Of a stretch of 64,000 nucleotides of DNA, positions 1 through 64,000 are shown in pieces. Within the stretch, counting starts at the first letter, position 1. The number at the start of each line of letters is the position of its first letter. The DNA comes from Ulva prolifera (Eukaryota > Chlorophyta > Ulvophyceae > Ulvales > Ulvaceae). A model generated the notes under the pieces. The model saw only the letters and a list, made by a program, of their open reading frames with translations. It was not told the origin of the DNA and searched no databases. The stretch covers positions 496,001-560,000 of the forward strand of contig CM041197.1 of assembly GCA_023078555.1 (NCBI GenBank), given 5' to 3'. The position numbers were made by a program, and so were the translations under genes.

Positions 1-480
1 ATTTTGTCCATGAGGACAGTGGCCTGTGGGTGGCAATGAGCGAGCTTGTCCAACGCTTGGACCGAGAGGAAGTGGTTTGTCCCAACGCACTCTGGGTGGC
101 GGGTGGATCGGTACTTGGTGATGCGTTTGAACACTTGCATGCACCTCTCCAGCCACCACTCTGCCGCAAACGCAGTTGGTCCGCAGTGACGTGCCTGCTC
201 GGCAACATGTGCCATGCAGGTGTGCAGTTGGAAGGTCATCAGCTCGTTCGTACCGAAATGCTGTTGTATCAGGACACTGTACTGAAACAATGCCTCCTGT
301 GCTGCATCGATGTGCTCCGGTTGATGCTGTCCGTCCTGGTAGCGCATGAAGTATACTGTTGCTGTGCGCAGGTGACCCCACATCTCCATGATCCTCTCGT
401 CAACGCCTGCTTCGTGGAGAGCATACGACGCAACAGTGTCTGCCCATGTGAGTATGTCTTCCATTGTGAGGTTGGATCCG
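1..480 (-). CDS. TNP2-like transposase, C-terminal exon (partial, runs off window)
   Basis: This exon has no start codon of its own. It begins after the acceptor ATTTTTGCAG (minus strand, ends at 481) and stays open for 159 codons to the window edge. Its translation contains LTMEDILTWADTVASY, then a helix-rich stretch and the block FQLHTCMAHVAEQA-RHCGPTAFAAEWWLERCMQV followed by FKRITKYRSTRHPE. The pattern (HLxxHxxxxxxxxGP, WWxER, K, RHPE) is the one found after the catalytic core in plant and fungal CACTA/Plavaka transposases. A plus-strand frame of 205 codons over the same bases shows no motif and is taken as a shadow. The exon starts with one base left over, so the preceding exon should end in phase 2. 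Confidence 0.65.
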
Positions 481-549
481 CTGCAAAAATCAGAGTGTGT
501 CAGCAGTGCTTATGCTGGCGTATTGCTGGGCTGCATCTCAGATTGCATA

Positions 550-909
550 TCATGCAACGGCTCGATCAAGCAGGAACCCCCACAGACACACGCATTGTCG
601 ATTGCTGCCCTCGACGCGGTCAGGTGAGCTGGCATCGCACTGTATGATGTCAGGGAGCGCTGCTGTGAAGCAGGTGGTTCCCCGCAGCTCCTGAACTTTT
701 CGTTTTATGACCGCGCGTGCCTCTTTCGACAAGATGATGTCGTCGCCCCACCGCAATACTCTCTTGCCACTGCGCGCCATGAGCGCCCAAAATCCTTTGA
801 TCAGTCCGTTGCAAAATGCATGTGCGAGCGGGATGCGGTGCATCGCTGCCGGCCTGCATAGGAGACATCGCCATATGTTGGGTGCAGCGAGTTTGGAAGG
901 CTTCTGCAT
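550..909 (-). CDS. TNP2-like transposase exon with MHRIPLAHAF motif
   Basis: The minus-strand block encodes IWRCLLCRPAAMHRIPLAHAF followed by NGLIKGFWALM. This matches the DxMHxxxLGxxKxxWxxL region of TNP2 transposases that lies just downstream of the CPRC zinc pair. The last 25 residues or so before the stop at 550 probably lie past the true donor and are intronic, because the next recognisable exon (1-480) resumes in another frame. Exact exon ends were not fixed. Confidence 0.55.
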   Translation of the reverse strand: MQKPSKLAAPNIWRCLLCRPAAMHRIPLAHAFCNGLIKGFWALMARSGKRVLRWGDDIILSKEARAVIKRKVQELRGTTCFTAALPDIIQCDASSPDRVEGSNRQCVCLWGFLLDRAVA

Positions 910-1044
910 AGATGCACTGTCTACCCAGTCACTGAATTGTCACGTCTCAGGCAATATCTGCTGATCGCATGGCTCCTCCTTTCGACTCTAGCCAGGCCTG
1001 GGCTAGGTGCGAACATTTCGGACACAGATGAGGCTGTAAGCTCA

Positions 1045-1248
1045 CCTGTAATAGGGGAGACAGCTGAACACGCATTTCCCGGTGCGTCCTATGTCCAGGT
1101 GCTTCTTATTGAATTGTTCCATGAATGCCTTCAGGGCGCTTTCGTAGACTGCAAGTGTCCACCTTGTGAGATTGCGGTGTGCTGTCGTACGGTGCACAAC
1201 GAGCGTGCTTGCCTGTGGTGACAATCTGTTGTTCGGAGACTGGCACAT
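1045..1248 (-). CDS. probable small transposase exon
   Basis: A minus-strand open block encodes ESALKAFMEQFNKKHLDIGRTGKC and ends at a GTGAGC donor. It lies between two recognised transposase blocks and on the same strand. It resembles the linker between the CPRC zinc pair and the MHxxPL block, but I recognise no diagnostic motif in it. The start is uncertain. Confidence 0.35.
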
Positions 1249-1263
1249 ATCTTGTGTGGAAGG

Positions 1264-2463
1264 TCAGTAGTACATACCCTGTGCTCTGGCTTGCACTGTG
1301 GCATTCGGTCCGAGTTCTGCCAGACCTTCATTGAGCCCCTGCATGTACTTCTCTCTTTCTGCTTCGGTCGCCAATAAAGCTGTATCTGAAAGGATGTCGT
1401 CGAGCTCATCATCTATGAAGAGCAGGGCAGCAGCCTCTTTGTCGAATGTCCCGTCATCAGCGCTGTACTGAAAGTTATCATGTTTCTCCAATGTGCAACC
1501 AATTGGCAACATGCGGGGATGGTGCCTCTGCGCTTTGCAGGATGCAGCGCCATACGCAGTGGCTTTCAGCTTGATGTCTCCGGGCGAGCCGTCTTCATTG
1601 GGCTTCTTTTTGGACGCCATGAGCATGCAGCGCGGGCACCCGGTCCTCGCCGCCGCTCCCACACTGCGGCGCATCTTGGCGGCGAAGGGGGTGTCCCCAT
1701 GCAGCCCAATGAGGACTGGAAACCAGTGCTCCAACTGAATAGGTGGGACTCCCTGGGCTGCCTCGGCGGCCAGCTTCATAGCATCTTCTGCAGCTGAAAG
1801 CTGTGTCTTCGCAAGTGCTTCAGCAGCAGCCTTTGCTGCACTCTGAGGGTGATCCTCTTTGTCTTGGAGGGTCGCACCATGGCGCACTTTCGCTTCCTCA
1901 ACAGCTGCAGCGGCTTCATCTGCTGCTGCGTGTAGGGGGTGACGTGTGCTCCACACCACAGGGACCCCGTCAATGACTGCATGGACCAAACCGTTACTTT
2001 TATGCCTCCAGTTCTACCTGGGCAGTTTGAAAATAGCAGACGCTCACCGTTCGGAGTGTGTGAGGGGGCGTGGGCCCCAAGGAAATCCGCAGTTCCCCGC
2101 AGTATGTGATCCAAAGTAGCGGGCTCTGTGGGGCCCTCAATGATAATGATTGGGGTGACTGCCCTCCCCGTCTGCACTAGGTGCATTGGCAAATCTTCAC
2201 ACTTCATGGATATGACGGTGGCCGTCCGCGTGCCCCAATTGAGAAGCTGCACCCCATCCCCACCTATGCTGATCAGCATTGTCAGCACATTGGCCATCAT
2301 GAGCGCGCCTGCACAGTCATCATTCAGATCTTTGAAAGCCGGAGATCCGTAAAATGAGCTGGGATCGTTGACTGTTCGATGTAGTTTCTCTTTGATGCAC
2401 TGCCTGATTTCAGGGTCTTCCAGGAACTTCTTCATGGCACGTTCGATCCCGAGATCCCACATC
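1264..2463 (-). CDS. TNP2-like transposase core block, with a probable frameshift
   Basis: The block begins after the acceptor TGTGTGTGTGCAG (minus strand, 2464) with MWDLGIERAMKKF and runs through ISIGGDGVQLLNWGTRTATV, LPMHLVQTGRAVTPIIIIEG and DHILRGTADFL. These are the D-G-x-x-x-x-N and iiPGP segments of TNP2 proteins, where catalytic acidic residues are expected. Near 2005 the frame shifts by one at a run of A. It continues as NGLVHAVIDGVPVVW, an Ala/Glu-rich insertion, then FPVLIGLHGDTPFAAKM and the zinc pair CPRC. The Ala-rich segment looks like a coiled coil. The block ends near a GTATGT donor. The shift could be a sequencing error or a real lesion. Confidence 0.68.
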
Positions 2464-2469
2464 CTGCAC

Positions 2470-3763
2470 ACACACACATCCGCACAAACTCAAACGAAAT
2501 CAACACTGCAGTGTACGACACATCATGATCAAGTACAGGTTCGTTGTTGTGTGAGTGTGAGGCAAACCGTTTGGATGCCTGCAGGTGTCCACCACTCGGC
2601 TTGAAGCGTCGCCCCACATGGCAGTGCGGGCATATTTCATTTCGGTGGGCTTCCCACTCGCTCTTTTGGATCTTGGGGAACACATGGCTGCATTTTGGGA
2701 GAGGGCATAAGTGGTGCTCAAACGTCGAGGCTGGTTCCACTCGATTAGCCTTCTTCAACTCATGGTAGCTCCTGTACGTGCCTGTGCACTGATGACCTCG
2801 ACCACTGGAGCAACAGATCTGTACGATGGGATCCTCATGTGTGCAAGCAAACATGTAAACACGACGGTGTTGTAGGGAAACACACTTGGGACCCTTGTAG
2901 CCTTCGGGCATCACCTGGTCCAACATCTTGCACAGAAGATCGGCTCTGTCATCATGTATTGATCCTGTTTTGATGCGGAACATAGCATAGCAGAATTGTT
3001 GGACAGTGTACTGACAACCTGGGTACAATGGCTGGAGCATGTGCTCCTTGGACCATGCGTCGGGAGTCTCCGGGTCTGCTCCAGCATCATCGTCCACATC
3101 GTCCACCATGACGTTGGGCAGGCCATGTTGCTGGAAGAAAGCCTCAGCGTCTGCAGGGTGGTCTTGCAACTCCGGGTTTTCATCCACCACTCCCCCCCGC
3201 ATGACAAACATCTCGGTGTCAGCTTGAGCTGGGTCTGTGGCATGAAGCTCCTGCACAAGCGGGGAGTGGTGGTGCTCGGCGTATGCAGGTGAAAGGTACA
3301 TGAACAGTACTCCAATGTACACGGGCTGGCCTCTACAGTGGAGCACTTGGTTGGATATACCAACGACATGGACTGCTAGAGTTCTTGCTTCCACCATGGT
3401 GTTGTCGCTTGTACTGCAATGTGATTGGTCACTCGCCGTGCATGAGTTTGAACCAGGCCATGGAGCCCCCACCTGTAAGTAGTCCAGCATCTCCTCTGGG
3501 AAACGGGTGGCTGCCGTCCCGGAGTCATCCTCGTCGCCAGCAAAATACTCCAGCATGGATGCAGCTATCTCGCTTGCTGAGACGTTAGACGTGTCCCTTG
3601 AATGTTCACAGTCTCGCTCATGACATGGGCAGCCTGCACTGCGAATACTACTTGTGCACTTGGAGGGTGCACGTGTAGTGTGCTCATGTAGGCTTTCTCT
3701 CACAGGCTTGTGTGGTCTCCTTCGAGGACAGCCCACCACCACGGCCACCTGTCGCGACTCCAC
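2470..3763 (-). CDS. TNP2-like transposase N-proximal exon with several Cys/His pairs
   Basis: A minus-strand frame open for more than 400 codons. The N-terminal third is low complexity and acidic (DDVDDDAGADPETPDAW). It is followed by FCYAMFRIKTGSIHDDRAD, typical of the weakly conserved region before the CACTA core, and by two candidate zinc sites: HHLCPLPKCSHVFPK and ICPHCHVGRRFKP. The CPHC...RR/RF pattern corresponds to the CPxCxxxRY motif found immediately before the catalytic core of TNP2 proteins. The donor joining this exon to the next one at 2463 lies somewhere in 2470-2600 and was not resolved. The last residues of the open frame, which read into a CA repeat, are not part of the protein. 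Confidence 0.62.
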
Positions 3764-3781
3764 GTTGAGCGCACACCGAAT

Positions 3782-4201
3782 TCAAGATAATTGGAACGTA
3801 CGATCACTGTGTTGATCATGTATCAGCCCCGGGCCAGTTGAATGATCGCCGCGTTCATGGGACACGTCTGTCCTGCAGTGCTGATGGTCTGTCGAAGCGC
3901 TGTCCTTGCTGGCCAATCGCTTAGCCTCCTCTGCTCGACGCCCCCAGTAAGCTTCTTCAGCTGCAATGTCCTGCTCATCGCGCGGTTTCCGGCATTTGAT
4001 GACTCCGTCATTGACTGTCTGGACATCGAAATGATACCTCATGCGATTGATCGTCCTGCAGCGGCCGAGGCAGTCCGGGCACTGGTACACGCCATTGGAG
4101 AAGAAGCAACGTTTCTTTCCTACGATACAAGACCCCATGATCGAGGTAACAGTAATTTGCTGACTTGTATATTTATTGCGTCGCAACCGTTCCGTACTCA
4201 A
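3782..4201 (-). CDS. transposase N-terminal exon with zinc-finger-like segment
   Basis: An open frame of 139 codons upstream of the large transposase exon and on the same strand. It contains YQCPDCLGRCRTINRMRYHF, a Cys2...His pattern like a degenerate C2H2 or BED finger, and a basic/acidic helix EEAYWGRRAEEAKRLA. N-terminal DNA-binding fingers are common in CACTA transposases. The join to the 3763 start is unknown; either an intron or a separate initiation is possible. Confidence 0.45.
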   Translation of the reverse strand: MSTERLRRNKYTSQQITVTSIMGSCIVGKKRCFFSNGVYQCPDCLGRCRTINRMRYHFDVQTVNDGVIKCRKPRDEQDIAAEEAYWGRRAEEAKRLASKDSASTDHQHCRTDVSHERGDHSTGPGLIHDQHSDRTFQLS

Positions 4202-4498
4202 AACAAATGCAGTACTGGTGTGTAATGGACAAACAGCTGTGGGTACATCGGAGGGGTGCGCTATTGCAGAGGTGCTGCACCCTCATATGGCATCAGTGAG
4301 GGGTCCGCCACTCGACCGGACGGGGTTGTGTTGTTGACTTCAGGCGTGTTAACAAATGCGAGGCTTCAACAGCAAGGTCGTGGTTGTAAGCGTCCACACT
4401 CACACCTACCTCACAGGTGTGCCCTGCAGCCCAGACCGTCCTACAAGCCGCAATACCTTTCGCTGCCACCTATTTCTGGTGCATGCATATGGGTTCAC

Positions 4499-5470
4499 CT
4501 CACATGCCTGGCAGCAATTGCTACGATGCATCGGTAGCCGATAAGCAGTGCCAGAAAGCGCCCCCCGAACACCCGGCGCCGGAGTCCTGTGAGCAGGAGA
4601 GCAGCAGTGAAGCTGAAATGGTGCAGAGCACATGTTTGACAGGTCAGGCAAATGGTGTGAGGTTCTGATTGGTACACATGCCTGGCAGCAATTGCTGCGA
4701 TACATCGGTAGCCGATCAGCAGTGCCAGAAATCGCCCTCCGGACACCCGGCGCCGGAGTCCTGTGAGCTGCAGCGCAGCAGTGAAGCTGAAATGGTGCAG
4801 AGCACATGTTTGACAGGTCAGGCAAATGGTGTGAGGTTCTGATTGGTACACATGCCTGGCAGCAATTGCTGCGATACATCGGTAGCCGATCAGCAGTGCC
4901 AGAAATCGCCCTCCGGACACCCGGCGCCGGAGTCCTGTGAGCAGGAGAGCAGCAGTGAAGCTGAAATGGTGCAGAGCACATGTTTGACAGGTCAGGCAAA
5001 TGGTGTGAGGTTCTGATTGGTACACATGCCTGGCAGCAATTGCTGCGATACGTCGGTAGCCGATCAGCAGTGCCAGAAATCGCCCTCCGGACACCCGGCG
5101 CCGGAGTCCTGTGAGCTGCAGCGCAGCAGTGAAGCTGAAATTGTGCAGAGCACATGTTCGACAGGTCAGGCAAATGGTGTGAGGTTCTGATTGGTACACA
5201 TGCCTGGCAGCAATTGCTGCGATACATCGGTAGCCGATCAGCAGTGCCAGAAATCGCGCTCCGGACACCCGGCGCCGGAGTCCTGTGAGCTGCAGCGCAG
5301 CAGTGAAGCTGAAATGGTGCAGAGCACATGTTTGACAGGTCAGGCAAATGGTGTGAGGTTCTGATTGGTACACATGCCTGGCAGCAATTGCTGCGATACA
5401 TCGGTAGCCGATCAGCAGTGCCAGAAATCGCGCTCCGGACACCCGGCGCCGGAGTCCTGTGAGCTGCAGG
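4499..5470. repeat. 174-bp tandem repeat array (about 5.6 copies)
   Basis: Units begin with CATGCCTGGCAGCAATTGCT at 4503, 4677, 4851, 5025, 5199 and 5373, exactly 174 bp apart; the last unit is cut near 5470. Copies differ by only a few substitutions, for example the GAGCAGGAGAGC and GAGCTGCAGCGC variants. Because 174 is a multiple of three, several frames stay open through the array: 363 and 315 codons on the minus strand. The two overlapping frames predict unrelated repetitive peptides, one Cys-rich and one hydrophobic. There is no reason to call either coding. The array sits between the transposase and a possible transposon end, where CACTA elements often carry subterminal repeats. Confidence 0.95.
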
Positions 5471-5817
5471 ACTTTGTGGTGCTAAAGTGAGCGCCACGTC
5501 TGCGCTACACAGTGCATGCTGTAGTGTATGAAGCTATTGGGAAGGCCCGTGGGCAACGGAGTGGTGAGCGTACGGGAGTCACAGGTCTGGCACTAGTACC
5601 TGCTATGTCTAGCTTGGTGTAATTGTCGAGAGTCCCCATGCCAGTCATGAAACCGTGTGCTACCTGCAGTAGAAAAGTGCACTGGTTGCTGCTAGTTGCG
5701 CATGCATGACAGTCACGGACAGACACCATTGCACAGCAGCACACGCCCTTGGACACGACGTCCCTGCAGGCAGGTTGAACTCATAGCCACTGCAAAGTCA
5801 CAGCCCCTGTTGCTGAC
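5471..5817. other. spacer; possible CACTA terminus at 5520-5526
   Basis: No coding signal. It contains TGTAGTG at 5520-5526, which read inward on the minus strand is CACTACAGCATGCACTG and could be the right end of the transposon at the window start. Its partner would lie left of the window, so this stays a suggestion. Confidence 0.3.
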
Positions 5818-6912
5818 ATGGCCGTGCATGTGAACCCTCACCCGCCCAGGCCTCGGCCGTGCCCGAAACCTCTCATGGCGCCCAGGCTCTGCCCTCCATC
5901 TTCCCTGCGGCTGCTCCCGCATGTACTGCCGCCACCGATGCCGCTCTCCTCGGCGCAGCCGTCCTCGGCACAGCCGTCCTCGGCGCCGCTGCACTCCGCG
6001 CACACTCGCCCCGCGCCAACTCCGCGGTCGACCCCTGGCCGGCTCTCCGTGCCACTGCTCAGCCTATCTCCGACACCTCCCCTGCCTCGGACGTGCCCGC
6101 TCCCTCCCATGGCACCCAGGCTTCCCTTACTGTCACATACGCAGCTGTTGTCTCTGCCTCGGGGTGTGCCCCCTGTGTCACACCTGCCACCGACGCCGGC
6201 GCGACCCCCACCCCGGCTGAGCCCGTGGCAGCGGCGCCGGCGCCGGCGCCGGCGGCGGGCCACGTGCATGACGCCGCTGGCCCTCGGCGGCCTCCGGCGG
6301 CCGGGCAGCGTTCGCACCGATCTGCCACCGTCCGGAGTTCCCCTTCGGCTCCTCCTCCCCGGTCGCGCAGAGGCGCTCAGCGCGGTGACGTTCTTGCGTT
6401 ATTCTCGAGGATCCGGCTTGCCGGTGATCGGCGACGTGTGCGTACGCGTGTCTCACCCGCTGGCCGGCTCCAATGTCCGCTCAGCGGCCACCTGTGACGG
6501 CGCCGCCGCGGCGAAGTCCGACCAGCGCACGCGCGACAAATATGGTCGGGCGGGCTCCGGCGCATTCACCCTGGTGCCGCTCTCTCACGAGACGTACAGC
6601 AGGATTGGCCCGGCCGCATTCGCATTCCTGAACCGCCTTGCTGACGTTGCTGCAGGTTCGGGTGCAGCCTCTCGGCGGCTGTTCTTGGAACATGCGATGC
6701 GTGACCTCTCCACAACGCTGTGCCGCGCGGTGGCTTGGCAGGTGGACGCCGCTGCCTCACTGATGGCACGTCATGCGGGCAAGGCAGCTTTGACGGTGCT
6801 GGCAGTCCCGTCCGATGACCTCGAGACCGGGTGGCCTGTGAGCGGCGTGAGCTCACGCCGCTCACAGGCCACCCAGTCTGAGCGGCGCTGCGCGCCCGCC
6901 CGGGCTGCCTGA
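5818..6912 (+). mobile_element. 5'-truncated retroelement remnant (C-terminal part of a LINE-type polyprotein)
   Basis: One plus-strand frame is open for 364 codons. Its second half reads GDVCVRVSHPLAGSNVRSAA, then KSDQRTRDKYG, FTLVPLSHETYSRIGPAAFA, LNRLADVAA and LEHAMRDLSTTLCRAVAWQV. This run (HPLA..., basic KYG stretch, VPLxxETYxRxGPxA, LxxLSxxLCRxxA) is the C-terminal tail that follows reverse transcriptase in many algal and plant non-LTR retroelements. No catalytic RT motif is present, so the element is truncated. The first 450 bp are Pro/Ala-rich low complexity with a GGCGCC triplet run near 6233-6255, and a second frame there (5859-6497) also stays open. Assignment is from memory of the family pattern. 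Confidence 0.55.
6829..6874. repeat. 46-bp perfect spacerless palindrome
   Basis: Both arms (GGGTGGCCTGTGAGCGG... and its exact complement) meet at GAGCTC with no mismatch over 23 bp per arm. It lies just past the conserved retroelement tail and could fold into a terminator-like hairpin in a transcript. Confidence 0.95.
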
Positions 6913-7394
6913 TGGGCGGTCGTTGCTGCGTACGCCCGCGGCCTTGTCCGCATTGTTGTAGTGGTGGCTCTGACGTACCGCGCTTCGCATCTGTCTCCCC
7001 CGTGTGTCTGCGCGTGGCCCGCCATTGTGGCGCGGCCGGGTGGTTTGGGCAGGCTGGGCTGGTCTTTGGGGGTTGCGGGTATGTTTTCGCGGTTGGGCGG
7101 GGTGGAGTGCGGGGGCTGGGCGGAGGGGGGTTTTGCTGGGGGAGGCGGGGGCCTCCCCGGGGCGGGGGTTGTTGCTGGGGTTTCGCTGTTTCTGTGCTCG
7201 GCGGCCTTGGCTGCATGTGCTTTCAGGGCTCTTGCGCCTAGCTGGTGGGCCGGGTGCGGGTGGGGGTGGGCGTGTGGGTGTGGGTGTGCTTGGGGGTGTT
7301 GGGTGGGAGGCTTGTGTTTGTCGCTGGGTGGGTGTGGTCGTGTGTGTGGCTGTGTGGCTGTGGCCGGCACGGGTGCTGACGTTGCGTGGGTGTG
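6913..7394 (+). repeat. G-rich / GT-rich low-complexity tract
   Basis: The plus strand is strongly G-rich, with many runs of three to six G (7080-7175), and then becomes a (GTGTGGG)n-like tract (7255-7370). It gives open frames on both strands (Gly/Trp-rich on plus, Pro/Thr/His-rich on minus) that have biased composition and no domains. I do not call a gene here. Confidence 0.8.
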
Positions 7395-7490
7395 TTGATG
7401 TGTGCTGCGTGTGCCTTGTTGCGTGGTGTGCGGTTCCCCTGGTTGTTGCTCGCGGTGTTACCTGCCTTGCTTGCTTTGTCCTCAAGGACA
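7395..7490 (+). repeat. dispersed repeat copy (family R1)
   Basis: This segment (TGCGTGTGCCTTGTTGCGTG ... TGCTTGCTTTGTCC) resembles copies near 9975-10068, 15172-15252 (minus), 22085-22170 (minus), 25280-25362, 29995-30095, 51015-51215 and 57345-57535. Shared features are a central CGCGGTGCTACCTGCC-like core and a 3' end TTTGTCCTTGTAACACAC. Confidence 0.55.
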
Positions 7491-7491
7491 T

Positions 7492-7551
7492 CTGCGGTGA
7501 CATCGTGGTGTGTATTACAAGCTTGTAATACGCACCACGATGTCACCGCAG
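7492..7551. repeat. 60-bp near-perfect palindrome
   Basis: Arms of 30 bp with one mismatch meet at AAGCTT (7519-7524). The outer sequence is CTGCGGTGACATCGTGGTG. It follows directly after a dispersed repeat copy. Confidence 0.95.
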
Positions 7552-7836
7552 CTATGTGCCAGATGGCCCACGAAAGCACATGCTGGTAAACAATACTTAT
7601 ATAAGCATTAATGCAGCTTCGGTAGATCCAAGGATACCGTTTATGATGTGTACCACTGGTCACCGATCATTGCGACGCAGCATGTGCTCAAGCACATCTC
7701 GCCCAGCCTGAGGACACTGATGCGAGGTGCCACGGCTGCATGCATGCGCTGTCTCAGCCGCGCTTTCCGATGCTGAACCCGTCCACAGAGCTGTGTGCTT
7801 GTCTCCGCACGCATGACGTGGCCCGTCCCTCTGCAG

Positions 7837-9350
7837 GCTCCGTTCACATAGCTGGAACTCCTCGAAGAGCTCCTGGCTGAGCTGTCTGCTGGGCGTGCGC
7901 GCGAAGACCTGCGCGGCAACGATGCTGGCTCCCAAGAGCTCCCGCCGCCCACAGGCAGAAACCCTGGCAGTCCTCCGGGCCTTGCCAAAGGATGTACTCG
8001 TCGCGCATGGGGTAGTCCGGATCCAGCGGGGGGGACGGGGTCATATGCATTGAGCTACCAGCCCGGAGCGTGCTGCTGCTGGACGGCCGCGGCGCCCATT
8101 TCGAGGACGTCACCTTCTCAAGTGCACCTTTGCCCATGCATGTGCCACAAGGCCTTTGCTCGGCGCCCGACTGACACTCACAATGACCTATAGCTAGCGA
8201 CTTTGCACGGCACGTGTTCGATGACGGCGCATCTACTGAGGTGCACGACAGCGGGGTGTTGGGCCCCGACGCAGGCGCCGTCATCTCCCACAGCAGCCTG
8301 GCGCTGCTGCTTCAGGCGGCTGTGCAGCTGCCTGCGGGTGTCGGCGCAGCTTTCCGACAGGCCGTGCGCGTCGACGATCGTGGCTGGCCTGCCCATGGCG
8401 GCGGTGTCCTGCACCAGAGCTGTGCGCTGCTGGAGCAGTCAGCGCTGCTGGAGCATGCGAGGACGCACTGGAACGTTTCGAGTTGTGGCGGTTGCACGAG
8501 GTGTACGAGCTCTGGCCCAGTCCTTCTCGCGTCTTCTTGCCGCTGCGTCGTCTACGGGACGGCGGCAGGGGTGTTTGTCTCTGCCAACGTGACTCTGGTG
8601 GACACTCAAATCCGAGAGTTGGGTGCAGACGCAGGAGGGGACCCGTGCGGACCGGTGTTGACGACCGTGGAAGGCGCTGCCACGCAGCTGCTGCGCATCA
8701 GCATCGCTGGCTCGCGCTTGTTAACCCGCGCTACGGACAGCAACCTGACTGCGGTGGACTGCTCCGTTGCGAGGCTGCCAGTTGCCACTGAAGCATGCGT
8801 CGCTTCCGACGCAATGCAACTCAGCTCCAGCAGGGCACTGGAGTCCGCAGCCATTCTGGCTTTCCACTGCATCAACACTACTGACACCGTCCAGGGCGGC
8901 GCCATATGAATATTCAGGGCTTCTGTTCCGGCATGATTCTGCAGTTTACGGAGGGCATGGCGCGGAGCCCCGACGTAGCTAGCATTCGTGTGCAAGGGGG
9001 TGACGATAGCCTTCTGCAACGTGGGGGTCTACATGACAGCGCACTCTAGCTCTGCCGTTCAGATCTCTGCAGAGCTCAGTCAGTGCACTGTGGCAGATGG
9101 AGGTATGGGCGCGTGCGTGGAGGGCTCGGCGGTGTTTCGCGTGCAGGGGTGCCGGTTCACCGATGCTCATGAGGTTGCCATACACGCTTACGGCTGTGCC
9201 GACATCGCAGTTGTTTGCAGGAAGGTCGAGTCATGCCCTGTAGGAATCATGGTGAGCGGTGTAGTCTCTGCACTCAGTGGAGGCTCCTGCGCGGCGTTAA
9301 ACTTGTGTCGACGTCATGTTTCTCTGTGTGCGTGCAGGCTGGCGATATAG
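7837..9350 (+). pseudogene. decayed beta-helix gene (relative of G0, inverted)
   Basis: From 7837, after acceptor CTGCAG, the plus strand matches exon 2 of G0: APFT-stop-LELLEELLAEL here against EPFRCLDELLAEL in G0. An in-frame TAG and later frame changes break it. The exon still ends in VLLLDGRGAHFEDVTF before GTGCAC at 8122. From 8214 a frame open for 231 codons continues with beta-helix rungs such as VSANVTLVDTQIREL, LLRISIAGSRLLTR and LTAVDCSVARL, which line up with TLVDTHI, LLRTSLVATR and LVAVDCSADW of G0. A last piece (8988-9350) matches the later rungs. The start of the helix is missing and the C-terminal Cys/His block is absent. Confidence 0.7.
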
Positions 9351-10633
9351 GGCCCGCTCCTACGCCGCTCTCACCGTTGCAGGTACATCAACGCATGTAG
9401 CCTATGAAGGTCATGGCAACATCTTCCACGACACTGGCCGCGGAGCATTCTCCCGCCCTGTCCGCCACGAGCAGGTTCCTACATCGGTGTGGATGAAGCC
9501 GTCAAGACACAATCCTGTCGCCCACAAGTTTGCCTTTGCGGACCCCCGGGGGGCCGGGCCCAGCCCGCATGTGCTCGCCTCCCCACACAGACATCCGACA
9601 GTGCCACACGCAATTCGGTCCTCGACTATTCCCGCTTCAGCACCCTCAACAACACAATCAGCGCTGCCACGCACCCGAACACGCTCGCAATCGCCAGGCC
9701 ACACTGACAACGGCGCGCGCCCGGGCGCGCGCCGTTGTCCCGGCAGGCGGGTTGATATCTGGCAGATAGGGCTGCGATGCGAATGGATGCTGACCTGTTG
9801 CTCAGTCAGAGAGCCTGTGGGCAGCACAGTTTGGTGCAAAATTTTTGTCTTTGATGCATGGACACATGTGTGTCCGCACCGTACCACACAGCCTTGTCTT
9901 ATCTGTGTGTGCTGGTGTGTGGGTGTGTGCTTGGCGGTCTGCGGATCTGTGTCGCTTGCTACACCGGTGATGGGTGAGATGTTCGTGGGTGTCTTGGTGT
10001 TTGCTTCGTCTGCTTGCTCCTTTCGCGGTGCTGCCTGACTTGCTGCCTTTGTCCTTGTAACACACAGCCTTGTCTTATCTGGATTCTCCATCTGGATTTC
10101 ATGGGCAGCTGCACACGCTATACTTCCCGGGTCTTGACATAGGTAGGCTCTGTGATCACCCCAACAGAAGCAGAAATACATCGCTCAGAGGATGTGTAGA
10201 CCACCCCTTTTTTTAATTTTCGGGCAGTTGATACATCTTCAGAGCATGCCACTGATGTGTAGGGACGTGGCACCCAACAGCAGACTGCGCAACACCTGCA
10301 CATCTCCGTATTATATCACTCGACAACAGATCTTACAGGTGTGGCCATAAACGGCCATTCCAAATCATCTGCGCCCTGGACAAAAGGCCACGTCGCAAGT
10401 GCTGGCACACTCCATGAATCAGCGCATCTCCTCAAGCACTGCACAGGTGCAGGAATCACCAATGCACTGTCCACCTGGTTGCGCGATGCCCTGACCGCTG
10501 TGCTACACCAGGTTTATGCGGTGGCACCTACGTCTACCGTTCGCTGCTGCACAATTCTCAACCCAATACTCCAACGTTGTATACATGTATCAACGATCCA
10601 ACACCTAAAACTGCATGGCAGATATGGCATCTG
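9351..10633. other. spacer between the inverted pair, with palindrome and dispersed repeat
   Basis: It holds a 34-bp perfect palindrome (9706-9739, centre CCCGGG) and a dispersed R1 repeat copy (about 9975-10068, ending in CCTTGTAACACACAG). On the minus strand a TGTAA element (10333-10337) lies about 300 bp beyond the stop of G0. Nothing else is evident. Confidence 0.6.
9706..9739. repeat. 34-bp perfect palindrome
   Basis: GACAACGGCGCGCGCCC is followed immediately by its exact reverse complement, with no spacer. It is downstream of the decayed beta-helix gene. Confidence 0.95.
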
Positions 10634-12993
10634 TCAGCTCTCTCGAAGTAGCGCCAGCAGCACGACATGACCCACTGCGTCCGCGACAGACTGGCACACA
10701 CGCAACACCATCCAGTCGCCCACAAGCTCCCCTGAGGACACCCCCGGACCGCATGCGCGCAGATTGCCACCATGACAAATGCGTGAACCGCATGCATTCC
10801 AACCATCCAGGACATTTGCATCAACACCCTGCACCCCATGAGTGGCACTGCTCGGCCTCGGCAACTCGAAGCACGGACGTACACCAACACCCAGGGGGCC
10901 CTCACGCCGCCTCCAGCCACCCAGGAACTGCAGAGCATGAAGCGCCATCACCGCCACCACCCCACGGCTGGCCACCGAGCAGTCCACCTCCCTCGCATGC
11001 ATGGGCATACCAAGGCACGGCAGGCCGCCCGCCGCCGCCTCGACGCAAACTGCGCGGCAGGCCATCGCACACACATCCCTCGTAGCCACATGGCCGAACC
11101 CAGTCACACAGAGTGCGGCCTCTGCATCCTCGATCAGCAGCCGCTCCATCGTCACCATAGCCACTCCGCCTGCATGCACGCACCGTGCGCCCCAGACCCC
11201 CCCCCACCCGGCCGCCTGCGCCGCCGAGATCGCTGCCCACCGCCCCGCATCCCCTTCGCGGCCGCATGCATGGCAGGGCTCGAGCGAGTAGTTGAAGTCA
11301 CTGCCCACAGCTACAGAAGACCCCCCACATGAGACCACATGCACGTCGCGCAGCAACGCGCAGCACACGCCCGTCACCACAATGCCGTGGCCGCACCCGC
11401 TGACGCGGCTGCGCACGACCGCCGCATCGGCGCCGCCAGAGAACAGCATCGCGGCCTCGCTCATCTCTCGCACAACGCAGCCCTCCACCCACACCCTGCC
11501 GGCCGATCCGTCCGTGCGCACACCTACCGCCCCTCCATCCACGGTGCACTGCATGACCTGTACACGGGTGTGCCGCACGTGCGTGTCACTGACGGTGACT
11601 GCCACACCGCATCCAGTGAACAGTACGCCCCTGAAGATGGACTCCAGGTGGCCAGGGGTGTTGCCCGTTGTGTTCAAAACCCACACGCCGCGCGGGAAGC
11701 CCCTGACGGTGCCGCCCCTCACCTCGAAAGACGAGTTGCTGCATTGGAACGCGGTGTCAGGGGAGGATGCGGACGCATCTGGGCCTTGGCCGGAGGATCT
11801 AGCCGCCTCGGCTGATCCTGGCGGAATGGGGCGCCAATCGGCGGAGCAGTCCACTGCTACCAGCGAGCTTTCGTCCACAGCGACGCAGCTGCGTGTCGCC
11901 ACGAGGCTGGTGCGGAGGAGCCGTACCATTGCGCCGGACCTGGCGATCACTGCCGAGCTGAAACAGGACTGCGAGAGGCTGAGCCGGTCCGTGATGTGCG
12001 TGTCCACCAGCGTGGCAGTGCCGCCCTTGGTCATCACTGCGAACCCACCGCTGCTGAGGCGACAGCCAGTCGCACGCACCACCGTGCCCCGCTCATAGAT
12101 CACGAGCCCCCCGGCATAGCTTGACACGTCACAGTGCGCCAGGCTCAGGAAGGCCCCTCGATGTACAGTCACTGCACCTCGATCGCCCGTCACCTCGCCA
12201 GGAGCGCAGGCATGATGGATGATCTTGCAGAGGAGCATGGCCGCGGAGGCGGCGGCAGACAGGGCAACACAGCTGATCCCCTGCTGCATGCATGAAGCCG
12301 CGCTCTCTGTCTGTACCAGAGTGCAGCGCTCCAGCTGGACAGTGCCTCGCACGTAGCCGGCGCCTTCAGCTGGAAGTTTGCCACCAGCACACACCACAAA
12401 GTCACCGGCCGGAGCGCCGTCTGGCTGCTCAATCAAGGAGCCACGCAGAAGCACGCGGCTGCCCCAAGGCACGCACACTGTTTTAGAGTCGCCCGACAGG
12501 CTGCAGTCGTGCACTTCGGCGATGGACGTGTCGCCGACACCACACATGCGCAGCGCCATGCTGAAGCCATGCACCGTGCAGCTGTGCAGCAGCGCGGAGC
12601 CGCGGCGTGCGGTCACGCCCCGGCTGCATGTGTGCTCGCCGCGCAGGACGCAGCCGCTGAGCGCAACGTGGCTACCGGTGCCGTTTGCGGTGAAGCCGGA
12701 GGTGCAGCGTGTGACGGTGGTGGCCGCGGCGGTGATGGTGGCGCCTGCCTCTGCAAATGCAGCATTCTGGTGGCCGTCCAGGGTGCAACCGATCAGCGAC
12801 ACGAGGGCGCCGGCGCCGGCGGCCACGACGGCAGGGCCGCCACGCACGGTGCGGACGCAGGGGCGTGCGTTGAGAACGGCGCAGCCGCGCAGGGTGAGCG
12901 CAGCGCCATGTAAAGCATATACGCGGCATCCCTTGAAGGTGCAACTGCGGAAGGTGCCGCCGTAGCCGGGCCCGACGCAGATGACTGCTCCTC
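10634..12993 (-). CDS. G0 terminal exon: main beta-helix repeat region
   Basis: The exon starts after TTTACAG with GGAVICVGPGYGGTF, equivalent to the starts of the main exons of G1-G4. Rungs of about 20-25 residues follow. Near the C terminus is a Cys/His block: CHACGREG (about 11262-11285) and then ARCVHAGG (about 11180-11205). It is shared with G1-G4 and interrupts the regular helix. The last 120 residues or so diverge from G1-G4 and may have been remodelled. Several long plus-strand frames over this exon are antisense shadows. Confidence 0.8.
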
Positions 12994-14333
12994 CTGTAAA
13001 TACCACAGGCACTACGTGAGCTTGTCATGATCAGAGGGAGCAGCCCATTGCCCTCATGTTGATGTACAAAGTCGCGTGTTTGTGCACGCAATTACTTCAA
13101 GCCGTGAAGACGTTTGATGCCCAGACGCACACCTGAGAAGGTGATGTCCTGAAAGTGGGCGCCATGGCCCTCCAGCAGCAGCACGCTCCGGGAAGACATC
13201 TCAATCCCCCCCTGCACTACAAGAGTGCCCACCGAAGATGCCCGGAGGACTGTCAGGGTGTCCGCCTGTTGGCGGCGGGACTTCTTGGGCGCCAGGGTCT
13301 TGCCGCACAGGTCGATGCTCCCAAGGGTGGCTGGCAGCTCAGCAAGGAGCTCGTCCAGACATCTGAACGGTTCCTACAAACACGGACTTGGTGAAGCAGC
13401 ATGCAAAGGATCTCAAAATGGCGGCGGTTGTTCAGCAAGTGCGCAATTGTGCCAACGTGCGGACGGCTAGCTCTCGCAGCCAGATCACTACGCAGCAACG
13501 GTGCAGCGTACGCGTGTCATACACCCCAATCTCAGAGGACAGCAGCCTATCTGCTGAGCGTAGGCCTGATACCACAGTCCCACAGGGAAAGGTCAACCAG
13601 GGCGCGGGAAGCTGTGTGCAGGTCTCGGACATGGGGAATGCTGTCATGCCAGAGCAGCTAGGCACTGGGCAGCCAAGCAGAAACATTGCGAAATCCATAG
13701 CCATCTCACGCACAAGCAGAATCATTTGCAGCTGCAGCCGTGAATGGTTTCACAGTGTCATGGCGGTCATCAACGTTCATTGTGGCCAATGTGCAAGTGA
13801 GTGAGTGAGTGCATGAGGACACAGCAAAACATACACGAAACCCCACACCTGGAGCTTCTCGCACAAAGAACCCTCGGAAGGGTAGCATTCTGTTGCAAAC
13901 AACAGCAGCTCGCAGATGTACTTATAAAAATGTATCAGCGTTTTCAGGCAGGACAGATGCATTGGTGGGTGCGACCTACGCGACCAGCAACGCCCGCTGA
14001 AGCAATTGGGGCCAGATCAACCTGCGCGCTTCTCAACAGTGCGAATGGGCAGGCAAGACATGCTCACACTTGGAAGCCACGGACAGATTGTATGCGCACT
14101 TGACGATGTCTTCTTCCCCGGCTCTTTGCACTCTGCGAGCATGCGAGGCCGTCCCATTTCAGACATCGTGATAGTATCAAGCAGTATGAAGCGTTAGCAT
14201 CGTCCAGCCAAACATCGCAAACGAAACAATGAAAGTTTCCTCCTGACTGCGAGGAAGAGACGCTGACGATGCTACAGCAAGGGCAGCAGCGGCGGGTCAA
14301 CGAAGAGAACGGAGCCCATGCCTCGATAGACAT
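10634..14333 (-). CDS. G0: right-handed parallel beta-helix protein (multi-exon)
   Basis: Three recognised coding parts on the minus strand: exon 1 from ATG at 14333, a later exon 13373-13133, and a terminal exon 12993-10634. The exon ending at 13133 closes in phase 1 (TTCTCAG|GTGTGC) and the terminal exon opens after TTTACAG in phase 1, so the join is in frame. The terminal exon gives 785 residues made of short Cys-, Gly- and Val-rich rungs (GCTLDGHQNAAFAEAGATI, SGCVLRGEHTCSRGV) typical of pectate-lyase-like and FBXO11-like beta-helices. The N terminus MSIEAW matches those of G1-G4. No signal peptide is visible. It is oriented opposite to G1-G4 and about 25 kb away from them. Intermediate small exons may be missing. 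Confidence 0.75.
13133..13373 (-). CDS. G0 internal exon: cap and first beta-helix rung
   Basis: The exon lies between acceptor TTTGTAG and donor GTGTGC and is 241 bp long (80 codons plus 1). It has no ATG near its start. It begins EPFRCLDELLAELPATL, has a basic stretch KKSRRQQ, and ends SVLLLEGHGAHFQDITFS. The last motif is the exon end shared by G1-G4 (VLLLEGxGAxFxxxxFxG). Confidence 0.75.
14205..14333 (-). CDS. G0 first exon: N-terminal Cys motif
   Basis: ATG at 14333 begins MSIEAWAPFSS, followed by CCPCCS and CFVCD. G1 begins MSFEAWG with CGH and CVCPVC, so the N-terminal motif is shared though the Cys spacing differs. The 3' end of the exon is not resolved. Confidence 0.5.
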
Positions 14334-15171
14334 TGCGGTCACCGCAGACGAACCTCACAACGCTGAGCACACCAAACTAATATTTATAATGCATCCAGGT
14401 GGTCAGGTACAGATATTCACATCTTTGCGGAGCCTAGGTCTTCCGGATGCGACTGGACATCGGGTTGCTCTGCAGAGGAAGGACAGGCGCTGAGCCATGA
14501 TCGAAGTCAGCATCGGGTGGTGAAAATGTCCAGTACGACGTCTTTGCCGATAGCGTTGTGTGCACAACGTTTTGTGTCCTGACAGGGCTGTTGTGTGGTT
14601 GCCCTGCAGCTGCTGAGCGGGAGTTCATCGATTGATCAGCCGGCCTCGCGAAAGTTCGCACTGGTAGCCATGCATGCTCCATCCAGATGAAGTACTGCTG
14701 TCCTACAAATTTACATCACGCGTCCTTCACTTCAATGTCCCCCCCCGAGCTGCCGTCTTCGAGATGATAGAACGCACTCGCGTACTCCTAGTAGATCTAT
14801 GCGCGCCGGCTTCATGATCAACTTCAGCCGGGACCGTGACGAACAGAATCCATTCGACTTGAAGTCATCTGATCGTTGCAACGGCTGGTTGCCAACTACC
14901 CGTACCGTTTTGTGGGTTGTCTTCTCTCGTTCACGTTTTTGCAACGTACTTTTCAACTTCCAGTTGTAAAAACCATTGACTTGGATGATTTCCGATCGTG
15001 CTATTGTAACCATATGGTGCAGGCATATGCATCCTGCGACAGGCCTAAAGGGTTGCACCCATCACGGCCACCTTCATGCTGCGCTCAGCGTCACGCGAAC
15101 GATCACCGGTCGCGGAAACGGTTCCCAGGACAAGCATGGACATGACGTACGCATGCCAGTGTACATGACAG

Positions 15172-15252
15172 TGTGTGTTACAAGGACATAGGCAGCAAGG
15201 CGGGCAGCACCGCGAAAGAAGCCAACAGACGAAGCAAACACCCAGACACTCA
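15172..15252 (-). repeat. dispersed repeat R1, inverted copy
   Basis: The reverse complement reads GTGTTTGCTTCGTCTGTTGG ... CGCGGTGCTGCCCGCC ... TGTCCTTGTAACACACA, closely matching 10003-10068 on the plus strand. Confidence 0.7.
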
Positions 15253-15545
15253 CTCATGACAGTGTGCATGTGTTCAATGCACAGTTACAATTACTTACAA
15301 CCTCGTTGAAATTGAAGACAGCACAGAGCGCACTCTCCGGCTGGGTACTGTGATTGTTTGCAGAATGTTAATGCTCCGTCATGGTGTTCTCAACGATTCA
15401 TGCTGTGTTGCCAATACAGTGTTCGCTGTGCAGCACTGCTTGCAATCATGAGAGCGCAGGCCGGGCCGCAGAGCTGACTGTCGATCACGCACTGGCAGTG
15501 GGTCCACCCTGGCCTTCAAGTTCATCGCGACTCAGAGGCCATGCT

Positions 15546-15567
15546 GGCGCCGGGGCGCCCCGGCGCC
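15546..15567. repeat. 22-bp GC-only palindrome
   Basis: GGCGCCGGGGC followed immediately by its exact complement; self-complementary, no spacer. Confidence 0.9.
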
Positions 15568-16323
15568 GCTAGAGCAGAGGCTGCCAGCCTCTGTGTCTCC
15601 ACAGTGTGCCATTGTGGAGGCACCTTTCAACCTGAACCCGGTCCGGCCGCGCCCCTCGCACGCATTCCATTAGATGCAACGCGTCCGCCACCTGGGGCCC
15701 TCCTTGCTCGCTATGTGGGGAGGGGGGGGAGGGGCTGCTACGCAGCTGCTGGCACGCTGTGCCAATCAGGCCCGGCTGCGGTGGTGTTCATGAGCTACTA
15801 GTATGCGGATGGTGCGTCCGCGCTGCGGCTGTAAATGTGCCCGCTCCGATGCTTCTGATGCGTGACGGTGGCAGCCACTGTGACACGGTACTGACAGCCT
15901 GAGACTGTACACAGTCCTACAGATGCAGTTTTCGCGGCCAGCATGAGGGCCCCGTCGCGCTTACGTTCCTGGGTGCAGCGCCTAGCGTCGTTTCTGAGCT
16001 GCACGGCGTCCGCAGAGGAGCTCTATAAGCCCCATGGGGCAACGTATTTGTGGGCAAGAAAGTACTAGTGGCCGCGACATGCAAGAGTCGATTGCGACAA
16101 TCTCCGCGTGCCGAGTGGGCGGGTGACCTGGGGGTGTCGAGCGACAGCTGTGGGTGTGCCGGGCAGGTGCAGAACCATCGCGCCATGCGGCATGGGGACC
16201 ATCGCCACTGCTGGGGCGCGGCGTTTTGGAGGGGCGTGGGGGCCCGATGCGTGCACACAGGGGGCCGCCGGCGTGCGTTAAGCTTAACGTTACGATCGAG
16301 ATGGCCTGATCAGAGCTCTAGAG

Positions 16324-16351
16324 CTGACACAGCCACTAGTGGCTGTGTCAG
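16324..16351. repeat. 28-bp perfect palindrome
   Basis: CTGACACAGCCACT and its complement meet at ACTAGT. The flanks TCTAGAG and GGTCTAG extend it imperfectly. Confidence 0.9.
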
Positions 16352-16967
16352 GTCTAGCACTCCTGACGGAGCATGCTGCAACCCTCCGCGGCGCCCGCTG
16401 CCTTTACACGCGGGACGATTCCTCGCTTCGCCAGAGTGGTGCACACGTCCCCGCGTTGCATGCATTTTTTTGGCCATCAAGCTTGCAAATATGTCACCCT
16501 GTATGACTCATTCCCACTCACACTGTGAGCGCAATTTTCGAATCGCGGGGCACCGATAGCCACACCGCGTACCTCGCCGCGTGCCGGTCAGGTGAGAAGG
16601 CTCCAACTTCCCGAATATCTGCTCCAAGCTTGAGGAAGCTTTGGATCGCTGCGAGCGATGGTAAGAAGAAGAACAGCAGCTGGCGATGTTGCATCCGTGT
16701 ATGAGACAGGTCTCCATCTGCTAGCGCTGTATACGCGTATGTGCATAAAAATATGAGGTACAAGCTGCACTAGCGAGAAGAATGGGCCCAGAAAACACCA
16801 ATGCACGGGTGTCACAAGCTTGGGCATGGTGAATGTTCGCCGCGTCGCACGTCACTCACGATCACTGCCGACCCAACGGGATCCCGCGGGAGGCAGCCGT
16901 CGCTGTCAAGGATCGAGCAGTCAAGCTACGCAGACAAAACATGATGTGCTGCCATCGACACAGCGTT

Positions 16968-16972
16968 TATAA
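16968..16972 (+). promoter_or_regulatory. possible TATA box for VWA-A
   Basis: TTTATAAGG lies 168 bp upstream of the exon 1 ATG at 17140. No other core element was found and the transcription start is unknown. Confidence 0.3.
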
Positions 16973-17139
16973 GGTTGGTGTGATGCAATCAATCACCAGA
17001 CGCATAAACACGCACACGCGCCAGTCTGGACGTCCAAGCGTATACGTACACGTCGACCGGGAAGTTGTCTGCGCGTCTTCAGCGCGCGAAGCATTGCCCA
17101 CACGACCCAGTGCAACCCCCAGTAAGCAGTACATTTGCC

Positions 17140-17298
17140 ATGGTGCTGGCGTGGCTTCTGGTGGCACTGTGTGGCTTCTCGGCCGTGCCGCCGCAAGCAG
17201 CAGCAGCAGCAGCAGCAGCATGAAGTTCCTCCCATGAAGTACATTCTGGCTCAGTCGCGGTGGACGTGGAGTCTGTGGACGGAAGGAGTCTGCTCCAG
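17140..17298 (+). CDS. VWA-A exon 1: signal peptide, with in-frame TGA
   Basis: The exon encodes MVLAWLLVALCGFSAVPPQ (a clear hydrophobic signal peptide) and eight Ala from (GCA)8 at 17197-17220. TGA follows at 17221, and the frame then continues SSSHEVHSGSVAVDVESVDG-RSLLQ to CAG|GTGCGG. The end GRSLLQ is identical to the end of exon 1 of VWA-B, showing that the frame past the TGA is the ancestral one. The trinucleotide repeat probably expanded or was mutated at its edge. Confidence 0.65.
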
Positions 17299-20200
17299 GT
17301 GCGGACGGGGATTACTTATCAGGCTAATGCTGATTCAGGATGGATGTTCGAGTAGCCGATGGCACGACCTGCTATTTCGGGTGTGTGATTTTCGCCGAAT
17401 CTGGGATCCCCAGTCTGAACGGAGGTTCTCGCAGTGGCCATGGACTGTCATTCGATATCAATGGCCAGGCAGTTCTGGTCAAATAGTGCCTAGCTTAAAC
17501 AGTGTGGTGCATTCGCCACGACGTCCTCCATTCATCGGGTTTGCGATTCTTCGGGTTTGAGACCCGCTGCGCGTAAGACCCGCGCTGCTCGTGCTGCCCT
17601 GCAAGACGGTCTAGGCGACAATGTTCACCTCACTGCATGTGCTGCCTGCGCAGATGCACAGTGCATGCTGTGAATTGGAGTAGCTGTATCTCGAAGAACT
17701 CATTGGGAGGCGTTGATGGGGCCATCAGGTTGCCACAGCACGCGCGCAAGCGCTGAAGACGTTACTGGAAGGCCAATCCACAATACCGCGCACTCAGGTA
17801 TTTCAGCTCCAGCCGAGGTCGATGTTCACAATTCAGAAAGATGGACATTTGCTGCCCGCGTGCGCAAGCCATAACACCTGTGTCCGGCTCTGACTCTGAT
17901 TGCTTTCTGAGTACGTGTGCCATCCGCGTGCTCTCGGAACGTATGAATTTCTGTCACAGATTTCCAGCTCTGAAATGCCTAGTCGGTTGCATCATCAGAC
18001 CTCCTGACATCGTTGAATTGTGCGCACCAGCTGCTGCTCATCAGCAGCCACGCTGTGCCCCGGATCTCGTTAGCCCAGTCTACCACATTCAAAAACAACA
18101 AATCTCCGCTGTGCTGCGATGTATGGATAGCTGTTGCCACATCAGTTCAATGTGGGTCAGGCGACTGCACAGTATTCGGACGCATCACGAAAGGTTCACC
18201 AAAAACCGAACGTGAGAAGCGGCAGCAGCAGATTATATATATCATATGGGTAGCAATCGATATGCGCGGGTTCTTGCATTTCTGAGACAGAGCTCGTGGG
18301 TTGCTGCAGCAGCGCTGCGCTCCTCATGCACGTGGCGCTTGAGCAAACCTGAGATGCAGTGGTGCTGGTAGGCCAAATAGACAGCACCTTGCTGAAAATC
18401 TTGCATCCGTTAGGTAGCAACTTCCTGATCACATTGCAGGACAGTTCCATGCCTGCAAGCTGCACACTGACGCTGAGTGCACAGATATGTTGCCTGGCTT
18501 GCCGGAGCTGTCAGTGTCCCAAGAGGTTGATTCAATCAACATTTGTTTCCTTGTTTCACTTTACAGACAAAATGGTCCACAGTCCACGCAGCATCAGTGT
18601 GCAGCACTACAGCATCATAGCTACCATCAGCGATCCAATGGGCTCCTAGGGATATCCTGGACGGAATTCTGTGCAAACCTGCCAGTGGTTCGTATGCAGT
18701 CTATACTCACTTTCTGTATCAAATGAACACTTACAGAAGAGTGCATATGCAGTTAATGCAAATGGCCAGCACAATGGTACACAATTTGCATGAGCTACCA
18801 CCGATGGTACATTAGCACACCCTTGGGGCAATGCTTAAGGAGCCGCTGCAAAGCGTGTTGCTAGCGCTTTGAAAGCTTGTACACAAATGTGAGGTGTAGT
18901 GTATTCGGTGAATTTGGTGAATATGGTGTACTCGTGAATCTGGTGAAACTGGTGAATCTGGTGTAATTAGTTACGCCCTCCTTCATCCAACACCATGTCA
19001 GCAGCTAGCTGGAGCTGTCATGCAGTGACTGACCTGACCGCACCTTCCGCCAGGTGTCATGGTATATATGTTTACGTCCCGCAAGACGGAATCCCGCAGG
19101 CGCACAGAGGTGCACTGGAGTGATCTCGGACCGGCACTGCCTGCAGGCTGACTGTGGCGAAAAGGGGCAACCATGCTGCCCGGGCGACGACAACTCAGAC
19201 TGGTGCCGGGCGAGCAGGATCAGCGTCAGCCGCGGCGCCCGCCGCTGCAGCGACGACTCGGGCATCGGGACATGCCTAGGGTGCGGGGGCGTCGGGGAGG
19301 TCTGCTGCCTGCGCCGGCCGGACCTCGGGCCGGCGTGCGCCCGAGGCGCCGTGTGCACGGGCTCGCGGTGTGAGCCCTGCGGCGGCTTCGGCGAGCTGTG
19401 CTGCGCCCGTACCACGAATCCCTGTCTATATCCCACCCGGGGCGGCTGCTCCGACGGCCGTTGCGCAACCGCTGAGGTACGTGCCCCAACAGCCTTCGCA
19501 GTGCATAGCTCGTGCCTCGTATGATCGATTGCGTGGCATCACTGTGACGCCGTCCTTCAAGTTGTGATGCACGCTGCTCCTGTGATGCGCCTTGCTATCA
19601 TGACTGTGGCATTCAACTTGGCCAGGCTTGGCGGTGTGTGCATGCACCGCATGCATGCCATATCTCACCGCGGTTCAGCCGAGTTCATGTGTACTAGCGG
19701 AGGTAGAAAGCTCACTGGTTGATGCTATATTATGTGAACATCATGGACCGGCGTTTCTGCGGGCTCCAGCAAGGAGTGGCAGGCTGCTCAGCCTTGATCG
19801 GTCCGAGTCACCGTACCTACCTGTCTCTGTGTAGCCTCGGCTTGCTCAAGCATGCATGATGACGTACGTTAGCCCACAAGACAGGCCGTGTTTACAGGAC
19901 CACCTGTGACTGGCAAGTGCGGCCAAGGTAGCGCCAGGCTGCATGCCGTAGCCCTACGAGACATTCATATTCACATCAAGTATGGTTTGCTCTTCATGTT
20001 CCGGGCGTGTGGCTGCAGGGATCCTGCGGCGCGCTTGGCCAGCCGTGCTGCCGCGATCGCTCCACTCGCGCATCATGTTCCCGTTCAAGTTTCAGCGCAG
20101 TTGGGCTGACCCTCGTGTGCTCCGACGACGACATATGCATCGCGTGCGGCCGCACCGGCGAGCCCTGCTGCGAGGAAGCGGCCCGCTCCGGAGGCATAGG

Positions 20201-23200
20201 ATTCTGCGACAGCGGCAAAATCTGCGCAGTCAGCGGCCAGTGCGTGCCGTGCGGCGAGCGGGGCGAGCCCTGCTGCCAGCGCTCCTTCGGTGGGACTCTG
20301 GTATGTTCAGGTGACACTATGTGTGATGCAAACAGCGGCTGCTGCGGGACGACGTCCTGCGATGATGTCGCGTTCGGGTTCCGGCCAGGCGGCCCCCCGC
20401 CGGCCCCGCCCAGCACGCCCCTGCCTGTGGCGTCAGCTCCGCCACCGCAAGGTGTGGCCATCACCTTGCCGGACCCCGCCGATGGCTCCGCAGGGGCAGC
20501 GGCCATTGGGATTGCTCTGGACGCCTGCGGTGTTCTGACCGAGGCAGAATTCAATGTCACTCGGGATCAGGTGCGCCTCTCGAATAACGCTGCAATGGTG
20601 GCCATGTTTGCATCACTTGCATGCGCTCTGTACAAGTTTGTAGGATCACGCACCCTGACCATGAAATGGCGTATTCATGTCCGGAAGCACGTGTGTATGC
20701 ATGTGCCAGGCTCAGCACATAGACATGTTGTTGTGCAGTGCGCCGTGTGGGCACAGATCACGCGTGTGCGGTGCGAGCTCCCGCGTCGATCGAAGTTGTC
20801 ACCGTGATGGCTGTGGCCACTGCCCTGCAGCCAAGCTCCCAGCCCCCTGCGTGTTTCACGGGTCGACTAGCTGCTAGTAGCTGTGCTGCTGTCGTGAGCG
20901 GGGGGCCCTGAAGGCACATCGCCAGCGTCGTAGCGCAGCAGCCTGCACGAGTTGGCTAGTCTTATGACTGCCAGGTTGTCACATGGATCAAAAATCAATT
21001 TCTGACAAAGTATGCTACATGAAGTAGCCTTGACTCATGGTTGGACGCAGCCAGTGACTGAACTGGGCAGCGGCTGTGTGCAGGTGGTGGCGTTCATCGA
21101 TCGCTCCTCCGACGTCAATGCTGCGGGTGTCGCGAACGCCAACGTCTACTACATCATCACCTTCACCTCCGCTCTCCGAGACTTCACTGGCATCTCGTTC
21201 ATCACCAACACCAACCGCGAGGTCTCCCGCCGCGTCCAGCGCTTCGTCTGGCGCGGCGGCATCAGAGGGGAGGAGCGCAGCTTCCCTGCGGCCGCGCTCA
21301 ACGCCCTCGCGGACGGCTTCGAGAGCCTCTCGCGCACAGCCTCGGCCTCTGCCGTCGTGATCACTGCAAGCACGGTGACCACCACGGACAACACGGCCGA
21401 GACGGTAGCAGCGGCCCAGCGCCTGAGGACGAGCGTCACCTCGCTCGTGACCATCTCCGCTATCGCGCTGACGACACGTACGAATGTTGCGCTGCTCGAG
21501 CGCGTGGCGGCGCGGAGTGTGACTGGGCAGCTGCTCGTGTTCCGGACGTCTGTTTTCACACGGGTGGAGTCTCTGCTGATCACGTCCACCTCCACGGCTG
21601 GTGCGGGGCCATTTCACTGACCATTTGTAGTCAAAACTACTCTGTGGCTGTATGGCGTGACAGGAACATACTCTGTATCTGAGACTCATGATCAATGGAG
21701 TCACGTGGCCAAGCCGTGTTAGATGTGTGCGCATGAAGCAGGGCGCAACAAACCATAGCTGGCATGGGCATGCAGGGGGGATTGCCATTGTGATTGCCCT
21801 GGACACATCCTCCGCAGTCTCCGAGGAAGAGTTTCTCACCGCCCGAGCACAGGTGCGCTGCAGCATCGCATGGCACGACAACACATGCACCTGTGCGCGT
21901 GCTGCCGATGTTGTTGACGAGCTGCACTGGCACGTCTATCGGGCTGTTTGGTGCGTGCGGGTGGTCAGGTACACAGATACATCCATGTGGACGCCGCTGC
22001 ATGCATGTGTCAGATTCACGGCAGTGCTTGCTGTGCTTGTGTCAAGCACGTTCAACGACATCTACACCCATGTCTATGATGTGAGTACAAAGCGAGCAGG
22101 GTTGGTAGCACCGCGGGCAACGTCCACGGGAACAGCAAACCAACGCAATCAGCAACACGCAGCACCGTGCATGTGCACGCTGCATCTGTGCCAGGCTTCC
22201 CTGCTTTCGATGCATGCAGTGTTGCACTCCGGCCGCCCCTGCACACACTCTCCGACAATGACGAGTCGCACGCGTTTACTGCCACGCCTCACGTACTCGC
22301 TTTGCATGTTGCAAAGGGCCTTGACCCTCAAGCTTTGACAAGTTTGTGTGTTGTCATGCCAGCCTCTGTCAATTGCAAGATCAGGCTCCTGTTGCATCAA
22401 CTTGCGCCCCCTGCTGTGCCACACGAGCACCGTGGGACACCGGCTTACACAGCAGTGCTCAGTTCACTCCTTCAATCCACGAAGGCAGCACCGCTGTGCA
22501 GCTCATCTCCTTCATAGACAGCTCTTCGGGTGTCAACACTGCAGCCGGCGTCAATCGCAACATCTACTACGTCAACGCCTTCTCCACCGCCGTGCGCATC
22601 TCCACGCGCGTCTTCCTCTCCAACGCTGACCGCCAGGTGTCCCGCCTCATTGAGCAGTTCTTTATCTACCGCGGCGGCAGCATCGACGTCGGCATCAACC
22701 TCGCAGTCGGCATCGACGACCTCACGGCGCAGATCTCCGGCATCACGGTGTCCACCCCGGTGTGTGCATTGGTGGTCGCGGCGGGCTCCTCCTCCCGCAC
22801 CGCCGCCGTCGCCGCGGCAGGCCGCCTCCGCAGCAGCTACGGTGGCGGCGTGTCGATTGGTTGTATCCCGCTTGGGAGCGCATCCAGCGCAAACGTGGCT
22901 ACCCTCGCGGCGATTGCGTCGACCGGCCTCGACGGGGCCACTCTCAGCCGGCGCGCCCCGGCGGTCTCATCCATTGCGGCGCAGTGCGAGGCCGTGCTGC
23001 GCAGCCTCGGTGCGCACCTGCTGCTGCCCGCAAAGTACTACTAGCTAGTAAAAAGGGAAAAACAAGTACTACTAGCTAGTAAAAAGGAAAAGAAGGGACT
23101 ACTAGCTAGGAAAAAGGAAAAAAAAAGGTCTACTAGCTAGTAGCAGAAGATCCGTGGCATCACCGCCTCCTTGCAGTGTGACCTGCGCTCGTTGCCCGTT

Positions 23201-25720
23201 GCGGCCGAGTGCAATGGTTCTAGTGTCCTGGATTTCTGGGCCTGCTCCGCCACTACCAGCGCCCGCTGGTTGTCGTGCAAACAGGCCAGGTTATGATCCC
23301 AGGCCTGGTCTTGTATCACGGCTCATGCATTGCACACAGTGGCGCCATGCCAGTCGTGTGTTGAGATGGTAGTCCTCAGACACCAATGCCTCGCCCGACA
23401 CAACATGGTGTCACCGACCATACCTAGCGCCCTCTTGGAGCACATGCATGTACCATCGATCTATCATTTTGCCAGCCTGCACAATGCAGAATCTGCGCTT
23501 GAATTTCGTAACCTCTGCTACACAATGAGCTGGCGGCGGCTGCAGATGCTGACGGGGACGGCACGGCGGACACGGCGGATGCGTGCCCCGCAGACGCGGC
23601 GAAGGTCGAGGCCGGCCGATGCGGCTGCGGCACCGCCGAGACCCCCGACTGCGGCGACGTGACGCGCTGCCAAGGCGACCTCAACATCGGCATCACCCTC
23701 GACAGCTCTGGCTCGATCGGGACGGCCGACTTTGAAGCTGCGAAGGAGCAGGTGCGACTGCGCTGCGGCTCCTGCTGGTGATACACGCTGGCCCTCCGCC
23801 AGTATGAACTGCAAGCTGCTGCTTGACTGGCCGCAGATCCGGTATGATCAGTCATTTTATGCGCACTGTCTTCACTGTGTCTTCCTGGACTAAGCATCTG
23901 TTATTCCAGTCAGACCATATTGTTCCTTGGTCAGAGCTCGATGATTGAAATGCCCTTGCCAGGGGCTGTCGGGCTGCTGGCCACCACTGTTTGATCATCG
24001 TATGATAGATGATCAGGCCGCTTCAGCAGTTCTTTGCTCATGGAGTCCAGGCTAGCCGAGATAAGAAGCTTCTTAAGGGCAGCCAGCATGACACGTGCGC
24101 ACGTGCTGTGAGGTTCTACACACTTGCCTACGGGATAGCACATCACAGCCACTTGGTGTGGCTGTATTCGCGTGATCTACGCCACAGTTCCACGCTAACG
24201 TCTTCCGCAGCAACGTGATGCTCAACACGGGGACGCTCTTCTGAAACGTGTATTGTATCGCTGTGGTCACTGGCACAAGCAGCATAGAGTATCCCGGTAC
24301 ACGTAGCGGCATTGCCAGCATCGCTGTAACCCCCGCACGCAACACGATTTCGCTGTGCAGATCATCACCTTCGCATGCACTGGTAGCCATCGAGCATGGC
24401 CGAGCCCTGGATCCAGCGCGAGATTGTGACTGTGCAGATCATCACCTTTGTGGATGTCACATCCGGCGCAAGCACGACTGCAGGCGCAAACAGCATCCGC
24501 TACTACGTCAACGCCTTCTCCTCCTCCATCGTCGGCTCCACCGGCTCCTTCCTCGCCAACTCCAACCGCCGCGTCTCCCGCAGCATCCAGTCCAACATTG
24601 AGTTTGCAGCCGGCGGCACCGACATCGCGGCTGGCATCGAGGACCTCACAGCGCAGTTTCGCGGGCTCACGGGGCCCGTTGCTGGGCTCGCGGTTGTCAT
24701 CACAGACGGCCGGTCGTCGCGCGCTGCTGCAGAGGCGGCGGCCGATGAGCTGCGTTCGGTGGGTGTGACTGTGGCCGCGGTGGCGATCGGCGACGGCGTT
24801 GACCAGCCGACGTTAGAGGCGGTGGCGAGCACCGGGAGTGACGGTGAGGTGCTGGTGTTTGAGACAGACAGCTTTGAGGACATCGCAGGGCTCCTCGCGA
24901 CAGTATTCACCCGCATCGGTGCGCCACCATTGACCGCGTTCCAAGACGCATTCTGCCCATGTCACATCTTCTACTGCTCAAATGTGTTTGTCATTGCGTG
25001 ATGTCTTGGGTAGAATGTAACGTGGTCTCAGGTAATCCATGCCTTTTGCACATGCGGGCAACACGGCATGCAGCATAGGGCACATCAAGCACCATAGGTC
25101 GATGTTGCTGCTGCCATCTACTGGAGTGAAAGAAGTTTCAGCTGTGAGCAACTCGAATACGATTTCCTAGCACAGATCGCCCGAGTTCTTGTCAGGCTAG
25201 GGGTGGGGCGCTGTGTGCGGGTGCTTGCTGTGACTGGACCCTGAGTTTGGGCGGATTCGACGTGGATGCCCCTCTCCTGCCGCGAGTGCTTTGCGTTGTT
25301 CGTGTGCTTGCTCGTTTCCTGGTGGCGCTACCGGCGCCTCCGGCTTTGTCCTTGTAACACACCTAGCCCGCGGAAACAGCTGCAGTACCGCGCATGGGTA
25401 TGTGTGCTGTGGGGTACCTGACCATCGTTTCGGGGGTTTTGGTCTTTTAGTCTCACCGATCATTTTCGTTCCTTGCCAACGGCTTGAACGAACTACATGC
25501 CCATGTCCACTTGCCGGTTACTCTGAGCGAACACATGCTGCCACGCTGCGTGCTGCGTGCAGACCAGGACGGAGATGGCGTGGATGACTGCCGCGACGGC
25601 TGCCCCTCGGACCCTGCGAAGACGGCTCCAGGGCGGTGCGGCTGTGGCCGAGCTGAGCAACAGATGTGTGCCAATGCCCCGGCTCCTATCAGCCGCCAGG
25701 CCGTTGGCTTTGTTGTTTGA
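17140..25720 (+). CDS. VWA-A: secreted Cys-rich protein with three VWA domains and thrombospondin type 3 motifs (9 exons)
   Basis: Exons: 17140-17298, 19147-19476, 20019-20570, 21084-21600, 21776-21852, 22502-23009, 23546-23751, 24438-24918, 25563-25720, equal to 995 codons. Every exon but the first is supported by its counterpart in VWA-B, by phase (0,0,0,0/1,1/0,0/1,1/0,0/1,1) and by GTGCG/GTACG donors with CAG acceptors. Domain order: signal peptide; six CGxxGxxCC knots; VWA1; VWA2; TSP3 motif plus VWA3; TSP3 tail. VWA3 keeps the full MIDAS set (DSSGS, GGTD, ITDG) and so could bind metal and ligand; VWA1 and VWA2 do not. Exon 1 has an in-frame TGA right after eight GCA codons, so this copy may be a pseudogene or use another first exon. 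TGTAA at 25955 may be its poly(A) signal. Confidence 0.8.
17352..17670 (+). pseudogene. possible relic exon in VWA-A intron 1
   Basis: VADGTTCYFGCVIFAESG here and VADGTSDATTC in VWA-B (27914 on) are related. A further frame, ARAALQDGLGDNV (from 17584), matches LRAALQDILDDNV of VWA-B. Stops and frame changes break both copies. It may be an exon lost from the gene or simply intron shared by the duplication. Confidence 0.3.
18905..18966 (+). repeat. GGTGAATNT minisatellite
   Basis: About six to seven imperfect units of GGTGAATCTG-type sequence, for example GGTGAATTT, GGTGAATAT and GGTGAAACT, inside intron 1 of VWA-A. Confidence 0.85.
19147..19476 (+). CDS. VWA-A exon 2: Cys-knot repeats 1-3
   Basis: 330 bp, phase 0 to 0. 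It starts ADCGEKGQPCCPGDD and contains CGxxGxxCC three times (CGEKGQPCC, CGGVGEVCC, CGGFGELCC) with intervening paired Cys. The pattern is known from many predicted secreted algal and bacterial proteins and suggests disulfide-bonded knots. Donor GTACGT, acceptor CTGCAG. Confidence 0.85.
20019..20570 (+). CDS. VWA-A exon 3: Cys-knot repeats 4-6, Pro linker, N-terminal part of VWA1
   Basis: 552 bp, phase 0 to 0. The knots are CGALGQPCC, CGRTGEPCC and CGERGEPCC. A Pro-rich linker (PGGPPPAPPSTPLPVASAPP) follows, then GVAITLPDPADG and IGIALDACGVLTEAEF, the first strand and MIDAS loop of a VWA domain with DxSxS changed to DACGV. Donor GTGCGC. Confidence 0.85.
21084..21600 (+). CDS. VWA-A exon 4: rest of VWA1
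   Basis: 517 bp, phase 0 to 1, the same length as in VWA-B. It starts VVAFIDRSSDVNAAGVANAN and ends LLITSTSTA. It has the VWA alternation of strands and helices (VYYIITF, NALADGFESL, VTISAIAL), but the Asp of the third MIDAS motif is absent (VVITAS). Donor GTGCGG. Confidence 0.85.
21776..21852 (+). CDS. VWA-A exon 5: start of VWA2
   Basis: A 77-bp micro-exon, phase 1 to 0, equal in length in VWA-B. It encodes GIAIVIALDTSSAVSEEEFL plus a short tail. The MIDAS motif reads DTSSA instead of DxSxS. Acceptor GCAG followed by five G, donor GTGCGC. Confidence 0.85.
22085..22170 (-). repeat. dispersed repeat R1, inverted copy in intron 5
   Basis: The reverse complement resembles 7395-7490 (CACGGTGCTGCGTGTTGC ... 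CGCGGTGCTACCAACC ... GCTCGCTTTGTACTC). Confidence 0.5.
22502..23009 (+). CDS. VWA-A exon 6: rest of VWA2
   Basis: 508 bp, phase 0 to 1. It starts LISFIDSSSGVNTAAGVNRN and includes YYVNAFSTAV, RGGSIDVGINLAVGIDDL and VVAAGSSSRTAAVAAAGRL. The Thr and Asp of the MIDAS are replaced, so this domain looks structural. Donor GTGCGC. Confidence 0.85.
23035..23143 (+). repeat. 31-bp minisatellite in intron 6
   Basis: Units starting GTACTACTAGCTAGTAAAAA at 23035, 23066, 23097 and 23128, exactly 31 bp apart, about 3.5 copies. They alternate a CTAGCTAG core with A/G runs. Confidence 0.9.
23546..23751 (+). CDS. VWA-A exon 7: TSP3 motif and start of VWA3
   Basis: 206 bp, phase 1 to 0. With the G of the previous exon it starts DADGDGTADTADACPADAAK, a thrombospondin type 3 Ca2+-binding motif. 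CGCGTAETPDCGD follows, then NIGITLDSSGSIGTADFEAA, a canonical VWA MIDAS (DSSGS). Donor GTGCGA. Confidence 0.88.
24438..24918 (+). CDS. VWA-A exon 8: rest of VWA3
   Basis: 481 bp, phase 0 to 1. It starts IITFVDVTSGASTTAGANSI, keeps GGTDIAAGIEDL and LAVVITDGRSSRAA, the second and third MIDAS motifs, and ends ATVFTRI before G|GTGCGC. This is the only complete metal site among the six VWA domains of the two genes. A decoy acceptor with the same following bases lies 77 bp upstream (24354-24372). Confidence 0.88.
25280..25362 (+). repeat. dispersed repeat R1 copy in last intron
   Basis: It ends in GGCTTTGTCCTTGTAACACAC like the copy at 10003-10068, with the same TTTGCGTTGTTCGTG-type start. Confidence 0.6.
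25563..25720 (+). CDS. VWA-A exon 9: C-terminal TSP3 motif
   Basis: Phase 1 start: with the preceding G it reads DQDGDGVDDCRDGCPSDPAK, then GRCGCGRAEQQMC and a short tail to TGA. The tail after CGCGRAE differs from VWA-B. Confidence 0.82.
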
Positions 25721-26829
25721 CAGATGGTGTGAACTTGTATACACATGTGATCTGCACGATGTCATCGCTTGTAGGGTGGTGCCGGCCTGCGCGAGGCCAG
25801 GGCGGGCGGGGCACATTTTTTTCCTTGTTCCGTCCGGTCCGACACCAGGCAGGGTAGCGATGAAACATTGTTTTACAACAAGGCGGCCTTGGAGACAATC
25901 CTGGGCTGCTGGGCCAGGGCCAGGTGGTATGAGTGTATGAGTTTCCCGTGAACATGTAATCTGCTGTGTGATACATGTTCTTCATGCATGAGCCTTTGGC
26001 CGATTCCATGTCAAGCACATGTCGTCGCCCGCTGTCAAGACGGAGAATTGCCTCTTGAGAGTCCGCCTGGCAGTGCCAATATTCACGCGCCAGGTGGCCC
26101 CCTAGGACCAAGCAAGCCTTGAAATCTGCGCTGCCCCCTGCCTGCCGGCCAGCACGTCCATGCAATCTCTTCAAGAGTGACATCATAAGGGCGGTCTACG
26201 ATCAGCCGCCTGCCACAGCGTGGCCAGGAGGGACACCTCGCATGATCACGGACTAACGCCTGGCGCATGCCGGCTTCGGCTCGAGCGGTTTATTCTGAAG
26301 TTTGGCACGCATGCGTGTGAGTACAGCCCGCATCGTGACATCCTACTAGGACAGACCCTAGTAGGGTCTCCGTAGATGCAACTTGAAGTGGCCTGCGCAG
26401 TCGACAGCTGTCCATCACACTTGGATCGGAAGAAACTTACCCTGACACAGCCACGAAGCGCCGTCTACATCAAATTGAGCCTCAGAGTGGCTGCTGACAG
26501 CTGCCCCTCCTGAAGCTGTGCGAGCAAGGCATGCATCATATTACACGCTGCGGGCGGGGCGACTCGGACGAGCTCCTACACAGGCGACCACCTGCTGCGG
26601 GGGGGGCCTTATAAGTAAATAATTAGGACGTTGACCTGTGGGCCAAAACCACAGATCGCCACAGTGGTGCACTGCTGCCTCTCACATGCTTGGCCCTGGC
26701 TCCGTCAACTTGTCCTTGGGTGCTCGCTTTGTTTGCGGTGCCCGCCTTCTTTCCTTGTCGGTGTTGTATACACGACGTGGCCACCAAGGGTACGATTAAT
26801 GCCACGGACACACTGTGTGTGTTTATACA

Positions 26830-26876
26830 ATAGTGAACGGGAGAAGACAAACACCAAAACCGAATCTCATCCGAGC
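26830..26876 (+). repeat. inverted repeat pair, left arm
   Basis: GTGAACGGGAGAAGACAAAC ... ACCGAATCTCATCCGA. The reverse complement recurs at 27593-27641, 70 bp upstream of the VWA-B start, with about 85-90 percent identity by eye. Confidence 0.75.
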
Positions 26877-27592
26877 ACACTGTGAGCGAACTGGCAGCAC
26901 CGCGTGCACACGGCATCATGATGCCGTACAGGTCCGAAGTGTTCAAGGCTTCATTTACATCTGCAAGCTTGGAAGCAGATACAGATCTCGTGCGGAGATG
27001 GCAAGGGTGAGATCAGTCGTCTGCAATGTTGTGGCCGTACGCAAATCAGGGATGGATCTCGGGTGCGGCCGCGAATGTGGAGTGGGCACATCTAGATCTC
27101 CCGCCGGGCACGAGCACGTCCAAGACGATATCGCGCATTCCTTTACAGCTGCAGTGGCCACGTGTGTGCCACAAGAGACTGGACGGGTCTACAGGAAGAC
27201 ATAAAACATGAGTGTCGTACACGTAGCTTGAGCATTGTGCATGTTTGGCGACTTGCCAAATCGCCATCATCACTGCGATCCCGTCGGATCTGGCCAAGTT
27301 CAAAGCGCGCACCAACGGTTCAAGTTGCTGACGTCGAATCGTTCACCTGCACAAGTACCACAAGGGAACTTCACTGAGGTACCACTCGCAATTGCAAGGT
27401 ACGTGCGTTTGTGAGGGCTGGAAGTAAGCAGCAAAAACAAGCGAGTCAGCAAGTCTGCATGTACAGGTTCAGGACGACAGGCCGTGTGCGCTTTAAGCGC
27501 GACGTCACACGGTACCGCCCAATACTCCCTTCAGTCGACTGTTGTGAGTGCGGTTGTAGTGTTCGTGTGTGTGTGAATGTATGTTGATGTTG

Positions 27593-27641
27593 ATTCGGAT
27601 GAGATTCGGTTTCAGTGTTTGTTTTCTGCCGTTCACTCTTT
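27593..27641 (-). repeat. inverted repeat pair, right arm (promoter-proximal to VWA-B)
   Basis: TTCGGATGAGATTCGGTTTC ... TTCTGCCGTTCACTC is the reverse complement of the arm at 26830-26876. The arms are 716 bp apart. Confidence 0.75.
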
Positions 27642-27710
27642 TGTAACCCCCCATCAGTCGACTGAGTGGACTCGGCTCGACATACACAAAGCAGCCACAT
27701 GTAGCTTGCC

Positions 27711-27860
27711 ATGGCGCCGGCGCTGACCTGGCTCTTGACGACACTTTGCATCTTCACGGCGGACCCACGGCAAACAGCAGCAGCGGCATCGGTCCAAGAC
27801 GTGCACGCTGTCTCAGACGCGGCGGCTGCGGAGTCCTTGGCCGGAAGGAGTCTACTTCAG
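27711..27860 (+). CDS. VWA-B exon 1: signal peptide
   Basis: Fifty codons from ATG to CAG|GTGCGG. A hydrophobic core (ALTWLLTTLCIF) is followed by a small-residue region (TAAAASVQDV) and AESLAGRSLLQ. It is intact, unlike VWA-A. Chosen as start because its end matches VWA-A exon 1. Confidence 0.85.
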
Positions 27861-30800
27861 GTGCGGCCTCGTCCTACGACCCAGGCCATATGGAAATCGC
27901 ATTGATGTTCTAGCTACCAGTAGCCGACGGCACAAGCGATGCCACGACCTGTACCATGATGAATCTTGAGGCCGGACCGGCCGAATCCAAATTCGGGTTG
28001 GAAGTCTCTCGCGATCGCAGTGCCCATGCCATTCCAGTAACGATCACTGGCCAACTTAAGCACGCAGTCCCTAGCACGCGCATGTGGGGCAGGCGTGGTG
28101 CATTCTCCATGAACTCATCGATTCGACAACTTTGGCTGCCTCGCGTTGCGTGCTGCCCTGCAAGACATTCTGGACGACAATGTCGGCAACGTCTGCCTCC
28201 CACTGCGTGTTTCTCGCGCAGATGTACAGTGAACTCTTTAGAATGGACTAGGTGTGCGTCCATCAGTGCGGTCGGGAGGCGTTGATGATGACAGCTGCAG
28301 CCAGCGCAGGCGGCAACGACTTGAAAATGGAAGGTCAGCACACGAAACCCCGTCCTGAGCTCTATCAATCCAAGATTGGGGTAACTGTTTAGAATCACGG
28401 AAAATGAGCATCTGCTGCCTGCGTGCGCAAGCCACGATGCACGCAGTGTCCGGCTTTGACCATGAGTGCTTGGTACCAAGCGCTGAAAACGGGATCCATT
28501 CGTGTACTCTTTGAAAATAAAAGTTATCTTATGAACGTTGAGATGATCTTTAGAACAATCCTGTGGCAGAATTCGGCTGCCCAGTCGATTGCACACTCAG
28601 CACTGATGACAGTCGCGAGACACCTACATTCCCGTCGCGTCGTAATTTGGTTGTGACTACGGTCACAGTAGGCTAACGTGAGTTTCATTACAGCACGGCC
28701 ATCTGCGGCAGCACTCAATTGCAATGCAGTAGGGCAGGAACACCGGTGATGCCAAGGACAGAACGTAAGCAGCAGAGCTAGCAGAACATGGTTCAATGAT
28801 GCCATGCGCGGGCTGCTGTTCGTCTCATACAGGATCCTATGGTTGCTGCAGCAGCACTGAGCTCTCAGTGGAGACACAGTATCGGTGGACAGCCAGTCTG
28901 ACCGCCCTCAGCAGAAATCTCATCACTCGCGCGATGGCGAGTTCCTGAGCACACTGTAAATTGTCATGACTGTACCTACTAATGCTCGCCGGAGCCACAT
29001 GCACAGATACTTGTCATTGTCGGGGGGAGGTTTCACATTCAGTGGGTAGTGGACGGTATCGCAGCTAACCCCTCCTTTTCAGGGGATCGTGCACCATGCA
29101 TGGCTTCGATCCTGCGCGCAGCTTGTGGTGAATCGCAACGGCTACGTGTGCGTGGCCACCTCGCCGGGTGGCCCTGTGAGTTGCAAGCGGGCGCCTGAGA
29201 GGGGTGCCCTGCACCCCCTAGCCACCTGGTCACCCCCCAGCCACCTGGTGCGCCTGACAGGGGTGCCCGGGTGGTTGACCCCTTTGGCATTTGTGGTCCC
29301 GTTAAATCGGAGTTGTCAATGCCCTCTTCAGAACACAGCTCAATAACTTCAGATTCACTGTACTTTACAGAGGATATCACAGCTACCTGTGAAACTCTCA
29401 AGGAGGGAAGTCTTTGCAGACCAGTCGCGGCTGCAATCCACGATGTGGATTCCACATCCAACGTGCTGAAATGGGCCATGGTGCCTTGTTCCAGACATCA
29501 CAGCGCCTAATGTGTTCATGTGTCCACAACCGATCCATCGTGATCCCCCCCAGCCACAAATGAGTTCTCTCAGACTAGCACTGCCTGCAGACCGACGTCG
29601 ACTGTGGCGAAAAGGGCCAGGCCTGCTGCCCGGGCGCGGACAACAGAGACTGGTGCCGGGCGAGCAGACTCCCCGCCTCGGGGTCCCGCCGCTGCAGCGA
29701 CGACTCGGGCATCGGCACGTGCCTGGCGTGCGGGGGCCTCGGGGAGGCCTGCTGCCAGCAGCGGCCGGACCTCGGGCCGGAGTGCGCCCGGCGCGCCGTG
29801 TGCATGGGCTCGCGGTGTGAGCCCTGCGGCGGATTCGGCGAGCTGTGCTGTGCTTCCGCCACGCGGTCCTGTGTGATGCGCGGCCGGTTCTCTCGAGGCT
29901 GCACCGAAGGCCGTTGCTCGACCGTGGAGGTGCGGCATCCAAACGGCCGTGGGCTTTCCTGTTCGCAGCTTATGCCACTCATGCTTGTAACTCATGCTTT
30001 GTTGCGTGGGATCGCTCTTGTCCGTGTGGCGGATGCAGTTCCTGTGGTGCCACCGCGGGCTGCCTCACATGCATATACCGTGTCCTTGTAACGGATCGGG
30101 TGTTGCGTCGCAGGCATGCCGTGCATGCATGTCTTCTTGTGCCGTGCTTCAGTGGAGGCGCCTGCGCTGTGGGCCACCACTAGCAATGCATGGAGGCACG
30201 GTTGTTGCAGCAGTGCAAGGCTGCTTAGGCTGAACCACGCCGAGGTACCATACTTTCCAATGCCCTTGTAGCCTCGCGTGCTGCAACGTCATAACCATGC
30301 ATGCCAAATTGCAGCTACGGTGATGGGCTGTGTTCACAAGGCCACACTATGGCATGTCTAGAGCGGCAGCGCAGAATGGCATGCACTGTAAAACCTGCCG
30401 CAAGCAGCAACAAATCTACAATACAACAGTGCACTCACACGTACGATGGATCCGGCGCCGGCCATGCCATCACTGGCATGCACACGTGCTCCAAGGATGT
30501 TCCTCTCCCCATGATGTGATTGATTTCCTGCAGGGACCCTGTGGCGCACTTGGCCAGCCCTGCTGCCTCGACGAGGACAATCGTGCCACCTGTTCCCAAG
30601 GTAGTTTCATACCTTCTGGAATTGGCTTGCTGTGCTCCGGCGACAGCACATGTATTGCATGCGGCCGCACCGGCGAGCCCTGCTGTGAGGCGCAGGCCCG
30701 CTCCTCTGGCCGGGGCCGCTGCGACGACGGCAACATCTGCGCAGTCAGCGGCGAGTGTGTGGCCTGCGGCGAGCGGGGCGAGCCCTGCTGCCAGCGCCCC

Positions 30801-33800
30801 TTCGGCGGGAGCCTGTTCTGTTCAGGCGACGTTGTGTGCGATACTGACGTTGGCTGCTGCGGAATGGCGATCTGTGGCGATGTCGATGTGTCATTCGGGT
30901 TCAATGCTCTCACGTTCACACCCAGCATCGATGATGTCACACCCACACCGGTGATGGCCGCTCCAGCGCCACGGGGCGTGACCATCACGTTGCCGGACCC
31001 CGCCAGCGGGTCCGCGGGGGCAGCTGCTATCGGCGTGGCCCTAGACGCCTCCGCTTTCCTGACCGAGGCCGAGTTCAATGCCACCCGGGATCAGGCGCGC
31101 TTCAGATAATCTGGTTGAACTGAATGCATGTGAGGCCCTGCAAAGATGGAGCCTCTACATCATAATTACCTCACTGTGTGTCGAGACGCATTCCGCGCAC
31201 ACAGATATCGCCCCCCACACACGTGTGCATTGGACATACCCTGCGCTTAATTCGACATTATATGGGTGGAGTTACATGCTACAGCGCGTTCGCTGCTAGG
31301 CGCATGCATATGATCAGCACATTGACACGGTACCGGTCAACAAGTTGGTGGGCAGCACGCCATGGGGTCATGCATCATGGCGACATAGTGCCAGCCCCCG
31401 CTTCATAAGGCATTTTCACCGTTTCATTTCACCTCTGCGCATGCGCCCTGCAGTCATGTGCCCGCCCCCCTTCGAAGTTACAGCTGTGCTGCAGTTGAGA
31501 ACAGGCGGACCTTGGAGGCGCAACAACAGCACCAGTCCAGAGCAGCTTGCAGCAGTTGGCTAGGCACTAGGCCTAGCCTGCGATGGATTCCGAAAGTCAT
31601 TGAACACTACTCATAGCAGTCCACGAAGGCTTGAATTGTGACAGGTCCAGCGAGACATGATCACGAGCAGCAGGCATGCCGTGTGTGTGCAGGTTGTGGC
31701 GTTCATCGATCGCTCCTCCGAGGTCACCACAACAGGCGTTGCTAACGCCAATGTCTACTACGTCATGACATTCACCTCCACCCTTGGAGACTCCACCGGC
31801 GTCGCCTTCATCACTAACACCGACCGCCAGGCCTCTCGCCAAGTCCGGAGATTTGGCTGGCGAGGTCGCATCGCCGGGCAGGAGCGCAGCTTCCCAGCTG
31901 CTGCGCTCAACGCCCTCGCGGATCGCTTCGAGAGCTTCTCGCGTCCAGCCTCGGCCTCAGCCGTCGTGGTCTTTGCGAGCGCAGACGCGAGCCCTGAAAA
32001 CTCGGCCGCAACTGACGCAGCGGCCCAGCGCCTGAGGTCAAGCGTACCCTCTTCCGTGTCCATTGCAGGCATCGCGCTGACGTTTCGCACAAACCTTGAG
32101 CTGCTCTCGGTGATTGCCGCGATAAGTGTAACCCGGCAGGCGCTCGCGTCCAGGACTTTCGTGTTCACACGGGTCGAATCGCTGCTGATCACTTCCACAT
32201 CCACAGCCGGTGCGATGCCCTCAACTTGTCATGCATGACAGTATCTGTGTACATTGTGCGAGCTTGTTGTCATTGTATGGAGTGACAGGTGATGCATCCG
32301 CGCCAAGCGCGAGGTGTTTGGTACATCTCTGGCACAGGAATGGATCCACGCCTCCATTTTCAAACTGTGTGGGATATGTGCGTCCATCAAACATATTGCA
32401 ACCTGCTGTGCATGGTCATGCAGGAGGGATCGCCATTGCGATCGCGCTGGACACGTCCTCCGCAGTTTCTGAGGCAGAGTTTCTCATCGCGCGATCCCAG
32501 GTGCGCTGCAGCTTTGCATGGGAAGCGGACTCCGCGTATGCACTTGTACAACGTCGTACATGTACACATGTACTGCGTGTACTACTACGAGCACTACAAG
32601 GATGGTAGGCAGGTGATGCTGTACATTATCAGTGACCCATTGCCGGCTGAACAGTAGGCAAACAGTGTCCAGATGTGTATGAACTGTATGGCGATCGACG
32701 CAGGAGTGGCCGAGTGCTGTACAGCTAACGTGCTGTTTGACAGGGATGTGAACGGTGGTGTTGCACGGTCGACGCGCTGCGACTGTGGACAATGTACACT
32801 TCTGTGCGACGAGTGCGCGAGCTGCCCATTCAATCCTGTGAAATGTTCACGAGTACCTGGATGATGTGCACGTGCAAGTACTTCGGCCTGCATCATGCAG
32901 TGCAAGTGGACCGGCAAGATGCGCTCGTCGTGTACATTCCTCGCGTGCCGTGTTCACGTCCTTAAAAATCGGCACATTACTGACACTCTTTCATGAATAA
33001 TGTGCTCGTCAGGCGTAGGCTACGAGTGCTGTTATACCACAATGATGTACAGTTGGTGCACACGAAATGCGATAGCAGATACCCGGTCATGCGGTCCGTG
33101 TGTAGGCTGCAGCTGCTTAACATGATCTTCTATTGTACGGACAATAGTTAATGCCGATCATATCAGGCCACTCCAGATCTGGCACTAGTGTCCGTGCCGT
33201 CGCACTGGCATCCGCTGAGGTACCCGGCTCTCCGGAACATGGCGCAGTCAACATAGGTATACATTATGTGCACTTACTAACGCTAAACATGCGGAGCAGC
33301 TATGCAAAGTGTTTGGCACGCTGCACAGGCAGCTGCACTGCGCGTGCCAACACGGCATCAGAGTTGTTGACCACGGCACGACGAAACAGCAGCGACACCG
33401 ACAACTAACCAGACAAATTGCTGCTGAATACAGACTGTTGTGCTTGATGCTGTTCTTGAGCAGGGCTGAGCATGCGGATGTGTACACTGTGGACAAGACG
33501 GAACGTACAGCTGCAGATACAATGTCTGCATATGCACGATATCGTGCATCCCCAGTCACAGTGCAGCAAAGTATTGTATTTGTCAGCTGCTACCAGTGCA
33601 GCACATATGTGCATTGTGCCTTCACAGGACAACCGACGGCGTGTGGCCGTACGTAGCAGATCGACGCTGCACGATCACAAGCATTCGACATTATGCTATG
33701 CCTACCGCAAGAGGACTAGCTGTAGATGAGAGAAATGCAATCGACATAACAGTGCCTTGAGCGAATTTTCTCATGCCTGCCGACGTTCACCTGACACTTG

Positions 33801-36800
33801 TCGTCAGCGTTGACCGTCAAATCAATTACTATCGTTGATTAAAACACTGGCTCAATCTTTGATCTTTCCTTTGATGTATACTATGCGCAATAGTGACGAG
33901 CACAACCAGCAGGTCACACTTCCGCGATCAAACCAGTATTGGCGTAACAAAACCACAATGGAGCGCAGTGAGCGCCTCGTTCAGCAAACAGTAATATGCA
34001 GGTAGCAATGTAACACGATTTTCACCTTCGTTGAGTATCATGCTTCTGTTATCGAGTTGACATTTCAGACGACGCCGCGACTCTGCTGCGCACTTGTCGT
34101 GCTTGTGCAGAGTGGTATGCAGCGAAAGCTGTAAGAGGCCTGATAGCATAGTACTCTACAACAATCAAAGACATATAGAGTTGTACATTGTCGTCGCGGA
34201 TCAGGCGAAATGATTCTGGTTTCTGCAAACGTGAACGTCCTACCGCGCCATTTGTAACACGCTGACAGCATCACCTCAAGTACATCGTGTTCGCGGATCT
34301 TGGAATCGAACAACTGATAGATGCAGTATATTTGAAGAACGTGTTGATATCGCAATCTGTCCTAGCGTACAGCAACGGCTCTACGAATTGAGCTGCCAAC
34401 AGCAGGCTACTGATAGCAGGCAACCCGAAACGAGCGAACTAAAACTGAAAACTGAAAAAGGAGCACATCAGCTGAAATGTGCTGTTCGTGTACATTTGCT
34501 AGCAGCTTGCGCGGTCGTGGCGTGGGTCAAACATGTGCTCGACAAGTACACCAGCCACGGAACTGCACACTTCGGTGGAGCGTCGGAGCGCGTTCGTGGA
34601 ATGTACATCATCAGAAGCTGCCGAGTGCTGGACGTGTACATGACGAGCACACGCAGCCTATCAGCTGATGTGCTGTTCGCAGGAGCATGAAAGCGCGTTT
34701 GCGGCATCTGCATTCCACACGTTGAGATGCGCTGCAGGTGCGCACCGCGACACCACGTGGGCAACACATCCCATGTACACGTTTCGAACGCAGTTCACCC
34801 AGTCACGGAATGTGTCTAAAGAGTCCGTGAAATGTGCGCGAATGTGCCGGCGAGCAAAACGAGTGTCGCTAATGTACACGCTGGCGTGCCTACCATCCTT
34901 GTAGTGGAGCCGATGCAGCTTCTGAGCTATGCGTTCCAGGCTGTAGAGCACAGAGGTACAGTTGCTGCACTGTATGCCAATGCTCCATGTGAATGCATGC
35001 GGGTGGTGATCAGACCCAACGATGCTTCCATAACTTGTCGAGAGCGCCGCATATGTGTTCTGGCCCAGTGCCACCGAATTCTGATGTTCCTCATGCTGCC
35101 TGTGACCAGAACGTTCTAGATCTGTGCGCAATGCATGTACTCGTATATGCTATCTTTTTTCCAAGATTTACTGTGTCAAGCTGTAGCTGACCCCCAGGGG
35201 CCATTGACGCTAGTATTTGACACTGACGAACCGCACCTGCTAATACCGATGCTGCCCGATTTGGCTGCACGATTATTAGTGCGCCTCCGCCTTCAAGCTT
35301 GCGCCCGTCTTGGTATTGTGATCCGGGTCAGGAGCGGGTAATATTAGGATGAGGATTAATCCTCCTTGTAGTGCTAGTAGTACACTAGTAATGTAGTAGT
35401 GCACTAGTAATGGAGGTGCCAGCCAGGATCCGCTATAGTTCGGGCATGCTATCAGGCCGCACAGTCATCCAGTCCACTGATGTGCCCCCGGGCCGTTGAC
35501 ATTGACATTGCCACTGTGCAGTTGATATCCTTCATAGATACCTCCTCGGGGGTCGACACAGCAGCCGGCCCCAATCGTAACATCTACTACCTCAACACCT
35601 TCTCCGCCGCTGTCCGCAGCTCCACGAGCGTCTTCCTCTCCAACGCCGAACGCCAAGTTTCCCGCCTCGTTGAGCAGTTCTTTGTTTACCGTGGCGGCAG
35701 CATCGACCTTGCGGTGGCCATCGACGACCTCACGGCGCAGATCTCCAGCCTCACGGTGTCCACCCCGGCGCTCGCGCTGGTCGTCGCGGCGGGCTCCTCC
35801 TCCCGCGCCGCCGCCGTCGCCGCGGCAGACCGCCTCCGCAGCAGCTACGATGGAGGCGTGTCGCTCGGCTGTGTCCCGCTTGGGAGCGTCTCCAGCGAAA
35901 ACGTGGCCACCCTGGCAGCGATTGCGTCGACGGGCCTCGTCCGGTCCTCTCTTAGCCTGCGCGCCCCGTCGCTGTTATCGATCGCGGCGCAGTGCACGTC
36001 TGTCCTTCGCAGCCTCGGTGCGTATCTGCATCAACGAAGCTCATATGATGCGTACACTTCAGCATCAGCGCCCACATGGATTCTGAGCTGCGGTCATCGA
36101 TGGTTTCCTAGCAACAGCAGTGGCACTGGCATCACAGATGATCCTTGGTCGCCGAGGCCAGTTCCGCCACTACCATCGGCCATGGAGAGTGGCGTGCACA
36201 TGGGTCAGGGAAATGCATGATGCCATGCTACAAAGTTTGGCCCTGTCCATGGTCCCATTGCCGCGACTGGCAGATTCACACGCTCTCTGAGACCGGAGAC
36301 AATCTGGTTGCATCGAGGACATCTTGAGCGCCCGACATACTCTGTACACACGCAAGGATACAGATCCATCGTTACGCCAGCCTACACAATGTAGACCTGA
36401 AGCATGCATTTTACACAATTGCTGTTGCATCTGAGCGTGTGGTGGCTGCAGATGCGGATGGAGACGGTACGACAGACACAGTGGACGCGTGCCCGGCAGA
36501 CGCGGCCAAGGTCGAGGCCGGCCGCTGCGGCTGCGGCGCGGCCGAGACGCTCGACTGCGGCGATGTTCCTCGCTGCCAAGGCAGCCTTGTTATTGGCATC
36601 ACATTTGGCATGTTTTCACCGGCCAGCTTTGATGCAGCAAAGGAACAGGTACGCACCCGCTGCGGCTGTTACAGGTGCACACAATCCACTCTCATCAATT
36701 GCACTACACTTACTCAGACACGCAGCGCCTGCGTCAGTGTGAATATCAAGCTGTTTGTGGATTGCCCGCACATTCAGCACATCATGTACACCCATGCCAC

Positions 36801-38501
36801 ATGTCTACAGCGTGTTCTTGGACTCAAGATCATACAACTGCGGCAATCCAGTGATATGACCACTATACCACTGGATTGCCACAACAACTCATCATGCCAT
36901 ACAATATATATATATAGCTGGAACCCAGAAATCGATCTGCCGGCGCCTAGGGCACACAGGATGCTGGCCAGCGCCGCTTGTTAGACCTGCGCAGCCCGCC
37001 TCCTCAGCGGTGCCTTGCCGATGGAAACCCTGCCACCGGGGGGCAGCCACCAAGAGGGAGCAGGTGCATTGGGGATCTTAAACTTGCCGTCATCAGCTCC
37101 ATGCTACATTTGTAGCGCTCGGGGTGGCCATGCCTCCACGACTGCCAGTGGTGCTAAAATACTATGCTGATGCCTTCTGCAGTGGCGTGACATCTAACGT
37201 GATGCCCCTCGCCCTGACCCTCTCTCTGGCTCTGCCGCAATCGAAGCTAGTTGGAATATAGAGCACAATTCCGGCGGGTAGAAACCGCGGCCCCGCACTG
37301 CGTACACCGTGCAAGCGCTCTGCAGATCATCACGTTCGTCGATATCACGTCCGGTGTCAACAAGACAGCAGCCGCAAACAGCAACCGCTACTACGTGAAC
37401 TCCTTCAACGGCACTGTCGTCGGCACTACCGCCTCCTTCCTCACCAATTCCGACCGCCGCGTCTCCAGAAGCATCCAGTCCAGTTTCGAGTTCGGCGCAG
37501 GAGGCCTCGACATCGCGGCCGGCCTCGAGGACCTCACGGCGCAGTTCCGCCGGCTCCCGGGGCCCACTTCTGGGCTCGCAGTCGTCGTCACCAACGGCCG
37601 GTCGTCGCGGGCCGCTGCAGAGGCGGCTGCTGACGAGCTGCGTGCCGAGGGTGTGACCGTGGCTGTGGTCGCGATCCGGTTGCGCAGCGGAGACACCCGC
37701 GGGGTTGACCTGGAGATGGTGGAAGCGGTGGCGAGCACAGGGAGTGACGGCGAGGAGCTTGTGTTCGAGTCAACAAGAGTGGAGGACATCGTGGGGCTGC
37801 TTGCTGCTGTGATCACCCGCATCGGTGCGCCGCTGTCCACCGCCTGCCAGCCATGACCAACCGAAGTCTATGCTCCTACTGCTTGAAGGGTACTCTTGTG
37901 TGATGTGTTGGGGGTGTTTACTCGTGTACCTGTACACGTGTACCCGAACAGCCTCACCTTTATTGAGATGCAAGCCGCATGCATTGCAGAGGGGAATTTT
38001 CGGTCACCATATGCATGCATGTGATGTCTTTCAAGCTCTGCTGCCAGTGCAGCTACTTACCGGTGTTGAGGCATGGCAGCTGTGGGCAGCTCGAATATGA
38101 TCATATGCATGCACGCATGGACACGAATCGTGCCCGCACCGTAGATGTTGCCGAGGCTGCAATATCTGACCATCGCACCCATTTCGCACAAAGCTTTATG
38201 GTTCGTACTGGTACCACCATCCTACAGTGACACTGACATGATGGCAACAGCTGCAGGCGTGTCTGTTGCCATCATGTCAGTGTCACTGTAGGGTAGCCAA
38301 GTGCTCAACATGCTGCCATGCTGTGCTCTGTGTGCAGATCGGGACGGGGACGGCGTCGACGACTGTCGCGACGGCTGCCCCTCGGACCCCGCCAAGACGT
38401 CTCCGGGGCGGTGCGGCTGTGGCCGGGCTGAGGCACCGGAATGTGGGGGTGCTCCGGAACCTGAGCATGACACCGGTAGCCGTGATGTTCTGATCGAGTG
38501 A
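27711..38501 (+). CDS. VWA-B: secreted Cys-rich protein with three VWA domains and TSP3 motifs (9 exons)
   Basis: Exons: 27711-27860, 29591-29929, 30534-31094, 31693-32209, 32424-32500, 35522-36017, 36452-36648, 37326-37824, 38338-38501, giving 999 residues with no internal stop. Exon phases match VWA-A throughout. Order: signal peptide (MAPALTWLLTTLCIFTADP), six CGxxGxxCC knots, VWA1, VWA2, TSP3 plus VWA3, TSP3 tail ending RDVLIE. All three VWA domains have lost MIDAS residues. In VWA3 the DSSGS loop is deleted, Thr is Leu (GGLD) and Asp is Asn (VTNG), so adhesion through a metal is unlikely. Intron 3 starts with GC instead of GT. Intron 5 is 3021 bp because of a CACTA insertion. TGTAA at 38667 may be the poly(A) signal. 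Confidence 0.85.
27914..28240 (+). pseudogene. possible relic exon in VWA-B intron 1
   Basis: After CTAG a frame reads LPVADGTSDATTCTMMNLEA and VPSTRMWGRRGAFSMN. One frame over, LRAALQDILDDNVGNVCLPL (28146 on) is related to VWA-A. Both copies are broken by shifts, so this is a candidate lost exon, not a confirmed one. Confidence 0.3.
29591..29929 (+). CDS. VWA-B exon 2: Cys-knot repeats 1-3
   Basis: 339 bp, phase 0 to 0, acceptor CTGCAG, donor GTGCGG. It starts TDVDCGEKGQACCPGADN; knots CGEKGQACC, CGGLGEACC, CGGFGELCC. Over 80 percent of residues match VWA-A exon 2 through the middle. Confidence 0.88.
29995..30095 (+). repeat. dispersed repeat R1-like copy in intron 2
   Basis: CTTTGTTGCGTGGGATCGCT ... 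GTGGTGCCACCGCGGGCTGC ... CGTGTCCTTGTAAC, sharing the core and 3' end of the family. Confidence 0.45.
30534..31094 (+). CDS. VWA-B exon 3: Cys-knot repeats 4-6 and start of VWA1, GC donor
   Basis: 561 bp, phase 0 to 0. Knots CGALGQPCC, CGRTGEPCC, CGERGEPCC, then GVTITLPDPASG and IGVALDASAFLTEAEF. The exon ends CGGGATCAG followed by GCGCGC, where VWA-A has GTGCGC, so a GC-AG intron is inferred. Reading through would add only five codons before a stop. Confidence 0.85.
31693..32209 (+). CDS. VWA-B exon 4: rest of VWA1
   Basis: 517 bp, phase 0 to 1. It starts VVAFIDRSSEVTTTGVANAN and ends LLITSTSTA before G|GTGCGA. Same length as VWA-A exon 4; the third MIDAS Asp is missing (VVFAS). Confidence 0.87.
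32424..32500 (+). CDS. VWA-B exon 5: start of VWA2
   Basis: 77-bp micro-exon, phase 1 to 0: GIAIAIALDTSSAVSEAEFL plus five residues. Only a few residues differ from VWA-A. Donor GTGCGC. Confidence 0.87.
32592..34906. mobile_element. non-autonomous CACTA DNA transposon in intron 5 of VWA-B
   Basis: The left end reads CACTACAAGGATGGTAGGCA (32592-32611). The right end, read inward on the minus strand from 34906, is identical over those 20 bases, then partly similar up to a shared TGTACATTA. The element is flanked by GAG on both sides (32589-32591 and 34907-34909), the 3-bp duplication typical of CACTA elements. Internal subterminal regions carry many TGTACA(C) motifs in both orientations, like the TNPA-type sites of En/Spm. 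There is no transposase frame, so mobilisation would need a protein in trans. Without it, intron 5 would be about 703 bp, close to 649 bp in VWA-A. Confidence 0.9.
35522..36017 (+). CDS. VWA-B exon 6: rest of VWA2
   Basis: 496 bp, phase 0 to 1. LISFIDTSSGVDTAAGPNRN, RGGSIDLAVAIDDLTAQI, VVAAGSSSRAAAVAAADRL. Four residues shorter than VWA-A, which repeats DVGINLAVGI. Donor GTGCGT. Confidence 0.87.
36452..36648 (+). CDS. VWA-B exon 7: TSP3 motif and degenerate start of VWA3
   Basis: 197 bp, phase 1 to 0. DADGDGTTDTVDACPADAAK keeps the Ca2+ motif. The MIDAS region reads VIGITFGMFSPASFDAA where VWA-A has NIGITLDSSGSIGTADFEAA, so the DxSxS loop has been removed. Donor GTACGC. Confidence 0.87.
36842..36880. 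repeat. short hairpin, 12-bp stem
   Basis: GGCAATCCAGTG and CACTGGATTGCC flank a 15-nt loop in intron 7 of VWA-B. Confidence 0.9.
37326..37824 (+). CDS. VWA-B exon 8: rest of VWA3
   Basis: 499 bp, phase 0 to 1. IITFVDITSGVNKTAAANSN, GGLDIAAGLEDL, LAVVVTNGRSSRAA. Thr to Leu and Asp to Asn changes hit both remaining MIDAS positions. A six-residue insertion (near RLRSGDTRG) follows strand 5. Donor GTGCGC. Confidence 0.87.
38221..38292. repeat. perfect 30-bp-stem hairpin with 12-nt loop
   Basis: CCTACAGTGACACTGACATG... (38221-38250) is repeated as its exact reverse complement at 38263-38292. The loop is CTGCAGGCGTGT. It ends 45 bp before the acceptor of the last exon of VWA-B. Confidence 0.95.
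38338..38501 (+). CDS. VWA-B exon 9: C-terminal TSP3 motif
   Basis: Phase 1 start; DRDGDGVDDCRDGCPSDPAK, then GRCGCGRAEAPECGG and a tail to TGA. The TSP3 motif is nearly identical to VWA-A exon 9. Confidence 0.85.
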
Positions 38502-39588
38502 CTACGAGCACACAGTGTATGCTGCTGATGCATGCATGAATTTTGTTTGAAAGCATGCATCGATGGCCTGAACGGTCGGGCTGCCAGAGGGCCTAGGCCT
38601 GGCCCCGGTAGTATGCGAGAAGTCTGCATGAGAAGTGTGTGTACAACAGTATTCTGGTGGCGCCGGTGTAACACATGTATATATACAATGAAACACGGTG
38701 TTACAAAGACTCATCCAGGGAGGCAGGCTGCACCGCAGTGCCGGCGCCCAGACGGGCGCCCAGACGGGGGAGCCACACACCCAAGCAACCACCAGCACGC
38801 AACACAGACCGACGCATCCCGCGGCGCATCGCCGTGGCTAATGTGGCCCGCCGCGTCCTCCGCCGCCACGACCACATGCATGCAGTCAAGCACTCCGCGC
38901 CATGCATGGCTGTTGCAACAGTGCGACGTGCGGCTGTAGCACCGTGGCGTGGGAGGGGAAGTTTCTTTAAAGAGCAGGCCTTCGTGGCCTGTGATCACGT
39001 GAGACTGAGGTTGATCTCTCCACGCCTGGCTGAGGTGACATGAGAGTGGTCACGGCAGCATGCATGGCCATGGTGCCAGTGCACGATCAGTGTTGGTACA
39101 CCCAGCCTCAGGCCATGCCAAACGAGGCTTGTTTGGCCGACGCCTGGAAGGGGTGACGTCCTGCGCTCTTAAGGTGGGCAGGGGCAGAAGTAGCGATAGC
39201 AGCCTAGGCCGAGGGGTCATGATGCCTGGGCGACGTCATTCGTAGTGAACCTGACAGTGATCAGCGGCCGCGGCCTTGAGAGTGAACTTGCTCGCAGGTC
39301 TGGGAGACAATTGTCCTTCAAGCCACCTGTGGCTGCGGCGAGCCCATGTCACGCAGCTGGGTCACTTGTTCAGCTTCGCGAAAGCGCATGCACTAATCCT
39401 ATATTCATGAGCTCCATCACTGTTTCTACATTGTGAGCATGAATGCTATACTTCTGGCACCTCGAGGAATGCTAGCTGCGTGAAGCATCCTACGCCGCTG
39501 CATGGCGGCACAGCAGTAGCACTATCGCCTTCCTGCTGTGATCGGTATCAATAGACGTCAAACAGGAGTACCGAAGCGTTGATGACGC
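38502..39588. other. spacer between VWA-B and G1
   Basis: It contains TGTAA at 38667-38671 and several TGCATGCA octamers (38530, 38877, 39057). Open frames here lack domains. No gene is supported. Confidence 0.5.
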
Positions 39589-39724
39589 ATGTCCTTCGAG
39601 GCCTGGGGATCGCAGTCGATCCCAGTCGTCCGGTTTCGGGTGTGCGGGCACGTCGCTTCTCGTGATGAAGTCGACCGGGTCCAAGCGGTCCGCGATGGTG
39701 TGTGCGTGTGCCCCGTATGTTTCT
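39589..39724 (+). CDS. G1 first exon: MSFEAW motif with CGH and CVCPVC
   Basis: ATG at 39589 opens MSFEAWGSQSIPVV, RFRVCGHVASRDEV and VCVCPVCFSE. The opening matches G0 and G2-G4. The 3' boundary is uncertain, and the downstream part of the open frame is probably intron. Confidence 0.55.
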
Positions 39725-42700
39725 CAGAATCTTTTCACGAAGAAGAGGAAGCCTGCTCCCGCGACTACATACCGTCGACTAGATTGACGTGGGAGCCGGC
39801 AGTGTGCACCACCTCGGAGCTCCTCACTACAAGAACACCCGGCCGCGGATCCGACTCAGCATCGGCACCAGTATGTGTCTTACTCCTGCTCCTGACAACG
39901 TTGCCCATGGGCAATTGTGTAGCTTGTTCGCTCTCATTTGAGGCAGAGACGGCCCATGTGCCACTGTTTGAATGGGACACTATTTGACATGGTGTACGCT
40001 ACACGAGTCGCCCGGCCCGAGGCTGCACTTTCACGGAAGCTTTGAACACTGTATAGACCCTCCACAAAAGTCTGCAGCTGTGGCACATTCGACTGACGTC
40101 GCAGAAACCGTTTGGTGTTGAATACTTTTCCAAACTCGCGAGCTCGAACGAACGCTGTCGCCACATCGTTTCATCCCCAAGGCCGGCCCGTTTTCTAGAC
40201 CTGCATGTGCTTGCTGTGCAAGAATATATTCTGAGTATACTCAGCAACTTGAGCACACAGAGACTGTTTAAAGAAGCCCGAAATAGGCTATTGCAGTACA
40301 CTTGTGTGGTAGTGGCGCGGCGGTGCCACGAGGCAGAACTCGGAAGCACAGCTTGCAGCGCATGCGCAGCTTTTTCAAAGTTTTTTCAAGTTGTCCGCAC
40401 GCGTACATCAATCAATCCATAACACACCCCAGCTTGCAGCTTCGGCTCAGCCTCCTACTCTGGCTTCAGTACACCTGAGCAATTGCTGGCACTCTCCACA
40501 GTAGCACCCGGACTTGACGCAACCGCCCGGCTGATCAGCTCATGAGCTCCCCTCCGCCGCGGCCCGGTCGAATCCTTTTGCATATGCATGTACATCATGT
40601 TGCTGGGGCAATGCAGAGACCTTCTCCGGAATGTTCAAGCCTCGATGATCTACTATGCGCGATCACGCGCAGACATCATCGCTGTGATGTTCATCTTCAG
40701 CGAGGAATGCTGCGGCCTCTGCGGCAGCCTCCGTGCACCTACCGGCACCAGCTGCTTGTGTGGAAGGCTGTGAGTTTGGGAAGCCGTGTTCATGGAGGCT
40801 GCATCGCATTAACACAAGGTGACAGCGTACTCCTCCTGAGTGGCTACGGAGCTCACTTCAGTGGCACATCCTTCACAGGTACGCTACACCTGTGCCAGTG
40901 CCACACCAGCATCACATGCCATCAGTGATGCATGTACTGTTAGCATGCATGCATTGATGCGGTGTACAAGATTTGTGCAATTCCGTGTGTATCTAGCAGT
41001 ACGCAGCCCGGGAGCCGCGGAACTGCTCCGGGTGCCTGCGGAACTGCTGCATGCATCGATGCAGATCTAGAGCTGTGCACATGTGGAGCACCACACACAC
41101 TCTTGCATGTGATTGTATGAACACAATCTGTTTGAATTTGTACTACAGAATGTAGTAGCCCCGTCCTGCTCAAAATCCATGGCAATTGCTGCCAGTGATC
41201 AGTTCGGGATCGCTGGCGGCCGGAAAGAAGCCAGGGTGTGCATGCATGTTTGCATGTCTCGATGTACTGTAGATCTACAGTACAATCAGTCACTTCTACA
41301 AACATGTCGAGAGGCTGACGTACAGGGGTGTAGATGGGCGGTGTGACGGACATGTAGTGTAAACCGCACTCTGTGCTTACTTGTCTCCTGTGAGTGCACT
41401 GAGACAGTTTGTGCAAACAATCATCGTGCACGCATTGTGAAGCATATATCAGCTTCGAACTGCATGCATGACCGACAGGCCAGCAGGCCTAGTATGCTTA
41501 AGAATTCTGCCACAGAACATGGCATGCAGCCCCATCAGGGAGACACGTCCATGGTCTCACACCACCTCTCAACGTTCAAAAAGTGTCTCCCTGATTCCAT
41601 GGTGCTGTACATGTGCAGGTGGCACCATCATCTGTGCCGGTCCAGAGTTCCAAGGAAGCTTCCGGAAGTGCACATTCGATACCTGCACCTTCTACGTAGT
41701 GCATGGTGCATCCGTCACGTTCTCTGGCTGCGCCTGGAGCGACTGCCCCGCCGCCGCCCTCATCGCCCATGGCCCCAGCACTCTTGCCACCCTGACAGAC
41801 TGCGCCTTCCGCACCTGCGGTCGCTGCATCATCGTCGAGGCCCACGCCTCCGCCGCGGTCCAGTCTTCGTCCCTCGCCTGCAGCAGCGTTGCTGTGATTG
41901 TCAACGATGACGGAAGTCTACTTGCATGCAATGATTGCATCTTCCACGGCAAGCACCACCGGCTGACGCCTTCTGAAAGGAACATCATGCTCATCAACCG
42001 GGGCAGCGCATGCCTGCGCCGCTGCGGAGTGATCAATATGAGCGTCGTCGTCAGCGGGCGCACAGCGCAACTCGAGGTGGCACACGGCTTCTTCCAGGAC
42101 AGCTCACAGGCTGTCATCGTCCAGAATCATGCAAACACGTCCATGCGGGAGGTGAGTGTGCATTGCTCCGGTGATGGAATGCTGAGCCCGATGCATACGA
42201 TGGTGAATGGGGACCGCCGCTCTGCCAGCGCCATCACCGCCGGGGCCAGCCCGTGGCGCTGCGGCAGCGCACTTCTGCAGATGTCACGATGCCACGTGGA
42301 GCACTCTGATGCTGCTGCTGTCACGGTCGCAAGGAATGGCCGTGTGGCCTTGTTCCGATGCCTCCTCGAGAGCCAGGACAGTGCCGTGCTCGTTGCCTCG
42401 CGGGCAGAGCTCCGCCCTCATACGCATTTCAGCTGGGCAGTGATCCAGCATTGCTGCAGCATCAGTCAAGGCCACTGCTACGTGGCGCATTCGCAAGGCG
42501 CGGTCATGTGTGTCCATGGGGGGGTGGCCCACGCGGCCAAAGCCGCGTGCGTGGCGTTGACCGGCGCAACGCTTGCCGTTGCCGACGCCCGGCTTTCCGG
42601 CGGCACCACCACAATGGAGTGCGGCCCTATGCCTTTCCCCCTTGGGCCTTACCATGGCACAGTCGTGATTTCCATCGGGTCCAGCGGGGCGGTCCTGCGC

Positions 42701-44374
42701 TGCGACATCCGTGGTGGCCTGATCGGAGTCGAAGCTACGGACGCAAACGCAGTGCGAGTGAAGGACACGCAAGTCTCTGATCTGATCTCCCTGCTGCCGC
42801 AGCCGGCGGCACGAACAGGGCTGCAGCCCAACCCGTCTGTGGCGTTCTGGTGCCGCGGATCGCACATGGTCATCGAGGGCGGGGCGGTGCAGAACTGTCG
42901 CATTGGAGTCGATGTGACAGCCAGCGAGACAGGAGTCCATTCGAGCGTGCTTGTGCAGGACGTGACGTTCCGGCAGTATCTGTACGGAGTGCAGGTCCAC
43001 AAAGGGTGCCGGGCTGTGGTGTACGGCTGCCGATTGCTCGGGCATGAGGGTGTCGACCCTCGGAATTTCCGGGACAAGATCGTTAGCGGCCCTTTTTTGA
43101 ATCCTTTGATTGAGAGGTTGCTCAAAACTTCTGGCGGTGGCGGTGTGCGTGGTTTCGGGCTGCTGTTCTTACTGGGCTCCGAGAGGGGGTTGGTGCGGGG
43201 GTGCTCTTTTGCGGGTCATGATGTGCATGTGTCCACCTGTGCATCCAACGGCATACACGTTGTGCAATGTGAGTTCGCGGCGGGCAGCGGAGCGCCTCGC
43301 GCCCGGAGCTCAGGAATCGAAGCAAACGCAGCAGCCATGATTGAAGACTGTGTATTCACGGGCCTGGACTTTGGCGTTGTAGCGGGCGGGGCCAGGGGCG
43401 GAGTCACCTGCTCAGTCAAGCAGTGTAAGTTCCGTGAGGGTGTGAAGGTTGCGGTGCAGGCGAAGGACGGGGCAAAGATGTCCGTCGAAGGCACAGACGT
43501 GCGATCTGCAAACAAGGCAATGTTTGTTGTTTCAGGCTCGACGATCGCGGCACAGGACTGTGTGTTGCACGCATGTGAGGCAGCGATGGTCATCGGGGAG
43601 GGCGGGGGCGTTCTGACTGCGTCACGTGTAACGGCCCGGGGCGGCAGGTGGGGGGTGCTCGCGCATCAGTGCTTTGTCGCAACTGCCGGCAACAGAATCG
43701 TGTCCAACAGGGGCGCGGAGGTGAGGCTCCTGGAGTGCGTGCTGCAAGCGGAGCAAGAGGCGGTGTTTGTCTCCGGCCAGAGAGTCGAGGCCGATGTGGC
43801 TCTGTGTGAGCTGTCGTCGCCGTACATCGGGCTAGTTGTGATGTCCGGAGCCGTCGCTCGTGTCACAAAGACGACGCTGAAGGAGTGCGGCTGTGGCCTG
43901 TTGGTTGGCGAGCGTGACCATGAGCTGCAGGAGCTCTGTGAAGTGTGTGGCCACAGGGGGCCGCAGGGCCTGCGGCGTGCATGGGAGGCCCTGGTTGGTG
44001 CTAGCGAGTGCACGCGTACGGAGAGTACGCCAAGTAGCTCGGCGGGGTGTGTGCACCGGGGTGCACGCGCATGTGCGACGGTGGATGAAGTCGCAATTCT
44101 TGGCTGCAAGCTGACGGGATTGACTGTGACGCCTCATGGGCAGGTCGAGGCGAGCAACGTCAGTGTGGCCGGCAGCCCGCTGGGCTTCGAGGTGGTCTGC
44201 CTGGACGGCCGGGAGCATGAGAACCAGTTCAGTGACTGCGAGGTGGTGTTTGTGGCTGGGGAACGTGGAGATGCGGCTCGAGGGCGGCGGCAGATGGGCC
44301 ACAAGTTCGAGGCGGGCTTCAGGATGGTTCAGTATGCTGTTGGCGGGGTGGAGAGGGTGCAACGGTCAGTGTGA
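39589..44374 (+). CDS. G1: right-handed beta-helix protein with N-terminal Cys/His motif
   Basis: Recognised exons: 39589 to about 39724 (first), 40617-40878, 41619-44374 (terminal); a further small exon may be missing between the first two. The second ends in phase 1 (TTCACAG|GTACGC) and the third starts in phase 1 after GTGCAG. The N terminus MSFEAWGSQS has CGH and CVCPVC, a possible zinc site. The terminal exon adds 917 residues of beta-helix rungs. No signal peptide or membrane segment. It is the most divergent of the G1-G4 tandem set; its C-terminal part lacks the near-identical tract shared by G2-G4. TGTAA at 44416 is 42 bp after the stop. Confidence 0.78.
40617..40878 (+). CDS. G1 internal exon: cap of the beta-helix
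   Basis: 262 bp between acceptor ATGCAG and donor GTACGC, ending in phase 1. The final part, TQGDSVLLLSGYGAHFSG-TSFTG, matches the other genes (LPEDGVLLLEGCGAEF in G4). The first half is diverged. Confidence 0.6.
41263..41284. repeat. 22-bp palindrome in G1 intron
   Basis: TGTACTGTAGA followed by TCTACAGTACA, exact, no spacer. Confidence 0.9.
41619..44374 (+). CDS. G1 terminal exon: main beta-helix region
   Basis: Starts GTIICAGPEFQGSFRKCTFD. Rungs repeat every 20-25 residues with stacked small and aliphatic residues and many Cys (SVKQCKFREGVKVAVQAKDG). Near 43936 it has LCEVCGHRG and near 44050 GCVHRGA, the family Cys/His block, with an insertion of about 15 residues between them compared with G2-G4. 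Ends VQRSV and TGA. Confidence 0.85.
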
Positions 44375-45892
44375 AGCTGTTGTTTCAAAACAATCTACAC
44401 CTCAGTGAAATCGAATGTAAGAAAAACTGCTCTATGCAGCTGTATGTAGGCAAGGCAGGTCTCTGTACATGGTAGCTGTGATGCACCTATCAGTGTGAGC
44501 GCTTCCTGCAAAATTTGTCCACGGAGATGCTCCATTGTTGTCTGCACCTGAATGTGGTGAACAATATGCTGTCGAGGTCATGTATGCACCAGCAGCCCAC
44601 CCTGCTGCCCTGCGGCATGCAGATATAGAATGAAGAACTCCGTGCCAAAGAAACATAGGCACGGTCACAAAGTCCAACGCCACCAGATGCATGCTTTGCT
44701 GGCCGATTCCCATTTCAGATACGGCGGCCTGAGGCTGTTAGCATCGAGTGGAAGCAAAACCTCTGAGCCGTTACGGAATCAAGGCTGAATTGGCAGCCTG
44801 GCATGCGAGAGGTTTGAAAGTGGCCTGCAGTGTGCAGCAGGAAGCTGAAGCCTTGCCTAAACGACAATGGCATGTTCACCCTTACATGGTGCTATCACAG
44901 CATGAGGCTCCCCGGCAGCACAGCACTCTACAGACTCGGCTGGAGACGAGTCGATCAAACACTCCAGTAGACCAAAGTATCTGTAACAAGGAGACGCGTA
45001 CCGTAGCCAAGAACAGCTGTAGGCTTCTCGCCACTTGCTGGTCACACGATTCAGGCACAAGAAGCAGCCGGTGACGTAGAACACGATAGCTCTGAGCTAT
45101 GTAGAGTGTTCGTCAATGTATACTCGCTGCTTGACGACAACCCGCAGACGAGGCATCGCGGGGGCTCCAGAGTTTGGCCAAGATGTCTACAGTACACGAG
45201 AAAGCAGAGACACACAGGTCTTCATACAGCTGTGATTACGTGCATTCATGGAGGGACATGGGCTGGGAAAGGAAGGACTGCTGGGAACGGATCCGGATAA
45301 ATGTCTTTGTCTGCAGCTGAGGCGACGCGCTCGGCTAGGCAAACGAAAAAACATGACACGGAGACATCTTTTGAATAGAGGCATGGATATATGGGGTGCG
45401 TGTGCTACAGAAACGCTGTGGGTCCTTGCGTGAACTCGCCTTTTTGACCTGGGAAACGGGGGGGCTCGACGTGAAGAATACGATCGAGACCACATTGTAC
45501 ATCAGTGTGTGGCTACTACGTTGTCATCACTTTCACTTAGCTTGCAGAGTTGGTCAGCGCGAAGGTGACGTCTTCACCGAGCTATCTCGGAAATGTCTTT
45601 TTCGTCGAGGCCACAGGTGCACTCAATGGCCACGGCCCTCGATGCAATTACCACACAAGGTCGAGACAAATCGGAGATCCAGTTCCTGTATTTATGGATT
45701 TTGACGCATCTCGGGTATGCGAATGCATCTGTCAACGCGCGTCACAGCTTAGTGCCCAGCTGCAGCCGTGTTGCCTCACCTCGCGGTACAGCAGTCATGG
45801 CGAGAGTCGACAAACCGTCACACCATCACATACAAACATGTTGTGCCCCCGTGCTGGCCACGGACCGTTCTTCATAGGCGGGGAGTGCGGAC
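44375..45892. other. spacer between G1 and G2
   Basis: TGTAA at 44416. Otherwise no feature is supported, and no clear similarity to the later spacers. Confidence 0.45.
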
Positions 45893-46007
45893 ATGTCGGT
45901 CGAGGTCTGGGGAAGAGGTCCGCAGCACCGAGTGAGACTGCCCGGATGTGGCCACACTGCGCCTAAAGGATGTCTGACGAATCTGAAATCAATCTGTCCA
46001 ACGTGTG
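45893..46007 (+). CDS. G2 first exon
   Basis: 115 bp to a GT donor; G3 and G4 have the same length to the same point. Encodes MSVEVWGRGPQHRVRLPGCG, then HT and SICPTCG. The HRxRLPGCGH and CxxCG pairs suggest a zinc ribbon or RING-like site. Confidence 0.62.
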
Positions 46008-49000
46008 GTGCAACGTTGCCGTACCCCGGCACTGCCAAAGCAGACTGCGTCCCCTCTACGCACTGCACCTGGCCTGAATCGTTCCGTGTCGTCAGCAGGA
46101 AACTCAAGGAAGATCAAAGCGATGGTGCTTCAGTACGCCCTTCTATCAAATGGCTGTCGCAGCTGCCGTTTTCCATTATGGGAGCTCTCGCTCCAAGGCT
46201 TCTGTTGTGGACTCGCTCTGGGACAGCTACCTGAGTTCAGCAACGCACGCCATATCTTCCATCGGAGTTAGTGCTTGCATATATAGTCTATTGTTGCTTA
46301 TGCCGAAGGCAAGAGTGCAACCTGGATTTATCTGTCGACACATGTTGCACAGATTCAAACGCACAGCTTTTTGTGAGATGTGCATCTGGGGATCACCATT
46401 CCGGATATACTGACACAATGTTCTCCACGGTTGCTGTAGATTCTACTACTGGCAGGTAATCTGCATCGCAAACACCAAATATCCTGCATGTTTCTTGGCG
46501 TTCAGTAGGTGCAATCCAGGATCTCCCATAGCGTGAACATGGGGCCTTTGAATGTTGAGGTTCTTTTGCACCCAGGTGCATGACATCATTTCACAGGGCT
46601 AGCCAAGGTCATGCTTGCTGTCTTGATGATGGTTCTGTGCCTTGCGAGCATGAGTTGTACACGTGTGCATCCGCTTGTCATTCACATTGTCAGAGTTCAC
46701 CTTCTACGTCTCCGCCCTGTCTCCTGGTAGACGACTTCAAACAGATACCAGCACTCTGTGCATGTATGCAGGGACTCGGACTGTCTCTTGAGGAATTCGT
46801 TTGGAGGGTGTGTGCAGCATGGTGCAAGGCGCTTGATCTGACATCACACACCGTTTTGTCCTCGGGCACATCAATCCGCACCCGAGTTGACCGACCCGAG
46901 TTCATCGTCTGTAGAGCATCACCTCGAGGATGCCGAGTTCTATCTGGGGCGGTCGTGTTGCCGGAGGGTGGCGTGCTGCTTCTCGAGGGACATGGCGCAC
47001 AGTTCCACAGGACTCGATTCATAGGTACAGCTCCGATACTTCTTCGCGTAGGCATCATCATGAGGTGGCATGTCAGTGAATGTATGCCGCTGCAGCACTT
47101 TACGACTACCTGCATCTGAAGCACATTTTTGACAGCACGTTTTTGCCAGCTAGTAGGACTCTCACTCATCTCTGCAGGGGGGGCGGTCATGTGCACTGGG
47201 GCCACCTGCTCAGTGCTTTTCCTTGAGTGCACCTTCAGTAACTGCACAGTCGGCGCCACCCATGGCGCGTCCGTTACGCTGCGGCGCTGCCACGTGCTCG
47301 ACAGTCAGCCGGGCGCCGTCGCCAGCGGCCCCGGCACCGTCGCCGCCTTCGAGGCCTGCACGTTTGTCCGATGCTTCAACAGCATCATCGTCGAGGGCGG
47401 CGCGTCTGCGAGCGTCTGCGGCGCGCACATATCCGGCACCTCCGTGGCCATGGCTGTCAGTGATGATAGCTCCCGAGGCACTGTCACCGACAGCCACCTG
47501 CAGAGCGCTCCGCCAACCTCGACTGGAAATGCACAGGAGCGTATGTGGGGTGTCTTTGTCTTTGGGGGGTCCGTGTGCATCACGCACTGCCACCTGCTGG
47601 ACTTCTTCACAGGAGTTGGTGTCGGGACTGGGGCCACTGTCGCCGACATCCACATCCAGCAGTGCCGCATCACCGGCAGCTGTGGCGTGGCGCTCGGCGG
47701 CCGTGTGCGGGGGTGCCTACGGATGTGCCACATCAATGGCACTGCCAAACTGCACCGCACCATGGCTGCGCTTAAGTCGTTCGAGAGTGGCGACTCCCAG
47801 TGTGATGTGCCTGAACCTGCGGTAGTCGCAAGTGGCGACACGGCGTCTCTGTTGCAGATGCAGCGGTGCAACATCGCCGCGGAGGCCGGGGCTTGGATCA
47901 GCCGCGGCAGTCGAGCCACAGCGTCGCTGTGCAAGCTGGTGTGCAGAGCTACTGCGGTGCAGGTGAACGACTGCAGCCGCGTGCATCTGGCACAGTGTTG
48001 GGCGTCCAGTGCGGGTGACTGCTGTGCTGCTGATTCAGAGTCCTCATGCCGGCTCACCATTCGGCGTTGCAGACTCTTCGGCTCTGAATGTGCGTGCTGG
48101 GCCCGTGGACGGGCGCACGTATCTGCGGACGACACGGTGATGAAAAGTCGCCGTTTTTCACAGAGCCATCACAACATCTGTGTGGTTCAAGCTGATGCCA
48201 AGGCGGTTGTACACCTGCTCCGGTGCTGCATTCTCGATGGCACTATCGGAGTGGCCATGACCCATGCCACAGTTGACTCCCGGGATACTCGGGTGATGAA
48301 TCTGTCAGATCGATCCATGCATGAACAGAAACATCCTGACGTGCCTGGCATGGATTCCTGGCGACGTGGGTATTCACTGACTGGAGGCCGACTCACGGTG
48401 TCGGGTGGCTCTGTCCAAGGCTGCTACACTGGGTTGATGGTTGGTGCAAACAAAGATTCGGGGGGGGAGGTGGTCGCCCTGTCCGACCTGCCGAGGTGGT
48501 CGCCCTGTCCGACCTCTGCTGTTGATGTGCGTGGCGTGGTCTTTTGGGGGTACGTCCAAGCGATTCGGGTGGGTGCCGATTGCGACGTAGCTGTGGAGCT
48601 GTGCCACTTTCATGATGGTGTGCGCAAGACGGAGTCCGCTGCGCATGCTCGATATGATGCGGCAGGCGGCGCTGTTTCACACCGTCACTGCGGAGTTGCT
48701 CTGATGGACACCGACCGGATTCTGCTGAGGAGATGCACGTTTAACAGCACGCAGACTCGCGAGGACCCGTGCGGTGTTTACGCCGCACGCGTCACAGGCC
48801 TGCAGATCCAAGAGTGTACGTTTGAATTCTCCAATCCAACAGGGGACAGTGTTGAGCTGCTGGACTGTGTGGGTGCTGTCATCGAGGACTGCACATTTGC
48901 TGGCGCAAACAGTGGTGTCTTGAGCTCCAGCAGCCGGGCTGTTGTCCAGCGCAGCAGCTTCGGGAAGGCATTGTGTTGTGGCGTCACCGCCGGCAACAGC

Positions 49001-49912
49001 AGCAGGATTCTGCTGCAGAAGTGCTTGTTTACAAAGTGCGCGTGGGGGGTGGTGGTCGAGGAGCAGAGTGAGGTGACAGCCCATGAGTGTGCCATGGTGC
49101 AAGTGCAGCGGGCTGTGACGGTGGAAGACACCGGTGGGGTGTTCACGTGCTGCAAGTCCCGGCTGGAGGGGGGCTCGGTCCTGGTGGAGGCGGAGCGCCA
49201 GTACCGCGGGCAGGCCACGGCAGACCTGAGGTTCACCGACTGCCAGTTCTCTGATGCGGGGATGGGGCTGCGGGTGTGGGGCACCGGGGCGGCTGCGACA
49301 CTGCAGCGGTGCAGCATCAGCGGCTGCGACGTGGGGCTGTACATGGCGGACGAGGTGGCGGTGTGCATGACTGACTGCACCGTCGTCAAGTGTGACTTGG
49401 GCGTGTTGGTGGGGCTCCACCAGTTGGACGCAATGGAGCAGTGTCGTTTTTGTCGCAAAGAGGGCATGCATGCATGGGCCACAGCCAGGCAGCACTTGAG
49501 CGCGGCCAAGAACACAGCTACAAGCTTGCGGAATTTGAAGCGATGTGTCCATGAGGGCGCTGTGGCGCGGCTTCGGTTGGAGGGGATGGAAGTGTGGCGC
49601 TGCAGGCAAGGTGTGCGTGTGTTTGAGTTTGGGCTCCTCGAAGCGCAGGGGCTGCGGCTGCATAAGTGCGCTCAGGCTGTGGCTGTGGCACACATTTGGC
49701 GGCACAGCGGCGAGTGCAGCACGTTCAGGGGCTGTTTAGCCATTGCGTGCGGTGCTGGTGGCAATGTGATGCGGGTGTGGCCTCGAGGCGTGAAGCACGA
49801 GGAAGGCTGCATTGAGAGAGAAATTCATGGCCTGGTGCTTCAGCGAAGAGGGGGCGATCCGGCCGTCTTGCTGCAGAGCGGCCCCTCACAGGGTAAAAAG
49901 TACAATGGGTAA
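45893..49912 (+). CDS. G2: right-handed beta-helix protein with N-terminal Cys/His motif
   Basis: Recognised exons: 45893-46007, 46772-47024, 47178-49912. The first starts MSVEVWGRGPQHRVRLPGCG and ends at CPTCG|GTGCAA in phase 1. The second begins in phase 0, so one small exon between them is still missing or a boundary is misplaced. The terminal exon gives 910 residues of beta-helix. No signal peptide. It shares a highly conserved stretch with G3 and G4 (about 49060-49440). TGTAA follows at 50103. Confidence 0.8.
46772..47024 (+). CDS. G2 internal exon: cap of the beta-helix
   Basis: 253 bp, phase 0 to 1, acceptor TATGCAG, donor GTACAG. GLGLSLEEFVWRVCAAW, then FIVCRASPRGCRVLSG and LPEGGVLLLEGHGAQFHR. 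Confidence 0.75.
47178..49912 (+). CDS. G2 terminal exon: main beta-helix region
   Basis: Starts GAVMCTGATCSVLFLECTFS. Rungs include CHVLDSQPGAVASGPGTVAA and VEGGASASVCGAHISG. The Cys/His block is CRFCRKEGMHAW (about 49440) and RCVHEGAVARLRLEG (about 49540). Long antisense frames (for instance 48677-49705) are composition shadows. Confidence 0.86.
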
Positions 49913-51289
49913 GGCGAACCAGGCTCCGCAAGCACACGGGCGCATCTGACTCAGAGCCACTGTGGCAGAGCATGTGACTTGAGTTGCATTTTTTCCCTGG
50001 TTTTCTACGGACCACGGTGCTGCCCCCAAACAGACCGGCACTTTGGGGACAATCAGTGCAGGTTGTTCTAGACCTGGTTGCCCTCGGAAGCATGTGGTGT
50101 CTTGTAAAGTGCTACGCTGCCTGCTCTGCGAGAGTCCATGTGAAAGGGACTGGCAATCAAACTAAGGCGTGTGCCCAGGAGCATGCACGGTCACATAATT
50201 TTTCAGCTGCATGTATTTGTATGTCTGCCCCCGGAGAACCGGTCACTTGCTGGTGATGTGCACCGCTAGCAAGCACAGCAGCACAGGCTGGCACCCGCCG
50301 GACAGTCAGCAGACCCTGTAGCAGGACCACAGCGATTGTTGTACATGTTCTTGCAGAACCAGGAATAGCAACGCCCGGCTGCCCCACCTGCAAGGCATAG
50401 TGATGATGCATAGTGATTGTGACGAATGGCAAGGCCTTCTTGAAGTGCGTGCTTTTTGCGGGGGACGCCGGGTGCGGCTACGGCGCAGCGCGGCCGTGGC
50501 CGTGCTGGTTGGTGTTGGGTGGTGCGGGGGCAACGGATTGGGCGGCCATGTATGAGGCTGCATCAGCAGAGCATGCCGTAAGGGGGTGTGGGTGGGTGGG
50601 GAGATCAATTGACACATATGTGTGTGGGTGGGTGTGCGATTTTGCGTACATGGGTGCGGCCACACGGGCCGGCCCCTGCGGCCGCCTTTTGCCGGGAGGA
50701 TGGTACATAAGTGTTGTGTGGTTGTGATGGCTTGCTGCAGTTCGGCGCTTGGTGACAGGTGTGATGTGGCCTGGCTGCCCTTCAGTGCTGCGGGGCACCT
50801 GTGATGCTACCTGCCTTCCCGAAGAATGGCCTTCCTCCTGGCCATCCTAGAGGATCCTCCAGCAGCACACACACCCACCAAAACATCTATCATAGCCGTG
50901 CCAGGGGCGGGCAAATCCGACACTGTCGTATGTACATGAGGGCTGCCTGAAGGCTGCAAGGAGCCGCAGCCCACACATATTCTGCCATGCAGCAGATATA
51001 CTGCAGTGCAGCACTCGTGTGTGCGTGTGAATGTATTCATCTGGGTGCTTCGGGGCTCCCCTTGCCCGGCACGGATTGCTCCGCATTGTGGTGATGATGA
51101 TTGGATCCTGACTCTGTATGAGATGCTGTTCTTTGCTCGGGTGTCGTGTATGGCTATTCCTGTTCTTGTACTGCAAGCTCTTCCTGCGGTGCTACCTGCC
51201 TGGTGACTTTCCCTGGAAAACAGTATGCTCGCAGCATAGCTTTGCCCCCCCTTCCCTCCCCCCCCCCAGAGTCACAGCACCCGACACGC

Positions 51290-51545
51290 ACAGCCGAGTA
51301 GATTTCCACCAGAGTGCAGTGTATGCGCAATATGATGCGTTACATGGAACCGTACCATAGCCGAGACGAGCTGCAGTTTTTTTGTCATTGGCTGGCCATG
51401 GCGTCCAGGCACACTGAGCAGCACGCCATATGCAACTCACCAGCTGAGTTTCGGAGCAGTGGACATCAAGCCGCGCAAGGGAATAGCCGGGATCTTCGAT
51501 GAGCTGTTGTTGCTTGGCGACGTCCGCCCGGTGGCAGAATCGTTA
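51290..51545 (+). pseudogene. coding-like remnant in G2-G3 spacer
   Basis: VDFHQSAVYAQYDALHG (51300 on) and LSFGAVDIKPRKGIAGIFDE with LLLLGDVRPVAESLEL (51445 on) read like protein. The related segment at 57600-57845 keeps NFHQTALDAQHDA and VGLGGVQVK / AGIVDALSSLGDVGPEAAS in shifted frames. No family recognised. Confidence 0.35.
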
Positions 51546-52181
51546 GAGCTCGCGAGTGCTGTCTAGATGTGTTATCTCCGCAGCCGACAGCAGACATAGC
51601 ATATGATACGTTGTACAGTACCTTCAGCCTGGACAGTTGTATATATATTTAGGGAGCTGTGAATCAAAACGACGCGAAATTCACGGATAAACACCTACGC
51701 GAGTCGAGGTGATTTCGACTTTAACACACTTATGTGGGGCTTCTAGTGCATATATGGGTTGCTATCAAGGCAGATACGGTGTTGTCCTGGCGCATATGCG
51801 CAAGTGCGTTCTACGTTGGTCAGGCATGGCAAACGCTCGTCGAGGACCAACTTCCTATTCTACGGCGAAATATATAGTTCACTCACCTACAGCTGTATTG
51901 TCATCGCGACGATGCGTTCAGGTTTCTGTCTTCGTGCGAGACGACGACCATCTGGAACACTGTGGCGTGGAGGCTCTCTCATGACGTTAACGGGACACCT
52001 GATAGCCACAACGCACCATTGCCGCACCATGATAGTTAGAAAGTACCCATGACGTGACTTTTAAAGAAATTTGGTCAAATATCATCGTTCAGCAACTCGT
52101 GATTTAGGTCGGGCACCGGTACCAGGCGCGGGCAGCTTCTGCCACAATTCATACGGCTCAAACACTCATCGCCGCAGTCGT

Positions 52182-52197
52182 GAAAGCGCTATACAGT
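52182..52197 (+). promoter_or_regulatory. conserved 16-bp box upstream of G3
   Basis: GAAAGCGCTATACAGT ends 67 bp before the G3 ATG; an identical box ends 65 bp before the G4 ATG. A TATAA follows at 52223-52227 in G3. Candidate core promoter element or duplicated relic. Confidence 0.5.
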
Positions 52198-52263
52198 CAT
52201 ATATGTACCCAAATCTCCCCCTTATAAGCATTCTTTCGTGCCTCAAAGTCGAGAAGTGCGACC

Positions 52264-52378
52264 ATGTCATTCGAGGTCTGGGGAAGAGGTCGGAAGCACC
52301 GAGTGAGGCTGCCTGGATGTGGCCACACTGCGTCCATAATCTCTTCTACTGATGGAGTTCTGAAATGTCCAGAGTGCG
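52264..52378 (+). CDS. G3 first exon
   Basis: 115 bp. MSFEVWGRGRKHRVRLPGCG, then HTASIISS and KCPECG before GTATAT. Start chosen because MSxEVW is the first residue block shared by all copies. Confidence 0.65.
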
Positions 52379-55300
52379 GTATATCATCGTCGCACACAGC
52401 CCCTGCCAAATCAGTCCACGCAGAACACCTGGCCCGATTGTTCTCTCATCACCATCCGGAAAGTCGAAGAGGGGCGAACTAATGATGCTGCAGTGAGTTT
52501 TGCGTCTAGTAGAGTTGCCGAAGCTGCCATTGACAGTGGTTGGCGGGACTTCCCAGACTTCCCAGGTATCATTATTGACTCTCTCCAACACTGACGTCGA
52601 ACCTCAGCAGCTCTGCTTCAGTGTCGGTTGTCGGCATCATATTGATGACAATTGCGTTCAGCTGCTCTCGTACGAAAGCCTGCTTTTCAGAATTGCCAAG
52701 GTTCAATGTAACTTGATCTGTCGTTCGCAAGCTCTTGCAGTGTTGTATCTGCTACCCAAATGTAAACACATGCACGACCAAGCGGCCTCGCCGGAAAGGC
52801 TTCTTCAAGTACAAATTAGTACAGTGTGCTTGTGTGCAGGGTCTTGGACTCCCTGTCAAGAATTTTGTTTGGAAGATTTGTACAGCATGGGATAGTGTAG
52901 TTGATCTGATGTCGCAGACATTTTCGTCCTCGGCAATGGCGATCTGCACCGAACCCGCTTTCATTGTCTGCCGAGCGTCGCCTCGCGGATGCCGAGTTCT
53001 GTCTGGATCCATCATGTTGCCGGAGGATGGAGTACTGCTGCTTGATGAATGTGGCGCACAATTCCACCGGACTCAATTCACAGGTGCACCTCTGTGCTCT
53101 CCTCACGGAGGCATGTTCTGTCACGTCGGTGAACATTTGATGCCGCAAAGCAGCACGACTGGTTGTGTTTGGGGTACAGCTTGACTGACATTCCGTCACT
53201 TACGCTGTTCCTTAGTGCAATTTCAAGTATGGGCTGATTCCTGTGCTGCTCGCATGTGTTCATTGCTGCTGTGCAAGATCAGTCTGTGGGCCACACCATC
53301 AGCATTCACACACATTGCATGTGGCACAATTAATCTTGATTACCAGGCCGCATGCAGCGCATTGCTGCAGCAGCTTCCGGACTGAATTGGACATCAGTCA
53401 CAATCAAACATTCACCAATGTTCTGGCATGAGCACTCCTGCTTTGGCCTACCTATCACTCTGCAGTGTGACATGTGATTATCCTGGACAACTTGACTCGT
53501 GTGGTGTTCCTCATGCCGGCATGCGGCTCTCCAATGGGGCAACAGCCTGAGGAAGCCAGTCCAGTGGGTGCAGGGACGTGTGTCCTCATCCCGGCATGCT
53601 AGGTCTGATCATCTGGTCGGCCTTGCCCTACATGTTGGTCACAGCTGGCATCATGTACCCATGTCATGCCTGGCATGATAGCGTACGCCAACATGAGTAG
53701 ATACCCCGCACCGCGCGATGTATAGAACATGCAGCACTCAATCTTGGAGTGAACGGGGATGGGCGGTGTGATCAAGTGTATTGACTCTGCGAAATGACCA
53801 GCTGCTGCAGTGGCCTATTCTCTGCCGTCTGTAGATGAGACAGCTATGGCTGCCTTTGACCGCAGCATGCCTTGAGCATGGGTCTCACAGTCACCACAAC
53901 TCTGCAGGTGGGACCGTCGTCTGTGCCGGGGCCACATGCGAAGTGCTCTTCATCGGGTGCACCTTCCAGGGCTGCACCGTCTGCGTCGCCCACGGCGCGT
54001 CCGCCACGCTGCGCCGCTGCCACGTGCTCGACAGCCAGCCCGGCGCCGTCGCCAGCGGCCCCGGCACCGTCGCCACCTTTGACGCCTGCATCTTCGCCCG
54101 TCGCTTCAATTCTATCATCGTCGAGGGCGGCGCGTCTGTGAGCGTCTGCGGGGCGGACATCACCGGGACCACCGTGGCTATGGCCGTGAATGACATCGGC
54201 TCGCGCGGCATGATCACCGCCAGCCGCCTGCAGAGCGCACCTCCGCAGCTCAGTGGACTTGTACCGGAATATGCGTGGGGTGTTCTTGTCTTTGGGGGCT
54301 CTGCGTTCCTCACGCGCTGCGACCTGCTGGACTTTTGCACAGGAGTTCATGCGATGACTAAGGACGAAGTCGCCCACCTCCACATTCATCAGTGCCGCAT
54401 CACCGGCGGCTGTGGCGTTGCGCTTGGCGGCCGTGTGCGGGGATGCATGCGATCGTGTCATGTGGAAGACACCAGGCCGTTCGGTGTGCCTGTATTGCGG
54501 GTGAAGTCTGTCATTGATAATCGCCTCCTCGGAGAAGCGCCTAAACATGAAGCTGCAGTCATGGTCAACGGAGAGCATGGAACTTCTTCGGAGATGGAGC
54601 GGTGCCGCATCAGTGCAAAGGTCTGCGCTGCCCAGATTGGCGGCGCAAGCAGGGTCGCAGCCTCTCTGTGCAGGCTGGTGAGCAAAGCGAGGGCGTTGAG
54701 CGTAGGAGGCGACGGCCGCGGAGTTCTATCTTGTTGCTGGGCATCAGCGGGAAAATCCTGCGTGTACGTCAAGTCGACATCAAACTTCTTGTGCAGGCTC
54801 ACCATCCTCCACTGCAGTCTCATCGGCAATCATTTCTCATGCTTCGGAGTGGGACCGGTTCGCGTGACGGTGGCAGACACTACAATGAAGTGTCACTTCG
54901 CCACACAGACAACCCCTCGCCACGGCGGGGTAGAATGCATAGTGCATTCTGGATTTGACACGCATGTGCGCCTGCAGAGGTGCTGCCTGCGCGACGGCAC
55001 AACAGGGGTATGTGTGAACGGTGGGACAGTGGACTCGCGGGACACGCGGGTGATGAACATGTCGTGCCCACATGCAATGGAAGGGGTCGCTCTTGGCAGG
55101 CCTGGCGATGCAAGCTCTCCGGGGTGTGGATATGCGCTATCTGGCGGCCAGCTGAGTGTGTCAGGCGGATCTGTGCAGGGATGCTGGGCTGGAGTGATGG
55201 GATCGGCATTCATTGGGGGGGATGAAGGGATCGTGGCCCCTCCCAGCCTGCCGTGCGTGGTTGATGTGCGTGGTGTAGCTTTTGCGGGATACGGGCATGC

Positions 55301-56660
55301 GCTGTTTGTGACCCACGGGTGTGAGGTAGTTGCAGAGGGGTGCTGGTTTCTTGGTGGTAAGTACAAGGCGCGTCCTGGAGCGAGTTGTGTGGGAGCCACG
55401 TCGGGAGATCTCCGGGCGGTTGTGCTGCTGCAGGCAAGCCTCACACGGTTGCGGGGGTGCTCGTTTTCTGGTGCTTGGACACCTGGGGTGTCATCTGGCA
55501 TTCAAGCTGTGCACATGACCGGCCTGCACATCCGGGCGTGTGAGTTTGAGTACCCCGATCCCACAGCCAATTGTGTTGAGGCGACTGACTGTTCAAGTTC
55601 TGTCATCGAGGACTGCATGTTTGCCGGCGCATGTGCGGGCGTTGTGGCCAAGAGCAGCCGGGGCTCGGTCCAGCGCAGCAGCTTCGGCGAGGCCATGTCC
55701 CGTGGCATTGCTGCCCGCAACAGCAGCTGGTTGTTAGTGCGGGAGTGCGAGTTTACAAAGTGTGTGCGGGGGGTGGTGGTACGGGAGGGTAGTGAGGTGA
55801 CGGCCCATGAGTGTGCCATGGTGCAAGTGCAGCGGGCTGTGATGGTGGAAGACACCGGTGGGGTGTTCACGTGCTGCAAGTCCCGGCTGGAGGGGGGCTC
55901 GGTCCTGGTGGAGGCGGAGCGCCAGTACTGCGGGCAGGCCACGGCAGACCTGAGGTTCACCGACTGCCACTTCTCTGATGCGGGGATGGGGCTGCGGGTG
56001 TGGGGCACTGGGGCAGCTGCGACGCTGCAGCGGTGCACCATCAGCAACTGCGACGTGGGGCTGTACATGGCGGACGAGGTGGCGGTGTGCATGACTGACT
56101 GCACCGTGGACAAGTGCGAGTTGGACATGGTTGTGGGGCTGCATCAGCTGGATGCGATGGATCAGTGTGGGCACTGTCGCCAGGAGGGGGTGCATGCATG
56201 GGACGCAGCCAGGACACAACTATGCGCGGCCAGATCGAGAGCACCGGGCGGTACGAATCAAAGGCGCTGTGTCCATGAGGGCGCTGTGGCGCGGCTTCGG
56301 GTGGAGGGGACGGATGTGCGGCACTGCCGGCAGGGCGTGCGCGTGTTTGAGTTTGGGCTGCTGGACGCGGAGGGGCTGCGGCTGCACAAGTGCGGCCAGG
56401 CGGCAGCCGTCGCGCACATCTGGCGGCACAGCGGCGAGTGCAGTGTGTTCAGGGACTGTTTGGCCATAGCGTGCGGTGCTGGTCCCAATGTGGTGCGGGT
56501 GTGGCCTCGGGGAGTGAAGGACGAGGCAGGCTGCACTGAGAGTGACATCTCTGGCCTGGTGATCCAGGATGGAGAGGATGAACCGGCTGTGTTGGCTGCG
56601 CCGCTGGACACACCGCTGCAGCAGGGCGACACCCCACAGCGTGAGACGTTTGGTGGCTAG
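52264..56660 (+). CDS. G3: right-handed beta-helix protein with N-terminal Cys/His motif
   Basis: Recognised exons: 52264-52378, 52840-53083, 53908-56660. The first starts MSFEVWGRGRKHRVRLPGCG and ends after CPECG|GTATAT. Past that donor, alignment with G4 contains a 5-bp gap that breaks the frame, which supports an intron there. The terminal exon adds 916 residues. Gene structure and spacing repeat G2 and G4. TGTAA at 56919. No signal peptide. Confidence 0.82.
52840..53083 (+). CDS. G3 internal exon: cap of the beta-helix
   Basis: 244 bp, phase 0 to 1, acceptor TGTGCAG, donor GTGCAC; GLGLPVKNFVWKICTAW, FIVCRASPRGCRVLSG, LPEDGVLLLDECGAQFHR. Confidence 0.78.
53908..56660 (+). CDS. G3 terminal exon: main beta-helix region
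   Basis: GTVVCAGATCEVLFIGCTFQ opens the exon. CHVLDSQPGAVASGPGTVAT is nearly identical to G2. The Cys/His block is CGHCRQEGVHAW (about 56165) and RCVHEGAVARLRVEG (about 56265). The tail ends QRETFGG and TAG. Confidence 0.87.
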
Positions 56661-57599
56661 GGGCGAGCCAGGCGCAGGTGACGCCCAGGCACACGCCCAG
56701 GCACCTCGCTGTGGAAGGTACTTCATGTGCGTCAAGCTACACATCCTTGCCCTTGAGCATCCACGCACTGGAAGCCACTATGCTGCGCTTAGTGGTTCCA
56801 AGTAGCACATCCGGGGACGTATAGGTAGAGTCTGCATGATTCTTCAGACCTTCACGCACTGTACAGCCTGTTCAGTCTGGTGAATTCGCTGGGCTTGCTG
56901 CACCTGTCGCGGTGGCTATGTAAGGGGCTGCATCAGCAGAGCCTGTGACGAGGGTGCTTACATGTGCGGGTGGGTGGGTGGTTTGGTGTATGGTTACGGT
57001 CGTATAGGCCGGCCCATGCGCCTATCTTTTTGGCTGCGGGGAGAAAGGTACAGAAGTGTTTGCTTGGATGCGGTGTTGTGTGGTTGTCATGGCTTGCTGC
57101 GGTTCCGAACTGGGTGACAGAGGTCGTATGTCTTGACTGTGCTTCGGTTGCCCCAGTGCTGCCCGCCTCTGCGAGTTGACTCCTGATGACTCAAACAACC
57201 ACGGAAACACCTATCACAGCCGTGATAGAGGCAAACCAAACCGACACTGTATGTAAGAAGGCTGTCTGGTGGCTGCAACAGGCCGCGGCGCGCACAATGA
57301 ACTGCCACGCAGCAGATATACCGCTGTGCAGCTCGCGTGTGGCCATGTGTTGGTGTATGTATGCGTGTGGGTCTTTTGGGGCTCCCGTTGCATGGTTCGG
57401 GTGGTTTCGCATTGCAGTGATGCTGATGCATTGCTTTCTCTGCAAGAGATGCTGTTTGTTGCCTTGGGGGTCGTGTGTTGCTGATCCTATCCTTGTACTG
57501 CATGCCGTTCCTGTGGTGCTAGTCCTTGACACACAGTTCTACAGGTCTCAGGGCACACGTTCGCGAGCCCACCCACATCACAGCATTCTGCTTGTGCAG

Positions 57600-57845
57600 T
57601 CAAATTAAACTTCCACCAGACTGCATTGGATGCGCAGCATGATGCGGCGTAAAGAGACGAGCCGAGGCGCAGCTTTTCTGCCATTGGCTGGTCACGATGA
57701 CCAGGCACACTGAGCAGCACGTGATACGAAGCTCACCAGGTGGGGTTGGGAGGGGTTCAAGTCAAGGGTGCCCCAGAGACCAGCCGGGATCGTCGATGCG
57801 CTGTCGTCGCTTGGGGACGTCGGCCCAGAGGCAGCATCGTCGGGG
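57600..57845 (+). pseudogene. coding-like remnant in G3-G4 spacer
   Basis: Counterpart of 51290-51545; the frame is broken (NFHQTALDAQHDA then stop; VGLGGVQVK and PAGIVDALSSLGDVG in different frames). Confidence 0.3.
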
Positions 57846-58490
57846 CTCGCGAAGGCTTCCCAGATGTTTCATATCCACAAGTGACAGCAAAAAGAATACA
57901 CGAGACGCTGGACGGTATCTGCAGCGCCGAACAGCTTGATATACCGAGTCAAGTGAGCTGCGAATTGAATCGATCCCAGGTGCACGGCTAAAAGCCTACG
58001 CGATAAGAGACGAATCTGACACTTGAAGATCGTGCTGGAGCTTCACATGCGTACATAGGTCGCTATTAAGCCAGATACGGTGTTGCCATGGACGAACGCG
58101 GAAGTGCGTTTCCGGTAGGTCTGGCATGGCATCGCCCGTCGTGAATGAAACGTCATATGTAGCGACAAATATTGCAAACTCGCATGCGGCTGTGACTACA
58201 TCGCCGCGACGCCATCATTTTTCTGTCTCTGAGCGAGAAGATGACCACCTGGAAGCGTGTGGCGTGGGGATTCTTTCACGATGATAACGGGACACCTGAT
58301 AGCCTCAGACCACAACGCAGTTGCCGCACCATGGATGTGCAGACACAACCCGAGACATGAATCCTCATATAAAGCAAAAGGCGCCAAGGTCACATGTCAT
58401 CATTCAGTAACCCGTTATTTTGCTTAGGCACCAGGAGCGGGCCACTGCTGCCACACTCGACAGGGCTCAACTACTCACGGTCGCAATCGG

Positions 58491-58506
58491 GAAAGCGCTA
58501 TACAGT
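58491..58506 (+). promoter_or_regulatory. conserved 16-bp box upstream of G4
   Basis: GAAAGCGCTATACAGT, identical to the box before G3 and at nearly the same distance from the ATG (65 versus 67 bp). The bases on either side differ more. Confidence 0.5.
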
Positions 58507-58570
58507 TATCTGTGATTCAGTGTCTTCTTCTACAACAATCTTTCGTGCCCCATAGTCGAGGAGTGCGGCC

Positions 58571-58685
58571 ATGTCATACGAGGTCTGGGGAAGAGGTCGG
58601 AAGCACCGAATGAGACTGCCTGGATGTGGCCACACTGTGTCCATAATTCCTTCAACAGGCCGCAATTTAAGTTGTTCAAAGTGTG
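58571..58685 (+). CDS. G4 first exon
   Basis: 115 bp; MSYEVWGRGRKHRMRLPGCG, HTVSIIPS and SCSKCG before GTATAT. Same length and donor position as in G2 and G3. Confidence 0.65.
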
Positions 58686-61600
58686 GTATATCATCGTCGC
58701 CCACAGCACCTGCCAAACCAAACTCGGTCCCGTCTAAGCAGAACACTTGGCCCGATTGCTCTCTTATCACCAGTCGGAAAGTCGAAAAGGGTCGAAGCTG
58801 TGATGCTACAGTGCGTTTTACTATCCTGTATATCTGCCGCAGCTGCCATGTGCAGTGGTTGGCGGGACTTCCCAGAACTGTATTAGTGTTGACTCTCTCA
58901 ACACTGACGTCAAACCTCTGCAGCTCTGCTTCAGTTTCGTTTTTTTTCAGCATCATATTGATTGCGTTAAGTTGCTCGCGTGAAAAGGCTGCATTTCCAA
59001 GTTGCAAGAGTTCAATGTGGATCCGTTGATCACGAGCTGTAGCAGCATTGTTCCTGCTGCACAAATGTCAGTACATGCAGGACCAAGCGTCCATGCCGGA
59101 AAGACTTCTTCCAACAGAGATTAGCATTGTGTGCAGGGTCTTGGACTTTCTGTCAAGGATTTTGTTTGGAGACTGTGTACAGCGTGGGGTAATGTGGTTG
59201 ATCTGACATCGCAGAAATTTTCCTCCATGGCAATGTCAGTCCGCGCCGAACCTGTCTTCATAGTCTGCCGAGCTTCGCCTCGCGGATGCCGAATTCTGGC
59301 TGGATCCGTCGTGTTGCCGGAGGATGGAGTACTGCTGCTTGAAGGATGTGGCGCAGAGTTCCTCCGGACTCAATTCACAGGTGCAGCTCTGTGCAATCCT
59401 CGCGGAGCCATGCTTTGTCTCATTGGTGGATGTCTGTTGCCGGACAGCATTGCATGTCTGCATGTATCCGGGTTCAGGTTAACTGAACATCCATCACTCA
59501 AACAGTTCGTGCGGTCAGGCACATAGATGGGCTGAGTTCAGGGCTGCTCGAATAGGACGATTGCTGTAGAGCAGACTCTAGTTTCGCTCCAGGCCACCAG
59601 CATCCATACATAGCATATCTGGCACCGTGTCATCCACCAGACCTCCTGCAATGCATTCCTGTGGCAGCTTCCAGGCTGCACGGGATAGCAACTACAGCCA
59701 CACGTTCACCTCTGTTCTGGCATGTGCATTCCTGATTTATGCCTTATCAGTCGCTCTTCAGGTTTGAGTGTGACCATCTCGCTCGTTGTGTTGTTCCTGA
59801 TTCGGGCAGGTGTCTTCTCCAGCGGCCTTCAGCCTGCGAGACCAGTCGAGTGCACGCAAATAGTCTCATCCTCCATAACCTTTCTGATCGTATGGTATCA
59901 TTCTGCACTAAGATCACAGTCGGCATGGCAACGTTCTGCCTCGCCTGGCGCGGAAGGGTGTGCCAACCTGCAAGGAGACCCAGCACTGAGCGATTTGTGA
60001 ACCTTGTCTCACCTGCCTGACGTGTCCACATGAGTACGTATCAGCTTCCTCAGCCATGATTTCGGCGACCAAGCGAAGTGAGAGCTTGTCTGCGGTGAGC
60101 TGAAATCGTTCCGGAAACTTGACACGTGCGTTGGCCGGGGAACCTTTTCTGTGGAAAGTCACGCTTGGAGTGGGCAGTGCGATCGAGTGTGTTTGCTCTT
60201 GGCAGTTCACAGCAGCTGCAGTCGCATTCTTTGCCATCTGCAGATGACACTGCCACAGCTGTCTTCGACAGCAGCATTCATTGAGTATTGATCTCACGTG
60301 TAGCACGCTTTTGCAGGTGGGACTGTTGTCTGTGCTGGGGCCACATGCGAAGTGCTCTTCATCGAATGCACCTTCCAGAGCTGTACCGTCTGTGTCGCCC
60401 ACGGCGCGTCCGCCACGCTGCGCCGCTGCCGCCTGCTCGACAGCCAGCCCGGCGCCGTCGCCAGCGGCCCCGACGCCATCGCCACCTTCCACGACTGCAT
60501 GTTCGCCCAATGTTTCAACACCATCATCGTCGAGGGCGGCGCGTCTGTGAGCGTCTGCGGCGCGGACATCACCGGGACCACCGTGGCTATGGCCGTGAAT
60601 GACATCGGCTCGCGCGGCATGATCACCGCCAGCCGCCTGCAGAGCGCATCTCCGCAGCTAAGTCGCCTTGTACCGGAGTTAACATGGGGCGTTCTTGTCT
60701 TTGGGGGCTCTGCATGCCTCTCGCGCTGCCACCTGCTGGACTTCTGCACAGGAGTTCAATCAATGACTAAGGACACAGTCGCCCACCTCCACGTCTACCA
60801 GTGCCGCATCATCGGCGGCTGTGGCGTGGCACTAGGCAGCAGCGCGCGGGGGTGCGTGCGATCGTGCCATGTCGAAGACAACAGAACGACCGGCGCTCCT
60901 GCGGCGATGGTCACGTGTGAGGTTGACTACGGCCTGCAATTTGAAGCGGCTGATCGTGAAGCTGCAGTGATGGTCTACGGCGAGCATGATCCTGCACTGC
61001 AACTGGAGCGGTGCCATATCACTTCAAAGGTCTGCGCTGCCCACATCAGCGGGGCGAGCAGGGTCGCAGCCTCTCTGTGCAGGCTGGTGGGAAAAGCGAG
61101 GGCGGTGAGCGTCGGAGGCCGCAGCCATGCCGTTTTTTCTCGTTGCTGGGCGTCGGCTGGGAAAACATGCGTTTCCGTGAAGTCGATGACACACTTCCAG
61201 TGCAGCCTCGCCATCCTCCACTGCAATTTCATTGGCAATTACATTACATGCTTAGCATCCGGGGCGGTTCGCGTGACAGCGGCGGACACCACAATGAAGG
61301 GTTGCTGCTCCGCACAGTCACGACCTCCGGGCGATGTGCCACAGTACGTGGTGAATGCTGCGCACTACGCGGACGTGAGCCTGCAGCGGTGCTGCCTGCG
61401 CGACAACGTAACAGGAGTGTCTGTGTATAACGCGACAGTCGACTCGCGGGACACACGGGTGATGAACATGTCGTCCACACGCACAATGGGATTGGCCCGT
61501 CCTGGCGCGCCTCGCGCTGGAATCGTGACCGGGTGTGGATACTCGCTGTCTGGCGGTCGGCTGAGTGTGTCAGGTGGGTCTGTGCAAGCCTGCAGCGCTG

Positions 61601-63066
61601 GGGTCACGGGATCTGCATTTGTTGGGCGGGACAGGGGGGATGGCGTCCCTCCCGGGCTGCCGCCTATGGTCGATTTGCGTGGTGTAGTGTTTTCGGGAAA
61701 TGGGAACGCGATTGTTGCGACAAAGGGCTGTGAGGTAGCTGTGGAGGGATGTCAGTTTCTCGGCGGTCAGTGCAAGGCACGTGCTGGACCGATTTGTGAG
61801 GGAGAGAAGCCGCGAGATCGGGTGGCGGTTATTCTGTTGCACGCAGGCCTCGCGCGGCTGCACGGGTGCACTTTTTCCGGCTCTCGGACTCCTGGGGTGT
61901 CATCTGGCATTCAAGCTGAGGACACGAAAAGCCTGAATATCCGGAAGTGTGAGTTTGAGTACCACGAACCGACAGCCAAGTGTGTTGAGGTGGAGGACTG
62001 TTTGAGTACCGTCATCGAGGACTGCATGTTTGCCGGCGCAGGCGCAGGTGTTGTGGCCAAAAGCAGCCGGGGCTCGGTCCACCGCAGCAGCTTCGGAGAG
62101 GCCGTGGCCTGTGGCATTGCCGCCCGTGACAGCAGTTCGCTGTTAATGCGGGAGTGCAAGTTTTCAAAGTGTGTGCGGGGGGTGATGGTGAGCGAGCGAA
62201 GTGAGGTGACGGCCCATGAGTGCGCCATGGTGCAAGTGCAGCGGGCTTTGACGGTGTCGGAGACCGGGGGGGCGTTCAAATGCTACAAGTCCCGGCTGGA
62301 GGGGGGCTCGGTCCTGGTGGAGGCGGAGCGGCAGTACCGCGGGCAGGCCACGGTGGACATGAGTTTCACTGACTGCCAGTTCTCTGATGCCGAGATGGGG
62401 CTGCGGTTGTGGGGCACCGGGGCGGCTGCGACGCTGCAGCGGTGCACCATCAGCGGCTGCGACGTGGGGCTGTACATGGCGGACGACGTGGCGGTGTGCT
62501 TGTCCAAGTGCACCGTGGACACGTGCGACTTGGGCATGGTGGTGGGGCTACACAAGTTGGATGCGATGGAGCGGTGTGGATTTTGTCGCAGCGAGGGCGT
62601 GCATGCATGGGACACAGCCAGGCAGCACATATGCGTGTCCAAATCCAGAGGGACGGGTACAAAGCAGAAGAGGTGTGTCCACGAGGGCGCAGTGGCGCGT
62701 CTTCGGGTGGAGGGGGCGGACGTGCGGCGCTGCAAGCAGGGCGTGCGTGTGTATGAGTTTGGCCTCCTTGATGCGGAGGGGCTGCGCCTGCACCAGTGCG
62801 CCAAGGCGGTGAAGGTGGCACACATCTGGCGGTACAGCGGCGAGCGCAGCACGTTCCGGGGCTGTGTGGCCAACCAGTGCGGAGATGGTAGCAGTGTGAT
62901 GTGTGAGTGGCCTCAAGGAGTGAAGCATGAGGCAGGCTGCACTGAGAGTGAAATCTCCGGCCTGCTGGTCGAGCATGGAGGGGAAGAAGTGACTGAGGCG
63001 GCTGCGCTGACGCCCACACCGTTGCTGCAGGGCGGCGCCCCACAGCGTGAGAAGGTTGGTGGCTAG
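58571..63066 (+). CDS. G4: right-handed beta-helix protein with N-terminal Cys/His motif
   Basis: Recognised exons: 58571-58685, 59137-59380, 60317-63066. It starts MSYEVWGRGRKHRMRLPGCG and has CSKCG at the end of exon 1. The terminal exon gives 915 residues. In the same block it keeps the family Cys/His site and shares tracts of near-identity with G2 and G3, as expected of gene conversion. A 188-codon antisense frame over the first exon region (58498-59064) is not believed. No TGTAA was seen within 500 bp of the stop. Confidence 0.82.
59137..59380 (+). CDS. G4 internal exon: cap of the beta-helix
   Basis: 244 bp, phase 0 to 1, acceptor TGTGCAG, donor GTGCAG; GLGLSVKDFVWRLCTAW, FIVCRASPRGCRILAG, LPEDGVLLLEGCGAEFLR. 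Confidence 0.78.
60317..63066 (+). CDS. G4 terminal exon: main beta-helix region
   Basis: GTVVCAGATCEVLFIECTFQ opens the exon. VEGGASVSVCGADITGTTVA is identical to G3. The Cys/His block is CGFCRSEGVHAW (about 62575) and RCVHEGAVARLRVEG (about 62673). Ends QREKVGG and TAG. Confidence 0.87.
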
Positions 63067-64000
63067 GGTAAGCCAGGCACAGGGACAGGTAGATGGCCAG
63101 GCATGTGGGTACTTCACTCTGGGAGCTGCTTGGAATGTAGCAAGACTGGTACCATTTGCCTTGGATATTCATAGACCACGAAGCTGCCTTGAAATATACA
63201 AAATGAGACGAGTCCTTATGATCTGTCCGTGGACACACACATATGGCACATGTGGAGACACATAGTGTAGGTGTTCAGGAATTTGAAGCTCTCTGGAAAC
63301 TTGCAGTGGCAAGCAGTATACATCTGCATGAACGAACAGAACTGCAACGTCCAACTTTATTTTAGTCGCAAGCCTCATGTACATAAGCTCTTCAGAATAT
63401 TCGTCTAAAAACATTTTGTGATCTGGCGAATGGTCAGCGGCTGAGTGTGTCGAGTGCTGTGCGGAGGGAAGAAATTGGAAGAGCTTGGTTCCAGCAGGGC
63501 CGTGCCATGACAGAGTTGCAGACCTGGCGTCACAAACGACATCAGATGCAAATATAATACCTCGCACTCGTTCAGTGCCTAGGCTCTTGAGATCATATGT
63601 GTGATACAGACACAGTCAAACAGGCAGTCAGCTTCGCAGGCACCGCGACTGAACACATCACACTCCAAACGCAGCCAGTCACTGAGGATCAAGAGGGCCT
63701 GATTTTTGTCGGCGACGGGCCTATACACAATGTCTACATACATGTGTGGCGGTCGCAGGCCGAATGCAACGGGGTCGCAGGGACTCCTGAGCCCCATATC
63801 GGGTGATTCATGCAACTCATGTAGGCTAGCCATGCCGTACTACCTAGATGTTTGATGCTGACTGGCCTGCGCCAAAGCCACGTCAGTCTCCCCCTTCAGC
63901 ATCGATATCATAACCGTCATTAACTTCATTTGAAATTCTGCGACTGCCAGTGTCCCTGGCTGCCGACGCCTCCCTCAGCTACTACGCAGAACGCAGCTGC
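63067..64000. other. 3' flank of G4
   Basis: The first 60 bp or so resemble the sequence after G3 (AAGCCAGGCACAGGGACAGG against GAGCCAGGCGCAGGTGACGC). No gene is supported in the rest. Confidence 0.5.

What the first reader, a model, noticed from the sequence alone, without database searches (positions are those of the whole stretch)
32592..34906. Complete non-autonomous CACTA element with 3-bp TSD inside an intron
Both ends carry the same 20-bp inverted repeat beginning CACTACAAGG, flanked by GAG/GAG. Subterminal TGTACA motifs recur at both ends. The element explains why intron 5 of VWA-B is 3.0 kb while the VWA-A intron is 0.65 kb, so it inserted after the tandem duplication.
Basis: partly seen in the sequence, partly recalled or inferred. 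Interest (0 to 1): 0.72.

Follow-up and report, generated by a model that had tools for sequence, protein, structure and literature searches.

The report
Young non-autonomous CACTA transposon in intron
A 2.3-kb piece of jumping DNA of the well-known CACTA type, apparently in a green seaweed of the Ulva group, has recently landed in an intron; it makes no transposase of its own and is probably moved by larger relatives in the same genome.

Summary
Window 32592-34906 (2315 bp) has perfect 20-bp inverted ends, a GAG/GAG duplication and 12 TGTACA motifs (about 1.3-1.4 expected). The 88.9-Mb genome (plastocyanin 98/98 identical to PDB 7PCY, so probably Ulva) yielded ten full-length copies differing by 0.29% on average; nine have a 3-bp TSD and one a 4-bp TSD. 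For 5 of 16 copies or relatives tested, the flanks with one TSD copy removed match uninterrupted satellite units, giving empty sites with these boundaries. Of 15 facing end-pairs 11.9-25.7 kb apart, 14 enclose a weak, sub-threshold DUF4218 match; in the two compared in detail it lies in a multi-exon gene, the likely transposase. The host intron is 3021 bp against 649 bp in the paralogue, and the insert explains 2318 bp. Insertion after the gene duplication is supported by copy identity only, because the two introns cannot be aligned. This is an ordinary CACTA family that I did not find described for Ulva.

The parts
32589..32591 (+). left target-site duplication GAG
32592..34906 (+). complete non-autonomous CACTA-type element, 2315 bp
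   Evidence: 20-bp perfect TIRs, TSD, ten full-length genomic copies
32592..32611 (+). left terminal inverted repeat CACTACAAGGATGGTAGGCA
34887..34906 (-). right terminal inverted repeat, exact inverse of the left
34907..34909 (+). right target-site duplication GAG
32620..33051 (.). left subterminal TGTACA cluster: sites start at 32620, 32718, 32793, 32931, 33046
34489..34878 (.). right subterminal TGTACA cluster: sites start at 34489, 34602, 34635, 34774, 34873
32592..33224 (+). left module, 91% identical to the corresponding end of the 12.6-kb element at C2:8656722
33221..34652 (+). internal body, 83-84% identical to the body of another short family (L039-L041) that has different termini
34639..34906 (+). 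right module, 78-81% identical to the other end of the 12.6-kb element
32501..35521 (+). host intron of the VWA-B gene (GT..AG), 3021 bp with the insert
   Evidence: a VWA domain was found in another exon of the gene
21853..22501 (+). corresponding intron of VWA-A, 649 bp, without an insert

Best explanation
The element is a recently active, non-autonomous CACTA (En/Spm-type) DNA transposon. Transposase made by larger elements with the same 20-bp ends (about 12-13 kb where uninterrupted) recognises the tips, cuts the 2.3-kb element out and inserts it at a staggered cut, which leaves a 3-bp duplication. The TGTACA sites, one of them at a fixed distance of 29 bp from each tip, probably act as subterminal binding sites for the transposase or for a second element-encoded protein. 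Here the element landed in an intron of one of two tandem VWA genes after their duplication and left the intron's splice sites in place. Shown: ends, TSD, copies, empty sites of other copies, and long elements with shared ends and a candidate transposase gene. Inferred: mobilisation in trans, and the role of TGTACA.
For: Perfect 20-bp TIR and GAG TSD. Ten full-length copies, mean pairwise substitution 0.29%, maximum 0.86%; the window copy has one private base. TSDs: 9 of 10 short copies 3 bp, 1 of 10 4 bp; of 11 related elements 10 have 3 bp and 1 none. Empty sites for 5 of 16 joined flanks, 60/60 identical across the junction for four and 58/60 for one. Of 15 facing TIR pairs 11.9-25.7 kb apart, 14 contain a DUF4218-like match; over all 27 pairs 14 of 60 such matches fall inside, with 0.17 expected. 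In two long elements compared in detail the match lies in a multi-exon + strand gene whose eight main exon blocks are 55-89% identical in protein. DUF4218 in its exon: E 0.0013 and 0.001. No sign of coding capacity in the 2.3-kb element: its longest open frame, 151 aa, is reached in 149 of 500 simulations.
Against: Every DUF4218 match is below Pfam's cut-off. Transposase_21, the usual CACTA transposase domain, was not found by hmmscan or in the genome (where the 14 controls were silent too, so that call says little). The DDE triad was not established. The TSD of one copy (L005) is 4 bp. L038, an older-looking relative, has none. No transposition was observed, no strain without the insertion was available, and the window copy itself had no matching empty site among the loci held.
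Confidence: 0.93

Rival explanations
1. The ends belong to another superfamily of the same CMC clade (Chapaev or Mirage; grouping recalled) and only resemble CACTA.
For: Transposase_21 was not detected, and one copy has a 4-bp TSD, the size that I recall for Chapaev.
Against: 19 of 21 elements examined have 3-bp TSDs, the ends begin CACTA, and the DUF4218-like match is to a domain reported for plant CACTA transposases (PMC8978399, passages).
Confidence: 0.04
2. The element is a plain internal-deletion derivative of a 12-13 kb element, as dSpm is of Spm.
For: Both ends resemble those of the long elements: 91% over 633 bp on the left and 81% over 246 bp on the right.
Against: The 1.4-kb middle finds no match in the four long elements compared, but is 83-84% identical to the middle of a second short family and 80-85% to L038.
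Confidence: 0.12
3. The VWA-A intron lost an ancestral copy of the element, so the insertion predates the duplication.
For: The introns are too diverged to show an empty site in VWA-A.
Against: The window copy differs by only 1-14 positions from the nine others, while the two genes are 74-86% identical in alignable blocks.
Confidence: 0.02

Closest known systems
En/Spm of maize and its defective derivatives (dSpm)
   Same: CACTA ends, 3-bp TSD, repeated subterminal motifs, non-autonomous copies beside autonomous ones (PMC2613891 and PMC4158355, passages).
   Different: Motif TGTACA instead of the 12-bp En-1 motif; TIR is 20 bp; the short element looks mosaic, not like a simple deletion.
Tgmt*/Tgm elements of soybean
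   Same: Large CACTA element inserted in an intron, 3-bp duplication, subterminal repeats (PMC2613891, passages).
   Different: Tgmt* is a 20.5-kb putative autonomous element with a 13-bp imperfect TIR; the subterminal motif was not compared letter by letter.
Idaten of Volvox carteri (cited as the algal CACTA precedent)
   Same: A CACTA-type element in a green alga, cited as such in PMC4158355 (passage and reference-list entry).
   Different: The Idaten paper is not held, so its sequence was not compared; Volvox belongs to another class of green algae (recalled).
Jozin CACTA elements of Chenopodium
   Same: Transposase ORF with DUF4218; tandem repeats inside CACTA elements are reported there (PMC8978399, passages).
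   Different: Jozin has a detectable Transposase_21 domain; here none reached threshold.

Membership tests
CACTA (En/Spm) superfamily | terminal inverted repeats beginning CACTA/CACTG | tested here: met
   20 of 20 bp, CACTACAAGG... at both ends
CACTA (En/Spm) superfamily | 3-bp target-site duplication | tested here: met
   GAG here; 19 of 21 elements examined have 3 bp, 1 has 4 bp, 1 none
CACTA (En/Spm) superfamily | empty sites holding one TSD copy | tested here: met
   5 of 16 joined flanks matched uninterrupted satellite units in loci held; the window copy itself had none
CACTA (En/Spm) superfamily | repeated subterminal motif | tested here: met
   TGTACA 12 observed, about 1.3-1.4 expected; exactly 29 bp from the tip at 17 of 24 ends of 12 related elements
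CACTA (En/Spm) superfamily | autonomous partner with Transposase_21/tnp2 domain | tested here: inconclusive
   no Transposase_21 match; the 14 controls were silent too; DUF4218 below cut-off
CACTA (En/Spm) superfamily | DDE catalytic triad | not tested
   the candidate transposase is split over exons; no reference transposase sequence was compared
CACTA (En/Spm) superfamily | transposition shown in vivo | not testable with these tools
   needs strains or excision assays

The most novel reading that the evidence does not exclude
The short family arose by recombination that gave an older non-autonomous body new termini, those of a currently active autonomous lineage, and so changed which transposase moves it. 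The alignment borders coincide: on the left, the match to the long element ends at position 633 and the match to the L039-L041 body starts at 630; on the right, the body match ends at 2061 and the match to the long element starts at 2048.
Probability: 0.35. Interest if true: 0.45.

Novelty: new member of a known kind. Interest (0 to 1): 0.27.

Why it matters
It gives a bounded, young, apparently recently active DNA transposon family in what is probably Ulva, a bloom-forming seaweed. It comes with long relatives that could supply transposase and with clean empty sites. That would serve transposon tagging, strain markers and gene annotation. The mosaic short family offers a testable case of a non-autonomous element changing its mobilising partner. 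The insertion itself appears to be an ordinary intron insertion.

Tried and rejected
Direct empty site in VWA-A: the introns do not align well outside the exons, so only length and copy age bear on the timing. Transposase_21 genome search: no match and silent controls, so uninformative. Coding capacity or gene capture in the 2.3-kb element: the longest frame is no longer than chance gives, and its three longest frames had no Pfam match above cut-off, the best E being 0.16. The 49 genome matches were not each examined, so gene capture is not excluded. Pattern CACTACAAGG alone: 208 sites against 264 for the reversed control, so the 10-mer by itself means nothing; the 20-mer does. A further CACTACAAGG site at window 35364-35373, in the same intron, is therefore not taken as an element end. 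The automatic TSD script found no end pair for L038-L041 and L044; L038-L041 were redone with set coordinates, and L044 has no TSD result. Structure prediction was not tried, since the candidate transposase exists only as a hand-spliced sequence, which by its description that tool does not take. Literature: 'EnSpm' + 'Ulva' + 'transposable elements' gave 0 papers; 'Ulva' + 'CACTA' gave 2, neither about Ulva CACTA elements by its listing; the wider searches were seen as listings.

Full report
What is there. The element at 32592-34906 is 2315 bp long, with 50.8% GC against 57.7% in the whole window. Its two ends are exact inverse copies over 20 bp, and GAG flanks it on both sides.

Organism. The window lies at C2:496001-560000 of an unnamed 88.9-Mb genome in 44 contigs. 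Its plastocyanin, joined from two exons, is identical over 98 of 98 residues to PDB 7PCY. The listing names only 'plastocyanin'; I recall 7PCY as the protein of Enteromorpha (now Ulva) prolifera. A close sister species cannot be told apart by this.

A young family. The genome search returned 49 matches, a lower bound because 40 of 80 candidates were scored. Ten run from end to end and are 2309-2315 bp long. Their mean pairwise substitution divergence is 0.29% (0-0.86%); the window copy has one private base. The 20-bp end with at most two mismatches occurs 99 times, 41 of them exact; the reversed control occurs 0 times.

Target sites. Nine of the ten have a 3-bp duplication; L005 has 4 bp, TCCT. 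Of eleven other elements with related ends, ten have 3 bp and L038 has none. Sixteen joined flanks, with one copy of the duplication removed, were compared with the loci already held, not with the whole genome. Five matched uninterrupted sequence with at least 60 bases on each side: L003, L005, L006 and the long elements at C10:500138 and C2:12335784; the other eleven, the window copy among them, did not. The 60 bases across the junction were identical for four and 58 of 60 for the fifth, with no gap, in the best matches. All five match repeatedly within and between their own surroundings, as satellite arrays do; tandem units of about 180 bp and 160/179/339 bp were shown around L003 and L006. 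So at least three of the ten short copies lie in satellites; the other seven were not checked with a tandem-repeat search.

Who moves it. Pairing adjacent facing ends less than 30 kb apart gives 27 pairs. Fifteen are 11.9-25.7 kb long, and 14 of these contain a DUF4218-like match; 0.17 of the 60 matches would be expected inside all 27 pairs by coverage. The 60 matches all lie below Pfam's cut-off, 46 of them lie outside these pairs, and one of 14 control genomes also gave a sub-threshold match. In the elements at C2:8656722 and C10:500138 the match lies in a multi-exon gene whose frames are conserved between the two; E is 0.0013 and 0.001 for that exon. DUF4218 is reported beside Transposase_21 in plant CACTA transposases (PMC8978399, passages). 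Transposase_21 itself was not detected. A second, minus-strand gene in the long elements has no Pfam match. I infer that the + strand gene is the transposase and that the short element depends on it.

Subterminal motif. TGTACA occurs 12 times, against 1.28 expected from the rest of the window and 1.43 from an order-1 model. In 12 related elements it starts exactly 29 bp from the tip at 17 of 24 ends. At several of the other ends a one-base variant stands at that place; in C4_8030 one motif is shifted to 37. These elements are related, so the ends are not independent. In C2_8656, C3_9264 and C2_12333 one of the two ends holds only one or two TGTACA within 500 bp, so the fixed position is the stronger regularity. 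In maize, TNPA binds subterminal repeats (PMC2613891, passages). A like role here is inference.

Host gene. The two genes match in eight collinear blocks of 74-86% identity. Two of four frames scanned, one from each gene, have a VWA domain above Pfam's cut-off; the two frames next to this intron had no match. The intron is 3021 bp with the insert and 649 bp without, GT..AG in both. Element plus TSD account for 2318 of the 2372 bp difference. Because the copies are so alike and the genes so diverged, the insertion came after the duplication.

Mosaic origin. Against the long element at C2:8656722 the left 633 bp are 91% identical and the right 246 bp 81%, with no match in the middle. The middle, from 630 to 2061, is 83-84% identical to that of L039, L040 and L041, whose own ends, where they align, are about 72-81% similar to those of the window element. 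L039 and L040 are near-copies of each other, so these loci should not be counted as independent families. L038, whose ends found no match to the window element beyond the tips, carries the same body at 80-85%, interrupted. A second long/short pair exists: L037 (2588 bp) shares 97.5% over 526 bp with one end of the C10:500138 element and 79.6% over 373 bp with the other. The shared borders suggest exchange of ends. Uneven rates of divergence and soft alignment borders remain possible.

Verdict. An ordinary, well-bounded, young CACTA family with an interesting mosaic history. In the searches I found no description of CACTA elements in Ulva; the library lacks most subscription journals.

Noticed in passing
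L003, L005, L006, L035-L036, L045-L046: At least three of ten short copies and two long elements sit inside satellite arrays (about 180-bp units on C10; 160/179/339-bp units near the end of C2). This may reflect target preference or shelter from selection.
   Followed up: partly
G000:C2:10965654-11062374: Five copies of the variant end CACTACAAGAATTGTAGGCA in the same orientation, about 24 kb apart, which suggests a large tandem segmental repeat.
   Followed up: no
L031-L036 and L045-L046 (long elements): Internal tandem repeats of about 344 bp downstream of the candidate transposase gene, in differing copy numbers.
   Followed up: no
L031:2522-4090, minus strand: A second conserved minus-strand gene in the long elements without any Pfam match; candidate for the DNA-binding partner protein.
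   Followed up: partly
L042: A 6.3-kb element that reads as a relative of the 2.3-kb element (91-92% identical) split near position 155 by about 4 kb of other sequence.
   Followed up: no
window 4501-5469: Tandem repeat with a unit of about 174 bp.
   Followed up: no
window 45866-63086: Three similar blocks in tandem, about 74-89% identical, looking like a gene array.
   Followed up: no
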